From: Gari tellinella
Taxonomy: Eukaryota > Mollusca > Bivalvia > Cardiida > Psammobiidae
Assembly (NCBI GenBank): GCA_922989275.2
Contig: OV277859.1
Location: 83,634,198 to 83,698,197, forward strand
DNA: 64,000 nt
Reading direction: 5' to 3'
Part shown: positions 1 to 64,000 of the stretch, in pieces
How positions within the stretch are numbered: position 1 is the first letter of the stretch
Layout of the letters: each line of letters starts with the position of its first letter
Position numbers and translations under genes: made by a program
Notes under the pieces: generated by a model
The model's database searches: none
What the model was told of the DNA's origin: nothing
What the model saw: the letters and a program-made list of their open reading frames with translations, nothing else

Positions 1-196
1 ATGAGTACACTTGTCCTATAATGCAAACAGTGTATACCCTGATCAGAGGGCTCCTCAAGGAGCCCTCTGATCAGGGTCTACACTGTTTGTGATTTTGACA
101 TATATTGTAAAAATCAACCCTAAAATGCCAAAATTGGACTGGACTAAATTGAAAATTAGAATTGTCCATTTCAGGTTTCAGGGAGGAAACGGTTAA
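1..196. repeat. Partial TTAA-type miniature element, left edge cut by window
   Basis: The core is a hairpin built from CTGATCAGAGGGCTCC and its complement, ending in GGTTAA at 196. The same element recurs at 54960-55214 and 63754-64000, where it opens with TTAACCCTTTGAACCCTAG. TTAA at the ends suggests a piggyBac-type target, but no transposase is present. Confidence 0.7.
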
Positions 197-197
197 C

Positions 198-548
198 TTA
201 ACCCTTTAACACATAGCCTGTTTCTAGTATTGAAGATAGATGACCACTTAAGGCAGGTCCAAAGCAAAGCAGATTGTGCCTTTAAAGGTGCATTCTGCTT
301 AACCCATTACCCCATTTACACTTTTTTATGCCTCTAATTTATTCCTTCACTGTAGAAAATAGTTCCAATTTATACAGACATGAAAATGAAACATAAGAAA
401 TATATTTTGTAAATCCTAGCTTAAGCCTAGGATATAGAAACTATTTTCTTATGGTGCATAATAATGACTGTATGAAGTGTAACTATTTCTATCAGTGGAG
501 GAATAAATTAAAGTCGTGAAACGGCGTCTTTAAGAAGTAATGGATTAA
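198..548. repeat. TTAA miniature elements, nested (TTAACCC family)
   Basis: A left half of the family (198-298, with TAGTATTGAAGA and the AAGCAG arm) is interrupted by a second TTAACCCATTACCCCAT copy that ends in GGATTAA at 548. The second copy is a near-complete palindrome of the AATTTATTCC half of the family. Confidence 0.6.
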
Positions 549-597
549 GTGATCACTTTCATTAAAACTAGCAACAGGCAATGGATTAACAACATAG

Positions 598-817
598 CAG
601 GCCTGTAGGAACAGGGGGGGCAATTTGCCAATTATAGTAAGCAAGCAAATTTTTATATATTTGTACTAAAAAAGGCCTAAAAACGCTTGTTTTTACCTAA
701 AATTTAACGCACAAGCAAAAAAAAAAAAAAAAAAAAAGGTCAAAAGACAAAAAATCGGTGGTGCTCCCCCAATGTTGAGTGTGCCCCCCCAATCCAATTT
801 TGCTTCCTACGGGCCTG
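598..817. mobile_element. hAT-like miniature element with 6-bp target duplication ACATAG
   Basis: The ends are CAGGCCTGTAGGAA and, inverted, TTCCTACGGGCCTG. A perfect ACATAG flanks both sides (592-597 and 818-823). The interior holds a run of about 20 A and short C/G runs. CAG...CTG ends with a 6-bp duplication fit the hAT6 type; no transposase remains. Confidence 0.75.
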
Positions 818-838
818 ACATAGTGCTCAATGAAGACA

Positions 839-1094
839 TAAACCCATTACCCTATAGCCTGGTTCTAGTTTTGAAGACAAAAAAGTGACCACTTAAAGCA
901 GGTTGAAAATAAAGCAGAATGCGCCTTAAGGCGCATTCTACTTTACTTTCAGCCTGCTTTAAGCGATGATCTTCTAGAATATAGAAAACATTTTTTATGA
1001 TACATATTCATGACTGTATAAATTGAAACTATTTTCTTCAGTGGAGGAATAAATCAAATGTGCATAAAGGCGCTTCTATGAGGGAAAGGGTTAA
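839..1094. repeat. TTAACCC-family miniature element
   Basis: It has the full family structure: AACCCATTACCCTATAGCC, a central hairpin (AAGCAGAATGCGCC with its complement), CTAGAATATAGAAAA, TTCAGTGGAGGAATAAA, and a GGGTTAA end. The left TTAA has decayed to ATAA. Confidence 0.75.
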
Positions 1095-1334
1095 AATTAG
1101 CAACGGGCCATGGATCCGAGTAGAGGGTTAAAGATTATTTTTCAGTTTAAAGCTCTCAAGCTCACATTGGTCCCATTCTAGTTGAATCAGGAAGACAATT
1201 CAAACTGTAAAAGTTCACCTATTTAATCTCAAGCCAATGATTTTGTTGTTGGTTAACTTAATTACCAATCAATATCTTTTCAGGTCAACGTTATTTATAA
1301 TCCTGGATTATGTTGATATTAACTTTAAGTACAA

Positions 1335-1735
1335 AATTTATCACATAAAACCGACTCTGGGAGTGTTATAAAGCCATTCAATAAACTATAGTGAAATATC
1401 AATATTTGGGCTCCGGCCCTACCTGTTCGTCTATGAGCGCTGCATGGCGCTGGGCGCCAAATGACGTCATTTGCCATGGCGTTACTGTAAACAACGTCAA
1501 GTTTTGGCGGAAAATACATATGGCGGAGAGACAAAAAACTACGGATTCAGTCACTTAAAAGGGTTTTAAAGTGTTTATGTGATAAATAGGATCTAACATT
1601 CGTGCTCATTATTTATCATTCTTAATAAACTCGTTGACTAAAACAAATATAACGCTCGCCAAGGCTCGCGTCATATTGTTTTAGTCAACTCGTTTATTAA
1701 AAATGATAATTAATGAGCACTCATGTAAGATCCTT
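1335..1735. repeat. Palindromic repeat, first of two copies
   Basis: It contains TTTATCACATAA and TTATGTGATAAAT inverted ends and a second large inverted pair (GTGCTCATTATTTATCATT ... ATGATAATTAATGAGCAC) meeting at CTCGCCAAGGCTCGCG. A related copy lies at 51526-51915. Short ORFs here are chance. Confidence 0.6.
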
Positions 1736-1926
1736 TATGTATAGCACTGAATCCTGAGGTTAACCCATTGTTTGTTAGTTACATGTATAGTGGAGAAAAC
1801 AATCTTTCCAAACAAACACAGTGCAAACTTTTTGGACCCCGATCAGACGCCAAGTAACCCTGTGTCTGATGAGGCTCAGGTGAGCTAAAAAGTGCGGAAA
1901 ATGATGAACTCCTAATATTTTGAGTT

Positions 1927-2290
1927 AACCCATTACCCCATAAATACACCTTTATATGCCTCTAATTTATTCCTTCACTGAAGAATGTAGTTCCTATTTA
2001 TACAGTTATAGACATATACCGTAAGAAATAGTTTCTGTATCTTAGCAGATGGTAGCTTAAAACAGGCTGAAAGTAAAGCAGAACGTCAGAGGTCAAGGTC
2101 AAATTGAGGTTAGGTGATATGGGAGATAAGGAATGGTCCAAGACAACAACAACTGTATAAGTATCTAAGCATTCTAGTAAGTGGTGTTGATGCTAGACGA
2201 AATGGTAAAATCTAGCTTACCTCCTACACACGGACGGACAGGACAATCACTATTTGCCTCTGCATCTGTCAATGCCGGGGGCACATTAAG
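1927..2290. repeat. Fragments of two repeat families
   Basis: 1927-2085 is half of a TTAACCC element (ACCCCATAAATACACC, CCTCTAATTTATTCCTTCAC). From 2085 the sequence matches one unit of the array at 62.5-63.0 kb (GGTCAAGGTCAAATTGAGG, GTTGATGCTAGACGAAA, GGACGGACAGGAC). Both are truncated. Confidence 0.6.
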
Positions 2291-2402
2291 GCGTATTAAT
2301 GGTGAAATGTGTTAAGTACACAAATCATGCCAAAATATGAAATCTTACTATGAAATCTCATTTACATGTAGTTTTAAAGTTATAGCCAAGGTGGTTATAG
2401 GC

Positions 2403-2595
2403 CAGGGCTCCAGATAAGGAGAGTATTTCAAAAACTAAAATCTTTATTTCTGCATTAAACCCTATGGTGTCACTACTCGTTAGAATCGTCTCTTCGAGAC
2501 GATTCTAATAAGTAGTAGCACCATAGGATTTGGTGCTGAAATAAGTGAGAAAATGTTGGATTTATTCTCTTAACTCCCTCTTATCTGGAGCCCTG
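2403..2595. mobile_element. CAGGGCTCC miniature element
   Basis: The ends are CAGGGCTCCAGATAAGG and CTTATCTGGAGCCCTG. The centre is the hairpin ATTAGAATCGTCTC / GAGACGATTCTAAT. No clear target duplication survives here; better-preserved family members show 6 bp. Confidence 0.8.
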
Positions 2596-2740
2596 TATAA
2601 ACTCTTCCATGGTGTAGATTTTCTGATATTAGCTTGTATAGGTTTAACAATAGGAAACGTGTACCGCCAAATTAAAATGGTAAAACATGCAGAGTTATAT
2701 ATGTAAATATGTTTTGTTTTTTCTTTCAGTAATAAATGTA

Positions 2741-2933
2741 CAGTCGAACTTCGATATTTCGAACACAGTTAAATCGAACATACCCGTATCTCAAAGTTAA
2801 AACGTGGCTTAGCCACGTTTTATCTTTGAAATATGAGTATGTACGACCTAACCGAACATGAAACAATGCAGTTCATGTGTCGAACTATCGGATATTTCGA
2901 GTAATGTGAGTTCGAGATATCGAAGTTTGACTG
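2741..2933. mobile_element. pogo/Tigger-like miniature element (CAGTCGAAC), TA flanks
   Basis: It opens CAGTCGAACTTCGATATTTC and closes GATATCGAAGTTTGACTG, with TA directly outside each end. The centre is an AAAACGTGGC / GCCACGTTTT hairpin. Related copies: 12967-13161, 14627-14821, 49398-49530 and 60672-61091. Confidence 0.8.
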
Positions 2934-3000
2934 TATGTAAATGTGTTATATGATGATGTATACTGATGTACAAATCAATAAAAGTATGTTCTGTTCTGTT

Positions 3001-3773
3001 ACCCCAGAGACCTTTCTGCCTTGTCGTGGCTCTGGGGCTTAATTGTCATAGGGGATCTTTTCTGTTTATAAGACCGAGATTATCCCCTCTGCCAAGAGCT
3101 AAAAGGAAGGCGGGTCGGTGGTTTTGATCCCATGCGCTGCAGGCAACGAATGAGATTAGCCAAAATCATCTTCCTGAAATCATTCCCATATATATGTAAT
3201 GGTGGAGCCTCTTAGTGTTTGTCTTGCCATGTTGTTTTTCTTACTTTTTCAAGTTTTTCGTTTGTTTTGATGTTTATGTATATGTAGTCGTTTCTCGGCG
3301 CCATATGGCCATTTTATGTGTCGCGGTGCAGTAAAACCAACTCCATCAATCTGTTCTGTTAAAGTTGTAACATAGTTATTCACTAGCTGAACAAACAGCA
3401 CAAGTTGGTCATTGACATGGCATACAACTACAATGACATGCCAATTACACACAATGCATGGACGAAATGTTTTGAAAAATGATATAATATGGCCAGTCCT
3501 GAAACAAGGTTGATATGTCAAAACAACCCTGGTTTTAACATCTTTCAAACAGCATGTTTGACAACATATCAAATGACAACTTCAGTGCTCCCTCCCTACA
3601 ACAGCGCTCCCAACATTGACTCCCTCCTTTAAGATCTGATCTGACTCCAAACTGTTTGCAATGGAAATAATAGTTTTAGCGTAAATGCGTTTATTGAGAA
3701 AGAATAACGGTTTCTCTACTGTACCGTACATGGAACAGCAGTTGAGTATTCAGTATTTTTAGATCATTTCACC
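3001..3773. other. Gene-free stretch
   Basis: I see no coding signal. At about 3580-3630 there is a degenerate CTCCCTCCCTACAACAGC end of the family that is complete at 61348-61697. The minus-strand 107-codon ORF at 3249-3572 has no recognisable domain. Confidence 0.5.
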
Positions 3774-4029
3774 TTAACCATGATTACCCCATAGCCTATT
3801 TCTTAGTATTGTTGTAGATTGTGACTACTTAAAGAAGGTTGAAAGTATAGCAGAATGCGCCTAAGGCGCATTCTGCTTTACTTTCAGCCTGCTTTAAGCT
3901 ATTATCTGCAAGAATATAGAAATTATTTTGTTTGATACATACTCGTGACTTTATAAATTTGAACTATTTTCTTCAATGGAGGAATAAATTGAAGACGTAA
4001 AAAGGCGTATTTATGGGGTAATGGGTTAA
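3774..4029. repeat. TTAACCC-family miniature element
   Basis: This is a complete copy with TTAA at both ends (3774 and 4026), the central AGCAGAATGCGCC hairpin, and a right end GGGGTAATGGGTTAA. Confidence 0.8.
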
Positions 4030-4373
4030 TGTACCAAAAACCAATACGTTATATTATGTTACTCCATTGCAATCCCTCATCAGAGGAGCCCTGACTGCCT
4101 GTATTCTGCACTGGTTATTTTCATTCTAGAATTACACAGCCCATAAACTCCCCATAATATTATATTGCAAAGAGTTGTAAGGGTTGTGATAATCTATGGA
4201 TAAATCAACAAGTAAAAATACCAATATCATCTACAGAGAAACTCCTCTCAACCAACACATCATGTGACACATGTCCGGTTTAGAGGTGTCTCACTGTACT
4301 TGGGTTGTAACTCGACCAGCCTTGAAAACAATCTTTTTTTAAACCCATTCATTGCCAAATTTAACTCTCTGAT

Positions 4374-4624
4374 TTAACCCTTTCCCCCATAGAAGCGACT
4401 TTTAGCGTATTTAATTTATTCCTCCGCGAAGAAAATAGTTCCAGTTTATACCCTCATGAACAATTACCATTACAAATATTTTATATAGCCTAGCAGATTT
4501 TAGCTTAAAGCAGGCTGAAAGTAAAGCAGAATGTGCCTTAAGGCACATTCTGCTTTACTTTCAACCTGCTTTAAGTGGTCACCTGTCTTCAAAACTAGAA
4601 ACATTCTATGAGGTAATGGGTTAA
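4374..4624. repeat. TTAACCC-family miniature element, inverted
   Basis: A complete copy in the opposite orientation, TTAACCCTTTCCCCCATAG to GAGGTAATGGGTTAA, with a strong central hairpin (GCAGAATGTGCC TTAA GGCACATTCTGC). Confidence 0.8.
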
Positions 4625-4640
4625 AACCCTAGGTAAAATA

Positions 4641-4826
4641 CAGCCAAACCTCTATATTATGACCATTTAATTATTCTAAGTATTTTGTGTGTAAGGCAGG
4701 ACTGGTGGCTGCTTCAAGCAAGGTGAAAGAGATTTCTGTTTTACTTTCACCTTGCTTTAAGCTGCTATCTGTCTTTTATACAATCAATCAGGTCTGTTTT
4801 AAGTGGTTATATTAGAAAGGTTTAAA
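4641..4826. mobile_element. Degenerate CAGTAAAACC-type element
   Basis: It starts CAGCCAAACCTCTATATTAT after TA and ends GTTATATTAGAAAGGTTT. The interior has the AAGCAAGGTGAAAG ... CTTTCACCTTGCTT arms seen in the better copies at 17657-17864 and 48092-48294. Confidence 0.55.
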
Positions 4827-5274
4827 TGTATTCATGATATAGTCTGCTAAATTTTTTAATGTGCAATTTTATTTCAAATTTTTAATTTTTTGACAGACTA
4901 AAATTATTATTTATACCAGTGCCAAATAATTTGGATGCAAATCAGATGTCGCAAAAGATAGCATCATATCTGAATCCAAACTGTTTAAAATTGTTTCCAA
5001 AATGAGTGTGACAGATTGAAGTTTAATCCATTGCAACCCTAAGCAATGAGTATTCTCATCTTTTACAAACAATGTATCTGTTTAGAGTACATTGTGTTCT
5101 ACGCAAAATGTTTATAAGATAGCAAGTTGGAACAGATTCAGTTCAGTGGAGTTGGAATGCTCTTAAATATCTTATATATAACTAATTCCTTGCAGGCATT
5201 ATTAACTTATTTATATTATACATGTAGCTGATACTGGGCTACGATCCAAAAGTGTAACTATTTGCATGCTTAAC

Positions 5275-5466
5275 CAGGGCTCCAGATAAGAGGGAGTAAA
5301 CTGAACAAATCTAACTTTTTTCACTTATTTCAGCACCAAATCATATGGTGTTATTATTCATTAGAATTGTCTCAAATAGACAATTCTAATGAGTAGTAAC
5401 ACCATAGGGTTTAATAAAGAAATAAAGATTTAAGTTTTTGAAATACTCCCCTTATCTGGAGCCCTG
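5275..5466. mobile_element. CAGGGCTCC miniature element, inverted
   Basis: The ends are CAGGGCTCCAGATAAGAGG and CTTATCTGGAGCCCTG around an ATTAGAATTGTCTC-type hairpin. The target duplication is decayed. Confidence 0.75.
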
Positions 5467-5543
5467 CTGAGTTAACTACTTTTCATATGTTATTATGATA
5501 GCTTTGATGTACAGTTTCAATCTCAGCTTTCAAATCTGTATGT

Positions 5544-5605
5544 CAAACAGTTTGGATCCAGATCAGGCCAGACCTTTGTGAGGCCTGATCTGGACCAAAA
5601 CTGTT
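5544..5605. repeat. GGATCCAGATCAGGC hairpin
   Basis: An imperfect hairpin of the GATCAGACGCCG class. Relatives lie at 6095-6160, 12477-12535, 28520-28590, 37490-37555 and 46190-46255. Confidence 0.5.
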
Positions 5606-5673
5606 ATCAAAAGTTATTGAAAAATTCACTACCAAGGTGCAAAAAGTAATGATAAATTTCTTTCAAATAATTC

Positions 5674-5858
5674 CAGGGCTCCAAATAAGGGGGGTATTTC
5701 AAAAAATAAAATCTTTATTTCTGCATTGAATCCTATGGTGTCACTACTCATTAGAATTGGCTCGATTCTAATGAGTAGTAACATCATAGGATTTGGTAAT
5801 TGAGTGAGAAAATGTTGGATTTGTTCAATTAACCCCTCTCTGATGAACTGGAGCCCTG
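5674..5858. mobile_element. CAGGGCTCC miniature element
   Basis: The ends are CAGGGCTCCAAATAAGG and CTGGAGCCCTG. The central hairpin is shortened (ATTAGAATTGGCTCGATTC). No target duplication is recognisable. Confidence 0.7.
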
Positions 5859-6798
5859 GGTTATAGAGTTTTGTAAAGAAGTTATTATCAGATTTTTCTG
5901 ACTTGGCCGAGTTATTTTTAGAACAGAATACTTTTTATTGGTCAATTGGTAACAGGTTAATATTGGATATATATTTGTACACTTTCCTACTTGAGAAAAG
6001 CATGATCCTTGTGCAGCACGAGACCGCTGCGCTAACTTTACTGATCTGTTATTCTTTTTCAATAAACGCATTTATGCTAAAACTATTATTCCCATTGCAA
6101 ACAGGTTGGAGCCAGATCAGACACCGGGTAACCCGGGGTCTGATCAAGCTCCAACATATTTGCCACTCTGATTAAAAATATCTATAGTTAGAAATTTCTA
6201 AAAGTAAATTTCCAGTTTTTGCATTGCGTTTAAACGCAAAAGAATAATGTCTTCTATGCTGTACATTACGCACAATAAATACAGCTATCCGTATCTCTAG
6301 CTGGCTGTACGGAAATCAACGAGTACAATACTCATCCCTTTCAAAGATTTAGAATGTTCCAATCTAAAAATGAATCGGCCAATTTTAAGTCGGAAGAAAA
6401 CACTAATAACCTGTACAATAACATGTTTACCTCAAACCAAAATACTTATGTCTGTCAACAGAATGGCGTGAATAACAGGAAGCCAAATATACGGGGAAAA
6501 TATCAACCCTGTACCAGCTACTGTATTCTCTACTTCTATGTTATTGTCTGTATTTAAAAAATAAAGTTTTAGAGTCCTAAATATGTGCCAAACAGTTAAG
6601 ATCCTGATCAGATGCCAAGCCAATCTATATTTGATTTGGATCCAAATTGTTTCTAAATTCCTGTTACATGTATGTTATGCTTTGTTGGTGAAGAGTTATA
6701 AATCAGTTTTATTAGTATAATTGCGTCATGCCTTGTTATATTTGGAAACAGTCCAATTAATATGAAAGGACAGTCAAGCCTATTTTTCACAGAAAAGT

Positions 6799-6999
6799 GA
6801 ACCCTTTCCTTCATAGCTATCATAATCAGTAAATATATGTACCATAAAAAAAGTTTCCTATATCCTAGCAAATGGTATCTTAAAGCAGTTTGAAAGTAAA
6901 GCAGAATGTGCCCTTGGGCACATTCTGCTTTACATCCAACCTGCTTTAAATGGTCACCTGTCTTCAAAACTAGAAACAGGCTATGGGGTAAAGGGTTAA
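6799..6999. repeat. TTAACCC-family miniature element, inverted
   Basis: The left end is decayed (GAACCCTTTCCTTCATAG). The hairpin CAGAATGTGCCC/GGGCACATTCTG and the right end GGGGTAAAGGGTTAA are clear. The stretch 6180-6800 before it holds no recognisable gene. Confidence 0.7.
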
Positions 7000-7113
7000 A
7001 GGCAGGTGGTTGCCCTTTTTCTAAGAAGGACAGAATAGCCACACCTTTGTTTTGCTTTTACCAGGTTGTGTCAGAGTGAGATAAAAATCTACAAATATTA
7101 CTTTCTACGAAAG

Positions 7114-7366
7114 ACTAAACCCAATACCCCATAAATATACCTGTTTATGCCTTTAACTTAATAACCAAATAAAGAAAATAAGTTCAAATTTATACAGTCA
7201 TGCATTTGTACCGTAAGAAACATTTTCTATATCCTAGAAGACGGTGGCTTAACAGGCTGAAAGTAAAGCAGAATGTGCCGTAAGGCTCATTCTGCTTTAC
7301 TTTTAACCTGCTGCAAGTGATCAACTATCTTAAATATTAGAAACAGGCTATGGGGTAACGAGTTAA
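7114..7366. repeat. TTAACCC-family miniature element, inverted
   Basis: Left end AAACCCAATACCCCATAAA, right end GGGGTAACGAGTTAA, with the family hairpin at its centre. A variant hairpin (AGGTAAAGCAGAAAACTCC) follows at 7399-7465. Confidence 0.7.
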
Positions 7367-7537
7367 TTGGTGATGCTTAAGCAGATGACATATTAAGGAT
7401 GGGTGCAGGTAAAGCAGAAAACTCCTATAGAAGTTATTTCTGCTTTACCCTCATCCTGTATAAGAGCAGTTACTTGTCCTACCCTCCGCCACCCGCCACC
7501 CAAACCCTTTCTCCCCATAGAAACACATTATCAAGCC

Positions 7538-8014
7538 TTAACCCATTACCCTATAACCAGTTTCTCGTATTTAATATAAGTGACCACTTAAAGCAGCTTA
7601 ACCCTTTCCCACATAGCATATCTCTAGTACTGAATATAGGTGTCCTCTTGAAGCAGGTTGAAAGTAAAGCAGAATGCGCTTTAAGCGCATTCTGCTTTAC
7701 TTTCAGCCTGCTTTAAGCTATCATCTGCTAGAATATAGAAAATATTTTGTATTATACATATTTATGAATGTATAAATTGGAACTATTTTCTTCAGGGCAA
7801 GAATAAACGGAATGCGCTAAAAGGCGCTTCTATGGGGGAAAGGGTTAAGGCACATTCTGCTTTACTTTCATCCTGCTTTAAGCTACCATCTGCTAGAATA
7901 TAAATAAAATTTCTTCAGATACATATCCATGACTGCATAAATATGAATTAATTTCTTCATTTAAGGAATAATTTAAAGGTGTATTGTATTAATGGAGTAC
8001 CCGTAATGGGTTAA
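7538..8014. repeat. TTAACCC element with a second TTAACCC element nested in it
   Basis: The outer copy begins with TTAA at 7538 and ends with TTAA at 8011. The inner copy 7598-7848 carries TTAA at both ends (7598, 7845). Removing the inner copy plus one TTAA rejoins the outer hairpin arm as AAGCAGC-TTAA-GGCACATTCTGC. This shows directly that the family inserts at TTAA and duplicates it. Confidence 0.8.
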
Positions 8015-8219
8015 TCATTACCTCACAGAAATATCAGTGTTTTCAATCGTCTACCATGTTCTGATTGAGAGCAATAAGAAGTGTTTCCTGCATCCTGACA
8101 TGTGGAAACTTAAAGCTGGGTGAAAGAAAAGCAGAAAGCTCATAAAGAAGCTATTTGCTTTACATTCATCTCATTTTAAGCAACTACCTGTCATAACCCG
8201 TTACCCCATAGCTGGTTTC

Positions 8220-8940
8220 TAGTTTTGAAGACAGGTAACCACTTAAAGACATTATCCCAGTCCATTCAATGATTCCACCCCCACCCCCTTGTTCTCACTA
8301 GGCGTGAAAGTAATTGTAAAGCATGAGAAAAGCTTGGTCTAGAGAGGCCTTTTTCAACCGGTTTGACTAACCAAACTATCAAAGACATGGTATGTGCCTC
8401 AAATGAGGCACTTCAATGATTCAATGACATTTGCACAGTTATGGCATGCTATCCATGCTTTAATTCAAACCTTTATTCAGACTAGGTGTTTTGCAGTTAT
8501 GGCCATTAAATTCCTCAGAATGGCGTTTTAATTAAAGGCACTGCTGGTTATAGAACTTGATCTCCATTTCTGACAACAAACATTTTCAGAAAGTGAAGAT
8601 CAGATGAAAAGCAATGTGTTTGTGAAACATAAATGCCCCCAGCCAGTATCATGTACGGTAATGTAATGCTTATTTGCAAAGTAGGTCAAAAATCAAGGTA
8701 GCACAGTAAACAGGAGCTGTCACTGTAAGATGACAATGCCCTCCAAATGATGCTCTGACTTATTATTTTATATATTATATTACAATTTATATAATTCCTG
8801 TACAGTTTGGTTGAAATCTGTTCAGCGGTACAGGAGGAGATGTCATTTGAAGCAATTGTTAATGACGATGGACGATGCACGATGACTGACACAGGGCCAT
8901 CCAAATAGCTTACCTTGAGCCTTTGGCTCAGGTGAGCTTA
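8220..8940. other. Gene-free stretch with repeat fragments
   Basis: 8297-8420 resembles a repeat seen again at 46.6-47.35 kb (GTGAAAGTAATTGTAAAGCA, AGAGAGGCCTTTTTCAA). 8540-8940 is an inverted relative of 45.05-45.25 kb and ends in GGCTCAGGTGAGCTTA, a common boundary of the tandem arrays here. No gene seen. Confidence 0.5.
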
Positions 8941-8984
8941 CATTAGCTAAGAGGGAAAGGGTTAAGAAATGGGCCTAATACCTG

Positions 8985-9413
8985 CAGTGATAATTTTACC
9001 TTTGCATCCAGATTCCTATACTCATTAAAATTGCCAGGGACTCATTATTTGAAAAGTTGTGAGTCCCAAGGACCCATAGCTTTTCTGGCCTTTATTAACC
9101 CATTACTCCATATTACACAATTTTATGCCATTAATGTATTCTTAGAATCCACTGAAGTGAATAGTTCGACTTATATAATATGCAACATCAGAAATACTTT
9201 CTATATCCTAGCAGATAGTAGCTTAAAGCAGGTTGAAAGTAAAGCAGAATGTGCCTGATTTAAGTGGTCACCTGCCTTTAAAACTAAAAATAAGTTGTTG
9301 GATACTGAGTAATTTTTTCACGTCATGGACTCAATGTTAGTCTCAAGGACTCATTGTATTACAGAATTTTGCATCCCGAGGACTCACTCATCTGAATTCT
9401 AAAATTATCACTG
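8985..9413. mobile_element. CAGTGATAATTTT element inserted in the GLDC exon 4 splice donor; 6-bp duplication TACCTG
   Basis: The inverted ends are CAGTGATAATTTT (8985) and AAAATTATCACTG (to 9413). TACCTG lies immediately outside both ends (8979-8984 and 9414-9419). The right duplication is the exon 4 junction itself: on the minus strand it reads CAG|GTA, three exon bases and three intron bases. The interior carries a TTAACCC element (about 9097-9270). CAG/CTG ends with a 6-bp duplication fit hAT6-like elements. No transposase remains. Confidence 0.85.
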
Positions 9414-9416
9414 TAC

Positions 9417-9581
9417 CTGTAGCACATGCCCATTGCTTCTGCAGCTGCTGTGGCCTCATCCAGCAAGGAGGCATTGGACACTGTCAACCCCGTCATGTCC
9501 GACACCATGGTCTGGTAGTTCAATAAAGAGTTCAGCCGACCCTGGGCTAGCTCCGCCTGGTAGGGTGTGTACTGTGTTGTC
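9417..9581 (-). CDS. GLDC: GLDC exon 4
   Basis: Acceptor TTACTAG|G at 9581 completes a split Trp codon with exon 3. The exon encodes [30 protein letters not shown] and [16 protein letters not shown] and ends AG|GTACAG. The donor lies inside the target duplication of the element at 8985-9413, so the intron now starts GTA followed by transposon end CAGTGATA; a second CAG|GTATTAGG lies on the far side of the element (8979-8984). Confidence 0.93.
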
Positions 9582-12500
9582 CTAGTAACAAAATCAATTA
9601 TTACTCTTACTAGGAGAAGAACCTAATAAGCCAACATTGCTTTCGTTCTCATCCTAAAGTATATTTATGTATGATTATAAAATATGTACTATGTTTGAAA
9701 CAAAATATCTTTAAACTAATTATTACTCTGTACTGTCATTAAAATCCAAAGAGATTTGAAGCCTCTAGATTGCGAACAAAGTTTTTTCAATGTTTTGACC
9801 TCATGACCTAGTTTTCAACCAGCCATGACTCATACTTGAAACCTGACCTGACCTAGATATCAATTAGGCAAACATTCTGACCAAGTTGCATTAAAATCCA
9901 AAGAGATTTGAAGCCTCTAGAGTGTAAACAAGGTTTTTCTATGATTTGACCTAGTGACCTAGCTTTTGACCTGACATGACCGCATTTCGAATTTGGCCTA
10001 GATTTCTTCAAGACAAACATTGTCATCAAGTTTCATAAAGATCAGATGAAATGTGTAGCCGCTAGAGTGTTAACAAACCAATTGTGTACGGACAGACGGA
10101 CGGACGTCCAGCTATCCTAAAAGCTCACAACTTTGTGCCAGGTGAGCTAACGAGAGCACCGCAAACGGGTGCTGGACGCTCGACTTTCATATACTTGAGA
10201 TGGCTACATTTTTGAAACTTAAAGAATGTGTATGGGTGTTTAATGCCCTATTGATCATAGAAGTTTGTAAGCAACAACAACTTTAACATACTTGGACAGC
10301 CTGCATTCCATTTAAAGTAAACTATAAGTCAAAACAAGGACAATATCTTTATATCTTTATATCTATAAACAAGAATTCTAATATATTGGAAGTTTGAAAT
10401 TAATAACTTTCTACAGTTACTGAATAATTTCATATACAAATTCTTAGTCAAACAAGGGCAGTAACTCTGCAATGACAAATCCCATGGTTATCTGCCTTGT
10501 TGAAATGTGATGCCCTTTTGAAACTGAACAAGTATTCAAATTTCAAGTTAATACCTATGGTAGTTATTGAGAAATCTAATTAAATTCTAAAAAGTCAATA
10601 CCAAAGGGCAATAACTATGGAAGAACAAAACCCAGGGTTACCTGCCCTCTTGTAATGAGTTGTCCTTTTGATACTTAACAAGTATTTAAAGTTTCAAGTA
10701 AATACCTATGGTAGATTCAATTGACAAGTTTTATGTAAATAAAAAAACAAGGGCAATAACTCTGGAATGGCACATCCTCGGTCACCTTTCTTGTTTGAAT
10801 GAGTTGCCCTTTTGATATAACACAATTACTTAAAATTTCAAGTTAATACCTTTGACAGTTATTAAGATATTTCAATTTACAAGTTTTAAGTAAATAAAAC
10901 AAGGGCAATTACTCTGGAATTACAAATCAAAGAGTAACCAACCTTGTTGTAATGAGTTGCCCTTTTGATACTAAACAAGTATTCAAAGTTACAAGTTAAT
11001 ATCTTTCATAGTCATTTAGATATGTTAATTTATAAATTTTACGTAAACAAAACAAGGGGAATAACTCTGAAATGACAAATCCCAGGGTTACCTGCCTTGT
11101 TGTTATGAGTTGCCCTTTTGATACTGAACAACTATTCCAAGTTTCAAAAGGATACCTTTGACAGTTATTGAGATATGTTAATTTATAATTTTTAAGTAAA
11201 TAAAATAAGGGGAATAACTCTGAAATGACAAATCCCAGGGTTACCTGTCTTGTTGTTATGAGTTGCCCTTTTGATACTGAACAACTATTCCATGTTTCAA
11301 ATGGATATCTTTGATAGTTATTGAGATATGTTAATTTATAATTTTTAAGTAAATAAAACAAGGAAAATAACTCTGAAATGACAAATCCCAGGGTTACCTG
11401 CCTTGTTGTTATGAGTTGCCCTTTTGATACTGAACAACTATTCCAAGTTTCAAATAGATATCTTTGATAGTTATTGAGATATGTTAATTTATAATTTTTA
11501 AGTAAATAAAACAAGGGCAATAACTCTGAAATGACAAATCCCAGGGTTACCTGCCTTGTTGTTATGAGTTGCCCTTTTGATACTGAACAACTATTCCAAG
11601 TTTCAAATAGATATCTTTGATAGTTATTGAGATATGTTAATTTATAATTTTTAAGTAAATAAAACAAGGGCAATAACTCTGAAATGACAAATCCCAGGGT
11701 TACCTGCCTTGTTGTTATGAGTTGCCCTTTTGATACTGAACAACTATTCCAAGTTTCAAATGGATATCTTTGATAGTTATTGAGATATGTTAATTTATAA
11801 TTTTTAAGTAAATAAAACAAGGGCAATAACTCTGAAATGACAAATCCCAGGGTTACCTGCCTTGTTGTTATGAGTTGCCCTTTTGATACTGAACAACTAT
11901 TCCAAGTTTCAAATGGATACCTTTGACAGTTATTGAGAAATGGACTCTTACAAAAACCTTAAGCAAAAAACTTAACCGACGCAGACGCTGACGCAGACGC
12001 AGACGCAGACGACAGGGTGACAACAATAGCTCGACTTTTCGAAAAAGTCGAGCTAAAAATGCATAAAAGTAACCTCTAAATGGAGCTGTCTGCATCATTT
12101 TTTTATCTTTATTGAACAGACGTGCCTAGAAATGCTATCACTGAAATCTTTCAAATCGGCCCAAACATGACTGCCTATTAGTAAGTGTAAAGTTGCCATT
12201 TTACTGTCCAAACTTCAAGTGTCACTCTCACACCGTGAACCATAGTCTGCTCCTGTTTTAACTAGACTCCTGCTTAAACTGGCATTTGCAAACAGTTTTG
12301 ATCCAGACCAAAACAGATTAACTGAATATTTGATTCAAATTCAAACTCTTGGACATGTTACATAAATCTTTTGCCTGTCAAAATTAACTGATTTTTTTTT
12401 TTAAAGATGACATTTTAACTAATTCTTTGCTAGCAAGCAGCAGATACATGTGCCACAGTGATTACCTTTGCAAAAGTTTGGATCCTGATGAGACACCAAG

Positions 12501-15500
12501 AAATACGGTGTCTCATCAGGATCCAAACTGTTTGACAATTTGACCCTGTATTTTTGAAAATTCTATTTTTAGAACAGTAGCAGACGACAATTGATGCAGA
12601 CAAAAAAAATACCCTGCCAGGGCTCCAGATAAGGGGAGTAATTCGAAAATTAAAATTCTTCATTTCTGCATTAAACCCTTTGGTGTGAATACTCATTAGA
12701 ATCATCTCTTCGAGACAATTCTAATGAGTAGTGACACCATAGGATTTGATGCTGTAATAAGTGTGAAAATGTTGTATTTGTTCATGGTTTAGTCCCTCTT
12801 ATCTGGAGCCCTGCCCTACATTCAAAGAGTTAAAGACAATAAATTCAGTAGCACAAAGTACTACTCGGTTTGTAATGTGTTTTACTAGTGTAGATAAATG
12901 GGAAACATCAAAGCAACATGCAATACAGATTGTCATGATAGCCAGAGCACTTTACTAATACATGTACAGTCAAACTTCAATATCTTGTTCAACTCGAAAT
13001 ATCCGATAGTTCGACATATGAACTGCAATATTGTATGCTCGGTTAAGTCGAACATCAACCCATATTTCAAAGTGAAAACATGTTTAAACCACGTTTTAAC
13101 TTTGAGTTTGAAATACAGGTATTTTCGACAAAACAGACTTCGAGATATTGAAGTTCAACTGTAAGTTTGGATGCCCCTGTTTTGTATCCTCGTCCTAGAT
13201 TTAGCCTACTTCCAGCAGAATTATATTTAGAACTTTATGTAGATAAGTAGAAAGCCTTTGGGCATGGAAGCATATAAAGAATAATGAGAAAATTAGCTGA
13301 ATATGCAATGGTTGCAAGCCATGAAATGGCATATGCATCATGAAACTACAACTATAGACACTGAATGTATGGCATGTCTTTTTTAGACAGATAGTTGCTA
13401 AACCCATACCCCCATAGAAGCGCCTTTTAGCATATTCATTTCATTCATCCACTGAAGGAAATAGTTCCAATTTATACAGTCATGAATGTGTATCATAAGA
13501 AATAACTTAATGGTTGATCACTAAAAGCAGACAGAAAATAAAGCATTTAGGCATTCCTTTCAACCTGCTTTAAAAAGTGGTCTGTCTTCAAAACCAGAAA
13601 CAGGCTATAGGATCAAGGGTTAAAGCAGGATGAAAGTAAAGCAGATAGCTCCTAAAAGAATTTCTGCTTTACTTTTATCCTGCTTTAAGATGCCACCTGT
13701 CTTTACCCCTTTCAATTTGTTTTCTGTTGAGTGGTTGTTTAACTGGGTTTCACTGTGTGCCTTATTATATAGGAAGAGCATTACCAACTTGAACATGTTT
13801 AGTGTGGACACAGATGTGAGGGGTTTTCTGGAAATTCTCAAATCTGAATCTACACTAGAGACGGGGTTGGTCAGTTTGGGTTTAGATCTAGTTAATACTC
13901 TAAGAGACGTGTGTACATGTATATATATATTTACTATTATTTGTTTCTGTTGTAACTTGTTCTGTTTATAGATCTATAGATGATGTATGAATTTAAAACC
14001 TTTATGGAGGGCCTCATGGGAGATTAGTCGTTCGACTAAATGAGACACCCTCGTTAAATAAAGTAATTCATTCATTCAATAAATCTTGTATAAAGTGGGC
14101 CTAATCAGGAGGAATAAATTAAAGGCATAAAAAAGTGTATTTATGGGTTAATGGGTTAACTGAACCTCTCTTATAAGCTGGAGGGTATAAGAGGGAGTAG
14201 ACTGAACAATTCCAACATTTTCTCACTCATTTTAGCACCAAATAATATAGGGTTTACCACTTATTAGAATCGTCTCGTAGAGACGATTCTTATGAGTAGT
14301 GACATCATAGGGTTTTATCCAGAAATAAAGATTTTAGTTTTTGAAAATCCCCATTATCTGGAGCCCTGGAGGTGTGTCACAGTTTGAAAGTGATATGGAT
14401 ACTCACCAGCCAGGGTTTTCCAGCATATTACGCATGATTGTATGAGGAGTGTATGTATTGTAGTAGCCTATGCCTATGTAACTGCGGTACATCTTGTTTT
14501 TATGAGCCATGTTGTATAGTCTCTCCAATAACTGGTACTCATCTGAAATGATGCAGTGAAAAATACATAAAACACATCATTACAACCACATCCAGGCATC
14601 ATGCAATTAATACAACTTGTATAATACAGTCCAAACTCGATAATTCGAACTTGCATTAGTTCAAATATACCCATATTCCAAAGTTGAAACATGGCTGAGC
14701 CACGTTTTAACTTTGAAATACAGGTATTTTCCACTTAAGGGAGACCAATCTATTTTAATTAAACATAACTAAATACCGGTTAAGTCAATTTTAGCGAGTT
14801 TGAAGTATCAATGTTGGACTGCAAATTATACATCACAAATTGCAAGTGCATCCATTACTGCAACTGAGGAAATCTGGGCTAACCTAAAGACAGGTCTACT
14901 CAAGACAACCGAGGAGGTGTGTGGCACTACAAAGCCACATCGCTGGCGGCGGGAAACATGGTGGTGGAACAATCAAGTTGATGCGGCAGTCACAGAAAAG
15001 TGGCGGGCATTCAAGGCAATGAAAGCAGGCACTGAAACTAGGGCAGCCTATGACTCAGCCAAACATGCAGCTAGGCCCACAGTGTATCATGCTCGGCACG
15101 AGGCAGAAAAGGTCATGTACGAGAACATTGACCCCAATAAATCTGATGTCTTCCGCCTTGCAAACCAGATGCGAAGAGAGAATGGTGATGTCATAGGTGA
15201 GAAGCCAGTAAGGAATGATGCTGGAGAGATGTCCTTGAGTGAGTCTGCTAAGCAGGAGGCCTGGCAAGAACACTTTTGAGTGGGACCCTGAGCACCTGAC
15301 CAAGGAACCACCAGTAGAAGGTCCATCTATCCCAGTCACAATTGATATGGTGAAAAAGTCCATTTCAAAGATGAAGACAGGTAAAGCTGCAGGACCATCG
15401 GGCATTGTGGTGGAAATGATCCAAGCAGCAGGTGCTACCATGATTTGCGACCTTGTAAGGGCAATCATTCATGAAGGCAGGATCCCCTCTGACTGGGAGG

Positions 15501-18500
15501 AGAGTTTCATTGTCTGCATCTACAAAGGCAAGGGTGATGCTCTAGAAAGAGGTAACTACCGTGGTCTCAAACTCATAGACCAGGTCATGAAAATCTTAGA
15601 GCGAATTGTGGTCCTATTTTTATTTGTGGATAGACTCATCAGACAGTTGGTGACCATAGATGACTCCCAGTTTGGCTTTGTACCAGGCAGAGGCACTACA
15701 GACGCAATTTTTGTTGTTCGTCAGATGCAGGAAAAACACCTAGCAATGGACAAGAAGCTCTACATGGCCTTTGTAGATCTAGAGAAGGCGTTTGATCGGG
15801 TCCCTCGGAAAGTGACATGGTGGGCCATGAGAAAACTTGGTGAGGAAGAATGGATTGTCCGCCTGGTTCAAGGAATGTACGCAAATGTGCGTAGCTGTGT
15901 TCGTGTTGGAGAGGGTCATAGCAACAAGTTCGAAGTGAAAGTCGGTGTACACCAGGGCTCTGTTATCAGCCCATTGCTCTTCATCATTGTACTTGAAGCC
16001 CTCTCCCACGAGTTCCGGACGGGCGTCCCCTGGGAGGATCTCTATGCAGATGACTTAGTAATCATCACAGAGTCACTTGAGAAATGTGTCAGGAGACTTA
16101 TGGTTTGGAAAGAGGCCATGGAAGAGAAAGGACTCAAATGCTGGCAAAACAAAAATCATGATCTGTGGCACTGGCATGGACCTTCTACAGAGTGTTGGCA
16201 AGTACCACTGTGCTGTTTGCCGCACAGGTGTGGGCAGAAACAGCATCTTCTGTAATGGTTGCAAACTCTGGGTCCACAAGAAATGCAGTGGTCTGAGGAG
16301 GCTGGTGGAAGATCCTGACTTAAGATGTTCCCACTGCCTGGGAACCGCTCGCCCCATTGACTGCAGGGCACAGAGAGAGGTCCAAGTTGGCCAAGACAAG
16401 CTGGAGGTGGTTCTCTCCTTTTGCTACCTTGGGGACATGTTGTCTGCAGCGAAGGCTGTGACCTCGCAACAACGGCTCGTGTTAAGTCTGCTTGGAAGAA
16501 ATTCAAGGAGCTACTGCCTGTCCTCACGTCACGCCACCTCTCATACAAGACACGCGGCCGCATCTACAGCATATGCGTGCGAAGTGTTATGCTCCACGCC
16601 AGTGAAACCTGGCCTCTGACCAAGCCAATGTTCCAGCGCTTGCAGCGTAACGACAGGGCCATGATCAGACAGATTTGCAATGTCAAGCCAGAAGATGTGA
16701 CCACTGTCCGTTCCAGGAAGCTGCTAACGCAACTTTGCATAGAGGACTTGAAGAGGATCTTGAGGGAAAGACGGCTTCGATGGTATGGGCACGTCGAACG
16801 CTCCACTGGAGCTATTAAGTGTGCCAGAGATATGAAAGTTGCAGGAAAGCGTGGGCCTGGGAGGCCCAAGATGTCATGGAGGGAGCTGACTGTAAGAGAC
16901 CGCCAAGAATGGGGACTCGCAGCAGTTGACCCACATGATAGAAAAGTCTGGAGATCCTGTGTAAGAACCGCCATGCGTGCAGCTAGCCAGTTACCTGGAT
17001 GAGAGCCCACTGTTGTGGACAATGCTCCCACCACTGCACGTTAATAAAAATCCGATGATGATAATGATGATGAAATTCAATGTATGAACACATTTGAACG
17101 CATCTTTAAGGCACATTCTGATTTACTTTCAACATGCTTAAAGTTTTCACCTGTCTTCAAAACTAGAAACAGGATATGTGGTAAAGAGTTAAAATCTCTG
17201 TAACTCATAATTTTTGGACTGACACATGTACATCTTTGGTATATTGAATCATTCTGGAATATTGATTTTCAGAGCTAATTGATGCTACAAAAATAAGTCG
17301 GAATATTATACCATAATAACCCTATAAGTATTGGTCCAGACAGACCCAGTAAACAGTGGAGACCATGATCAGGCTAGGCTAATCCAGAGGAAGCAGTCTG
17401 ATCAGGGTCTACAATGTTTGCCATTCCGTCTGCGCTTTTTGGACAAATTACTGTGTGAAAATCAGAGAATTATATGTCATTGCATGAGATAGGAGTTGTC
17501 TAATAACCAGTTAGAGCCAGGCTTGCTCATCATCATGAAGTGAGCACTCACTTGTTTCTCCTAAAGCAGAATAAACCCATCCTATTTCATTTAATGACAT
17601 ATCATTTGATTTATCCGGTCATTAAATGATTTTGACCTTTCAAATTTATATTAATACAGTAAAACCTCATAATTACGACCACTAAAATGAAGGCAAATTG
17701 ATTGTAATATAAAAGACATATGACAACTTAAAGCAAAGTCACAGTAAAACAGAAAGCTCCTTCAAGAGCTTTCTGTTTTACTGTCACCTTGCTTTAAGCA
17801 GTCACCTGTCGTTAAAACTTAGTAATTAGCACAATTTAATGGTCGTAAAAGAGAGGTTTTACTGTACTAAATTTGTCAAGTTTCACATTACATGTATGTC
17901 TGACATACAAAAAATGAAACAATTACTGCTGGGTAGCAGCCAAACAGCGCTTAGTTAATCCTACAACAAAATACTTAGAGCAGCGTTTTTGGGGGGGACC
18001 CGTTCCAAATTGAAAACAAGCTTTTTTTTCCAAAATGAGCATTTCATGGAACAATTTTTCCCCAATATGAGCCTTTTACGACTCAATTTTTTCCCAAAAT
18101 CAAGTACTTTAAGCCGTTTTAGGTAGAGATGTCAACGAATACCAAAATGCTATCCGAATATTCGAAAGTTCTATCCGAATAGTATTCGGATATTCGGATT
18201 TGGAAACCATAGAAATCATTGTATGTTCGTAAGTTGCTTGAATACTATAGAGGTAATTTAGATGATACCCCGTAAAGCTTCTCTCACGGCATAATAGTGT
18301 AAGTATTCAGTCAAAGCAGACTTGAATCGATTTAAATTTTGATTTAGTGCAAGAAGATGCCTGGATATGATCTATTTGGCGTTCATTTTTGCAATGAAAC
18401 CATTTTTGTTTCGAGTTACAGAGTACATGTTTACCTGCGAGTAAGCGGCATGGTGCCATGATCTGGGCCTTTTTGTAAAATTCACTCTTTGTCTTTTTCA

Positions 18501-21500
18501 GCAATTCACATAACAGGAATGGATCAGTTTATCAAGATTCAAGAGATTTTGAATGATTATTAAAAGCAAAGAAATGTGCGACTTTCTTTTGGCTATCTAT
18601 TCTGCTTGGTCAAAACATAAAGCTGATAATTATACATGTCGTGCTTTACTGCTCTTGATTGACAGTTTCTGTATGAATAACCAATCATAAGCAAATGTTT
18701 TTCACGCCGTAACAAACTGTCTAGCAGTATGATACAATGATTGGATAATGAAAATATCATTGTTTCTTGTCAGTGTGATAAAATTACATAATCCGTGATA
18801 ATAGTGTACTGTTTATTTGAAATTGCGTGGGTAGATAGCCAATTAGCGGCGCCCCCTTTACCCGCTACATAATCGGGGTCCGTGAATTATACCCTGACGT
18901 AATGGAAGTTGCAAACAAACACAAACACATTGGTATCTTTAATCGCGTATTGTTTTCTTAAGTCTAGATGGGTAAGCCAAATGTTAATGATGACAATCAC
19001 ATGTGCTATAGGTGTCACGCAATTATCTTACCATTGACACTTGTTGTAAAAACAAACTGTTAACGCTAACGGGGGTGCGAAAACATCGATTTAACTGGCA
19101 ATGATTAATGAACGCGGAACAGTATCGAAACAATTTTGTTCTTTAAATTTTTTATTTTTTTTAAAAAACTCTATCCGAATAGTGATCTTCTATCCAAATA
19201 TTCGGTGAACTATTCGAATATTCGGATATTCGAGTATTCGTTGACATCCCTAGTTTTAGGGCATATATTTCCCAATTGAAGGGGTACCAACTCATTCCCA
19301 AAGTGGTGAAAAAAACCCACTGTAGAGTGAAATAATGGCAATAAAATGGAAAAGTAAGTTGATTCAAATTTAATTGACAAGTAATATTCATTTCAACTCA
19401 AATTGGCTATATTTTATGTTTCAACTCAGAAGTTTCAAAAACAATGACTGATCACAAATTAGCCTGACTCTTCATTGTTTTGAAACAGTTTTTTTTCTTG
19501 ATCCCCAGATTCAAACTCTGCATCCCATGCAGTGTTAATGGCGAAATTGCCAAGAAATCTGACATTTTGCTTTGTTTATTAGCTTGCCTAAAGAATCTTT
19601 AAGTTTCAAGTTGTGGCTAGATCTACTAGTCTATCACTAGCAGAAGACAGAATTAGAGGCGATTGCAGAGTGATATAATTATATACTTAAAGTTAAACGC
19701 AATAGAAACTGTGCATACTTCAATCCATTATATCGTATTAATTAGACTTCGGATCTGCTATTAACGTTCTAAAAAGTGACATTGACCTCACTGGCAAAAG
19801 CTGATTGTTCAGCCACTATACCAGGGGCGTGTCTGGGCTTACGTACTCACGCACGTGCGTAAAGTTAATTGACAAAGTCGAAAATTTAAAAACGCTAAAA
19901 ATGCAATAAAAATCACCACCTTACCCGGGTGAGGCATAAATAATATTTTTAAAAGTGTCTTTAGTCTACTTCAAATCATACACAACGCATATAATTCACC
20001 CTCTGATAAGGTTACTCAGTTTACGAGAATGTAGATTTTATCTGGTAAAATTGCCCATAACAATTTAAGGTGTTTCGTACAACTCTAAGTATTAGTGGCA
20101 GAATTTTGACATAGATTCATGTTAGCATTGTACCTGTTTTGAATGTGCGAAACGCCCCCAGAACGCACCAGAGACTATCTAGAAATCAAAATTTCCCCAG
20201 AGGAACATGCCCCTAGTAAGAGTATGTACACTTACAGTTTAAACACATTTTATTTTCCAAATTTACATTGTATGTACACTTATTGGTGAGGTGAGGGTAG
20301 GGGTTAGAGAAAAATGACCAGAAAATAATCTATCAGAAATAAAAAAAAGATTATGCAGTTCATGTTATTTAGGAGTCGAATTCTTGCATACAAGTATGGT
20401 AGTAATTTACCTGGTTTGGATGTGAAAAGCGCACCAGAGTCCATTTAGGAAAAATTTTTCCAAAGTTGCATAATTACACTAATTTTGTTTAGCTACGCCC
20501 CTGACGTGTGCCCCAATCGTATTTTCCTTCATACAAAAGGGGAGGTCAGGAGAGCAAACAACTTTCTCTGTATTTTGATATGCATTTCAAGCACTCATTC
20601 AAAAGTGTAAATAAGTTTTGAAAATGCATGTGCATGTATGTAAAACAAGTACAATAGAAGGTAAAATCAAGGGAAAGTAAACAGACAAAAGTGAAATATT
20701 AATAGAGGGTAATGCAATTGCAGTTGGTAATATAAAAGGTGGAGGCAGGAACGTATATATACGTTCCTTGTGGAGGGGAGGAGGGGGCTAACACATGTCA
20801 GAACCGTACGGACATAGTTGGTTAGACAGCGAAATTTGATTTTAGTCAGCGAAAAGTCAGGGAATTTTGCTTCACTAAAATTGTGGACACCCTGTTAATT
20901 AAATAGTTTAACAGTTTAATTCAAACAAAGAATGTTCTTATAGCTCTAATATTTTGTGTTTTGATAAGTAACTAAAAATGAATTATGTATTGTATTACAT
21001 CAAACAGCCGTATGTGCATTGTGAGGGTATTTAGAATATAAAAAAAACCTTTCTAAAACGAGTTTAACCCTTAGCCCGCCAAATAAATTGTCGTCTGCTA
21101 TATTTCTCGTCTGCTTCAAGTTTCAAAGTGCTTCAAAGTTGCTCAAAATTGCTGAAAATATTGTCCGAGTGTCAAACAGCTTGGATCCGGATGAGACGCC
21201 GAGTTACTCGGCGTCTCATCCGGATCCAAGTTGTTTGCATATGGAGCTATAGTCGTGAGTGGCAGGCTAAGGGTTAACTATCATTTTAGAAAGGTTTTTT
21301 ATATTCTAAATACCCCTCAAATTGCACGTACGGCTTTCCAGCGAAAAAAATTCCCGGGGGAGCATGCCCCCTAGCCATGGTGCGTAAACTCAAAATTGGT
21401 CCAGACACGCCCCTGTATACCCTAATTTCTTTATGTGTACATGCGGCTAACAAATAGATATGAAAATATTCTAGCCTAATGGCTACATTAGCTACTATTG

Positions 21501-24500
21501 TAAAGCATAAGAAGTAGAAAATGTAATCCGCACTCTAGACGTTGACGTCAATAGCCGTTATGTTATGTCAATGTAATAGAAGCTATAGTGAAGATACTCT
21601 AGGGTATTTAAAGAATAATTGTAACGCTAAAAGCGTATTTTCATTCGTTAAAATGTAGGGTTCATTTTAGTAAAACCCTGGTTTAGCAATTCTGCTACTT
21701 TTAATTTTGACCCCCTACCTTGATTGCATTGAAACTAAATGAACAGAATCGTGTCGAATTTATCGCAAATGCAACCATCATTAAGGGGAAAGATTGATGG
21801 AATGTGTGGTATCGGATAGGTCATATTTCATCAATCAATATGCCGTTAATTGCGTGAAATATGCATGCACAGTTTCTTTTGAGTATATATAACAGCTTAA
21901 AGGGAAATGGACAGCTGGTGATAAATATCTTTTAAATGAAAGATATTGAAAAAAAATCGCATTCTGCCTTTGAAATTTTGAAAAATAATAAAAAATGAAG
22001 TAGTTTGAGCCGTTTAAACTTTGTGATATATGACTGTGCAAGCGACCATGGGGGCCGCCATTTTGTTTACCTGTGTGACGTAACTAAGGCCTTCCGCGAT
22101 CTTCCGGTTATAGCGAGTCTAACCGGGAATGCCGTAGAGTGCACGGAATTTACATCAATAACATTAATAAACTGAAATACTGAGAAAAATTGGGCATGTG
22201 GAGGAAGGTAAAAACACTTTAGAACTTCAGTGTTACGATTTCGATCCTAAATTATCAGAGAATGTAATATTAGAAGACAGAGACTACGACGGGTCGGGCG
22301 AAGAGAAAGCGCATTCGCCGGACGAATTTGCGACTGCAATACTTGTGTATAAATGCCTACAAAGGAGGTTAATACTTGCTGAAGAACAAATGAAATGACG
22401 ATTGGGTGTCTTGGTGACAATGAGTGCATAGCAGAGCCATCAAAATTTCGAGCTATTAGTGCTTAATCAAGCCATACTTGAGGTAGCGTATATCAGGCAA
22501 ATATCATAGGACACCGGAATCGGGCACGGATACTCTTGATAATATTTGCATACTGGTTGTGAATAAAGGCATCGAAGCCCTGTGACTTTCGAAAAAAAGT
22601 TTCTCCGATATATTTAGTCTTATCTGTTAATATTTCCGTAAATATTAATCATAAACATCGGCTCCAGGATATCTTCGGTTTTTTTTACGGGGCTACGACT
22701 AAAACACGAGCAGATAAAGACGATAATACATGTGCCGATTTTTATAACATCCAGTCAGAGACAGTGTATAGCCATATGGCTATACACTGTCTCTGCATCC
22801 AGTACAAAACGGATGAGGTATTACGTTTTTATTTAATAAAATAAGGGGGATCAAATTATTTTTCTGGTCTGTTATGAATTTTCCGTGACGTTTAACATCG
22901 GTTCTGGTCCTCAATCGGACATACATTTTTAGAAAATAGACCATTTATTCTCGGTATCGCAACATCCGGGAACTTTCGTACATCCAGGTCTCAATCACAG
23001 AGTTTCTCAATATCACATTTGGATCCAAACTGTTGCTGACCTTTAAGTACAGTCAGTTTTGATTCCGATCTGGGTCCTAACTGTTTGTCAGTCTCTCGTA
23101 CGGATAAAAGTTTCTTCAATGAGCTTTTCAATACATTCAAACCTTAGTTTGGATTTTCAATCACAGTGTTTCTCAATCTCTCAGTTGGATCCAAACTGTT
23201 GCTGAACTTTTTGCACAGTCATTGACATGCCAAATGTGGAATATCAATTTATCATCTAGCAATTGAGACTGGCAATGTCTGATTAAGATCCAAACTGATT
23301 AATTGTCTGCTGAACAAAGTATTTGATATTCTGATCTGGGTCAAAACTGAACGCTCTAGATAACGTGACCCGAGTGCTCATTTATTGTATTAATGTCGTT
23401 TTTTACTTATCGTTATATATCTTGAGCTTATATAAAGATCTATGAAAATCATAATCGAAACAGATTCAGGACATATTTCAGGAGGCGGCTTTGATCTAGA
23501 TCGCATTTTATGCTGACATTCATCATCAATCACTAATCAATTAAGCTGCCTTGCAAATTGTACGATATGGACCGGAAATAATTACACACAACCCCTTTCT
23601 GCCTAAGACCCCCTCTGTGAAGAAGTAAGAAGCTTTAGGCCCTGCAGGGCATAAATATCCATATTACGTAATCTAATTAGCCGCACTTGTCAAACAGGGT
23701 CAGGCTAGCAATTTGGCTACTTAAATATGCGATTACACGCCACGAGCCTTTTACCCTGTTTCTACTTCTACTTTTGGCTTTCCCAGTATGTTTTGCTAAC
23801 TTAAACATTCTGTTAATTATACCCGTATCTCTCCCGGAATCTAATAGTAAATAATCTTCTAAAATTTAACTAACTGATAATACACAAAATTAATTGTTTG
23901 TCAATATGTATGTTTTGTCTATGTATATACAATGTATAACGTTTTCCTCATGTATTCATGTATATCATGAACTGAGTGTAATAAAGGAAAAAAATTGGTA
24001 CTCGAAAATTGGTACAGCGAAGCTCGCTTCTGACGAAGCTGGATATAGCGAACTATTGAATATACATTTGTAACATTTGAAAATATGTGACCACTTAAAA
24101 CAGGTTGAAAATACTTTCAGCCTGCTTTAAGCTTTTATCTGCTAAAATATTGAAAATATTTCTTATGATTTTTTTTTGTGACAGTATGATATTGAAACTA
24201 TTTTCTTCAGTATATGAAGGAATTAATTAAAGGCGTTAAAAGGCGTATTTATGGGGGGAAAGGGTTACATCAAAACAAAAAAGCCAAGATCTTTAAAAAA
24301 AAAAGAAAAAAAGAATATTGGACACTTCTAGCTCTCGTGGTTTTGTATTGATCTAGATGTGTATGCTGCTTTTTTAAAAAGGCTAGAGTCTACCATAAAA
24401 CTCGAATTTAAATCTTAAATTAAAATCCATTTAGGCCTATCTAAAAGTTAATTGAATTTTTTTTTTCTACAGAAATGACGAGTGTAAAACTACACCCAGA

Positions 24501-27500
24501 AATAAGAACGATAAAACTAGATCTAATCAAAATCGGATTTGGACTCAAGTAAGATCGCTCTATTAGATCGGAATCTAGAGAATCGCGATGATTAAATTAA
24601 GAAAGAAAAAACCGATCTAGATATACCCGTACAATATGTAGATCTAGTAATGAGACTTTTTACATTAAGAATTTCTGTAGCGTTGAATTCCTAAACCGAG
24701 ACGAACCAGCTAGAAAATGCTGATTTGTAAACGAGTTGGTAGATCTAAGCCAGTTCAACATTTAGGTCTAGATCAGCACAATATCGCACTGATTATCAGA
24801 TTTTTTTTTTATTGTAGATCTAGATCTATTATTATAAACATCAATCAAGGTATTATGGATGTCGCCATACTCTACTGTTAGCCATTTCGCAGCATTGTTT
24901 TCCCAGATTCTATAGCTGGGAATTGGAACGGACATTTCTCTAAGCCGATTAACGATAGCTTCTGATCGTTTCTGGATCTACACGACCTTTCAAGTTCATC
25001 ATAATCAATATGAATATACCATCTATCTATTATCTTTCTTTTTTTTTTAACTGTATGCGACCTTGAATTAAGCTTGCCGTTACCCTTACTGACGAAGTGT
25101 GAAATGTCCGTCCAAGTTACAGTGGTTGAGTGAAAGAGCCAATCAGCGTTTAGGCCTTTGTGTCGTCACAAAATGGATAAAAATCGAGGGTTCCGAATGA
25201 TAGCTTTGCCAATATGGCGGCGCCCGTTCCAATTAGCGATAGCTTACCTGTATGCAGTAAATCGATCTTTTTCGTACCTTATCGATGAGTAATAATTGCA
25301 GGACCTTCATGAATGTTGCTTTTAGGATAAAATCTAGGATCTAAGACCATATTGTCATCAGCTGTCCGTTTTCCTTTAATATATCTGTATGAGAATAGAA
25401 ATATTGAATGGATATGTATTTGTATACTGGCTTTTTACTTTGAACAGCAAGAGCTTTGTTTTAAAAATGTCTTTCTTTCTATTTTTGGGTTTTTTGGTGT
25501 GTTTTTTTAAAAAAAAAAGTGTCATTACCTAAATATATTATTATATACACCTTAAATCGACATCAATTGTGTTTGGTTCCGTAGAATAAAGGATGTGTTA
25601 CCGGCTTTCATAACAGGACGTCCCCGGGGTTCGAATCACACCTGATGAAAATAGTTATTTCTTTTAAACTATAAGTTTGCTTTGTGGAGATGCTCAATGA
25701 ATATTAAACATATTTATTGTATTTTTCCCATAGATCTGCAATTTTACTAGATTGACTAATTATTTGTTTTGAAGAATGAAAAGTTTCCACTACCAGTATA
25801 ATAGTTCCGGTTCATTCACATACAACTACTATATATGGATAAACCTGCTACTATACAGATAAACTTAGGTTTATTACTTTATTATGCTACCTGTCATTTT
25901 ATTTTGTCACTAAAGGCTGTAGTAATGGGATACAAGGAATTGTTCCAGTTCATGAATTATGATAATTACAGTGGTACACAGGCTGTCCCAATTAACCCTT
26001 AGCCCGCCAAATAAAATGTTGTCTGCTATATTTCTCGTCTGCTTCAAGTTTCAAAGTGCTTCAAAGTTGCTCAAAATTGCTTAAAATGTTGTCTGAGTGT
26101 CAAACAGCTTGGATCCGGATGAGACGCCGAGTTACTCGGCGTCTCATCCGGATCCAAGCTGTTTGCATATGGAGCTATAGTCGTGAGTGGCAGGCTAAGG
26201 GTTAATAGGATTTTTAGTACTACTAGTTCATGTCTTTGTTTAATTATCAAACACTAACATTGGCCTAATTTCTAGACAAACTTTTAACCTTTATCATGCT
26301 GAGAACGACTTAACCCAATACCCCAGTTTTAAAGAAATATGATCACTTAAAGCAGGTTTAAAGTAAAGCAGCCTGCCAATTTCAAGGACAAAGGTCACAG
26401 AGACCTGAAATGTGTGTCTTGTGCATCTACTACTCCTGAGTAACATTTATGCCATGTATAAAGAGAATCAGGTTGAAATTGAAGGAGGAGTTCAAAGTAC
26501 AAGATTTTGCCTGCCAATTTCAAGACCAATTTCAAGGACAGAGGTCATGGTAAAGGTCATAGAGACCAGGGTTTTCCCTTGCATTTTGTAATTGAGAGTC
26601 CTAAGGACCCTCAAACCTTTCACTTTAAGAGTCCCTCAGCATATTTGGGGGTCCCAAATTAATTTGATGTGTATAAAAGGCCTTCCAATGTTGACAAATA
26701 CATTGTTTGACCTTTGTAAACAGTGCAGATTCATGATCTGATGACATTAGCATACCCCAAATCAGCACTCAGGATTTACATATCTGATGATTTGGGGGTT
26801 TGAAGTAAAATGTGGTCAAAGATTTGAGGGTCTTGGGGACTCCAGGGGTTGGACAAATAGGGGTCCCAGGTGACAGAATTGAGTCCAAGATGCAGGAAAC
26901 CTGCGTCCGGGAAAACCCTGGAGACCTGAAATTTGTGTCTTGCACATCTACTTCACCTGAGTAACATTTATGCCAAGTATCAAATGAATCAGGTTGAAAC
27001 TGAAGGAGGAGTTGAAAGTACAAGATTTTTGCAGACAGACCGCCCGCCAGGCTGATTCCAGTATACCCCGCCCCCCCCCACCCTCCCCCTCAATCTCTGT
27101 TTGTGGGGGTATAACAATTGGTATAGACCTATAACAGTTACGCATATAATTTTGACATTAGTATATTAACAATCGTCTTTGATTTGCAACTCTATAACTT
27201 ATTGTATTGATGTATTGTGGGCTGGTGGCCTTTATTTACAATAAAATATCTTGTTACTTGTATCTGGTTAAATTTCAGATTGTCAAGGTCATCATTCTCA
27301 GTAAGTTTTATGAATTTATAATTATGGAATGAATTTAAAATATGGCTCCTACAGAGTTTAGAAGCTTTTTCTATGTTTTGACCCTCTGACCTATTTATTT
27401 ACCCTACGTACGCCATATTCACCCATTGCCTAACTTTTGTCAAGATGATCATTCAAAGCATGTTTCAAGAAGATTGGTATAAAAATATGGCCTTTTCTAT

Positions 27501-30500
27501 AATTTGACCTACTGACCTACTTTATAACCCCACATGACCTACATACATGCATGATCTAACTTTTTTTTTATCTCATGAAGATACAGCCAAAACTACAACT
27601 TCTAAAAGGTCACATAATCTTAACCTTTTATCAAATTTTATAGAACAGCGAAAATGACAACACCTTCTGGCGGCCATGTATTTTGACAGATGTTTATCAA
27701 TGGAGATGGTGAAAACCATATTCATATTGGACCAGTGATTTTGGAGAATAAGATTTTTTTCTAGATTTTGTACATGGTTGCTATGGCAACCAGAATATTT
27801 ACCCACCCACATAATTACATTTCACAACTTTTTGTTCCCCCAACCTACTGATGTTTTTGATGAAGTTTGTTGGTATTTAGGTCAAAGGTCAATGGCTACA
27901 GAAGAGATGTCATTTGAAAATGTGGCCGGACAACGGATGCCAACATCAGACACCTGAGAAAGGACAAAGAGTGGTCACAATAGCTCATCAGGGGCCTTTG
28001 GCTCAGGTCAGTTCAAAACTGTAGGAGGAGTTAGCGGGACTGTGCATGTCCCTTGTATACAAAAACTGATTAAGTTCAACAAGTTTGCAACCAGAGCTTC
28101 AGATAAGGGGAGTATTTCAAAAACTAAAATCTTTATTTCTGAATTAAACCCTATGGTGTCACTACTCATTAGAATCATCTCTTTGAGATGATTCTAATGA
28201 GTAGTTACACCATAGATTACGGTACTGAAATGAGTGAGAAAATGTTGGATTGTTCAGTTTACTCCCTCTTATCTGGAGCCCTGATGCAACTCTTAGATGA
28301 ATTAAAGCAGATCAAAATCCTGATCATTAAGCACACCTGTGGTATACACTCAGTACAAAAAGAAACGCACATTGTGCTCAGGCGCAGATTAAGATACTTT
28401 TTTAAGATACTAAGACCATATCTCAAGATCAATTTAATTCTGCCACAAGTTTAGAAAAAACATATACTTAAAATTACTGTGCTGTATTTTAACCCTTTCA
28501 CTATTAATGACGTCAAAATGCGCGTTTTCAAACAGTTTGGATCCTGATCAGACGCCGCGTAACGCGGCGTCTGATCAGGATCCAAACTGTTTGACACTCG
28601 TATAGATATACTTTAAGTCATACTACTTTGAATCTTACTTTGAAACGATCTTGCAAACAACAAAATTGAAGCAGACGACAATGAAACGGTGGTTGGATAA
28701 AAAATTCACGATTAATTTGGAAGCGAAAGAGTTAACTAGTGCCTGTTGAAAACACCGCACCGATTTGTACAGGTTGTGATGATACCAATTCAATGATAAA
28801 CCTCCCATTTTCAACATTGATAGCCCAAGACGGAACTACTGACTGTAATGAAAAGATTATTTCACAAATACGTTCCTTCTACATACAGATAATATTGTAT
28901 AAAAGTGTGCGTTTCTTTTTGCACTGAGTATATGTATAAACAGTCTGCAAACTTAAAGCTGTAGGAGCAGTTAGCTAGACTAAGTCTGTATCGTATACAG
29001 ACGGATGAACAAACAGACAAATCGACAGACCCCACCTCCCAGGGGCATAAAAAATGTTGTTGGGCATATTTTCTTTATTTCCTCTTATCTGCAGCTTTGA
29101 TATGAGCATTACAAAAGGTGCAAAAACTTAAAAGTGCAATATATATAGGGCTCAAGATAAGACTTAAAGAGTGCATAAGCCTCATATTTTCAACAATTTC
29201 TCCTACATGCCTCTATCAAACCCTTATAATCTGAAGCTCTGTTAAGTTGTATAAAGACTATCGATCGACAGTCACCCATAGGCCTAATGGTTTCACCCAA
29301 TGAGGCACTGAACACATCAATACCTAAAATTAAAACTTCAACAAAAATCTTATGAACTATACCAATGTCGAATTAAATCTAGTACCTTTTTTAGCAGGGG
29401 CATTGTGTCGCACCGACACATTTCTAGTTCATCTAATCTTCACCAAACTTTCTGAAAACAATCGTTGTACAGTGATTGCCCTAAGCCAAACAAAAGGGCA
29501 GCCCGCCCTGCCTCCTTTGATCCAAATCCTGACCTTTCATCAGTGCCACCATGCTATCAAACAAAATGCCATTGAAGAGTAGGCTTTAGGCAGATTTCTG
29601 CCTAAGTTGTAGGAAAAATATTTCTATTCAATGCCTTAAAAATCAAACAATATTTACCAAATGCTTCTGATATATTGAGCTCTCTTTGAAGTCTGATATT
29701 TTCTGGCACTGTTTGAGAAACCATGTCTTCCATTGTCTGAAAATATAAAAGTGCAGTGGTTTTGTTTCATGTGTTAACCCTTTCCCCTATTATGAGAAGC
29801 GGCCTTTTAGCCCATTCAGTTTATTCCTCCACTTAAAAAAAATTAGTTCCGATTTACACAGTTATGGATCATGAGGAATATTTTCTTAATTCTAGCATTC
29901 TGCTTTACTTTAACAAAAGCCCCATGGGCATGTTTCGCTCACCTGAGAATAGCTGACAAAATGGAGATAATGATTTATGTCCAGGACGGGTAATTTTTTA
30001 CCCAAACGGCATAATTTGAACAATGGTAAATGATGCTATGTGCCAAATATCTAAGATCAGGGTACTAGGGTTTTAGACAAAAATATTTTTTTAAGTTTCC
30101 ATTGAAAAAATCTATTTTTAGCTCCTGTGACCTACATATGCAACTGACTGGAACCATTTGAACAAAATAGGTAAAGGACATCTAGAAGTGTCACCATGTC
30201 AAATATCAAAGCTCTGGCCATAATAGTTTTAGAGAAGACGTTTGAAAATTTCACTATATACCTCTATGTAAAACTGTGACACCCGGGGCGAGCCATTTTT
30301 TACCCCAGGGGCATAATTTGAAGAAACTTGATAGAGAAGACCTATAGATGATGCTATGTGCCAAATATCTAAGATCTGGCCCTTGTAGTTTTTGTCGATG
30401 AGATTTTTTAAAGTTTTTATAGAAAAAATCTATTTTTAGCTCCTGTGACCATGATATGCCTAGATATGCAACAGACCGACACCATTTGAATAAAATACGT

Positions 30501-32121
30501 AAAGGATATTTAGAAGTGTCACTATACCGAATATCAAAGCTCTGGCCATATTAGTGTCAGAGTTGAAGACGTTTGAAATTTTCAATCACTATATAACTGC
30601 ACGTAAAATTGTGACCCCCGGGGCGGGCCAATTTTGACCCTAGGGGCATAATTTGAATAAACTTAATAGAGGCTCTATAGGTGATGCTATGTGCCAAATA
30701 TCTTAGCTCTGGCCCTTGTAGTTTCAGACAAGAATATTTTTAAGTTTTCATTGAAAATATTTTTTTTATCTCCTGTGACCTAGATATGCAACCGACCAGA
30801 ACCATTTGAACACTATTTGTAAAGGACATCTAGAAGTGTCACCATGCCAAATATCAAAGCTCTGACCATATTAGTTTCAGAGAAGACGTTTGAAAATTTC
30901 ACTATATAACTCTTTGTAAAACTGTAATCCCCCAGGGACGGGGCCATTTTTTACTCCATGGGCATAATTTTAAGATTTCCTTATTTTTCACTTTGGCTGC
31001 CATGGCAACCAGAGTTCTAAATTGTTTTTTATCCTTTGAGCAGTTTGAAAGAGCTTGCTTGACCCAAGGAACATTCCTGTAAAGTTTGGTTGAAATCTGT
31101 CAAGCTGTATAGGAGATATCATTTAAAGCAAATATTAACGAAGACACACAAGGCACGACGATGGACACAGGGCCAATCCCAATAGGTCACCTTCAGCCTT
31201 TGGCTCAGGTGAGCTAAAAATGGGATTCCATTATGATTAAAAGCCTGAGGAAACGTCTTTAGAATGGACACCATTATACATAAAAGCTGGAATTAAATTC
31301 CCGAAACAGATTAATACTGTTCACAACGTCCCTTAGTGGGAAATATCAATTTTGTCATGGACAGAAACGGAGATTCAGTGTTCCCTCCCTACAACAGCTC
31401 TACAAACAACAACTCCCTCCTTACAACGACCATTGTCGCAGTTCCCTTAAAAGGACAATTATGTCCAACACTTTTACGGCTGCAATGTCGTCTGCCTTAA
31501 ATAGTCGTCTGCTGCTTTGCTCAAAGTTACTTTTTTGACATTTTGACAGTAAAATACGTAACCACGAGTGACAAACAGCTTCACTAGTGCTCTAGAGAGG
31601 CCCTGCACTTATAATGGGAAGAAGAAGAAGAAGACTACAGAACTGAGTAAACAACAACTGAAAAGTTTGAGTGTGTATACATACATGTACATGTTGTACA
31701 CAGTATATACATGTACTAGTGTACATTTCTGTCACTGAGTTGGACAGTGATTCCATGATGTAAATGGCCTTGGGTCAGCCGGACTGATAGCCTGCGAAGT
31801 TGCGTAAACAACAGTCAACAATCACTTTTGAGACACTTTAAACTTCAGGAATGACAAATTTTAACAAATAGTCAAATCTCGCACACACTGATATCTTACC
31901 TTACACCCAATAAATTCGAGCATTGATTGCGTCTCGTCCAAATTTGGACCGATATGACGATCGGCAAACACATGATGGCTGGGGAAAAGAGTGTCAATCG
32001 CAGAAGACTTGTGTCTCCTGTTTCCAAAAGCAGCTCCTAGGCCATGTTGGTGCGTGTTGTTCGTTTGGTAAATTTTCAACAACCGTGTCGAGCCGCGGGC
32101 GACGGCAGATGCCCTCTGCAT
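9417..32121 (-). CDS. GLDC: Glycine dehydrogenase (decarboxylating), mitochondrial P-protein, exons 1-4 of a longer gene
   Basis: GLDC is the PLP enzyme of the mitochondrial glycine cleavage system; it decarboxylates glycine and passes the aminomethyl group to lipoyl H-protein. Four minus-strand coding exons (31900-32121, 29658-29736, 14407-14542, 9417-9581) give 200 codons plus 2 bases. Junction phases are compatible: 0, 1, then codons split as TG|G and AG|. The first about 40 residues are basic and poor in acidic residues, as in a mitochondrial targeting peptide. Then come [64 protein letters not shown] and [15 protein letters not shown], all hallmarks of the P-protein N-terminal half. The PLP lysine and later exons lie beyond the left edge; I found none in 1-9400. 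Introns are 2.2, 15.1 and 4.8 kb, all packed with transposons. The divergent neighbour is the glutaredoxin/DEP/DUF547 gene. Confidence 0.93.
9590..10130. repeat. Degenerate tandem unit pair
   Basis: Two related units contain AAAATCCAAAGAGATTTGAAGCCTCTAGA (9746 and 9894) followed by TTTGACCT-type words, and end in GACAGACGGACGGACGTCC. No coding signal. Confidence 0.5.
10130..12060. repeat. 153-bp tandem array with flanks (GLDC intron 3)
   Basis: About ten units begin with GGGCAATAACTCTGAAATGA. The last units start at 11515, 11668 and 11821, a period of exactly 153. Earlier units are more diverged, and later ones nearly identical. The left flank (10135-10480) recurs inverted at 38875-39215. 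The right flank has GACGCA repeats and ends in a hairpin TAGCTCGACTTTT / AAAAAGTCGAGCTA. Because 153 is a multiple of three, the minus strand has a 276-codon open frame that is only a repeat artefact. The layout (flank, unit array, terminal hairpin) resembles bivalve pearl or Helentron-type elements. Confidence 0.8.
12477..12535. repeat. GGATCCTGATGAGACACC hairpin
   Basis: A near-perfect inverted repeat, AGTTTGGATCCTGATGAGAC and its complement, of the same class as the hairpin inside the TTAA elements at 21064 and 25992. Confidence 0.55.
12618..12813. mobile_element. CAGGGCTCC miniature element with near-perfect 6-bp duplication
   Basis: The ends are CAGGGCTCCAGATAAGG and CTTATCTGGAGCCCTG. 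The flanks are CCCTGC (left) and CCCTAC (right), five of six matching. Central hairpin as in the other copies. Confidence 0.8.
12967..13161. mobile_element. pogo/Tigger-like miniature element (CAGTCAAAC), TA flanks
   Basis: It opens CAGTCAAACTTCAATATC and closes GATATTGAAGTTCAACTG, with TA outside each end. Centre ACCACGTTTTAAC. The 88-codon ORF across it is not a gene. Confidence 0.75.
13397..13623. repeat. TTAACCC-family element with shortened hairpin
   Basis: Left end CTAAACCCATACCCCCATAG, right end GGATCAAGGGTTAA. The central hairpin has lost most of its left arm. A variant hairpin (GCAGGATGAAAGTAAAGCAG) follows at 13621-13690. Confidence 0.6.
13740..14080 (+). mobile_element. 3' end of a LINE retrotransposon (CR1/jockey-like tail)
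   Basis: The segment ends ACACCCTCGTTAAATAAAG followed by an ATTC repeat (about 14062-14080), the usual 3' end of CR1-like elements in invertebrates. The open frame upstream is short and carries no recognisable reverse-transcriptase motif, so this is a 5'-truncated remnant. Confidence 0.6.
14160..14369. mobile_element. Degenerate CAGGGCTCC element
   Basis: The left end is rearranged (CTCTTATAAGCTGGAGG); the right end ATTATCTGGAGCCCTG and the hairpin TTAGAATCGTCTCGTAGAGA are clear. Confidence 0.6.
14407..14542 (-). CDS. GLDC: GLDC exon 3
   Basis: Acceptor TTTCAG|AT at 14542 and donor GGCTG|GTGAGT at 14407. It encodes [34 protein letters not shown] and [10 protein letters not shown]. The first two bases complete an Asp codon with exon 2; the last two begin the Trp finished by exon 4. 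Confidence 0.94.
14627..14821. mobile_element. pogo/Tigger-like miniature element abutting the RTE copy
   Basis: It opens CAGTCCAAACTCGATAATTC after TA and closes AGTATCAATGTTGGACTG. The right TA is missing: the element runs straight into the retrotransposon, which suggests the RTE copy landed at or next to this end. Confidence 0.65.
14822..17072 (+). mobile_element. RTE-like non-LTR retrotransposon, 5'-truncated and frameshifted
   Basis: The reverse-transcriptase polyprotein can be followed through four frame segments: about 14822-15275, 15277-16145, 16141-16445 and 16445-17002. Seen in order: the linker before the RT domain; RT motifs [44 protein letters not shown] (first catalytic Asp), [13 protein letters not shown] and LYADDLVI (YADD catalytic pair); a Cys/His finger CAVC...FCNGC...WVHKKC...CSHC; and the C-terminal [11 protein letters not shown] and [11 protein letters not shown]. 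The ORF stops at 17002. A GATGATGATAATGATG-type tail ends near 17072, as in RTE elements. The upstream endonuclease is absent. With at least three frameshifts this copy is dead. It lies antisense in GLDC intron 2. Confidence 0.9.
16204..16350 (+). pseudogene. PHD-like zinc finger inside the retrotransposon polyprotein
   Basis: The segment between RT and the C-terminal domain reads C-x2-C, C-x2-C, H-x2-C, C-x2-C (CAVC, CNGC, HKKC, CSHC), with W before the histidine. This order of ligands is that of a PHD/RING-type finger. It probably helped bind nucleic acid or target DNA; that role is inference. Confidence 0.6.
17073..17656. other. Gene-free stretch with repeat fragments
   Basis: 17095-17195 is a right half of a TTAACCC element. 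17355-17420 has a CAGACC/GATCAGG hairpin of the class at 1-196. Nothing else recognised. Confidence 0.5.
17657..17864. mobile_element. CAGTAAAACC (pogo/Tigger-like) element, TA flanks
   Basis: It opens CAGTAAAACCTCATAATTAC and closes AAGAGAGGTTTTACTG, with TA outside both ends. The interior is a long palindrome with arms CTTAAAGCAAAGTCACAG and CTGTCACCTTGCTTTAAG meeting at AAAGCTCCTTCAAGAGCTTT. Confidence 0.8.
18124..19252. mobile_element. hAT-like element, 8-bp duplication GTTTTAGG
   Basis: The ends are TAGAGATGTCAACGAATAC and GTATTCGTTGACATCCCTA. GTTTTAGG flanks both sides perfectly (18116-18123, 19253-19260). Sub-terminal ATTCGAATATTCGG repeats are typical of hAT ends. The interior of about 1 kb has no long ORF, so it is non-autonomous. 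It interrupts an older repeat that continues as GGGCATATATTTCCC. Confidence 0.85.
19822..21415. mobile_element. hAT5-like element with inverted arms, 5-bp duplication TATAC
   Basis: The ends are CAGGGGCGTGTCTGG and CCAGACACGCCCCTG with TATAC flush outside both. Near the right end an inner inverted pair (GGTATTTAGAATATAAAAA and its complement) brackets the TTAA element 21064-21277. No transposase ORF seen. A diverged relative lies at 39290-39620. Confidence 0.75.
21064..21277. repeat. TTAA element with GATGAGACGCCGAG hairpin, copy 1
   Basis: TTAACCCTTAGCCCGCCAAA to GGCAGGCTAAGGGTTAA, 214 bp, TTAA at both ends. The centre is a long hairpin, GGATCCGGATGAGACGCCGA and its complement. Almost identical in length and sequence to 25992-26205. 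Confidence 0.85.
22198..22520 (+). pseudogene. Broken ORF, possibly related to P2X7 C-terminal-like domain proteins
   Basis: A 66-codon frame ends in TGA at 22396. After that stop and one more, the same frame continues with [19 protein letters not shown], and an overlapping frame reads [14 protein letters not shown]. Together these resemble the Cys-rich segment and following helix of the P2X7 intracellular-domain-like proteins common in invertebrate genomes. The later conserved Tyr/Trp/Arg block is not visible. I give this as a weak identification of a decayed passenger or captured gene. Confidence 0.3.
22756..22795. repeat. 40-bp perfect palindrome
   Basis: CAGAGACAGTGTATAGCCAT followed by its exact reverse complement. 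Confidence 0.8.
25380..25990. other. Gene-free stretch
   Basis: Only AT-rich sequence. 25570-25650 contains a B-box-like GGTTCGAATC, but no tRNA fold could be built around it. Confidence 0.5.
25992..26205. repeat. TTAA element with GATGAGACGCCGAG hairpin, copy 2
   Basis: A 214-bp twin of 21064-21277 in direct orientation, differing at only a few positions. TTAA at both ends; flanked by ordinary intron sequence. Confidence 0.85.
26376..27060. repeat. Two tandem units, the second split by an insertion
   Basis: The unit contains CAGAGACCTGAAA, GAGTAACATTTATGCC, AATCAGGTTGAAA and GAAGGAGGAGTT. The second unit is interrupted by the element at 26567-26920, so the first unit serves as the empty-site control. 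Confidence 0.75.
26567..26920. mobile_element. hAT5-like element, 5-bp duplication GAGAC
   Basis: The ends are CAGGGTTTTCCC and GGGAAAACCCTG with GAGAC flush on both sides (26562-26566, 26921-26925). The undisrupted neighbouring unit reads CAGAGACCTGAAA across the site. Interior GAGTCCTAAGGACCCTC-like words; no ORF. Confidence 0.85.
27240..28015. repeat. Degenerate array fragment ending in GGCTCAGGT
   Basis: Contains TGACCTACTGACCT-type words and ends GGCCTTTGGCTCAGGTCAG, the same boundary as at 8940 and 31210. No coding signal. Confidence 0.5.
28092..28283. mobile_element. CAGGGCTCC miniature element
   Basis: The ends are CAGAGCTTCAGATAAGG and CTTATCTGGAGCCCTG. TGCAAC occurs on both sides, offset by one base on the right. 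Hairpin ATTAGAATCATCTC / GAGATGATTCTAAT. Confidence 0.7.
28347..28930. mobile_element. Tc1/mariner-like miniature element split by a TTAA element
   Basis: The inverted ends are CACTCAGTACAAAAAGAAAC and GTTTCTTTTTGCACTGAGTA, next to TA. Inside lies the 247-bp TTAA element 28489-28735 (TTAACCCTTTCACTATTAAT to AGCGAAAGAGTTAA) with a perfect hairpin around CCGCGTAACGCGG. Another copy of the same end occurs at 41496-41525. Confidence 0.7.
28489..28735. repeat. TTAA element with GATCAGACGCCGCG hairpin
   Basis: TTAA at both ends. The centre is CAAACAGTTTGGATCCTGAT with its exact complement around ACGCGGCG. Nested in a Tc1-like element. Confidence 0.8.
29658..29736 (-). CDS. GLDC: GLDC exon 2
   Basis: Acceptor ATTTTCAG|ACAATGG at 29736 and donor GCATTTG|GTAAAT at 29658. 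It encodes [16 protein letters not shown] and [10 protein letters not shown] plus one base, matching the TVP.NIR block of the P-protein family. Confidence 0.92.
29772..29915. repeat. Partial TTAACCC-family element
   Basis: Starts GTTAACCCTTTCCCC, keeps the TTTATTCCTCCACTT half and breaks off inside the hairpin arm (CATTCTGCTTTACTTTA). It lies close to exon 2. Confidence 0.6.
29915..31218. repeat. Tandem array, about 300-330 bp period (GLDC intron 1)
   Basis: Units share GGGCATAATTTGAA (30009, 30310, 30645, 30960), GATGCTATGTGCCAAATATC, AGCTCCTGTGACC and GAAGTGTCACCATG. The array opens near CGCTCACCTGAG and closes with GGCTCAGGTGAGCTAAAA, an inverted pair that marks its bounds. Confidence 0.75.
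31376..31600. repeat. Left part of a CAGTGTTCCCTCCC element
   Basis: Begins CAGTGTTCCCTCCCTACAAC and follows the complete copy at 61348-61697 as far as GTGACAAACAGCTT, then breaks off. A short GAA repeat follows at 31617. Confidence 0.65.
31900..32121 (-). CDS. GLDC: GLDC exon 1 with start codon and mitochondrial targeting sequence
   Basis: ATG at 32121; 74 codons end GGGTGTAAG|GTAAGA. Residues 1-40 hold many Arg/Lys/Ser and no acidic residue ([20 protein letters not shown] opens it), fitting mitochondrial import. Residues 47 onward ([24 protein letters not shown]) are the conserved start of the mature P-protein. No further upstream in-frame Met is needed by the family. Confidence 0.92.
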
Positions 32122-32129
32122 CTTCGTGA

Positions 32130-32640
32130 ATTATTATTTCCTGTTTTGAATAACCTTACTCTTGTTTTTTATTCCAAACACTCCTGTCCTTTAAAGAGAG
32201 TCTAAATACTCTTCCAACAGAGTTTTTCGGAGATCACATCTGCTAGGTCAGGGTCATCAGAAATTTGAACCAATCACACTTCTCGAATCAACAGAAACAT
32301 TGGAGGTGTGTCAGTGACCCATATTTGGATAATATGCATATTCATGAAGTACAGGGTGGGACGAAATATACTTTACAGACTTGATAAGATATTCCGATCT
32401 GTTCCCGATATGTAGTTACATAACCACATTTACGATTTACAATGAGCTAATTAACAGCTCTTTTACAATTACATGTATGAAGTTATTAGTTTAGATAACA
32501 GATAGGCCATTGAAAGTACCATACCCAAAACGAGTCGGAAATGACATTTTACTCTTTTCCTTTCGGATCTTATTAGAGATGTTTACTTCAAAGTACAACC
32601 ACGTGTTTTGTATTGTAACCTCTCACATTTGAACAATATA
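32130..32640. other. GLDC upstream region
   Basis: Presumed 5' UTR and promoter side of GLDC. I see no clear TATA box or CpG island, and no further exon. Confidence 0.4.
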
Positions 32641-32811
32641 CACTTGTTTCATAGGTACTTAGGGAACAGTCAAATCATTGTCCCTCGGTAGCAGGGAAGA
32701 CCTTGAGAACTGTTGCCCGAGGCCAACGGCCGAGGGCAACAGTTCTCAAGGTCTTCCCTGCTACCGAGGGACAATGATTTGACTGTTCCCTAAGTAAATA
32801 TGAAACAAGTG
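32641..32811. repeat. 171-bp near-perfect palindrome upstream of GLDC
   Basis: From CACTTGTTTCATA to TATGAAACAAGTG. The inner arms from ACTTAGGGAACAGTCAAATC to GTTGCCC are exact inverted copies, with only a few mismatches near the centre (GAGGCCAACGGCCGAG). The centre lies about 600 bp upstream of the GLDC start codon. Confidence 0.85.
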
Positions 32812-33490
32812 ATTTATTACCGGACTCTCTATTTAAGACAGATCTAGTTCCTGGATTGTACATGGCTGAATGAAAAGCTAGATCTAGATCTACATGATTT
32901 GAACAACTGTATAAATTCTAGAGATTATTTATTTGTCATATCTTTATTTAATTCACTACAACAACTGAACGCACAGCCACTGTATTTAGAAAAGGTTTCT
33001 CTGAAATATTCATTTTTTCAAATACGATTTGAAATGTTTATTTACAAACATTTTCTTATTGACTAAAATTGATTGACACTCAGTTTCAATTACGTCATAA
33101 ATTCATGATGACATGACGTCATTTAGAATGTAGACCTAACGTCATAATTTGTTTAATTAAAGGAAGATGCTAGATCTGCAAGTGGTTTAACATCATTCTT
33201 TATTCGGAGTCTACTCATTCTTATAAATACTAGATTATCTTTATGTAGCCTTTTTAGGGTATTGTTCGAGAGAGAACTATAGCCCGAAAAAACCGTAAAA
33301 TGCTAGATCTATGTAAGACGGTTCCGATGCAGAAAATGTTTGCGCACCATTTTCGCGCAGGCAACAGTGCCGTGCAACAGTCAACTGTTGACCGGTCAAC
33401 AGTCACCTAGCATAAGTCTGGGAATTCTTTACCAAAAAACAGTCAAAAATGCTTAATAAAACTTAAATAGAGAGTCAGGTAATAACATAA
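32812..33490. repeat. Segment with 25-bp inverted ends
   Basis: TTATTACCGGACTCTCTATT near 32815 is matched inverted by AATAGAGAGTCAGGTAATAA near 33467. The interior is AT-rich with a 20-bp palindrome ACTGTTGACCGGTCAACAGT. It is probably a non-autonomous DNA element next to the 171-bp palindrome. Confidence 0.5.
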
Positions 33491-33630
33491 ATTGCAGGAC
33501 TGGTGCAAATATCGTGTCTCGAACCATACACGCGGGTTCTCTGGGAAGCAAGTCAAAACGCCCCAAGACAAAATGTCCCGAGGCAAAACATGTTGGTCAA
33601 AACCCCTCTTGTTAAAACGCCACCAATTTT

Positions 33631-36600
33631 AGGCTCACCTGAGCACGACGTAGTCGATGTGCGTCGTGCGGTGTACATCGTACGTGCGTCCGTGAACATC
33701 TTGTGAACGCTCTAGAGGCCAAACTTTTCACTGAATCTTTATTAAACTTGACCAAAATGACAATCTTGACAAAAGCTAGATCAAGTTCGATTATGGGTCA
33801 TGTGGTATTAAAAAAGTAGCTATTTGATAGGTCACAATCAAGGTCAAATCTTAGAAAAAAGCTTGTGAACACTCAAGTTACCGCAATTTTGACCGAATCT
33901 TTATCAAACATGGTCAGAATGAATAACTTGACAAACTCTAGGTCAAGTTTGAATATGAGGCATGTTGGGTAAAAAAGTAGGTCAATAGGTCAAGCTTGCG
34001 AAACTCTATAATTTAGGCACAATAGAAAAAGCTTTTGAACACTCTTGTAGCCACAATTTTTACCCAATCGATCTTTATCAAACTTGGTCAGAATGACCAT
34101 CCTGACAAAATCTATGTCAAGTTTGATATAATGGGTTATGTGTGAGCAAAAAGTAGGTCACTAGGTCAAATCTTAGAAAAAAACGTGTGAACACTCTAGT
34201 AGCCACACTTTGAGTGTAATTCTTATCAAACTTTGTCAAAATGACCATGTTGACCAAATCTAGTTCAAGTTTAGGCATGGGCTACGTCACAGGGTCCCGA
34301 CACGATTAATTTTTAGGGGAAAACATTGTCAGAAAGTATATATACTTTCTGACAATGTTTTCCCCTAAAAATTAATCGTGTCGGGGCCCTGTGGGCTACG
34401 TGGGGTTAAAACGTAAGTCACTATAGATCAAAATTCTAGAAAAAGCTTGTGAACACTCTAGTAGCTGCAATGTTTGGCCAATCTTTATCAAACATGGTCA
34501 GGATGACCATCTTGACAACATCTAGGTCAGTTTTACGTATGGGGTGGGGAGGGGGGGCAAAAAGTAATTTAAGTCACTAGGTCATATCTTACGAAAAGCT
34601 TGTGAAACTCTAGTAGCCGCAAATTTGGGTCAATCTAAATATCAAACAAGGTAAGAATTGATATCTTGACAAAACTTGATCAAGTTCGAATATGGTTTTA
34701 TTTTGTCAAAAAGTAGGTCACAAGGTCAAATCTTAGAAAAAAAACTTGTGAAAACTCTCGTAGCAGCAATATTAGACAGATCTTTATCAAACATGGTCAA
34801 TATTAATGTCTTGATAAGATCTAGGTCAAGTGTGAATGTTGGTCACATTGGTTCAAAAAGTCAATTGGTCAAATCTAAGGGGTTAAAACTTGTGACACTC
34901 GAGTTGCCACAATTTGAGCCATATCTTTATCAAACTTTGTCAGAATGACCATCTTGACAAAATCAATGTCATGTTTGAAAATGTGACATGTTGGGTAAAA
35001 AATGAGTTCACTAGGTCCAATATTAGAAAAAGCTTGTGAAAACTCCATAAGATACAAAAGAAAAAGCTTTTGAACACTCTGGTATCCACAAGTTTGACCC
35101 AATCTGTATCAGACTTGGTCAGAAAAACCATCTTGACCATATCTAGGTCAATCGATAATCGGCTATGTTAGATCAAAAAGTAGGTCACTATATAAGTCAA
35201 ATATTCTAGTTACATCAATTTGAGCCCTATCTTTATCAAACTCTGTTAAAATGACCATTGTGAAAGATTCAAGGTCAAGTACGAGTATTATGTGGGGTTA
35301 AAAGATAGGCCACTAGGTTAAATCTTAGGAAAATAACTTGTGAACACTCTAGTAGCTACACTTTTGACCGAATCTTTATCAAACTTTGTCAGAATGACCA
35401 TCTTGACAAAATTTATGTCAAGTACGAATATTGGTCACATAGGTAAAAAAAGTAGGTCACTAGATACTCTTAGAAAAATGTTTTGAACATTATAGTAGCC
35501 ACGTATTGAGACGTATCTTTATCAAACTTGACCAGAATGACCATCCTGGCATAATCTACATGTAGGTCATGTTTGAATATGGATTATCTGGGTCAAAATG
35601 TAGGTCACTAGAACCCTGTGAAAACTCTAGTAGCCACAATGTTGACCGAATCTTTATCAAACTTTGTCAATATGACCACCTTGACCAAAATTAGGTTAGT
35701 TTTGAAAATATTTTATGTGGAGTCAAAAAGTAGGTAACTAGGTCAAATCTTAGGAAAAAGCTTGTGAACATTCTATTAGAGCTTGCGAACACTCTTATAG
35801 CTACAATTTGAACCCTATCTTTATCAATCTTTGTCAGAATGGCCATCTTGACAAAATCTAGGTCAAGTTTGAGTATGATTTATTTGGGGTTAAAAAGTAG
35901 GTCACTGTGTAAAATCTTAGAAAAAACGTAGATGAACACTCTAGTAGCCACACATTTGACCGAATCTTTATTAAACTTTGTCAGAATAACCATCTTGTCA
36001 ATATCTAGAACCAGTTTGAATATTAGTCCCTTGGGTTTAAAAAAGTAGGTAACTGGGTCAAATCTTAGAAAAAAGGTGTAATCACACTTTTGACCGACTC
36101 TTTATAAAATTTAATCAGATTGACAATCCTGACTAAATCTAAGTCAAGTTTTGAAAATATTTTATGTGGGGTCAAAAGTAGGTCACTATGACAAATCTTA
36201 TAAAAGCTTATGAACATTCTAGTAGCAATGATTGAGCCTAATCTTTATCAAACTTGGTTAGAATGACCATCCTGACAAAATCAAGTTTGAATATGTGCTA
36301 TTTGGGGTCAAAACGTTGGTCACTAGGTCAACTCTTAGAAAAAGCTATATTTATCAAAATTGGTCAGATCTAGGTCAAGTTCGATATTTGGATATTTGGA
36401 ATCAAAAAGTAGGTCGCTAGGTCAAATCTTAGAAAAAAAGCTAATAGCCAAAATTGAACCCTATCATTATCAAACTTTGTCAGAATGACCATCTGGACCA
36501 AACCTAGGTCAAATTTAGGTATGGGTTATGTGTGATTAAAAAGGAGGTCACTAGGTCAGATCTTAGAAAAAGCTTGTGAGTACTCTAGTAGCTTCGATTT

Positions 36601-36725
36601 TAGCCCCATTTTATCAAACTGTTCATAATGGTCATCTTGACAAATTCTAAGTCAAGATTGGACATGACTTATGTGGGATCAAAAAGTAGGTCGCTAGGTC
36701 AAATCATAGAAACAAGAGGGCATTG
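33631..36725. repeat. Diverged tandem array, about 130-150 bp units, some 20 copies
   Basis: Each unit has TGTGAACACTCTAGTAGCC, ATCTTTATCAAACTTGGTCA, GAATGACCATCTTGACAAAA, TCTAGGTCAAGTTTGAATAT, AAAAAGTAGGTCACTAGGTC and AAATCTTAGAAAAAGC. It opens at GGCTCACCTGAGCAC and closes near ACAAGAGGGCATTG. Units are well diverged, so the array is old. It is split by the palindromic element at 34288-34393. Confidence 0.85.
34288..34393. mobile_element. 106-bp near-perfect palindromic element, 8-bp duplication GGCTACGT
   Basis: CACAGGGTCCCGACACGATT and its complement GTCGGGGCCCTGTG form arms of about 53 bp meeting at AGTATATATACT. GGCTACGT flanks both sides perfectly (34280-34287, 34394-34401). This is a minimal hAT-type fold-back element. 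Confidence 0.88.
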
Positions 36726-36977
36726 AAGGACCTGATGTCGCTCACCTCTTGTAATGAGGCTTGGTAGTTTACCTTTAAATTTCACCAGTTTTAATCTAAA
36801 TTTAATCTATTGAAGTTTGTAATTTAGCAGGTAAACAATTTTGGAATACAACCTCATAATTCTAGTTTAGTAGAGTACATCAATACCATTTATACCGGGA
36901 TACTGCAAGGGATCCTTGTGTCCTTGCTAGAAGATTTCATTATATACAAACAAGGGTATCTAATAAAGACACTATAG

Positions 36978-37224
36978 CAGGGCTGCTATAAGTTGACATG
37001 AAAAATCCTAACATTTCGAAATTTGCATTTTTTTCAATTGCGAATTTACGAATCGTACCTTTACCCCATAGCCTGTTCTAGTTTTGTTGACACGTGACTA
37101 GGCTGGAAGTAAAGCAGAATGCGCCTTATGGCGCATTCTGCTTTACTTTCAGCCTGCTTTAAGCTACCATGTTCTAGAACAAAATCCGAAGATTTAGGAA
37201 AAATCCGGAGAAATGGCAGCCCTG
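36978..37224. mobile_element. CAGGGCTGC miniature element with captured hairpin core
   Basis: The ends are CAGGGCTGCTATAAGTTGAC and AATGGCAGCCCTG. Flanks CTATAG/CTATAT form a 6-bp duplication with one mismatch. The interior is a TTAACCC-family fragment (ACCCCATAGCCTGTTCTAG, then the AGCAGAATGCGCC hairpin). Other copies: 52365-52600 and 53768-53978. Confidence 0.82.
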
Positions 37225-37378
37225 CTATATAGTGTTTGTCCATGCAGTGCAGGCCCTTTGGAGACGTCGCGTAACGCGATGTCTTATTAGAGTTTACATT
37301 GTTTGCCAATGTCTACTAGTAGACGATACGCATTCATGGAATAAAGGGTGTCCTTCATGATCAATTTATTCGGGAGAA

Positions 37379-37591
37379 TTTTACCCCTTCACCGCTTTAT
37401 TGTCGTTTGCTTCATTATTGTTGTCTGCAAGACACGTTTCAAAGTTAGATTTAAGGTTGTATGACTTATAAATATCGATAAGAGTGTGAACAGTTTCGGT
37501 CCTGATCAGACGCCGCGTTACGCGGCGTCTGATCAGGACTCAAACTGTTTGCAAACACGATTTAAAGCGTCATTGAGAGTGAAAGGGTTAA
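37379..37591. repeat. TTAA-type element with GATCAGACGCCGCG hairpin
   Basis: TTTTACCCCTTCACCGC to GTGAAAGGGTTAA. Its ATTTAAAGCGTC segment is the uninterrupted counterpart of the site hit by another element at 57337. Confidence 0.7.
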
Positions 37592-38241
37592 CGTAGCGGT
37601 ATATCAAATTATCTATGGACTTTAATGTTATGTCCTTAATATGGGAAAACAACTGTTCCATTACTAATCTTATGTCTTCACAGAGTTACCGTTATTTGTT
37701 GTTTCTTCAATACTCACTGGTTAGGAACTTGGTTACAGTGGGGCGAGGGTCCTCACGACAGGTGGTATAGGGGTCATTCCGAAAAATGTTTCAGAGTCAT
37801 GACTCTTTCTCGCGTGTACATGTAAAAACATAACCGTTCAGCGAGTTTACACAGCCTAATGGCAAGGATTCTTCATAAAAAACGTGGCAAGAGCTTTTGG
37901 CTTCCTTTTAAGAAGATACTTAACGTCGCCTGCGTAAGAATTCAGGTGAAAAAGAGGAAATAAAAGCAAGTGATTCCCACTACCTACATGTAGATGCACA
38001 TTTTTTGTTATAAATTGAATTTATGTAAGAAATTGCAGCATTTAACACAATAAGATAATCTATTTGTTCGAGTTTTTCTCATATTGAAGCATTTTTAAAA
38101 GATATTTGTCCGACTTTTAAAGTTATCAGAAGTTTGGTGTTACTTATCAATGTGATGTAGAGGCTACAGGTCCCTGACGACTGTTTAATAAGTGGTTCAG
38201 GTTCTTCTTTACAGTGTTACAAAGTCTTCACGATTCTCGAA

Positions 38242-38451
38242 ATGGACGAGATCTCGTTTGAAGGCTCGAGTTTACTCGATATAAGCCTGGATGTTGAAGG
38301 AGATGATAATAACAATACATACGGCACTTCCTGCAGCCGGACTCCCGTGCCTATGTTGCAAACGCAGAAGAAAAAGCAGTTTCTGTGTAAAGAATATCAG
38401 TACATGACCAGATGTTCAGGCATTCTTAACAGCACAAACATACCCCTGTGA
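38242..38451 (+). CDS. Short ORF inside the 2.7-kb element, possible first exon of a passenger or transposase gene
   Basis: A 69-codon frame starts MDEISFEGSSLLDISLDVEG, acidic and then basic (QTQKKKQF). No domain recognised. It lies just upstream of the zinc-finger fragment in the same orientation; the two could be exons of one gene. Composition is more coding-like than its surroundings. Confidence 0.35.
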   Translation: MDEISFEGSSLLDISLDVEGDDNNNTYGTSCSRTPVPMLQTQKKKQFLCKEYQYMTRCSGILNSTNIPL

Positions 38452-38466
38452 GAAGTTATTGAATTA

Positions 38467-38585
38467 TTCTAGAATTATTCCAGAATGATTTCTTGAATAT
38501 TAATGAACAATTCTAGAAGTGGCCATTCATGAATATTCTGCAATAATTCTAGAAAATTGAAGTTTTTAGAACCATTGTTCTAGAA
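38467..38585. promoter_or_regulatory. Cluster of seven TTCNNGAA palindromes
   Basis: TTCTAGAA, TTCCAGAA, TTCTTGAA, TTCTAGAA, TTCATGAA, TTCTAGAA and TTCTAGAA start at 38467, 38478, 38490, 38511, 38526, 38547 and 38578. TTCNNGAA is the dyad of a heat-shock element. The first three are 11-12 bp apart. It may equally be a decayed short repeat. Confidence 0.4.
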
Positions 38586-38610
38586 TTACAAAAACTCTAC
38601 AAAACCCCCT

Positions 38611-38787
38611 TTTGTTTCTGGGCAAAAGAGTTCCTTCGAATGTGGCACTTGCGGAGAAGAACTCGATTCGAAAGCCTCGCTCATTGAACATGTCAAAGAC
38701 AAACATGGACCAAAGAATCTGGCTTTTTTGTGGAAAATCATTTTCATGGAGGCCGTCGATGCAAGTTTACCTACCCTTGAGAATTGA
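38611..38787 (+). pseudogene. C2H2 zinc-finger coding fragment
   Basis: The frame opens FVSGQKSSFECGTCGEELD and continues to a TGA at 38785. It contains C-x2-C-x12-H-x4-H (FECGTCGEEL...LIEHVKDKHG), a canonical single C2H2 finger. No start codon is in frame, and CAAAACCCCCT precedes it, so it looks like an internal exon or broken gene carried by the 2.7-kb element. Confidence 0.55.
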
Positions 38788-38874
38788 AATTGCCCTAGTC
38801 CTTACATTACTTATTAAACTTTGTGAAATTGATAATATTCAAGACAGCAGATAACCATGAGATTTGTCATTGCA

Positions 38875-39215
38875 GAGTTATTGCCCTTGTTTGACTAAGA
38901 ATTTGTATATGAAATTATTCAGTAACCGTAGAAAGTTATTAATTTCAAACTTCCAATATATTTGAATACTTGTTTAGTTTCAAAAGGGCAACGCATTACA
39001 ACAAGGCAGGTAAAGCAGGCAAAGATATTGTCCTTCTTTTGACTTATAGTTTACTTTAAGTGGAATGTAGACTGTCCAAGTATGTTTAAGTTGTTGTTGC
39101 TTACAAACTTCTATGATCAATAGGGCATTAAACACACATTCTTTAAGTTTGAAAAATATAGCCGTCTCAAGTATATGAAAGTCGAGCGTCCAGCACCCGT
39201 TTTGCGGTGCTCTCG
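38875..39215. repeat. Inverted copy of the 10.13-10.48 kb repeat flank
   Basis: GAGTTATTGCCCTTGTTTGA, GAAATTATTCAGTAACCGTA and the end GTCGAGCGTCCAGCACCC match the other strand of 10135-10480 closely. Only the outer flank of that array family is present here, without the tandem units. Confidence 0.75.
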
Positions 39216-40809
39216 TTAATCTATATGTAAAATTCGACTACAAATAACATAACTTTTTTTTTGTCAAGCATGTCCCGGCTCTCTAATTCTTAACCCGTCT
39301 GATATGATTAAACCCTTACTCTAGAGGGGTCCGGGGGCATTCTCCCCCGGGAAATTTTTAATCCTAGATCGTCTCTGGTGCGTTCTGAGGGCGTTTCCCG
39401 CATTCAAAGACTATGTAAAAATTTGACTCAAAAATAACATATTATTGATTCTAGGATAACAGGTTTTTTCTGACAGCTTTTCTTCAAGCCTTTGATCTCT
39501 ACCCCTACCCCCTACGATTTTTATTGCATTTTTGAACTTTTCAATTTTTCTATTTTTGAGGACAATGTGTACGCAGTTGCGTTTTTTGCGTACAGGTAGC
39601 TACGCGCCTGTACGGTCAGGGTAAAGCAGTGAACGGGTTTAGTTTATATTTGATTTATGACGAATTGTTTTGATATATTTGTTTGAGAAGTAGTTGACAA
39701 GTTTATTAGTTAAACTTCTACACTAACCGAACGCAATAATATGTAATATTACAGAAAATATAATTTACAACCACTAAAAGGAAGGCTAATTGATTGTATA
39801 AAAGACAGGTGACAGCTTAAAGCCTTGTGAAGGGTAAAGGGTCCCTTGCAATACATACACTTTAGATCCCTTCTCTCTCAAACAAAACAAAATTGTCGAT
39901 AAGAACCTGTAACCCTTTATTACCTGTCGTCAGAGAACCTGTAACACTCTCTGCTAGACTCTGTAACCTTATGCATCACATAACAATCTAGTAAATTTCA
40001 TTGATATATTCTATAATTACTGCGAGTCTCTTGCATAGATGTTATTTAAGTATTACCGTAATCTTGCCAGAAACTTTAACGAACATTAAATACAGGCGAA
40101 TTATACAGTCATTTTACAAGAATTGATCATTGTGTACAACAACCTTAATTTCCACGGCGTTTAATTGACTTTTTCAGCCATAAATTCCATAAACGGAACG
40201 AAATAAGCATATATACGCTTGGAAAAACATCAGACTATATGGTGACAATTCAGTTTTACAGCAGTTTTGATAGTTTAGCCTTAAAATTGCCTCTTTGGCG
40301 TTCAATTGAACATGACTGATTTAGCTTCACGAAAGCACTCTGAAACATGTATAGTCAGGACTCCGATACCACCTGTCGCGAGGACCCTCGCCCCACTGTA
40401 ACCAAGTTCCTAACCAGTGATACTAGTTAGATAGAGACAAGAGCGAGAGTCACACAGAGTGACAGAGACCAAGGCAACTGTCTGACAGGAAGACAAACAG
40501 ACTGTCGGAAAGATTGAGACACGAAATATATTCATCTTTTTCCAAAGTGTGATCACATTGTTGAAACGAAAGGAGGGAATACAGTGTATCTAAAGCATAA
40601 TTATTAAGCTTCAGAAAACCTGCCCTGCTTTCATTAAAGACATCTCCTGACGACCTTTTGGTCATAACGCATTGTCAGACAATTTCCTTGCAAAAAGCAT
40701 GGGCCTTGTGCATATTGAACCATTGAAGCGTCTTACAAGTGTGATACTCTACCTTTATATTGGATAGTTTGGTTAGAAATAACCATTGAAAATCACTAGA
40801 GTATGAGTA

Positions 40810-41165
40810 TAATCTGGACTTCACCAGGTAAACTGCACAAGACAGTTACATTGACACCTCCAGAACAATATGCTGGTGGTCCCTCAATGGACTGAGGAAA
40901 AGTCTTTAAAGACGTTTCCTCAGTCCATTGATGGACTATCCCCCATTGTTCGCGATAGGCGACAAAGAGCATGAATCACAAGCTGTCATCGGGTATACCA
41001 ATCTCAGTCGGTGTGAAATTACGGATAACTAATCTTGAGCTGTGTATAATCTGGGCCTCACCAGGTAAATTGAGATTTGTATAGCTTGTGTTCCATGCTT
41101 TGACAGTTAAATTTCACACCTATCCAGCCAATGGGGGTGTAGTCCATCAATGGACTGAGGAAAAG
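40810..41165. repeat. Palindromic repeat with GGACTGAGGAAA arms
   Basis: TCAATGGACTGAGGAAAAGT and the complement ACGTTTCCTCAGTCCATTGA meet at CTTTAAAG. Related sequence lies at 46.8-47.2 kb. TTCACCAGGTAAACTG / CTCACCAGGTAAATTG words repeat around it. Confidence 0.6.
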
Positions 41166-41186
41166 TCTTTAACACTAACCATATAG

Positions 41187-41322
41187 AACCTCTCGCCACG
41201 GCCCGCTCGCCCCAGGGCGCACAAAGGTGGAGTGACCATGGAGAATGACAAAAGCATGCAATGTTGAAGGCATGTGAATCTGCGGGCGCCCTGAGGCGAG
41301 CGGACCGTGGCGAGAGGTTCTG
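41187..41322. repeat. GC-rich inverted repeat with 60-base loop
   Basis: Arms AACCTCTCGCCACGGCCCGC TCGCC and GGCGAGCGGACCGTGGCGAG AGGTT (about 36 bp, few mismatches) enclose a loop rich in AATG. Much more GC-rich than its surroundings. No target duplication was found. Confidence 0.6.
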
Positions 41323-41329
41323 TAGAGTT

Positions 41330-42139
41330 CGCGGTAATGAACGCAGGGCAGGTGAATAATATATTTCCTTAAAACAGACAGCAGCTTAATGGGTGATAAA
41401 AGCAAAGACAGAAAGCTCCACATGGAAGTCGCACGTATTATGTTAAAATGTCCATGCAAAGGCCGCGGAGACAGCACTGTACTGTAACTGCAATGCTTCA
41501 CATATACTCAGTGCAAAAAGAAACGCACATTTATCACCACACTATTATTTAACAATGTTGAAAAAGGGAGGTTTATTATTGATCTGGTAGCATAAAAAAC
41601 TGCACAAATCGTCGCTGTGTTTAAAACAGACTGTAGTTAAGGAAATACACTATCAAATGAAAATCTCCGAAGGCTCTCGATAAAAATTTCAGCATAGGTT
41701 CTTCAAACATATTTTAGTACCATGGCAAAAAAACACCATAGGTCATAATGGTCTTTTTTTTGTCTATGGGCATTTGAAATGTATTATGTAGCCCTTCTCG
41801 GCAAAGGGTCGGCATGTGTTATTTTGGCTTTCTAAAATGATGTAAAGTAGGCCTAGTAATTGGCACAAATAATTGAAACAAACATTAAAACAGTTAAAAT
41901 GTGATGCTTACTAAAAGTATGATGCAGAGAGTATAGTTTGTTTCCTGAAATATATGCATATTCTTAATTATTTTCGACTCAAATTCATTGAAAACACTCA
42001 CTCTATCAAAATCTATCCGAAATATATTGATGCAAAATTGTTCCTGACTACTGTTTTAACATTACTGCTAACTTTCATGAGAAAACCATGACTGCCATCT
42101 AGTTTAAAACACAGGTACTTGACACATACTTTATTATCT

Positions 42140-42170
<31 letters not shown>

Positions 42171-42850
42171 TGTGGTTTAAAACTGGTAAAGTAGTATCTA
42201 TTTAGGAAGAGTTACCCAAAAACTGACAAAAGTGTCTTGTTCTCGACGCTTGGGGCACACGGGGAAGAAGAAAAATAACCGGATGAGTGTATTTTATTGG
42301 ATGTAAGAAGAAACTCGTTGGGTCAAGAGATTTACGGACGTTTCGCTACCAAGGACGTTTGAATTTCAAAGAAAGTGGTCACATAGTCCATGCCCGTTCA
42401 CCTACATCTTTCATACTTGCACCACACATGCCTTTTAGGCAAAACCTTTGCGACTGTGTGACATTTTGGACCCTGTGACCTTGACATTGGCAGAAACCAT
42501 GTACATGTATAGCCTAACGATCATGAGCTTATATAAATCATTGACATTGGCATTCACTTCAGCCAATGCGTTTAAACTTCGAAAAGTGATTTTATAACTT
42601 TGGAAAAGTTGCTTATAACTCTTATTTCCTTGAGGTATTTCTTTCATATTAAGTATGCGTGTGTATATGGACAATGCCTTTCCATGCAAGCAAAACGTTG
42701 GATGCAAGTGACCTTGACCTTGATCTTAGAGTCATGCAGTGTTTAGGTGTCGAAATCTGCGTTTAGGCTCCGTAAAATGCTTATAACTAGTGTGCCTCTT
42801 GAGGTTTTATGGCTTTCATATTTGGTATGTACACTTAACGAATATTATAA
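41330..42850. other. Gene-free stretch
   Basis: A Tc1-like end (ACTCAGTGCAAAAAGAAACG) is at 41498. A 26-base C run is at 42145-42170. Short ORFs at 42287 and 42435 show no domain. Confidence 0.5.
42145..42170. repeat. Run of 26 C
   Basis: An uninterrupted homopolymer after TTAA, with G-quadruplex potential on the minus strand. Exact length may be a sequencing or assembly artefact. Confidence 0.9.
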
Positions 42851-45300
42851 GTGTGCATTTTTATGCCCCCAGAATCTACGATTCGGGGGCATATAGTTTT
42901 TGTCATGTCTGTTGGTTTGTCCGTCCGTCCGAGCGCACGAAAGGTCCTTTGTTGGGTAGGGAGAACAATAGATTCCATTCATTCCGTGATTGCCCTATTG
43001 TTATTGTTGGGTATTTTAGTGTACTGTTGGGTACTTTTAAACAAAAAATATACCCAACAAATGTTCAACTGTGAGAACGGCCGTCTGTCCGTCTGTCTGT
43101 GCCAAAAACCTTAACCTTGGCTATAACTCTTGCATTTTTGTACCTGGACCTTTTATACTTGGCATGTGTCTTCCCTGTATCAAGACCTTTCCATCCATAC
43201 AAACCTTTTTGACCTTGTGACCTTGACCTTGACATTTGACCTACTTTTGTAAAAATCTTTAAATGGCTATAACATATGCACCAGTAGGCCCAGGGCTTTC
43301 ATATTTTGTATGTATATTTCTTTTGTCAAGACCTTTCCAACCATACCAACATCTTTGACCATATGACCTTGATCTTGACCTTTGACCTATTTAATCAATT
43401 TTAACCAAAAACCTTAACCTTGGCTATAACTTTTGCATTTTTACACCTGGGCCTTTTATACTTTGCATGTGTATTCCTCATGGCAAGACCTTTCCAACCA
43501 TATAAAACTTTTTGACCTTTTGACCTTGACCTTGCAATTTGACCTACTTTTGTAAAAATATTTAAATGGCTATAACATTTGAACCAGTAGGCCCAGGGCT
43601 TTGATATTTTGTATGTATATTTCTTGTGTCAAGACCTTTCCAACTATACCAACATCTTTGACAATGCGACCTTGACCTTGACCTTTGACCTATTTAATCA
43701 AACTTTAACCAAAAACCTTAACCTTGGCTATAACTTTTGCATTTTTAAACCTGGGCCTTTTATACTTGGCATGTGTATTCCTCATGGAAAGACCTTTCCA
43801 ACCATATAAAACTTTTTGACCTTGTGACCTTGACCTTGAAATTTGACCTACTTTTGTAAAAATCTTTAAATGGCTATAACATTTGAACCAGTAGGCCCAG
43901 GGCTTTCATATTTTGTATGTATATTTCTTGTGTCAAGACCTTTCCAACCACACCAACATCTTTGACCATGCGACCTTGACCTTGACCTTTGACCTATTTA
44001 ATCAAACTTTAACCAAAAACCTTAACCTTGGCTATAACTTTTGCATTTTTGCACCTGGGCAGTTTATACTTGGCATGTGTATTCCTCATGGCAAGACCTT
44101 TCCAACCATACAAAACTTTTTGACCTTGACCTTGACATTTGACCTTTTTTTGTAAAAATCTTTAAATTGCTATAACATTTGCACCAGTTAGCATAGGGCT
44201 TTAATATTTTGTATGTATATGTTTTGTGTCAAGACCTTTCCTACCATACCAATATCTTTTGACCATGTGACCTTGACCTTCACCATTGACCTATTTAATA
44301 AAACTTTAACCAAAAACATAAACATTGGCTATAACTTTTGCATTTTTGAACCTGGGCCTTTTATACTTGGCATGTGTATTCTTCATGGCAAGACCTTTCC
44401 AACCATACAAAACTTTTTGACCTTGTGACCTTGACATTTGACCTACTTTTGTAAAAATCTTTAAATGGCTATAACATTTGCACCAGTTGGCCCAGGGCTT
44501 TAATATTTTGTATGTATATTTCTTGTGTCAAGACCTTTCCAACCATACCAACATCTTTGACCATGTGACCTTGACCTCGATCTTTGACCTATTTAATCAA
44601 ACTTTAACCAAAAACCTTAACCTTGGATAGAACTTTTGCATTTTTGCACCTGGGCCTTTTATATTTGACATGTGTTTTCCCTTTCTAACCATACAAAACT
44701 TTTTGACCTTGTGACCTTGACATTTGACCTACTTTTGTTGAAATCTTTAGATGGCTATAACATTTGCACCAGTAGGCCTACGGCTTTCATATTTTGTTTA
44801 TATATTTCTTGTGTCAAGACCTTTCCAACCATACCTACGTTTTTGCCCTTGTGACCTTGACCTTTGACCTTTATTTGTATAAATCTTTATACGCCTATAA
44901 CATTTGAACCAGTAGGCCTAGAGCTTCCATACTTTATAGGTTTCTTGTGTTAAGACTTCTCCAACCATGCCAATGTTTCATTTACCCTACGACCATGACT
45001 TTTGACCTACTTGTGCAAATAAGCATTACATTACAGAACATGATGCTGGCTGGGGGCATTTGTGTTTCACAAACACATTGCTTTTCATCTGATCATCACC
45101 AAACTTTCTGAAAATGTTTGTTGACATAAAATGGAGACCAATTTGGATAACCAGCGGCACCAATTTATGCTAGGCCCTTTGGAGTAATGGCCCTTGAAGT
45201 CCTCAAAATGGCGCTCCACTACAGTTTCAGCTCTCTAACTTTTACGTTTGATAGTCTGGATTCCCCTCCCTGTATCATCGGGGGCATTCGTGTAACTGGG
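42851..45300. repeat. Tandem array, about 305-bp units rich in TGACCTTGA
   Basis: The left flank is a hairpin ATGCCCCC...GGGGGCAT. Units at about 43130-44930 each contain two half units: GGCTATAACTTTTGCATTTT with CATGTGTATTCCTCATGG, and GGCTATAACATTTGAACCAG with CAAGACCTTTCCAACCATAC. Every half unit has TGACCTTGACC-type words. The right flank (45050-45300) has TGTGTTTCACAAACACA and GGGGGCATTTG. The small ORFs here are repeat artefacts. Confidence 0.85.
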
Positions 45301-45309
45301 ACACGCTCT

Positions 45310-46185
45310 TGTTCTTTTTGCTATACATTCTTTCTTTTATTATAAGCATTTCTGCTCAAAAATGTGTTTGGTGGCTATCGGGGCTATGTGGAATGTACCC
45401 TTTCCATGTACTCAAACAGTTTGGTTTGACCCATGTGGCCTTGACCTCAGACTCTGCATTTAAGCTTCGGAATGTGCAGCCGGCAAGCTTTGTTGTCTCT
45501 TTGTAGTACTATTTCAATTCCCTATTTTTGATATAGGTAAATACAAACAGAAAGAATAAGAACGAAATATAAGGATTAGGCTATTAAAAGAAACTAGGAA
45601 CTAGTTTATTTTAAAATATTAAGTAGTCTAATCTTTATATTTCGTTCTTGTCGTATGCTTAAATATATTATATTATATATTTATCAAGTGTTTTGAACAA
45701 ATTCTGACAAAAAATGTTTAACCTAAAATTCGTTGAGCCGCATAAATTTGTCAGCGTACAGACCTGTGGCGAATCTGTTGGGTGTGAAATAGAACGAAGG
45801 CGAAACGTCATGTGACCTGTCACGGTTTGATAGGTAAACATCCGTGTACTGAAATCTACATTACACGTTCAATAATTTAGATACATTCCGTTCATGGTGT
45901 TTGTCATTGCCAAGAAGTAAGTATATTTGCATGATAAATGAATCAACTTTATTGTCACAAATAAATGTTTACGCATATATTCTGTATTACTAACTTTAGT
46001 AATGTGCTACAATCCTACATGTGTGTATGCATTTTGTCTAAACATTTGTTTTGGGATCCATTTCCTAAGACTGTAATCTGTTAATTGCTTATAAGTATAT
46101 AGTGATCGAGGTTGGATTCCTTGTTTCTCTATACACCAAGAGTTTCAGTGGAGAGAAGGTTATTCTTTCCCAATTCTAAAACTAT
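45310..46185. other. Gene-free stretch
   Basis: Contains an inverted pair AAGAACGAAATATAAGGATT / AATCTTTATATTTCGTTCTT (45560-45655). Otherwise nothing recognised. Confidence 0.5.
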
Positions 46186-47510
46186 TATTTGCAGTGCAAA
46201 CAGTTTAGAGCCTGATCAGACGCCGGTTTACCGGGCGTCTGATTAGGCTCTAAACTGGTGGTCACTCAGATTAAATTGAATGTTCAGAATTGTCAACAAG
46301 TTGCCATTTTCTACATTTTAATGCAATGCGTTTGCGTTTCGTTCGCGTTTAAACAGGAAAGAATAACATTTTCTCCACTGTGTGCATGTGACAATAATGG
46401 TAAAAGAAAAAAGCGGTAAGTGACTAATGTATATGATATATCCTATATCAATTTAGCTAATTGGAGTGTATTTGTTACAAATAAACCCTCACATCTTCTC
46501 CAAAACCTATGTTGTGACATCTCATTAGAAACATCTTTTTGAGACGATTCCAATGAGTAATCACAAAAAGGATTTGGTTCAGACATAAATCCATAGGCGT
46601 GAAAGTAACTGTAAAGCAGGAGTAAAATGTGCACAGCCAATGTCACCCAAGTTGTTTAGACAGGCCCTGACACACTCACACTCAAGAGTTTTTCAATGGG
46701 GTTTACTAAAATTTAATAGTCGGGCCTGACATGAGACACTTCAATGATTCAGAGTAATACAGGTACCATGTATATAAAAATCATGATTTTTGCAAGGAAA
46801 CTGCCTGACTAGGGGTTTATTACAGAAAGTAGGTCAGGAAATGTCTTTAAAGACATTTTCTGACCTAGTTTTGGTGATTACACCTAGTCAGGTAAAATCT
46901 TTTGCTGCACGAGCTTATCAGTTATCACAGTTACAAAGAACCTGTGAGGCTTTTAATGTGAGGCCAGTTTCTTATATTTGTTGATTTGGTTTTGAAAAAA
47001 ACCTTGAATACGAGTTTGTCAGGGCCTCTCTAGACCGGATAAGATGGTTTGCGATAACTTGCACACAAGACCCATGCTTTTACAGTTACTTTCACGCCTA
47101 TCGAGAACTATGAGGGGGGAGTCCATCAAAGGACTGAGGAAATGTCTTTCCCAGTCGGTTCAGTGATCCCCCCTCTCCATTGTTCTCACTAGGCCAGAAA
47201 GTAACTGATAAGCATGAGAAAAGTGTGCAAAATATGTCACAACCATCTCAAGTTGTCTAGAGAGGCCCTGACATACTCAACTCAAGGGTTTTTTCAATGG
47301 GTTTACTAACCAAACTATCAAATATAAGCTACGGGCCCCACATAAGACGCTTCAGTGATTCTATTAATGTCTCCACTTTTGAGGTGACTCTAATGAGTGG
47401 TCACAACATAGGGATTTATTGAGACTGAAAGTAGAGCAGAATACGCCTTTAAGTGGTCACCTGTCTTCAAAACGAGAAACAGGATATTGAGAAATGGGTT
47501 AAAGTGCATT
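46186..47510. repeat. Mosaic of repeat fragments
   Basis: 46190-46255 is a GCCTGATCAGACGCC hairpin. 46450-46590 is a decayed CAGGGCTCC-type core. 46799-46905 is a palindrome around AAATGTCTTTAAAGACATTT. 47080-47370 repeats the GTGAAAGTAACTG block. 47410-47520 is part of a TTAACCC element. No gene seen. Confidence 0.55.
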
Positions 47511-48091
47511 CTGCTTTACTTTCAACTTTACAGATTCATTTTCTCACAAATATAAAGCCATCGCGAAAAAACGTATATGGTATCTTAATTTGGACTTAAA
47601 GGAGTCTTCTGATCAGGGTCTGCAGTATTTGCTATTTTGCCAATAAAATTGTATTGTTAAAACAACCCTAGATAGTAAACATTGGACTAAGACTTAATAA
47701 TTGATTACTGGAACAGTCCATTTGAAGTTTCAGGGGTGAATGACTTAGAGACTGTGTTTACATACTGGAGCCATGCCACGAAAAAACCTGCCTTATTACA
47801 GTGAAACCTTGTACAGACCCAGGACTGTTGCCATCCTTATGATGACTCCATATCTGCATGAGTTTTGTCTACACTGCCAAAAACCATATATAATACAGCA
47901 TCATCAAATACTTTAGATGCATGTGGGTGTCAAACACTGTAAATCAATCAAGGCCTGAGCCACCATGTATTTGATGCGGCGGCTGGCCTTGACCTACACT
48001 GTTTGAAATGCAATAAGACAGGTTTTCTCCCTTGCCACAAGTTTGACTGTATAATAAGTTGTCTGGTAATATTGATCTCTTTTCACCTATA

Positions 48092-48294
48092 CAGTAAAAT
48101 CTCTCTATTACGACCACTTAAACAAAGCCTAATTGATTGTATAAAATACAGGTGACAGCTTAAAGCAAGGTGACTGTAAAACAGAAAGCTCGTGAAGGAG
48201 CTTTCTGTTTTACTGTCATCTAGCTTTAAGCACTCACCTGTCGTAAACACCTAATAATTTAAACTCATTAGTGTTATAATAGAGAGTTTTACTG
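48092..48294. mobile_element. CAGTAAAATC (pogo/Tigger-like) element, TA flanks
   Basis: It opens CAGTAAAATCTCTCTATTAC and closes AGAGAGTTTTACTG, TA outside both ends. The interior palindrome has arms CTTAAAGCAAGGTGACTG and TACTGTCATCTAGCTTTAAG. Confidence 0.8.
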
Positions 48295-48519
48295 TACTTG
48301 CATGCTGTCACTCATTAAAACAAATGGATAATATTGATTTAACTCAATTTACCCTTGAAACCTTTAATGGACAATTCCAATTTCCAATTAAGTCTTGTCC
48401 ATATTCTTGGTTGAATGCACAATGACAAATAGGGATGCTTTTTAAAGCAGGCTCAGCCCTTTCTCCAATAGGAGCGCCTTTTAGGGCATTTAATTTGTTA
48501 ATCAGCCAAAGAAAATATA

Positions 48520-49330
48520 CTCACCCAAAAAAGAAACCTTACACTTTATAAATTTAAATAAATCATAAATCAAAGCACAACATACATATTTTCGTGTAAC
48601 AGTATATTGGTTTATCGTTATACAACACATGTGTAAAATTCTAACTGTGTGCTACTTGCTAAACTCCGTCAAAACCACATTACCTTGTTTTGTACTAGAC
48701 CACGTACAGGGCATTTCTGGTCAGGTATCATATCAACTAAAGTATCACAATTTAGCTAAGGTACACTGAAACAAAAATCACAACACAAAAGTAAAAAATA
48801 AATAATGCCTACGCTGTCAAGAGCAGAGAGAAACAAAACATTTTGGAATTTACAGGCTAAGGTGTCTCCGTTTGACGTCACTCGGACGTCTAACTCACTA
48901 GGAATGTAATTTTCAAATTGGTGAGACGTCTGCGACATACTGGCACTATGTTTGAGCGTCCAAAGTCAGGTAGACCAAAAGCAACTAGCCAACGGCACGT
49001 GCATGCTATTGTCAATTACGTAACACATTTACAACCGCGACTCTGACTGCGCTACTTTAACGTCAGTCCACAGACTGTGCGCAATATGTTTCGGACACAG
49101 AATCGCCCTATTAGAGCCCGACGTCCATTTACTGGAAGTGTTATGACATTACGTCACTGACGTGAACGGCTGCAATTGGCGTGTAGACAGCGTCACTTGT
49201 GTCGCCGGGAGTGGAATTCCGTACTTGTAACGGACGATTTGAGGTACAATCTCAGTTTTAGCAACGTATTGGACACATAAACAATCTTAACAATGACGGT
49301 GACTTCGCGAATGCCTTCACGCCGGAATGG
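48520..49330 (+). pseudogene. Tc1/mariner transposase fossil
   Basis: From about 48955 the plus strand reads RPKSGRPKATSQ (a GRP linker motif), then HLQPRL, VSPQTVRNMFRTQNRP, IRARRPFTGS, REWLQLACRQRHL and REWNSVLVTDD, the last holding the first catalytic Asp. Stops and frameshifts break the reading, and the C-terminal catalytic Asp/Asp-Glu part is lost. A decayed terminal repeat may lie at 48522 (ACTCACCCAAAAAAGAAACC). Confidence 0.75.
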
Positions 49331-49397
49331 AACAACGTGTCTAATCAATTGATCAAGCGCTACGTTAACTCGATGAGAAGGCTTAAATTTGCACTCA

Positions 49398-49530
49398 CAC
49401 GAACTATCTAATAGTTCGACATGTGAACTGCATTATTTCATGCTCGGTTAAGTCGAACATATCTGTATTTCAAAATTTGAAATACAGGTGTGTTTGACAA
49501 AACCAACTTTGAGATATCGAAGTTCGACTG
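49398..49530. mobile_element. Truncated pogo/Tigger-like element just upstream of the first glutaredoxin exon
   Basis: The right end GATATCGAAGTTCGACTG and TA are intact (to 49532); the left end is lost. It finishes about 26 bases before the ATG, so the acceptor tract TTGTTTGTATTATTCAG lies directly against it. Confidence 0.7.
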
Positions 49531-49556
49531 TATATTGTTTGTATTATTCAGAAATA

Positions 49557-49781
49557 ATGGAGATTAAAGGCCGAGTTATAGTGTACTCCATCCTGGGATG
49601 TCCGCACTGCATGAAAGCAAAGAACACATTGGAAGAGATGGGGATACCCTTCACGGATGTCAACCTTGAGACCTATCCACATGCCAGGCAGGACCTGCAG
49701 ATGAGAACGCCGAAGAGAACAGTTCCTCAGGTTTTCTTCAATGCTAAACATATTGGTGGAAATGACGATCTTCAGACACTG
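49557..49781 (+). CDS. Exon 1: glutaredoxin domain
   Basis: ATG at 49557, 75 codons, donor ACACTG|GTAAAT, phase 0. It opens MEIKGRVIVYSILGCPHC. The two cysteines of CPHC would permit dithiol chemistry. TTATTCAG at 49544-49551 could be an acceptor five bases before the ATG if a non-coding exon precedes. Confidence 0.9.
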
Positions 49782-52700
49782 GTAAATTGGATAGCCAAAA
49801 CCTGTGGGTCCGTCCAAAGACCCCAAACCACTCCAAACCTGCCCTAACCACTTAAAAACAACCTTAACTACTTAAATTCCTTAATATGTAATCAAATAAA
49901 GCTTATACATGTGAATGGTGATTTTAAGCTAAAATAATAAAAACATGTTAAATTAAACTTAAATCTACTATGTTTTTCATTTCAAGGGGAGCAACTAGTA
50001 CAAAACTTAAGCTATATACACAGTTACTTCTAGATATTAACCCATTATCCAATAGCCTGTTCCTGGTTTTGAAGACAGGTATCCACTTAAAGCAGGTTGA
50101 AAGTAAAGCAAAATGCACTGCATTCTGCTTTACTTTCAGCCTGCTTTAACCTACCATCTGCTAGTAATACAGAAAACTTGTTTTTCAAAGTGGTTTGGAG
50201 AGGTTTGGGGTCTTTAGAGGGACCGAAAACCTGTATACCATAAAACGTTTAAAAATTTGAACACCTTGTATAATTGCTGTAATTTCCCTAAAATCTAACT
50301 TTAATTGCTTTTTTAATCTCATTCATTTCTAAGGATTTTCTCAGTAATTTTGTCTAGTAAAGTATGGTACCCCTGCAGAAACTCTGTTTGAGTTCGCTGC
50401 TTACTTCTTATTGTCTTCTTATCAATGATTATATTAACCCATTATAAGTGACACTTAAAGCAGGTTGAAAGTAAAGCAGAATGCGCCTTATGGCGCATTC
50501 TGTTTTACTTTCAGCCTGCTTTAAGCTATTATCTGCTAGAATATAGAAAATATTTCTGATGATACATATTCTTGGCAGTAAAAATTGGAACTATTTAATC
50601 AGTGGAGTGATAAATATGAGGCATACAAAGGCATATTTATGGGGTAATGGTTTAGACAAGATATTGAATGTAGAGTTTTGTTAACCCTTTACCCAATAGA
50701 AGCGCCTTTTAGCGGATATGATTTATTCATCCGCTGAAGAAAATAGTTCCAATTTAATCGGTAATGAATATGTATTACAGGGAATATTTTCTATATTAAA
50801 GCACATGATAGCTTAAAGCAGGCTGAAAGTAAAGCAGAATGCGCCCTAAGGCGCATTCTGCTTTACTTTTAACCTGCTTTAAGTAGTCATCTATCTTAAG
50901 TACTAGAAATAGGATATCAGGTAAAGGGTTAAGACATAGTGAGTGTTGCTTTTCAGATCAAGGATAAGAAGAAATGGGAATCTGCTATCGAGGTTCTGAT
51001 CAATAACCCACCAGGATCTGATGCCCCTCCCGTACCCGACCCGTCCACGGCAGTGAAAGATGGAGGTAAACAAGTAATGAAACGGCTACACTTCTGCATA
51101 GGGCTCCAGATAAGGGTCCAGTCTTTCAAAAACTAAAATCTTTATTTTTGCATTAAACCCTATGATGTCACTATTCATTAGAATCGTCTCTTTGAGACGA
51201 TTCCAATGAGTAGTAACAACATAGGATTTGGTGATGTTATGAGTAAGAAAATATTGTTCAGTTTACTCCCTCTTATCGGGAGCCCTGTCTGCACATAGTA
51301 TGTTAACAGGTTTGACAGAGTATAGGGACTTTTCATGCATTGGTAAACACTTAAACAGAATTATTATTGATTTCTTAAGAGTGGTATTTTATTATGCATG
51401 AGTTCTAGAAGTGTCTAGGGTATAGTTCAAATGATTACAGATGGAGATAAGTTGCAATTGTGAACAAATTGCTGATGCATAAAACACACATTAACACATT
51501 CAACCCTAGCGATGAGTATAATCGTCATTTATCACATAATCTTCGGTCTCGGAGTTCTATAAATCATTCTATAAATATCGTAATCCACTAGTGAAATATC
51601 GTTTTTTTGAGTTCCGGCCCAAACTGTTCGCCAACAAATGCTGCATATAAAGGGACACCAAATGACATCATTTATGATGACGTTACCATAAACAATGTTA
51701 CGTTTTGGCGGAAAATCTATATGGCGAAAGGGACTACAACCTGCGGCTTCAATTAACAAAATAGTTTTTTAAAATGTTTATGTGATAAATAGAATCTCAC
51801 ATTCATGCTCATTATTTATCCCTTTTAATAAACTCGTTGACTAAAATAAATATGATGCTCACCAAGGCTCGAGTCATATTATTTTAGTCAACTTGTTAAA
51901 AATGATAAATAATGTAAGATCAATGTAGCTACTACTATGACGATTTAGCCCTTTGAACCCTAGTCATGTATACAGTAGGACCCCTCTAAACCGAAATCTC
52001 TAAATACCGGAATTCTCTTTAACCCGGACAAAAAAAATTGGTCCTGTTTCCTCCTTCTTTATATTAACCAATTACACCATAAAATATGTACTTTATACAT
52101 TCATGAATATGTATCATCAGAAATATTTTCTCTATTCTAGTAGATGATAGCTTACAGCAGGTTGAAAGTAAAGCAGAATGTGCCTTAAGGCACATTCTGC
52201 TTTACTTTCAACCTGCTTTAAGTGATCAGCTATCTTACATACTAGAAACAAGTTATAGGATAATGGGTTAAAACCCCTCTAAACTGGATATACATTTGTA
52301 TATGTTGTCCCCACACATGTTCGGTTTTGACACATGTGTTCGTAGGAACACCCTTTTAGTTACACAGGGCTGCCATAAGTTGACATAAAAAATCCTAAGA
52401 TTTCCAAATTTGCATTTTTCAAGTGCGATTTTACGAATCATACCTTTTCCCCCCATCACCTGTTTCTAGTTTTGTTGACATGTGGCTGCTTAAAGCAGGT
52501 TGAAAGTATAGCAGAATGCGCCTTGATGCACATTCTGCTATACTTTCAGCCTGCTTTAAGCTACCATGAATTAGAAAAATCCGGAGAAATGGCAGCCCTG
52601 GTTACATGTACATTAAAGGCTTGTGTACATGCAGACCCAGGGGAGATAACCTGTGAGATGGATGAGTATGCAGCTCTCGTGAGAGCTTTGAAAGCCTCGG

Positions 52701-55700
52701 GCATGATCAAGGACCACAGTGCCGGCTTGTTCTCCAAACACAAGAATTCCTTCAGTGGCAAGGACTTTGTCGACTGGGTCGTAAAAAAAACACAGCTTGG
52801 TAAGTAAGGCCATTAACCAATAATTTTAAGCTCACCTGGTTCAGAGGTTATAAAGACTTTTAGTTGAGTCTGAGTGTGTTCCCAAGCATTTGATTGTTCA
52901 GATTTGAGCCTAGGGAACGAGTTTAGACTCAAGTCAAAAGCTTTATAACCTCGGAGCCTGAGCTGAGTCTTTCGTCTTTCTTTGTCAATAATTTTATTGT
53001 TTACACTTTAGAAGCCACAATTTTTATCCAATCTTTCTCAAACTTGCTCAGATTGTATATGACCATAAAGAGTTCGAATGATTTTGTTTATGGTTGAAAT
53101 CAAACCAGTAGGTCATGAGTTATCTGCCCTTGAATTGATGAAAATGCCATACTTAACACTGTTTACACGAGTGAGATTATGGTTGGACTCGGGACAAATA
53201 CGTCAAGGTTTATCTGTCTTTGAATTGCTGAAAATGCCATATTTAACAGTGTTTACATTCTAGAGGTCACAAATGTTATCCAATCTTTATCAAACTTGCT
53301 CAGATTGTATATGATCATAAGAGCTCAAATAAGATTAATTATGGTAGAAATCAGACCAATAGGTCAAGAGTTATCTGCCCTTGAATTGCTGAAAATGTCA
53401 TATCTAACAGTGTTTACACTCTAGCAACTACAGTTTTAAATGTATTTTGATTATACTTGCACACAATGTATATAGCTATAAGTTCTTGAAGGAATGCAAT
53501 GATTTACACAATATTTATCTGCCCTTGATATACTTTGAAATGCTAGAAAAGGCTTTATTTCAGTATTGTTTACGCTCTAGTTACCTGCCCTTGATGTACT
53601 CTACTATACTAGAATAGGTTGTATTCCAATATTGTTTACAAGTTATATCAGGGCCTTCAAGGCCCTCTTGTTTAATGTGAATATTATGCCAAACTGTTAG
53701 CAGTAGATTCATGCATCTCGTTATCTAGTGGTGTTAAGGTTTGCACTGTTTTGCAACATCCCATAATCAGGGCTGCCATTTCTCCAGATTTTTCTTAAAT
53801 CATACATGGTCACATAAAGCAGGCGCATTCTGCTTTACTTTCAGCCTGCTTTAAGCAGCCATGTGTCAACAAAACTAGAAACAGGCGATGGGGGTAGAGG
53901 TATGATTCGTAAAATCGCACTTGAAAAATGCAAATTTGGAAAACTTAGGATTTTTCATGTCAACTTATGGCAGCCCTGCATAATGCATTCTTGAAGGGTT
54001 AACTGTTTGATCATTTGATCACTTTCAAGTTGTGAACAAATAGAAATTTTAGTATTTGAATATTTGTTTACCAGTAACTGTCATGGTGGCTAAGATTTTT
54101 GAATTATGGATAGTTGAATCCAAATCGGAGCCTAACATATTTTTTTTAAGAGAATTTGATACTCAAATTTCTTCCAAAATCATTTGATATTGCAATTTTC
54201 CAAAAATGGTCAGAAAAATGCCTGAAGGGTTAACTTAATCATTATGTTATGTTTACAGAACGAGATCGAGCTGTTGAAATGGGCCAAGCCTTGCTAGATA
54301 GACATTTTGTTCACCATGTGAAGAATGCTGAAGTGTTTGAAGATGCTGAGGAATATTACCGTCTCTTAGATGATGATGACATCGAGGCCCTGAATGCTGG
54401 AGATGTGTCTACCTGTCAGCCTCAGCCAGGTTAATAACAACAGATACAGTAAAACCTCTCTATTACGACCACAAAATTGTGTTAATTATTAGGTGTTTAT
54501 GTCAGGTGAATGCTTAACCCATTACCCCATAGCCTGTTTCTATTTTTGAAAATAGTTGACCACTTAAAGCAGGTTGAAAGTAATGCAGAATGTGCCTTAA
54601 GGCACATTCTGCTTTACTATCAGCCTGCTTTAAACTACCACCTTCTAGAATGAAGAAAATATTCCTTATGATACATATTCGTAACTGGTATAAATTAAAA
54701 CTATTTTCTTCAGCCGATGAGTAAATTAAACGCATAAAAAGGTGTATTTATGGGGTAATTGGTTAAAGCAAGGTGACAATAAAGCGGAAAGCTCCTTAAG
54801 AAGCTTTCTGTTTTATTGTCACCTTGCTTTAAGCTGTCACCTGTCTTTTATACAATCAGTAAGCCTTCGCTTAAGTGGTCGTAATAAAGAGGTTTTTCTG
54901 TACTACTCCTAGAATATTAACTCATTCACCTCTGACAGTACCAGCAAGTTTTTCAGAGGTTATTTAACCCTTTGAACCCTAGTCCCGCATATAGGCGTCC
55001 TTTTCAAGCAGTATACATGTGAAAAGTGCACTTGTCCTATGCAAACAGTGAATACCCAGATCAGAGGGCTCCTTACGGAGCCCTCTGATCTGGGTCTTCA
55101 CTGTTTGTCATAATGCAAAACATTGACAAAAACAGCCCTTAAAAGTCAGAAAAGGACTAGACTTAGATGGAAACTGGAATTGTCCATTTTAAGTTTCAGG
55201 GAGGAAAGAGTTAAACTTGTTTGACACTGTGTGTTAGAGAAGAAAGAACATAGCATAATGTAGAAATGAAATTGTTGAAAATTTGTCAGGAGTTTTAGCT
55301 CGTCTGTTTTTCAAAGAAAGAAACAAGCCATTGTTGGTACTCCGGCGTCATCGTTGTTGTCATCATCATCTTTGTCGTCATCTAAAATCTTAAAGTTTGC
55401 CATAATTTCTTCATTTTTTCATCTCCAACCTTCATATTTTGTATGCATGTTCATCTGGACAAGCCATACCAAAATATTTTACCATTTGTCCTTGATCTTG
55501 ACCTTTTACTGGTTTTTTTTAACTGATCTTTAACCCATTCTCCCCATATATATGCCGTTTTAAGCCTTTTATTTATTCCTCACTGAAGAAAATAGTTCCA
55601 CTGTATACAGCTATGAATATGTTCTAAAAGAAACATTTTCTGTATTGTAACAGATGGTAGCTTAAGGATGTCGGCCTGTCTTTTTGAGCATTATGAAATT

Positions 55701-58700
55701 TCCGAAAAATTTTACGAACTCATTTTCAAAAAAATGTTAAGAACTCATTTTCGGTGAATGCATGCAGTAATAAAATATTATTTTCCCGGGAAAAAATTGG
55801 ATTTTCGTTCCGGAAGGGACTTTTTAAGTTTTATGTCCTATTCGTAGTTTACAGCATACACTGTTTTCATAGGTAGGTTGCATTTTGTTACATCCGATTT
55901 CATTTCAATTTCTCAGAATAAAAGCATGAAATTTTCATGGTAGTACAGTTTTAGTATAAATTATAGATAACTCAATAGATAAAATGAAATTTTTTTGAAA
56001 AAAATTATTTTTGGTAAAAATACACCAAAAAGTGAAACAATGAGAAAAAATGGATTTTTTAGATAAAATGATCTATATCTTTTTTAAAAGATCCGGGACC
56101 CTGTGTTTTTATTTGCTATTTCACTAAAACATTATGTTTGCAAGGCTAAAAACAACAAATAAAAAATTTGGTAATTAGTTTGCTACAATTTGTAGGGCAA
56201 TTTTCACTGTGCATTATTCTCCCATTATAAAAAAGTGGGTGGGGTAAATTTTACTCCTTTCCGGTGAAATCAAACATTTTTATTTTGGATCTTGAAAAAA
56301 CATTATTTTCAGGGTTTATTCTTACTATGGTAATATAAATTAGGATACTTTTTGTACAAATAGATTGTTTAAATAAAGATTGAAAAACAGTAGTACAAAA
56401 AAGTAGGAGTTTTTATGAAGCTTCAATTTTAGGGGGGTAGCCTTGAAATATCTCAAATTGTGAAAAAGAAAGGTCCGGTACCCCCACTTTTTTCACCAGT
56501 TTTGTCATAGAAACTAATTTTACTGTCTGTATGCAAAGTTTGAAGAATTTGGTAAATACTTTCCAAAGGTGCACCTACTCCCTTAAAGCAGGTTGAAAGT
56601 AAAGCAAAATGTGCCTTTAGGCACATTTTGCTTTACTTTCAACCTGCTTTACTTTCAACCTGCTTTAAGTGGACAACCACCATTTAGTGGACAACCACCT
56701 TTAAGTGGACACCTGACTAAAAAGTGAGAAACGTGCTATGGGGCAATGGGTTAATAACAGACGAGTGTTGGCACCTTCATGTAGTGCTCTTGTTTATTCT
56801 CTTGTAGCTGGAGAGCTTGGAGAGGATATAAGAAAGTTGATACTGAAAATCTACAATGCTTACCTGTCTAAAGATGGAAAGGTAAGGAGATAATCTGTCT
56901 TAAGATATGTAAAGATAAGGGAGATAATCTGTCTAAAAGATGGAAAGGTAAGGGAGGTAATCTGTCTAAAGATGGAAAGGTAAGGGAGATAATCTGTCTA
57001 AAGATGGAAAGGTAAGGGAGATAATCTGTCTAAAGATGGAAAGGTAAGGGAGATAGTCATTCTGGGTTGATTGTAGCTCTTCAACCATCGTAGGTTATTT
57101 ACATTGCCATGTTAATATTTAACCCTTTCATGATCAAATTATTTGCAGATTTTACCCTTTTGAACCGCTTGATTGTCGTCTGCTTCAGTATTGTTGTCTG
57201 CAAGACATGTTTCAAAGTTAAATTTAAGATTGTATGACTTAATTAATATTGATAAGAGTGTAAAATAGTTTGGGTCCTGATCAGACGCTGCGTAACGTGG
57301 CATCGACACAGGACCCAAACTGTTTGCAAACGCCCTTTAACCCCTTACCCCATAGCTTATTTCTAGTTTTGAAGACAGGTGACCACTTAAAGCAGGTTGA
57401 AAGTAAAGCAGAATGTGCCTTAGGGCACATTCTGCTTTACTTTTAGCATGCTTTAAGCTAACATCTGCTAAAATAAAGAAAATATTTCTAATGATTTATC
57501 TTCATGTCTGTATAAAATTGAACTATTTTCTTCGGTGAGGAATAAATTAGAGGCGTAAAAAGGCGTATTTATGGGGTAATGGGTAAAGGCATCATTAAGA
57601 GTGAACGGGTCAAATCCAGATAAGACACTGTGTAACTCAGGTTCCAAATTGTCAAAAATGGATAAGAGCCTATTAGAAACTGGAATTTCAGGTTTCACTG
57701 AATTGATTTGTTTCTTCAGAAAGTGAACTATGATGGGATTTCAAAGAGTGATGAGTTTGGGAGATATCTTCGTCTTACTAAAGAGCTTGTGCGAGTCCAG
57801 ATTGCTGACGCAACAAGAGAAGAGAAACTGTCATTCTTCATAAATGTGTACAATGCCCAGGTAATACATGCTAATGTGACCAAGGGGCCACCAGCCAACC
57901 TCTGGCAGAGATACAAGGTATGGAGATCTCCTATGTACATACATGCAGGGATCCAGATAAGGGGAAGTAAACTGAATAAATTCAGCATTTTCTCACTCAT
58001 TTTAGCACCAAATCCTATGATGTTACTACTCATTAGAATCGTCTCTTCGAGACGATTCTAATGAGTAGTGACACCATAGGGTTTAAAGCAGAAATAAAGA
58101 CTTAAGTTTTTGAAATACTCGCCCTATCTCAGAGACTTAAAAAGCCAGAGATACACGACTCGAATGATTTATACATACGAGACCGTTGAGCGAGATTTCG
58201 CGAGAACAGGTCATCGCGAGTTATATAAGCTTTAGCGACGATCGGGAAAAAAGTCGATATTTGGAATTACTTATCAGTTGCTGCGTTAATACGGTCTACA
58301 GTTATTTTACAATACAAACATTCCATAAAGAAGCCTCTTTTCGAGGTTTAACACAAACGAATAATAAGAATAAAGTCCGAGCATCAATTAACCCCTCTGC
58401 GCATCGCACACACGTTAATTAGTGTTTGGAAAATGCCGATTCAATGAAAAGTGACGGCAGTTTGCACGAAGGTGTGAATGGACCCATGGGTGGCCTCATG
58501 AAAATTTAATTTATAGCAAAATGCGTGGACAGATTGACATGAAAATTTCGCCATAACTGTATCTTAATATGAGCTACATAGACAACCCATTCTTATTCAT
58601 GTTTGAATGTTCAAACTGCTGTTTAAGCGTTTACGGCAAGGCGATATTGCATCGATCTTCAATCGAAGTACCAGTGGGTGGCCTCAATAAAATTTAATTT

Positions 58701-61700
58701 ATAGCAAAATGCGTGGACAAATTGACATGAAAATTTCGCCATAACTGTATCTTAATATGAGCTACATGGACAACCCATTCTTATTCATGTTTGAATGTTC
58801 AAACTGCTGTTTAAGCGTTTACGGTAAGGCGATATTGCATCGATCTTCAATCGAAGTACCAGTGGGTGGCCTCAATAAAATTTACTTTATAGCAAAATGC
58901 GTGGACAAATTGACATGAAAATTTCGCCATAACTGTATTTTAATATGAGCTACATGGACAACCCATTCTTATTCATGTTTGAATGTTCAAACTGAAGTTT
59001 AAGCGTTTACGGCAAGACGATATTGCATCGATCTTCAATCGAAGCACCAGTTGGTGGCCTCAATAAAATTTAATTGATAGCAAAATGCGTGGACAGATTG
59101 ACATGAATATTTTGCCAAAACTGTATCTTAGTTTGAACTACATGGATAATTCATTCTTATCCATGTTTGAATGTTCATACTGAAGTTTTAAGCGTTTACG
59201 GCAAGACGATATTGAATCGATCTTCATTTTTTTGGAACTTACCAGCAACCATGCAGCAACGTATCTTCCTTTGAGCCAGGAATACACTTTCTCGGTTTAA
59301 TCCACAACTCATATTTTGGTTTCACTCGATTAGTATCACAAAATATTGTATAAAAACGAAAGAAAGTCAATATTTATAAGTCAACTGGTCGATATGTGTA
59401 TTTTTTCCCATTATCGCGACGCTGTCATTACCTGTGCTGGTCACGTGACCGCATCGACATACGTCACTGCCTCTCAACGGACACCTGTTATATGGGGAAA
59501 GAAGGAAAATAAGGGAGTCGTGTATCTCTGGCTTTTAAAGTCTCTGCCCTATCTGAAGCCCTGTACATTTATGATTATAACAGTAAAACCTCTCTGTTAT
59601 AACCACTAAATTATGTTAATTGGCAGATGTTTAAGGCAAATGCAGCTTAAAGCAAGGTGAAAGTAAAACAGAAAGCTCCTGAGCTTTCTTTTTAGCTCAA
59701 AAGAGCTGAAGGCTCAAAGTGAGCTTTAAGAATAATCTTTTTTCCTGTGTCCCGTCATCTGTCCACAATTACTTTAATGACAACTTCTCTTAAACTGCTT
59801 ACCAGATTTAAAAAAAAACTTCAGAGAAATGTTAATCATATTGCCCTCTGCCAAAACTAGTAAAAGTCGTTCAGCTCCACTGAACAAGAAGGATGCACAT
59901 ATTAATAACAAGATCTGGGCCCTGATTGGCTGATTTTTGATCAACTGTAAAGCCTGTATTTGTTCACTGTTTCTGATAATACTTGGTATGTAGCTTTATA
60001 TCAATGAGATTCATGCATAGCAATTAGGTGATATTGACTCTGATTGGCGGATAGTTTATTGACTGTAATGGTTTACTGATTTTGATGATACCTCCTATGA
60101 AGCTTTATATTGATAAGACACAAAACTGTTTTCCAGCATTTCTACATTAGGGTTCAGGCAGTGAATGGATGAACCCATGGCCTGTTTCTAGTTTTAAAGA
60201 AAGATGATCACTTAAAGCAGGTTGAAAGTAAGGCAGAATGCACCTTAAAGCAGAATGCACCTTAAGGTGCATTCTGCTTTTCTTTCAGCCTGCTTTAAGC
60301 TGTTATCTGTTAGGATATGTAAAATATTTCTAATTATACATATTTATGACTGTATAAAGTGGAACTGTTTCCTTCAGTGGAGGAATAAATTATAGGTGTA
60401 AAAAGGCTTATTTATTGGGAAATGGGTTAAGTACTATTGCCTCCAACAAATCTGCAGGGCCTTCACAGACTGTGTCAGTTTTCTATTTTCTCTTGTCATT
60501 GTTTCCATTGTTCTATGTTTCAGTTTTTCAACAATATGAAGTACATAATTGGGGGCTATGCTTACTCCCTTCAGGACATAGAGAATGGGGTCCTGAGGGC
60601 CAATAGGAAAGGTGTAGGTACGTCATAGATCTTTACACACATATGTTGCTCATATCATGTCAAGATACAGGTGAAAACTCGATACTACGAAACTCGCTTA
60701 ACCCTTTCCCTTATAGAAGCGACTTTTAGCACATGCATTTTATTCATCCGCTGAAAAAAATAGTTCCAAATTATACCGTAATGAATATGTGTCATATTTA
60801 ATACTTTCCTTATTCTAACAGGTAAAAGCTTAAAGCAGGCTGAAAGTAAAGCAGAATGCGCCTTATGGCGCATTCTGCTTTTCTTTCAACCTGCTTTAAG
60901 TAGTCACCTATTTTCAAAACTATAAACATGCTATGGGGTAATGGGTTAAATTGATCAAACAAGTATTTTGTAAGTTGAATTTTAATAAGTCGATCTCGCT
61001 TAAGCCGAATCTACCCGTATTTCAAGGTTAAAACATGGCTATATGGATATGGTCGAACTAATGTGAGTTTGTATTATCCAGTTTCGACTGTTCTTGAGTC
61101 TCACTAACTCAAACTTGCCAGGTAGACAATTTAATGTTAAGTGAGATGTGTTTTAACCCATTACTCCATTGAAACACCTTTTTATGCCTTAATTTCTTCC
61201 TCCACTATAAAAAAAATAGTTCCAATTTATATAGTCATGAATATGCACCATAAGAAATATTTTCTTTATCCAATCAGATTGTAGCTGAGGGGAAGGGGAC
61301 ATAAACGACATTTTAGTGAATACATTTCATCCTGAAACTTTATAATACAGTGTTTCCTCCCTACAACAACCCTGCCAACAATGACTCCCTCCGAACAACG
61401 ACCCTTGCCTCAGTTCTCTAAACAGGACAATTTTGTCTGACGCTTTTACTGCTGTAATATCATCTGTTTAAAGTTGTTGTCTGCTCTTTTTCTCAAAGTT
61501 ACATAATGGACATTTTGACAGAAAAAAACTTAATGACAAGTTACAAACAGCTTGAATCCAGATCACACGCCGCGTTACGCGGCGTCTGATCAGTTGTTTG
61601 CAAATGTAAACCAATTTCCTTCCCTATAACGACTCCCTCTGAGCAACGCACACATTGTTTGTCTCCCATCGGTCGTCGTTGTAGAGAGGGAGCGCTGTAA

Positions 61701-63741
61701 GTACTGTTTCATGGAAACAATAGTGACTAAGTACTCAAACACCTCCATGGTAAACCTTAACCCCTACAAAGCCTATTTCTAGTTTTGAGGATAGGTGACC
61801 ACTTAAAGCAGGTTGAAAGTAAGGCAGAATGCGCCTTAACCCATTACCCTATAATTACACCTTTTTACACCTTTAATTTATTCCTCCACAACAGAAATTA
61901 CAGGTAATTCCAATTTATAGTCATAAATGTGCTACAAAAGAAATATTTCCTGCATCTTAGTAGATGGCAGCTTAAAGCAGGTCGAAAGTAAAGCAGAATG
62001 CGCCTTAAGGCGCATTCTGCTTTACTTTCAACCTGCTTTAAGTGGTCATATGTCTTCAAAACTAGAAACAGGCTATGGGGTAATGGGTTAAGGGGCCTTC
62101 TGCATTACTTTCAGCCTGTTCTACTATCTTTTAGGACATAGAAACAATATTTCATGGTACATGTTAATGACTTTATAAAGTGGAACTATTTTCTTTAGTG
62201 GATAAAATAAATTGAATATGCTAAAAGGTGCCTCTATGGGGGAAAGGGCTAATATGATATTTCTGTATTTTACAGGAATGTTCACAAAACCATTTGGTGC
62301 CAGTGATCCCAGGCTGAAGGTGGCTTTGACTGAACCAGAACCATTGATCCACTTTGCTCTGGTGTGTGGGGCTAAAAGCTGTCCACCTATTAAGACATAC
62401 TCTTCAGATGTAAGTTTAGTACATTTTTTTGTAACTCACCAACAAGGCTGGGCGTTCAATAAACACATATGCCCCCGGTGGCATCCTTGACAATATATTC
62501 TGAATCTTTTCTAAGTCCAAATTGGGTCAAGGTCAGGGTCAAACTGAGCTTGGGTATTATTGGTGAGTTGGTAATGGTCCAAGGCAATAACTGTATAAGT
62601 ATTGAAGCATTGTAGTAGCCAGTGTTGATGCTAGACGAAACGCTAAAATCTAGTTAACCGAGAAAGAGCTCATTTAAAATATTCTAAGTTCAATTTAGGT
62701 CAAGGTCAAAATCAAACTTTGGTAATATTGGTGGATAGGGAATGGTCCAAGGCCGCAAATGTATAAGTATAAAAGCATTGTAGTCAGTTGTGTTGATGCT
62801 AGACGAAACGGTAAAATCTAGTTAACCAAGAAATATAAGAAATAGTCTATTTAAAATATTCTAAGTTCAAATTAGGTCAAGGTCAAACTCAAAGTTTGGT
62901 GATATTGATGGATAGGGAATGGTCCAAGGCAACAACTGTGTAAGTATCCAAGCATTTGGGTAAGCGGTGTTGATGCTAGACGAAACGGTAAAATCTACTT
63001 AACCTAGTTACTGATGGACGGACAGGACGATTACTATATGCCATCGCATCTGTTGATGTGGGGGGCATAATAACACCCAAGTTCAGTTGGACCCTGACCT
63101 TGACCTAATTTGGACTTATAAAAGATTCAGAATATATTGTCAAGGATGCCACCGGGGGCATAAGCCTTTATTGAATTCCCAGTCATGTTCTTTTATTCAA
63201 TCGGCATTTTCCAAACAGTCATTAACGTGTGTACGATGCTCGTAGGGGTTAATTGATGTTTGGACTTTATTCCAATTATTCTTTTGTGTATCTGTCAAAA
63301 CTTGAAAAAGACACTTCTTTAAAGAATGTTTGTATTGTTAAATAACTGTAGAACGTAATTAACGAAGTAAGTGATATTTAATTCCAAATATCAATTTTTT
63401 TTCTGATCGTTGCTAAGGCTTATATAACTCTCGAGCACAAGTTCTCCCGATATCTCGCTCAACGGTCTTGTTAGAGAGAACCACCTGTGTTGTGAATCTT
63501 GTTAGTTAATATAAACCATTGATTTTTCATATCAATCCAAAGGAATTAATTATCCTCTCTATATATACATGTATATCATCCTGATCTTTTATTACAGGGT
63601 ATCTATGACCAACTACGTTTGGCAGCTGAGGCTTTCCTCGAGGGAGATGATGGTTGCCAGGTAGACATGAACAAAAAGACAATCAAACTCTCCACCATTC
63701 TCAAATGGTACAGCGTGGACTTTGGTAAAAACAAAGAAGAG
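49557..63741 (+). CDS. Glutaredoxin-DEP-DUF547 protein, exons 1-9 (3' end beyond window)
   Basis: Nine plus-strand exons (49557-49781, 50957-51065, 52635-52799, 54259-54429, 56808-56881, 57720-57917, 60524-60617, 62276-62409, 63598-63741) join in frame to 438 codons with GT/AG borders throughout. Residues 1-75 are a glutaredoxin domain with redox motif CPHC (15-18), TVP (55-57) and GGNDD (67-71). Residues 112-223 hold a DEP domain (FSGKDFVDWVV, MGQALLDRHFVHHV). Residues 225-438 are DUF547 (FFINVYNAQVIHANV, FFNNMKYIIGGYAYSL, IHFALVCGAKSCPP). This architecture is known in invertebrates and algae, but its function is not established; a redox-controlled, membrane- or GPCR-linked role is only a guess. 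The gene runs divergently from GLDC. A 5' UTR exon may exist upstream. Confidence 0.9.
50038..50170. repeat. Partial TTAACCC-family element
   Basis: Starts TTAACCCATTATCCAATAG and includes the hairpin, then ends soon after CCATCTGCTAG. Confidence 0.65.
50434..50654. repeat. TTAACCC-family element, short left half
   Basis: TTAACCCATTATAAGTGAC to GGGGTAATGGTTTA. The segment between the end and the hairpin is deleted on the left. Confidence 0.7.
50681..50932. repeat. TTAACCC-family element ending 24 bp before exon 2
   Basis: Complete copy with TTAA at both ends (50681, 50929). The exon 2 acceptor TTGCTTTTCAG follows at once, so the branch point of this intron may lie inside the element. Confidence 0.78.
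50957..51065 (+). CDS. Exon 2: glutaredoxin tail and Pro-rich linker
   Basis: Acceptor GCTTTTCAG|ATC, phase 0; donor GATGGAG|GTAAAC, phase 1. It encodes IKDKKKWESAIEVLIN and then PPGSDAPPVPDP, the end of the glutaredoxin fold and a flexible linker to DEP. Confidence 0.85.
51099..51287. mobile_element. CAGGGCTCC miniature element, perfect 6-bp duplication TCTGCA
   Basis: The left end is mutated (TAGGGCTCCAGATAAGG); right end TCGGGAGCCCTG. TCTGCA is flush on both sides (51093-51098, 51288-51293). It starts 33 bases after the exon 2 donor. Confidence 0.85.
51526..51915. repeat. Palindromic repeat, second copy of 1335-1735
   Basis: Shares ATTTATCACATAATC, GTTTTGGCGGAAAAT, TTAATAAACTCGTTGACTAA and GCTCACCAAGGCTCGAG with the first copy. 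Confidence 0.65.
52064..52271. repeat. TTAACCC-family element inside a CAGTAGGACCCC repeat
   Basis: TTAACCAATTACACCATAA to GGATAATGGGTTAA, TTAA at both ends. The host repeat opens CAGTAGGACCCCTCTAAACC after TA at 51973 and resumes as AACCCCTCTAAACTGG; it is another TA-flanked pogo-like family. Confidence 0.7.
52365..52600. mobile_element. CAGGGCTGCC miniature element, perfect 6-bp duplication GTTACA
   Basis: The ends are CAGGGCTGCCATAAGTTGAC and AATGGCAGCCCTG, with GTTACA flush on both sides. It carries the AAGCAGGTTGAAAGTA / TACTTTCAGCCTGCTT core. It ends 34 bases before exon 3. Confidence 0.88.
52635..52799 (+). CDS. Exon 3: first half of DEP domain
   Basis: Acceptor ACATGCAG|AC (52635); a second AG six bases on (52641) would also keep frame. 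Donor CAGCTTG|GTAAGT, phase 1. It encodes EMDEYAALVRALKASGMI, HKNSFSGKDFVDWVVK: the DEP start with the conserved FSGKDFVDW. Confidence 0.88.
52830..53680. repeat. Tandem array fragment in intron 3
   Basis: Opens TTTTAAGCTCACCTGG; units share ATCTGCCCTTGAATTGCTGA, AAAATGCCATATTTAACAGT, GTTTACACTCTAG and CAAACTTGCTCAGATTGTAT. Closes near AAGGCCCTCTTGTTTAAT. Not coding, although short frames appear. Confidence 0.7.
53768..53978. mobile_element. CAGGGCTGCC element, inverted, perfect 6-bp duplication CATAAT
   Basis: CAGGGCTGCCATTTCTCC to CAACTTATGGCAGCCCTG with CATAAT flush on both sides (53762-53767, 53979-53984). One hairpin arm is partly deleted. Confidence 0.88.
54259..54429 (+). CDS. Exon 4: second half of DEP domain
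   Basis: Acceptor TTTACAG|AA and donor CAGCCAG|GTTAAT, phase 1. It encodes RDRAVEMGQALLDRHFVHHV, EDAEEYYRLLDDDDIEALNA and STCQPQP. The first split codon (Glu) joins smoothly to exon 3. Confidence 0.88.
54447..54900. mobile_element. CAGTAAAACC element with a TTAACCC element nested in its arm
   Basis: CAGTAAAACCTCTCTATTAC to AGAGGTTTTTCTG with TA outside both ends. The TTAACCC copy 54514-54766 sits in the TTAA of the arm GAATGC-TTAA-AGCAAGGTGAC. It starts 17 bases after the exon 4 donor. Confidence 0.85.
54960..55214. repeat. TTAACCCTTTGAACCC element
   Basis: TTAACCCTTTGAACCCTAGT to GAGGAAAGAGTTAA with the hairpin CCAGATCAGAGGGCTCC. A full-length version of the partial copies at the two window edges. 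Confidence 0.75.
55530..56754. repeat. TTAACCC-family element split by a 917-bp TTAA insertion
   Basis: The outer element opens TTAACCCATTCTCCCCATA and closes GGCAATGGGTTAA. At 55662 its arm reads AGCTTAA, and the same TTAA resumes at 56583 as TTAAAGCAGG. The 917 bp between (55666-56582) begin GGATGTCGGCC and end GTGCACCTACTCCC, a weak inverted match (GGGAGTAGGTGC). The insert is AT-rich without ORFs, possibly a Kolobok-like non-autonomous element. The outer hairpin arm is also locally repeated. Confidence 0.7.
56808..56881 (+). CDS. Exon 5: DEP-DUF547 linker
   Basis: Acceptor TTCTCTTGTAG|CT, donor GATGGAAAG|GTAAGG, ends in phase 0. It encodes GELGEDIRKLILKIYNAYLS and KDGK. The last 18 exon bases plus the donor are repeated in the intron behind it. 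Confidence 0.85.
56882..57055. repeat. 32-bp tandem array copying the exon 5 end and splice donor
   Basis: About five units of GTAAGGGAGATAATCTGTCT followed by AAAGATGGAAAG. Each boundary recreates GATGGAAAG|GTAAGG, the exact exon 5 junction; the first unit is diverged. The period of 32 is not a multiple of three, and TAA follows the first junction in frame. Confidence 0.9.
57119..57613. repeat. GATCAGACGC-hairpin element split by a TTAACCC element
   Basis: The outer copy (from about 57150) matches 37379-37591. The inner copy 57337-57586 lies at CCC-TTTAA; the uninterrupted paralogue reads GATTTAAAGCGTC. One T of the right-hand TTAA is lost (GGGTAAAGG). Confidence 0.75.
57720..57917 (+). CDS. 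Exon 6: start of DUF547
   Basis: Acceptor TTTCTTCAG|AAA, donor AGATACAAG|GTATGG, phase 0 at both ends. It encodes VNYDGISKSDEFGRYLRLT, EEKLSFFINVYNAQVIHANV and KGPPANLWQRYK. The FFIN.YNA..IH block is the family signature. An internal CAG|GTAATA at 57860 is not used, because conserved residues continue past it. Confidence 0.92.
57946..59563. mobile_element. CAGGGCTCC miniature element hosting a 1.4-kb hAT insertion
   Basis: CAGGGATCCAGATAAGG at the left, CTATCTGAAGCCCTG at the right; flanks TACATG/TACATT. The body is interrupted at CCCTATCT by the element 58130-59546. Confidence 0.82.
58130..59546. mobile_element. Non-autonomous hAT element, 8-bp duplication CCCTATCT, with four 188-bp internal repeats
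   Basis: The inverted ends are CAGAGACTTAAAAAGCCAGA (continuing GATACACGACTC) and the complement, 31 bp with one mismatch. CCCTATCT flanks both sides perfectly (58122-58129, 59547-59554). From 58485 to about 59230 are four tandem units that begin GGGTGGCCTCA, spaced exactly 188 bp (58491, 58679, 58867, 59055). No transposase ORF. An inverted fragment of its left part lies at 63195-63480. Confidence 0.92.
59581..59700. mobile_element. Truncated CAGTAAAACC element
   Basis: Left end CAGTAAAACCTCTCTGTTAT and first hairpin arm (AGCAAGGTGAAAGTAAAACA), then broken. A TTTTAGCTC...GAGCTGAAGGCTC boundary follows. Confidence 0.7.
59700..60170. other. Gene-free stretch
   Basis: Two diverged units (GATTGGCTGATTTTTGATCA / GATTGGCGGATAGTTTATTG) of an array-like repeat; nothing else recognised. 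Confidence 0.45.
60171..60430. repeat. TTAACCC-family element
   Basis: Left end decayed (GAACCCATGGCCTGTTTCTAG), right end GGGAAATGGGTTAA. The hairpin tip is locally duplicated (AAAGCAGAATGCACCTT twice). Confidence 0.7.
60524..60617 (+). CDS. Exon 7: DUF547 continued
   Basis: Acceptor CTATGTTTCAG|TTT, donor GGTGTAG|GTACGT, phase 1. It encodes FFNNMKYIIGGYAYSLQDIE and NGVLRANRKGV, matching the FFN...Y.IGG..YSL.DIE block. Confidence 0.9.
60672..61091. mobile_element. pogo/Tigger-like element with nested TTAACCC element
   Basis: The host has ACTCGATACTACGAAACTCG on the left and GTATTATCCAGTTTCGACTG on the right. The TTAACCC copy 60698-60949 has TTAA at both ends and a strong hairpin. Confidence 0.7.
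61348..61697. mobile_element. CAGTGTTTCCTCCC element, TA flanks
   Basis: The inverted ends are CAGTGTTTCCTCCCTACAAC and GTTGTAGAGAGGGAGCGCTG, with TA immediately outside both. Interior ACACGCCGCGTTACGCGGCG hairpin. TA duplications and CAG ends suggest a pogo/Tigger-like miniature element. Confidence 0.8.
61757..62252. repeat. TTAACCC element with a second one nested in its hairpin
   Basis: The outer copy opens TTAACCCCTACAAAGCC and ends near GGGGGAAAGGGCTAA. The inner copy 61836-62091 carries TTAA at both ends and splits the outer hairpin at ATGCGCC-TTAA-GGGGCC. The outer right end is about 24 bp from exon 8. Confidence 0.8.
62276..62409 (+). CDS. Exon 8: DUF547 core
   Basis: Acceptor GTATTTTACAG|GA, donor TCTTCAGAT|GTAAGT, ends in phase 0. 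It encodes MFTKPFGASDPRLKVALTE and IHFALVCGAKSCPPIKTYS, the most conserved DUF547 block. Confidence 0.93.
62448..63182. repeat. Tandem-unit element with about 95-bp inverted flanks (intron 8)
   Basis: CTGGGCGTTCAATAAACAC and TATGCCCCCGGTGGCATCCT on the left are matched inverted at 63080-63182. Between them are three to four units of about 180 bp (GGTCAAGGTCAGGGTCAAAC, GGAATGGTCCAAGGC, GTTGATGCTAGACGAAAC). A single-unit relative is at 2085-2290. The layout resembles pearl/Helentron-type bivalve repeats. Confidence 0.78.
63195..63480. mobile_element. Inverted fragment of the 58130-59546 hAT element
   Basis: ATCGGCATTTTCCAAACA, TAATTGATGTTTGGACTTTA and TCTCGCTCAACGGTCT match the other strand of 58160-58450. 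Terminal repeats and the 188-bp units are absent. Confidence 0.75.
63598..63741 (+). CDS. Exon 9: DUF547, last exon in the window
   Basis: Acceptor TTTTATTACAG|GGT, donor AAAGAAGAG|GTATGA, phase 0. It encodes YDQLRLAAEAFLEGDDGCQV and KKTIKLSTILKWYSVDFG, the C-terminal part of DUF547 (AA..FL....V, KWY..DFG). Further exons lie past 64000. Confidence 0.9.
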
Positions 63742-63753
63742 GTATGACACTGC

Positions 63754-64000
63754 TTAACCCTTTGAACCCTAGTCACGCATATATGCATCATTTGCAAACA
63801 GTGTTCATGTGAGGAGTACACTTGTCCTATGCAAACAGTGCAAACAGTGTAGACCCTGATCAAAGGGCTCCTTAAGGAGCCCTTTGATCAGGGTCTACAC
63901 TGTTTGTCATTTTACAATATATTGTCTTCAACAACCCTGAATAGTTAAAATGGAGTACACTAAATTGGGAACTGGAATTGTCCATTTGAGGTTTAAGGGA
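63754..64000. repeat. Partial TTAACCCTTTGAACCC element, right edge cut by window
   Basis: Opens TTAACCCTTTGAACCCTAGT 12 bases after the exon 9 donor. Hairpin CCTGATCAAAGGGCTCC. GTGCAAACAGT is duplicated just before the hairpin. Confidence 0.75.

Follow-up and report, generated by a model that had tools for sequence, protein, structure and literature searches.

The window, a 64-kb stretch of a Gari tellinella contig, carries on its reverse strand part of a glycine decarboxylase (GLDC) gene, and a 429-bp transposon lies across the 3' border of one of its exons (Table 1). The 55-residue peptide of this exon matches human glycine decarboxylase (Protein Data Bank 6i33, E 2.8e-21) and ends in CYR, with the Arg codon split after AG. 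The following exon reads on as HNKRRKF, and the resulting CYR|HNKRRKF across the exon-proximal donor agrees with the human GLDC sequence. The acceptor of that following exon ends outside the window, at window position -1766, giving the intron that begins at donor position 9416 a length of 11,183 nt, and more GLDC exons lie on the same strand in neighbouring stretches of the same contig.

Exons were joined where splice sites and protein fitted best, any join containing a stop being dropped in advance, so that the open peptide at 23 of 23 junctions (22 of them with coordinates) is partly a matter of construction, and the better evidence is the continuous joined frame, which remains open for 868 residues over 21 introns, up to the junction after -19660. 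By its sequence the gene looks intact, and a reading as a pseudogene is unsupported, given the open frame over those 868 residues. The nearest database proteins over the first 300 residues comprise two at 89% identity, followed by Mercenaria mercenaria (88%) and Mya arenaria (86%). In all 12 relatives judged by eye (of 120 listed; nine are named molluscs), the protein runs across the exon border without inserted residues, with CYR (or CHR, AYR) followed by HNKR (or LNKR, QNKR); this continuity shows what the protein needs, rather than how splicing proceeds in Gari tellinella. Rfam and tRNA scans of the 64-kb window gave no matches.

Table 1. Features of the GLDC insertion site and neighbouring exons, in window coordinates.
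Feature	Position	Strand	Remarks
Composite MITE, a short terminal inverted repeat (TIR) DNA transposon whose family is spread over the genome	8985..9413	.	429 bp
TIR at the exon-distal end	8985..8998	+	CAGTGATAATTTTA; 14 of 14 bases complementary to 9400-9413
TIR adjoining the exon	9400..9413	-	TAAAATTATCACTG; its CAG forms gene-strand donor positions +4 to +6
Proximal target duplication CAGGTA	9414..9419	-	Last three exon and first three intron bases; donor CAG|GTACAG
Distal target duplication CAGGTA	8979..8984	-	Donor-like CAG|GTATTA; weak acceptor if read as CAG|
Older nested MITE, TTAACCC end	9095..9312	+	Right end placed by alignment, approximate
In-frame TAA	9359..9361	-	Reached after 18 codons when the exon is read into the element
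GLDC exon (exon 4 of the original prediction)	9417..9581	-	165 nt; begins within a Trp codon, finishes within an Arg codon (AG|)
Preceding GLDC exon	14407..14542	-	Donor CTG|GTGAGT
Probable GLDC exon further upstream	29658..29748	-	Weak match, E 0.01; 5' edge not fixed

On the forward strand, TACCTG flanks the element on both sides (8979-8984 and 9414-9419) as a perfect 6-bp duplication, and the structure is a genuine transposon insertion at the GLDC exon border. The original prediction had placed the element and its inverted ends at exactly these coordinates, although the match between the ends is 14 bases long, a base longer than it had noted. It had also recognized the perfect TACCTG duplication and read it, correctly, as the exon/intron border: the duplication covers GLDC donor positions -3 to +3, and the exon edge retains an intact CAG|GTA donor core with element sequence after it. 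The second CAG|GTATTAGG that it described is likewise present, but not at a distance of 429 bp; the two GTs lie 435 nt apart (429 of element plus 6 of duplication).

A dispersed family of composite elements

What that description left out was the multi-copy nature of the element and the older repeat inside it. When the host genome (80 contigs, 1.598 Gb) was searched, 40 places were scored among 4488 first-look candidates, putting the number of dispersed copies at 40 or more, a count that is a lower bound. The 39 other copies fetched with their flanks are those scoring most similar to the GLDC copy, a choice that leaves divergence rank and copy number as biased values or lower bounds. An exact 6-bp target duplication flanks 16 of the 39, and 21 have one with no more than one mismatch (16 exact plus 5 with a single mismatch); when the right flanks were permuted among copies (1000 permutations), the mean was 0.48 exact duplications (maximum 4), or 0.80 with up to one mismatch (maximum 5). 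Two of the copies, L045 and L047, have identical flanks and represent a single insertion copied, which leaves 19 distinct duplications from the 21. The remaining 18 copies include two with exact 7-bp and one with an exact 5-bp duplication, as well as two 7-bp matches and one 8-bp match with one mismatch each, and the rest have none; thus, 6 bp is the commonest duplication length in the family. Ends that match fully over 14 bp are found in 9 of the 39 other copies and not in the other 30.

The family consensus is 456 bp long with CAGTG ends, and the GLDC copy is without 28 nt of it. In being short, with inverted ends, a duplication of fixed length, and dispersed copies of similar length, the GLDC element is like MITEs and other short TIR transposons. 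The longest stop-free stretch overlapping it is 103 amino acids, extends into the flank, and would be too short for a transposase. Its CAG ends and repeated GGACTCA motifs (five occurrences, counting both strands) are reminiscent of hAT elements. The usual target duplication of hAT elements is 8 bp. Because the duplication is instead 6 bp, both in the GLDC copy and most commonly in the family, the superfamily was left unassigned. Among the 21 copies with a 6-bp duplication, none has AGGT or ACCT within it, so that no family preference for splice-like target sites was seen.

Inside the element lies a second, older MITE, which we take to be piggyBac-like from its TTAA ends. This nested copy differs by 17.8% from the consensus of the 14 other window copies of its family, the second highest divergence of the 15 (range, 8.8-19.7%, with the 14 others having contributed to the consensus); the alignment left out window copies that matched fewer than about 180 bases of the reference. 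When the outer family was compared with its own consensus, 6 of the 39 fetched copies were dropped as not near full length, and the 33 others, all close to full length, align over both the outer and the nested parts of the 429-bp unit. The GLDC copy differs from that consensus by 5.1% overall, 5.2% in the outer part, and 5.0% in the nested part, and ranks 14th of 34 in divergence among copies chosen for their similarity to it. Since both parts are common to the 33 copies and are equally diverged, the nested MITE arrived as a passenger of the composite, and an insertion of this MITE after the outer element had reached GLDC is ruled out. At about 5% from the consensus, the GLDC insertion is probably not very recent, although the difference could partly predate the insertion. 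Under ordinary, uncalibrated rates, 5% suggests that the insertion dates back something like ten million years, with the caveat that the source copy may already have differed.

Other repeats occupy the window as well. The family of MITEs that begin TTAACCC and finish GGGTTAA, about 252 bp long with a hairpin at the centre, is abundant, occurring at many places within 841-62091 (for example, 50681-50932, 54514-54766, and 61836-62091), and one of its 15 aligned rows is the copy found within the GLDC element. At 26567-26920 lies a 354-bp element that has CAGGGTTTTCCC as its 12-bp ends, is flanked by a 5-bp duplication (GAGAC), and contains GGACTC/GAGTCC motifs; it may be distantly related to the GLDC element, from which it differs in duplication length. 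Another small family is represented by two copies (52365-52600 and 53768-53978) with ends CAGGGCTGCCAT and exact 6-bp duplications, GTTACA and CATAAT. Overlapping open frames at 14800-17002, in a GLDC intron, resemble a non-LTR reverse transcriptase, as judged by translation only. Long-period tandem arrays lie at 10450-11942 (153-bp units; within the intron upstream of the interrupted exon), 43102-45019 (304 bp), 58487-59226 (188 bp), and 30030-30975 (320 bp), and near-palindromes, with the stated identities to their own reverse complements, at 50449-50889 (77%), 5274-5859 (72%), and 32641-32811 (94%).

Splicing across the insertion

With the insertion in place, donor positions -3 to +3 are unaltered, +4 to +6 now come from the element, and the element is effectively intronic from +4. 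Scored with a matrix of human donor frequencies that was not fitted to Gari tellinella, and that also helped choose the junctions, the proximal donor CAG|GTACAG reaches 5.58, versus 4.08 for CAG|GTATTA, the ancestral context inferred from the two duplication copies. The corresponding U1 duplexes are -9.1 kcal/mol (with a bulge) and -7.2 kcal/mol. The higher score and the stronger duplex together predict a donor that the insertion did not weaken. Among the 22 listed GLDC donors, whose scores range from 3.04 to 12.71, the proximal donor ranks 13th, and another of these donors, AAG|GTACAG at window position -13702, is identical to it from +1 to +6. The proximal donor ranks 5th of the 35 GTs in 8900-9600, where it is outscored by two sites inside the element, 9271 (8.44) and 8999 (5.97), and by two downstream of it, 8913 (11.11) and 8941 (7.02).

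In one predicted fold, the element ends pair with each other (14 pairs, probabilities 0.85-1.00), the bases of the proximal CAG|GUA core are each paired at no more than 0.38, and donor positions +4 to +6 lie in the stem, paired at 0.86-1.00. When a slightly shorter stretch is folded, the minimum-energy structure additionally pairs C-3 and G+1 of this donor, and that stretch folds only modestly better than its shuffles (z -1.87; 4 of 100 equalled or beat it). Such pairing of +4 to +6, C-3, and G+1 could hinder U1. Most likely, we infer, the proximal donor is the one used, and the element is removed with the intron.

The course of events that we consider highly probable is as follows. A short cut-and-paste element with CAGTG ends, an older TTAA-ended MITE already inside it, would have inserted across the 3' border of the GLDC exon in Gari tellinella or an ancestor. 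Its 6-bp stagger fell on donor positions -3 to +3 and, as the anatomy shows, left a full CAG|GTA at both element ends, with the exon edge keeping its donor core and the first bases of the element, CAG, becoming +4 to +6. Splicing at the proximal donor would then remove the whole element within the 11,183-nt intron, and the distal CAG|GTA would be left deep in the intron with no function. That the element landed on the donor would itself be chance, and such copies would be observed because insertions at a donor survive only if the duplication keeps the core. The idea, put forward in the original prediction, that the target duplication rescued the gene is a fair one, but it describes the effect of a staggered cut. 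Assuming some 230,000 donors in 1.6 Gb, we estimate that chance alone would lay the 6-bp duplication over an AG|GT about 0.4 times in 1000 insertions and hundreds of times in a million TIR elements, in both cases before selection. Selection probably retains the insertions that preserve a donor. The GLDC case is instructive yet expected, and probably an ordinary one.

A two-step (recursive) removal has, in our judgment, a slim chance of being correct. Under this scheme, a 435-nt intron (9416 to 8982) would be spliced out first, re-creating the ancestral donor CAG|GTATTAGG, and the remaining 10.7 kb would follow, with the same mRNA resulting as from one-step splicing. As AG and GT both fall within the duplicated hexamer, its distal copy CAG|GTA could be read as acceptor and donor alike, and such a juxtaposition of acceptor and donor characterizes a ratchet point (PMC8605326); it is present here at 8984-8979, although a motif this short is common by chance. 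The distal acceptor, at 3.73, scores within the range of the 22 listed GLDC acceptors (2.85-11.93) and above the acceptor of the GLDC exon itself (3.49), and 435 nt is a more usual GLDC intron length than 11,183. Nevertheless, it beats only 2 of those 22 acceptors, 18% of all AGs on the gene strand score as high, it is without a pyrimidine run, and the previous AG, 18 nt upstream, leaves little space for a branch point. The re-created donor would also be weak; in Drosophila, an altered outcome is reported when a ratchet-point donor was weakened (PMC8605326). By extension, any cut-and-paste insertion whose duplication covers a donor AG|GT would automatically make a recursive site with a zero-length exon, the element turning into a removable intron at the donor of the older one, and in GLDC the result would be a twin intron of an animal, created in one step and removed first, a proposal that we regard as no less doubtful.

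The original prediction had instead seen in the distal donor a built-in route to exonization, with some GLDC mRNA spliced from CAG|GTATTAGG at 8984-8979 and 435 nt kept in the exon. A donor-like CAG|GTA does exist there, the extension is divisible by three, and the downstream bases are probably those of the ancestral donor. However, its score of 4.08 against 5.58 for the proximal donor places it 8th of the 35 GTs in 8900-9600, below also 9271, 8999, and 9387 in the element, 8913 and 8941 downstream of it, and 9540 in the exon, and its GUA is paired at 0.94-0.98 in one predicted fold. Further, the in-frame TAA at 9361-9359 would truncate the product of this donor and of any other donor lying beyond 9359 on the gene strand. 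Exonization is therefore not favoured; splicing from the distal donor is very improbable as a feature of GLDC expression, and its use would possibly amount to a minor splicing error rather than the origin of a new exon.

Use of another cryptic donor, whether in the element (9271, 8999, 9387) or just past it (8941, 8913), seems to us more improbable again, even though four of these five outscore the proximal donor by the human matrix. All except 9387 lie beyond the in-frame TAA, and splicing from 9387 would lengthen the exon by 29 nt, out of frame; moreover, GLDC is conserved as a housekeeping enzyme, and the join that fits HNKRRKF best starts at the proximal donor. Finally, the odds that the TACCTG match is coincidental, or that the structure was not born by transposition, are negligible: nothing was found in favour of this, the same ends with 6-bp duplications recur at different sites across the family, and none of 60 windows of 64 kb simulated with a first-order Markov model gave ends of at least 14 bases with a duplication of at least 6 (one case once the end length was relaxed to at least 12), the simulation and the family control together ruling out a chance origin.

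Relation to known insertions at splice sites

Maize Ds and dSpm insertions can be spliced from mRNA, with transposon ends or target duplications serving as splice sites, and they lie within exons, where they create new introns. The GLDC element differs from them in sitting at a pre-existing donor. Introners offer another parallel, as some families are described as taking one or both splice sites from the target duplication (PMC9860276), and the GLDC element is, in like manner, a TIR element with splice-site bases in its duplication. It departs from introners in that the GLDC intron is very probably older than the element, which lies at the 5' edge of that intron, and in that splice-site bases in the duplication are not a habit of this family (0 of 21, by a criterion set in this analysis).

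Recursive splice sites and twin introns are themselves already known (PMC8605326, PMC12403724). Stwintrons and recursive sites, as presented there, share with the GLDC locus an insert at a donor whose removal would re-create the outer donor, and a juxtaposed AG|GT (PMC12403724, PMC8605326). The 288 fungal stwintrons tested, however, showed no target duplication (PMC12403724), in contrast to the 6-bp duplication at GLDC, where removal in two steps is hypothetical. Among the papers listed in a literature search, the titles and the starts of abstracts contained no report of a target duplication preserving an existing donor.

The GLDC case cleanly illustrates how a target duplication can allow an insertion at an exon border to survive. 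If TIR insertions that cover AG|GT were removed in two steps, transposition would be tied to the way in which recursive sites and twin introns arise in animals.
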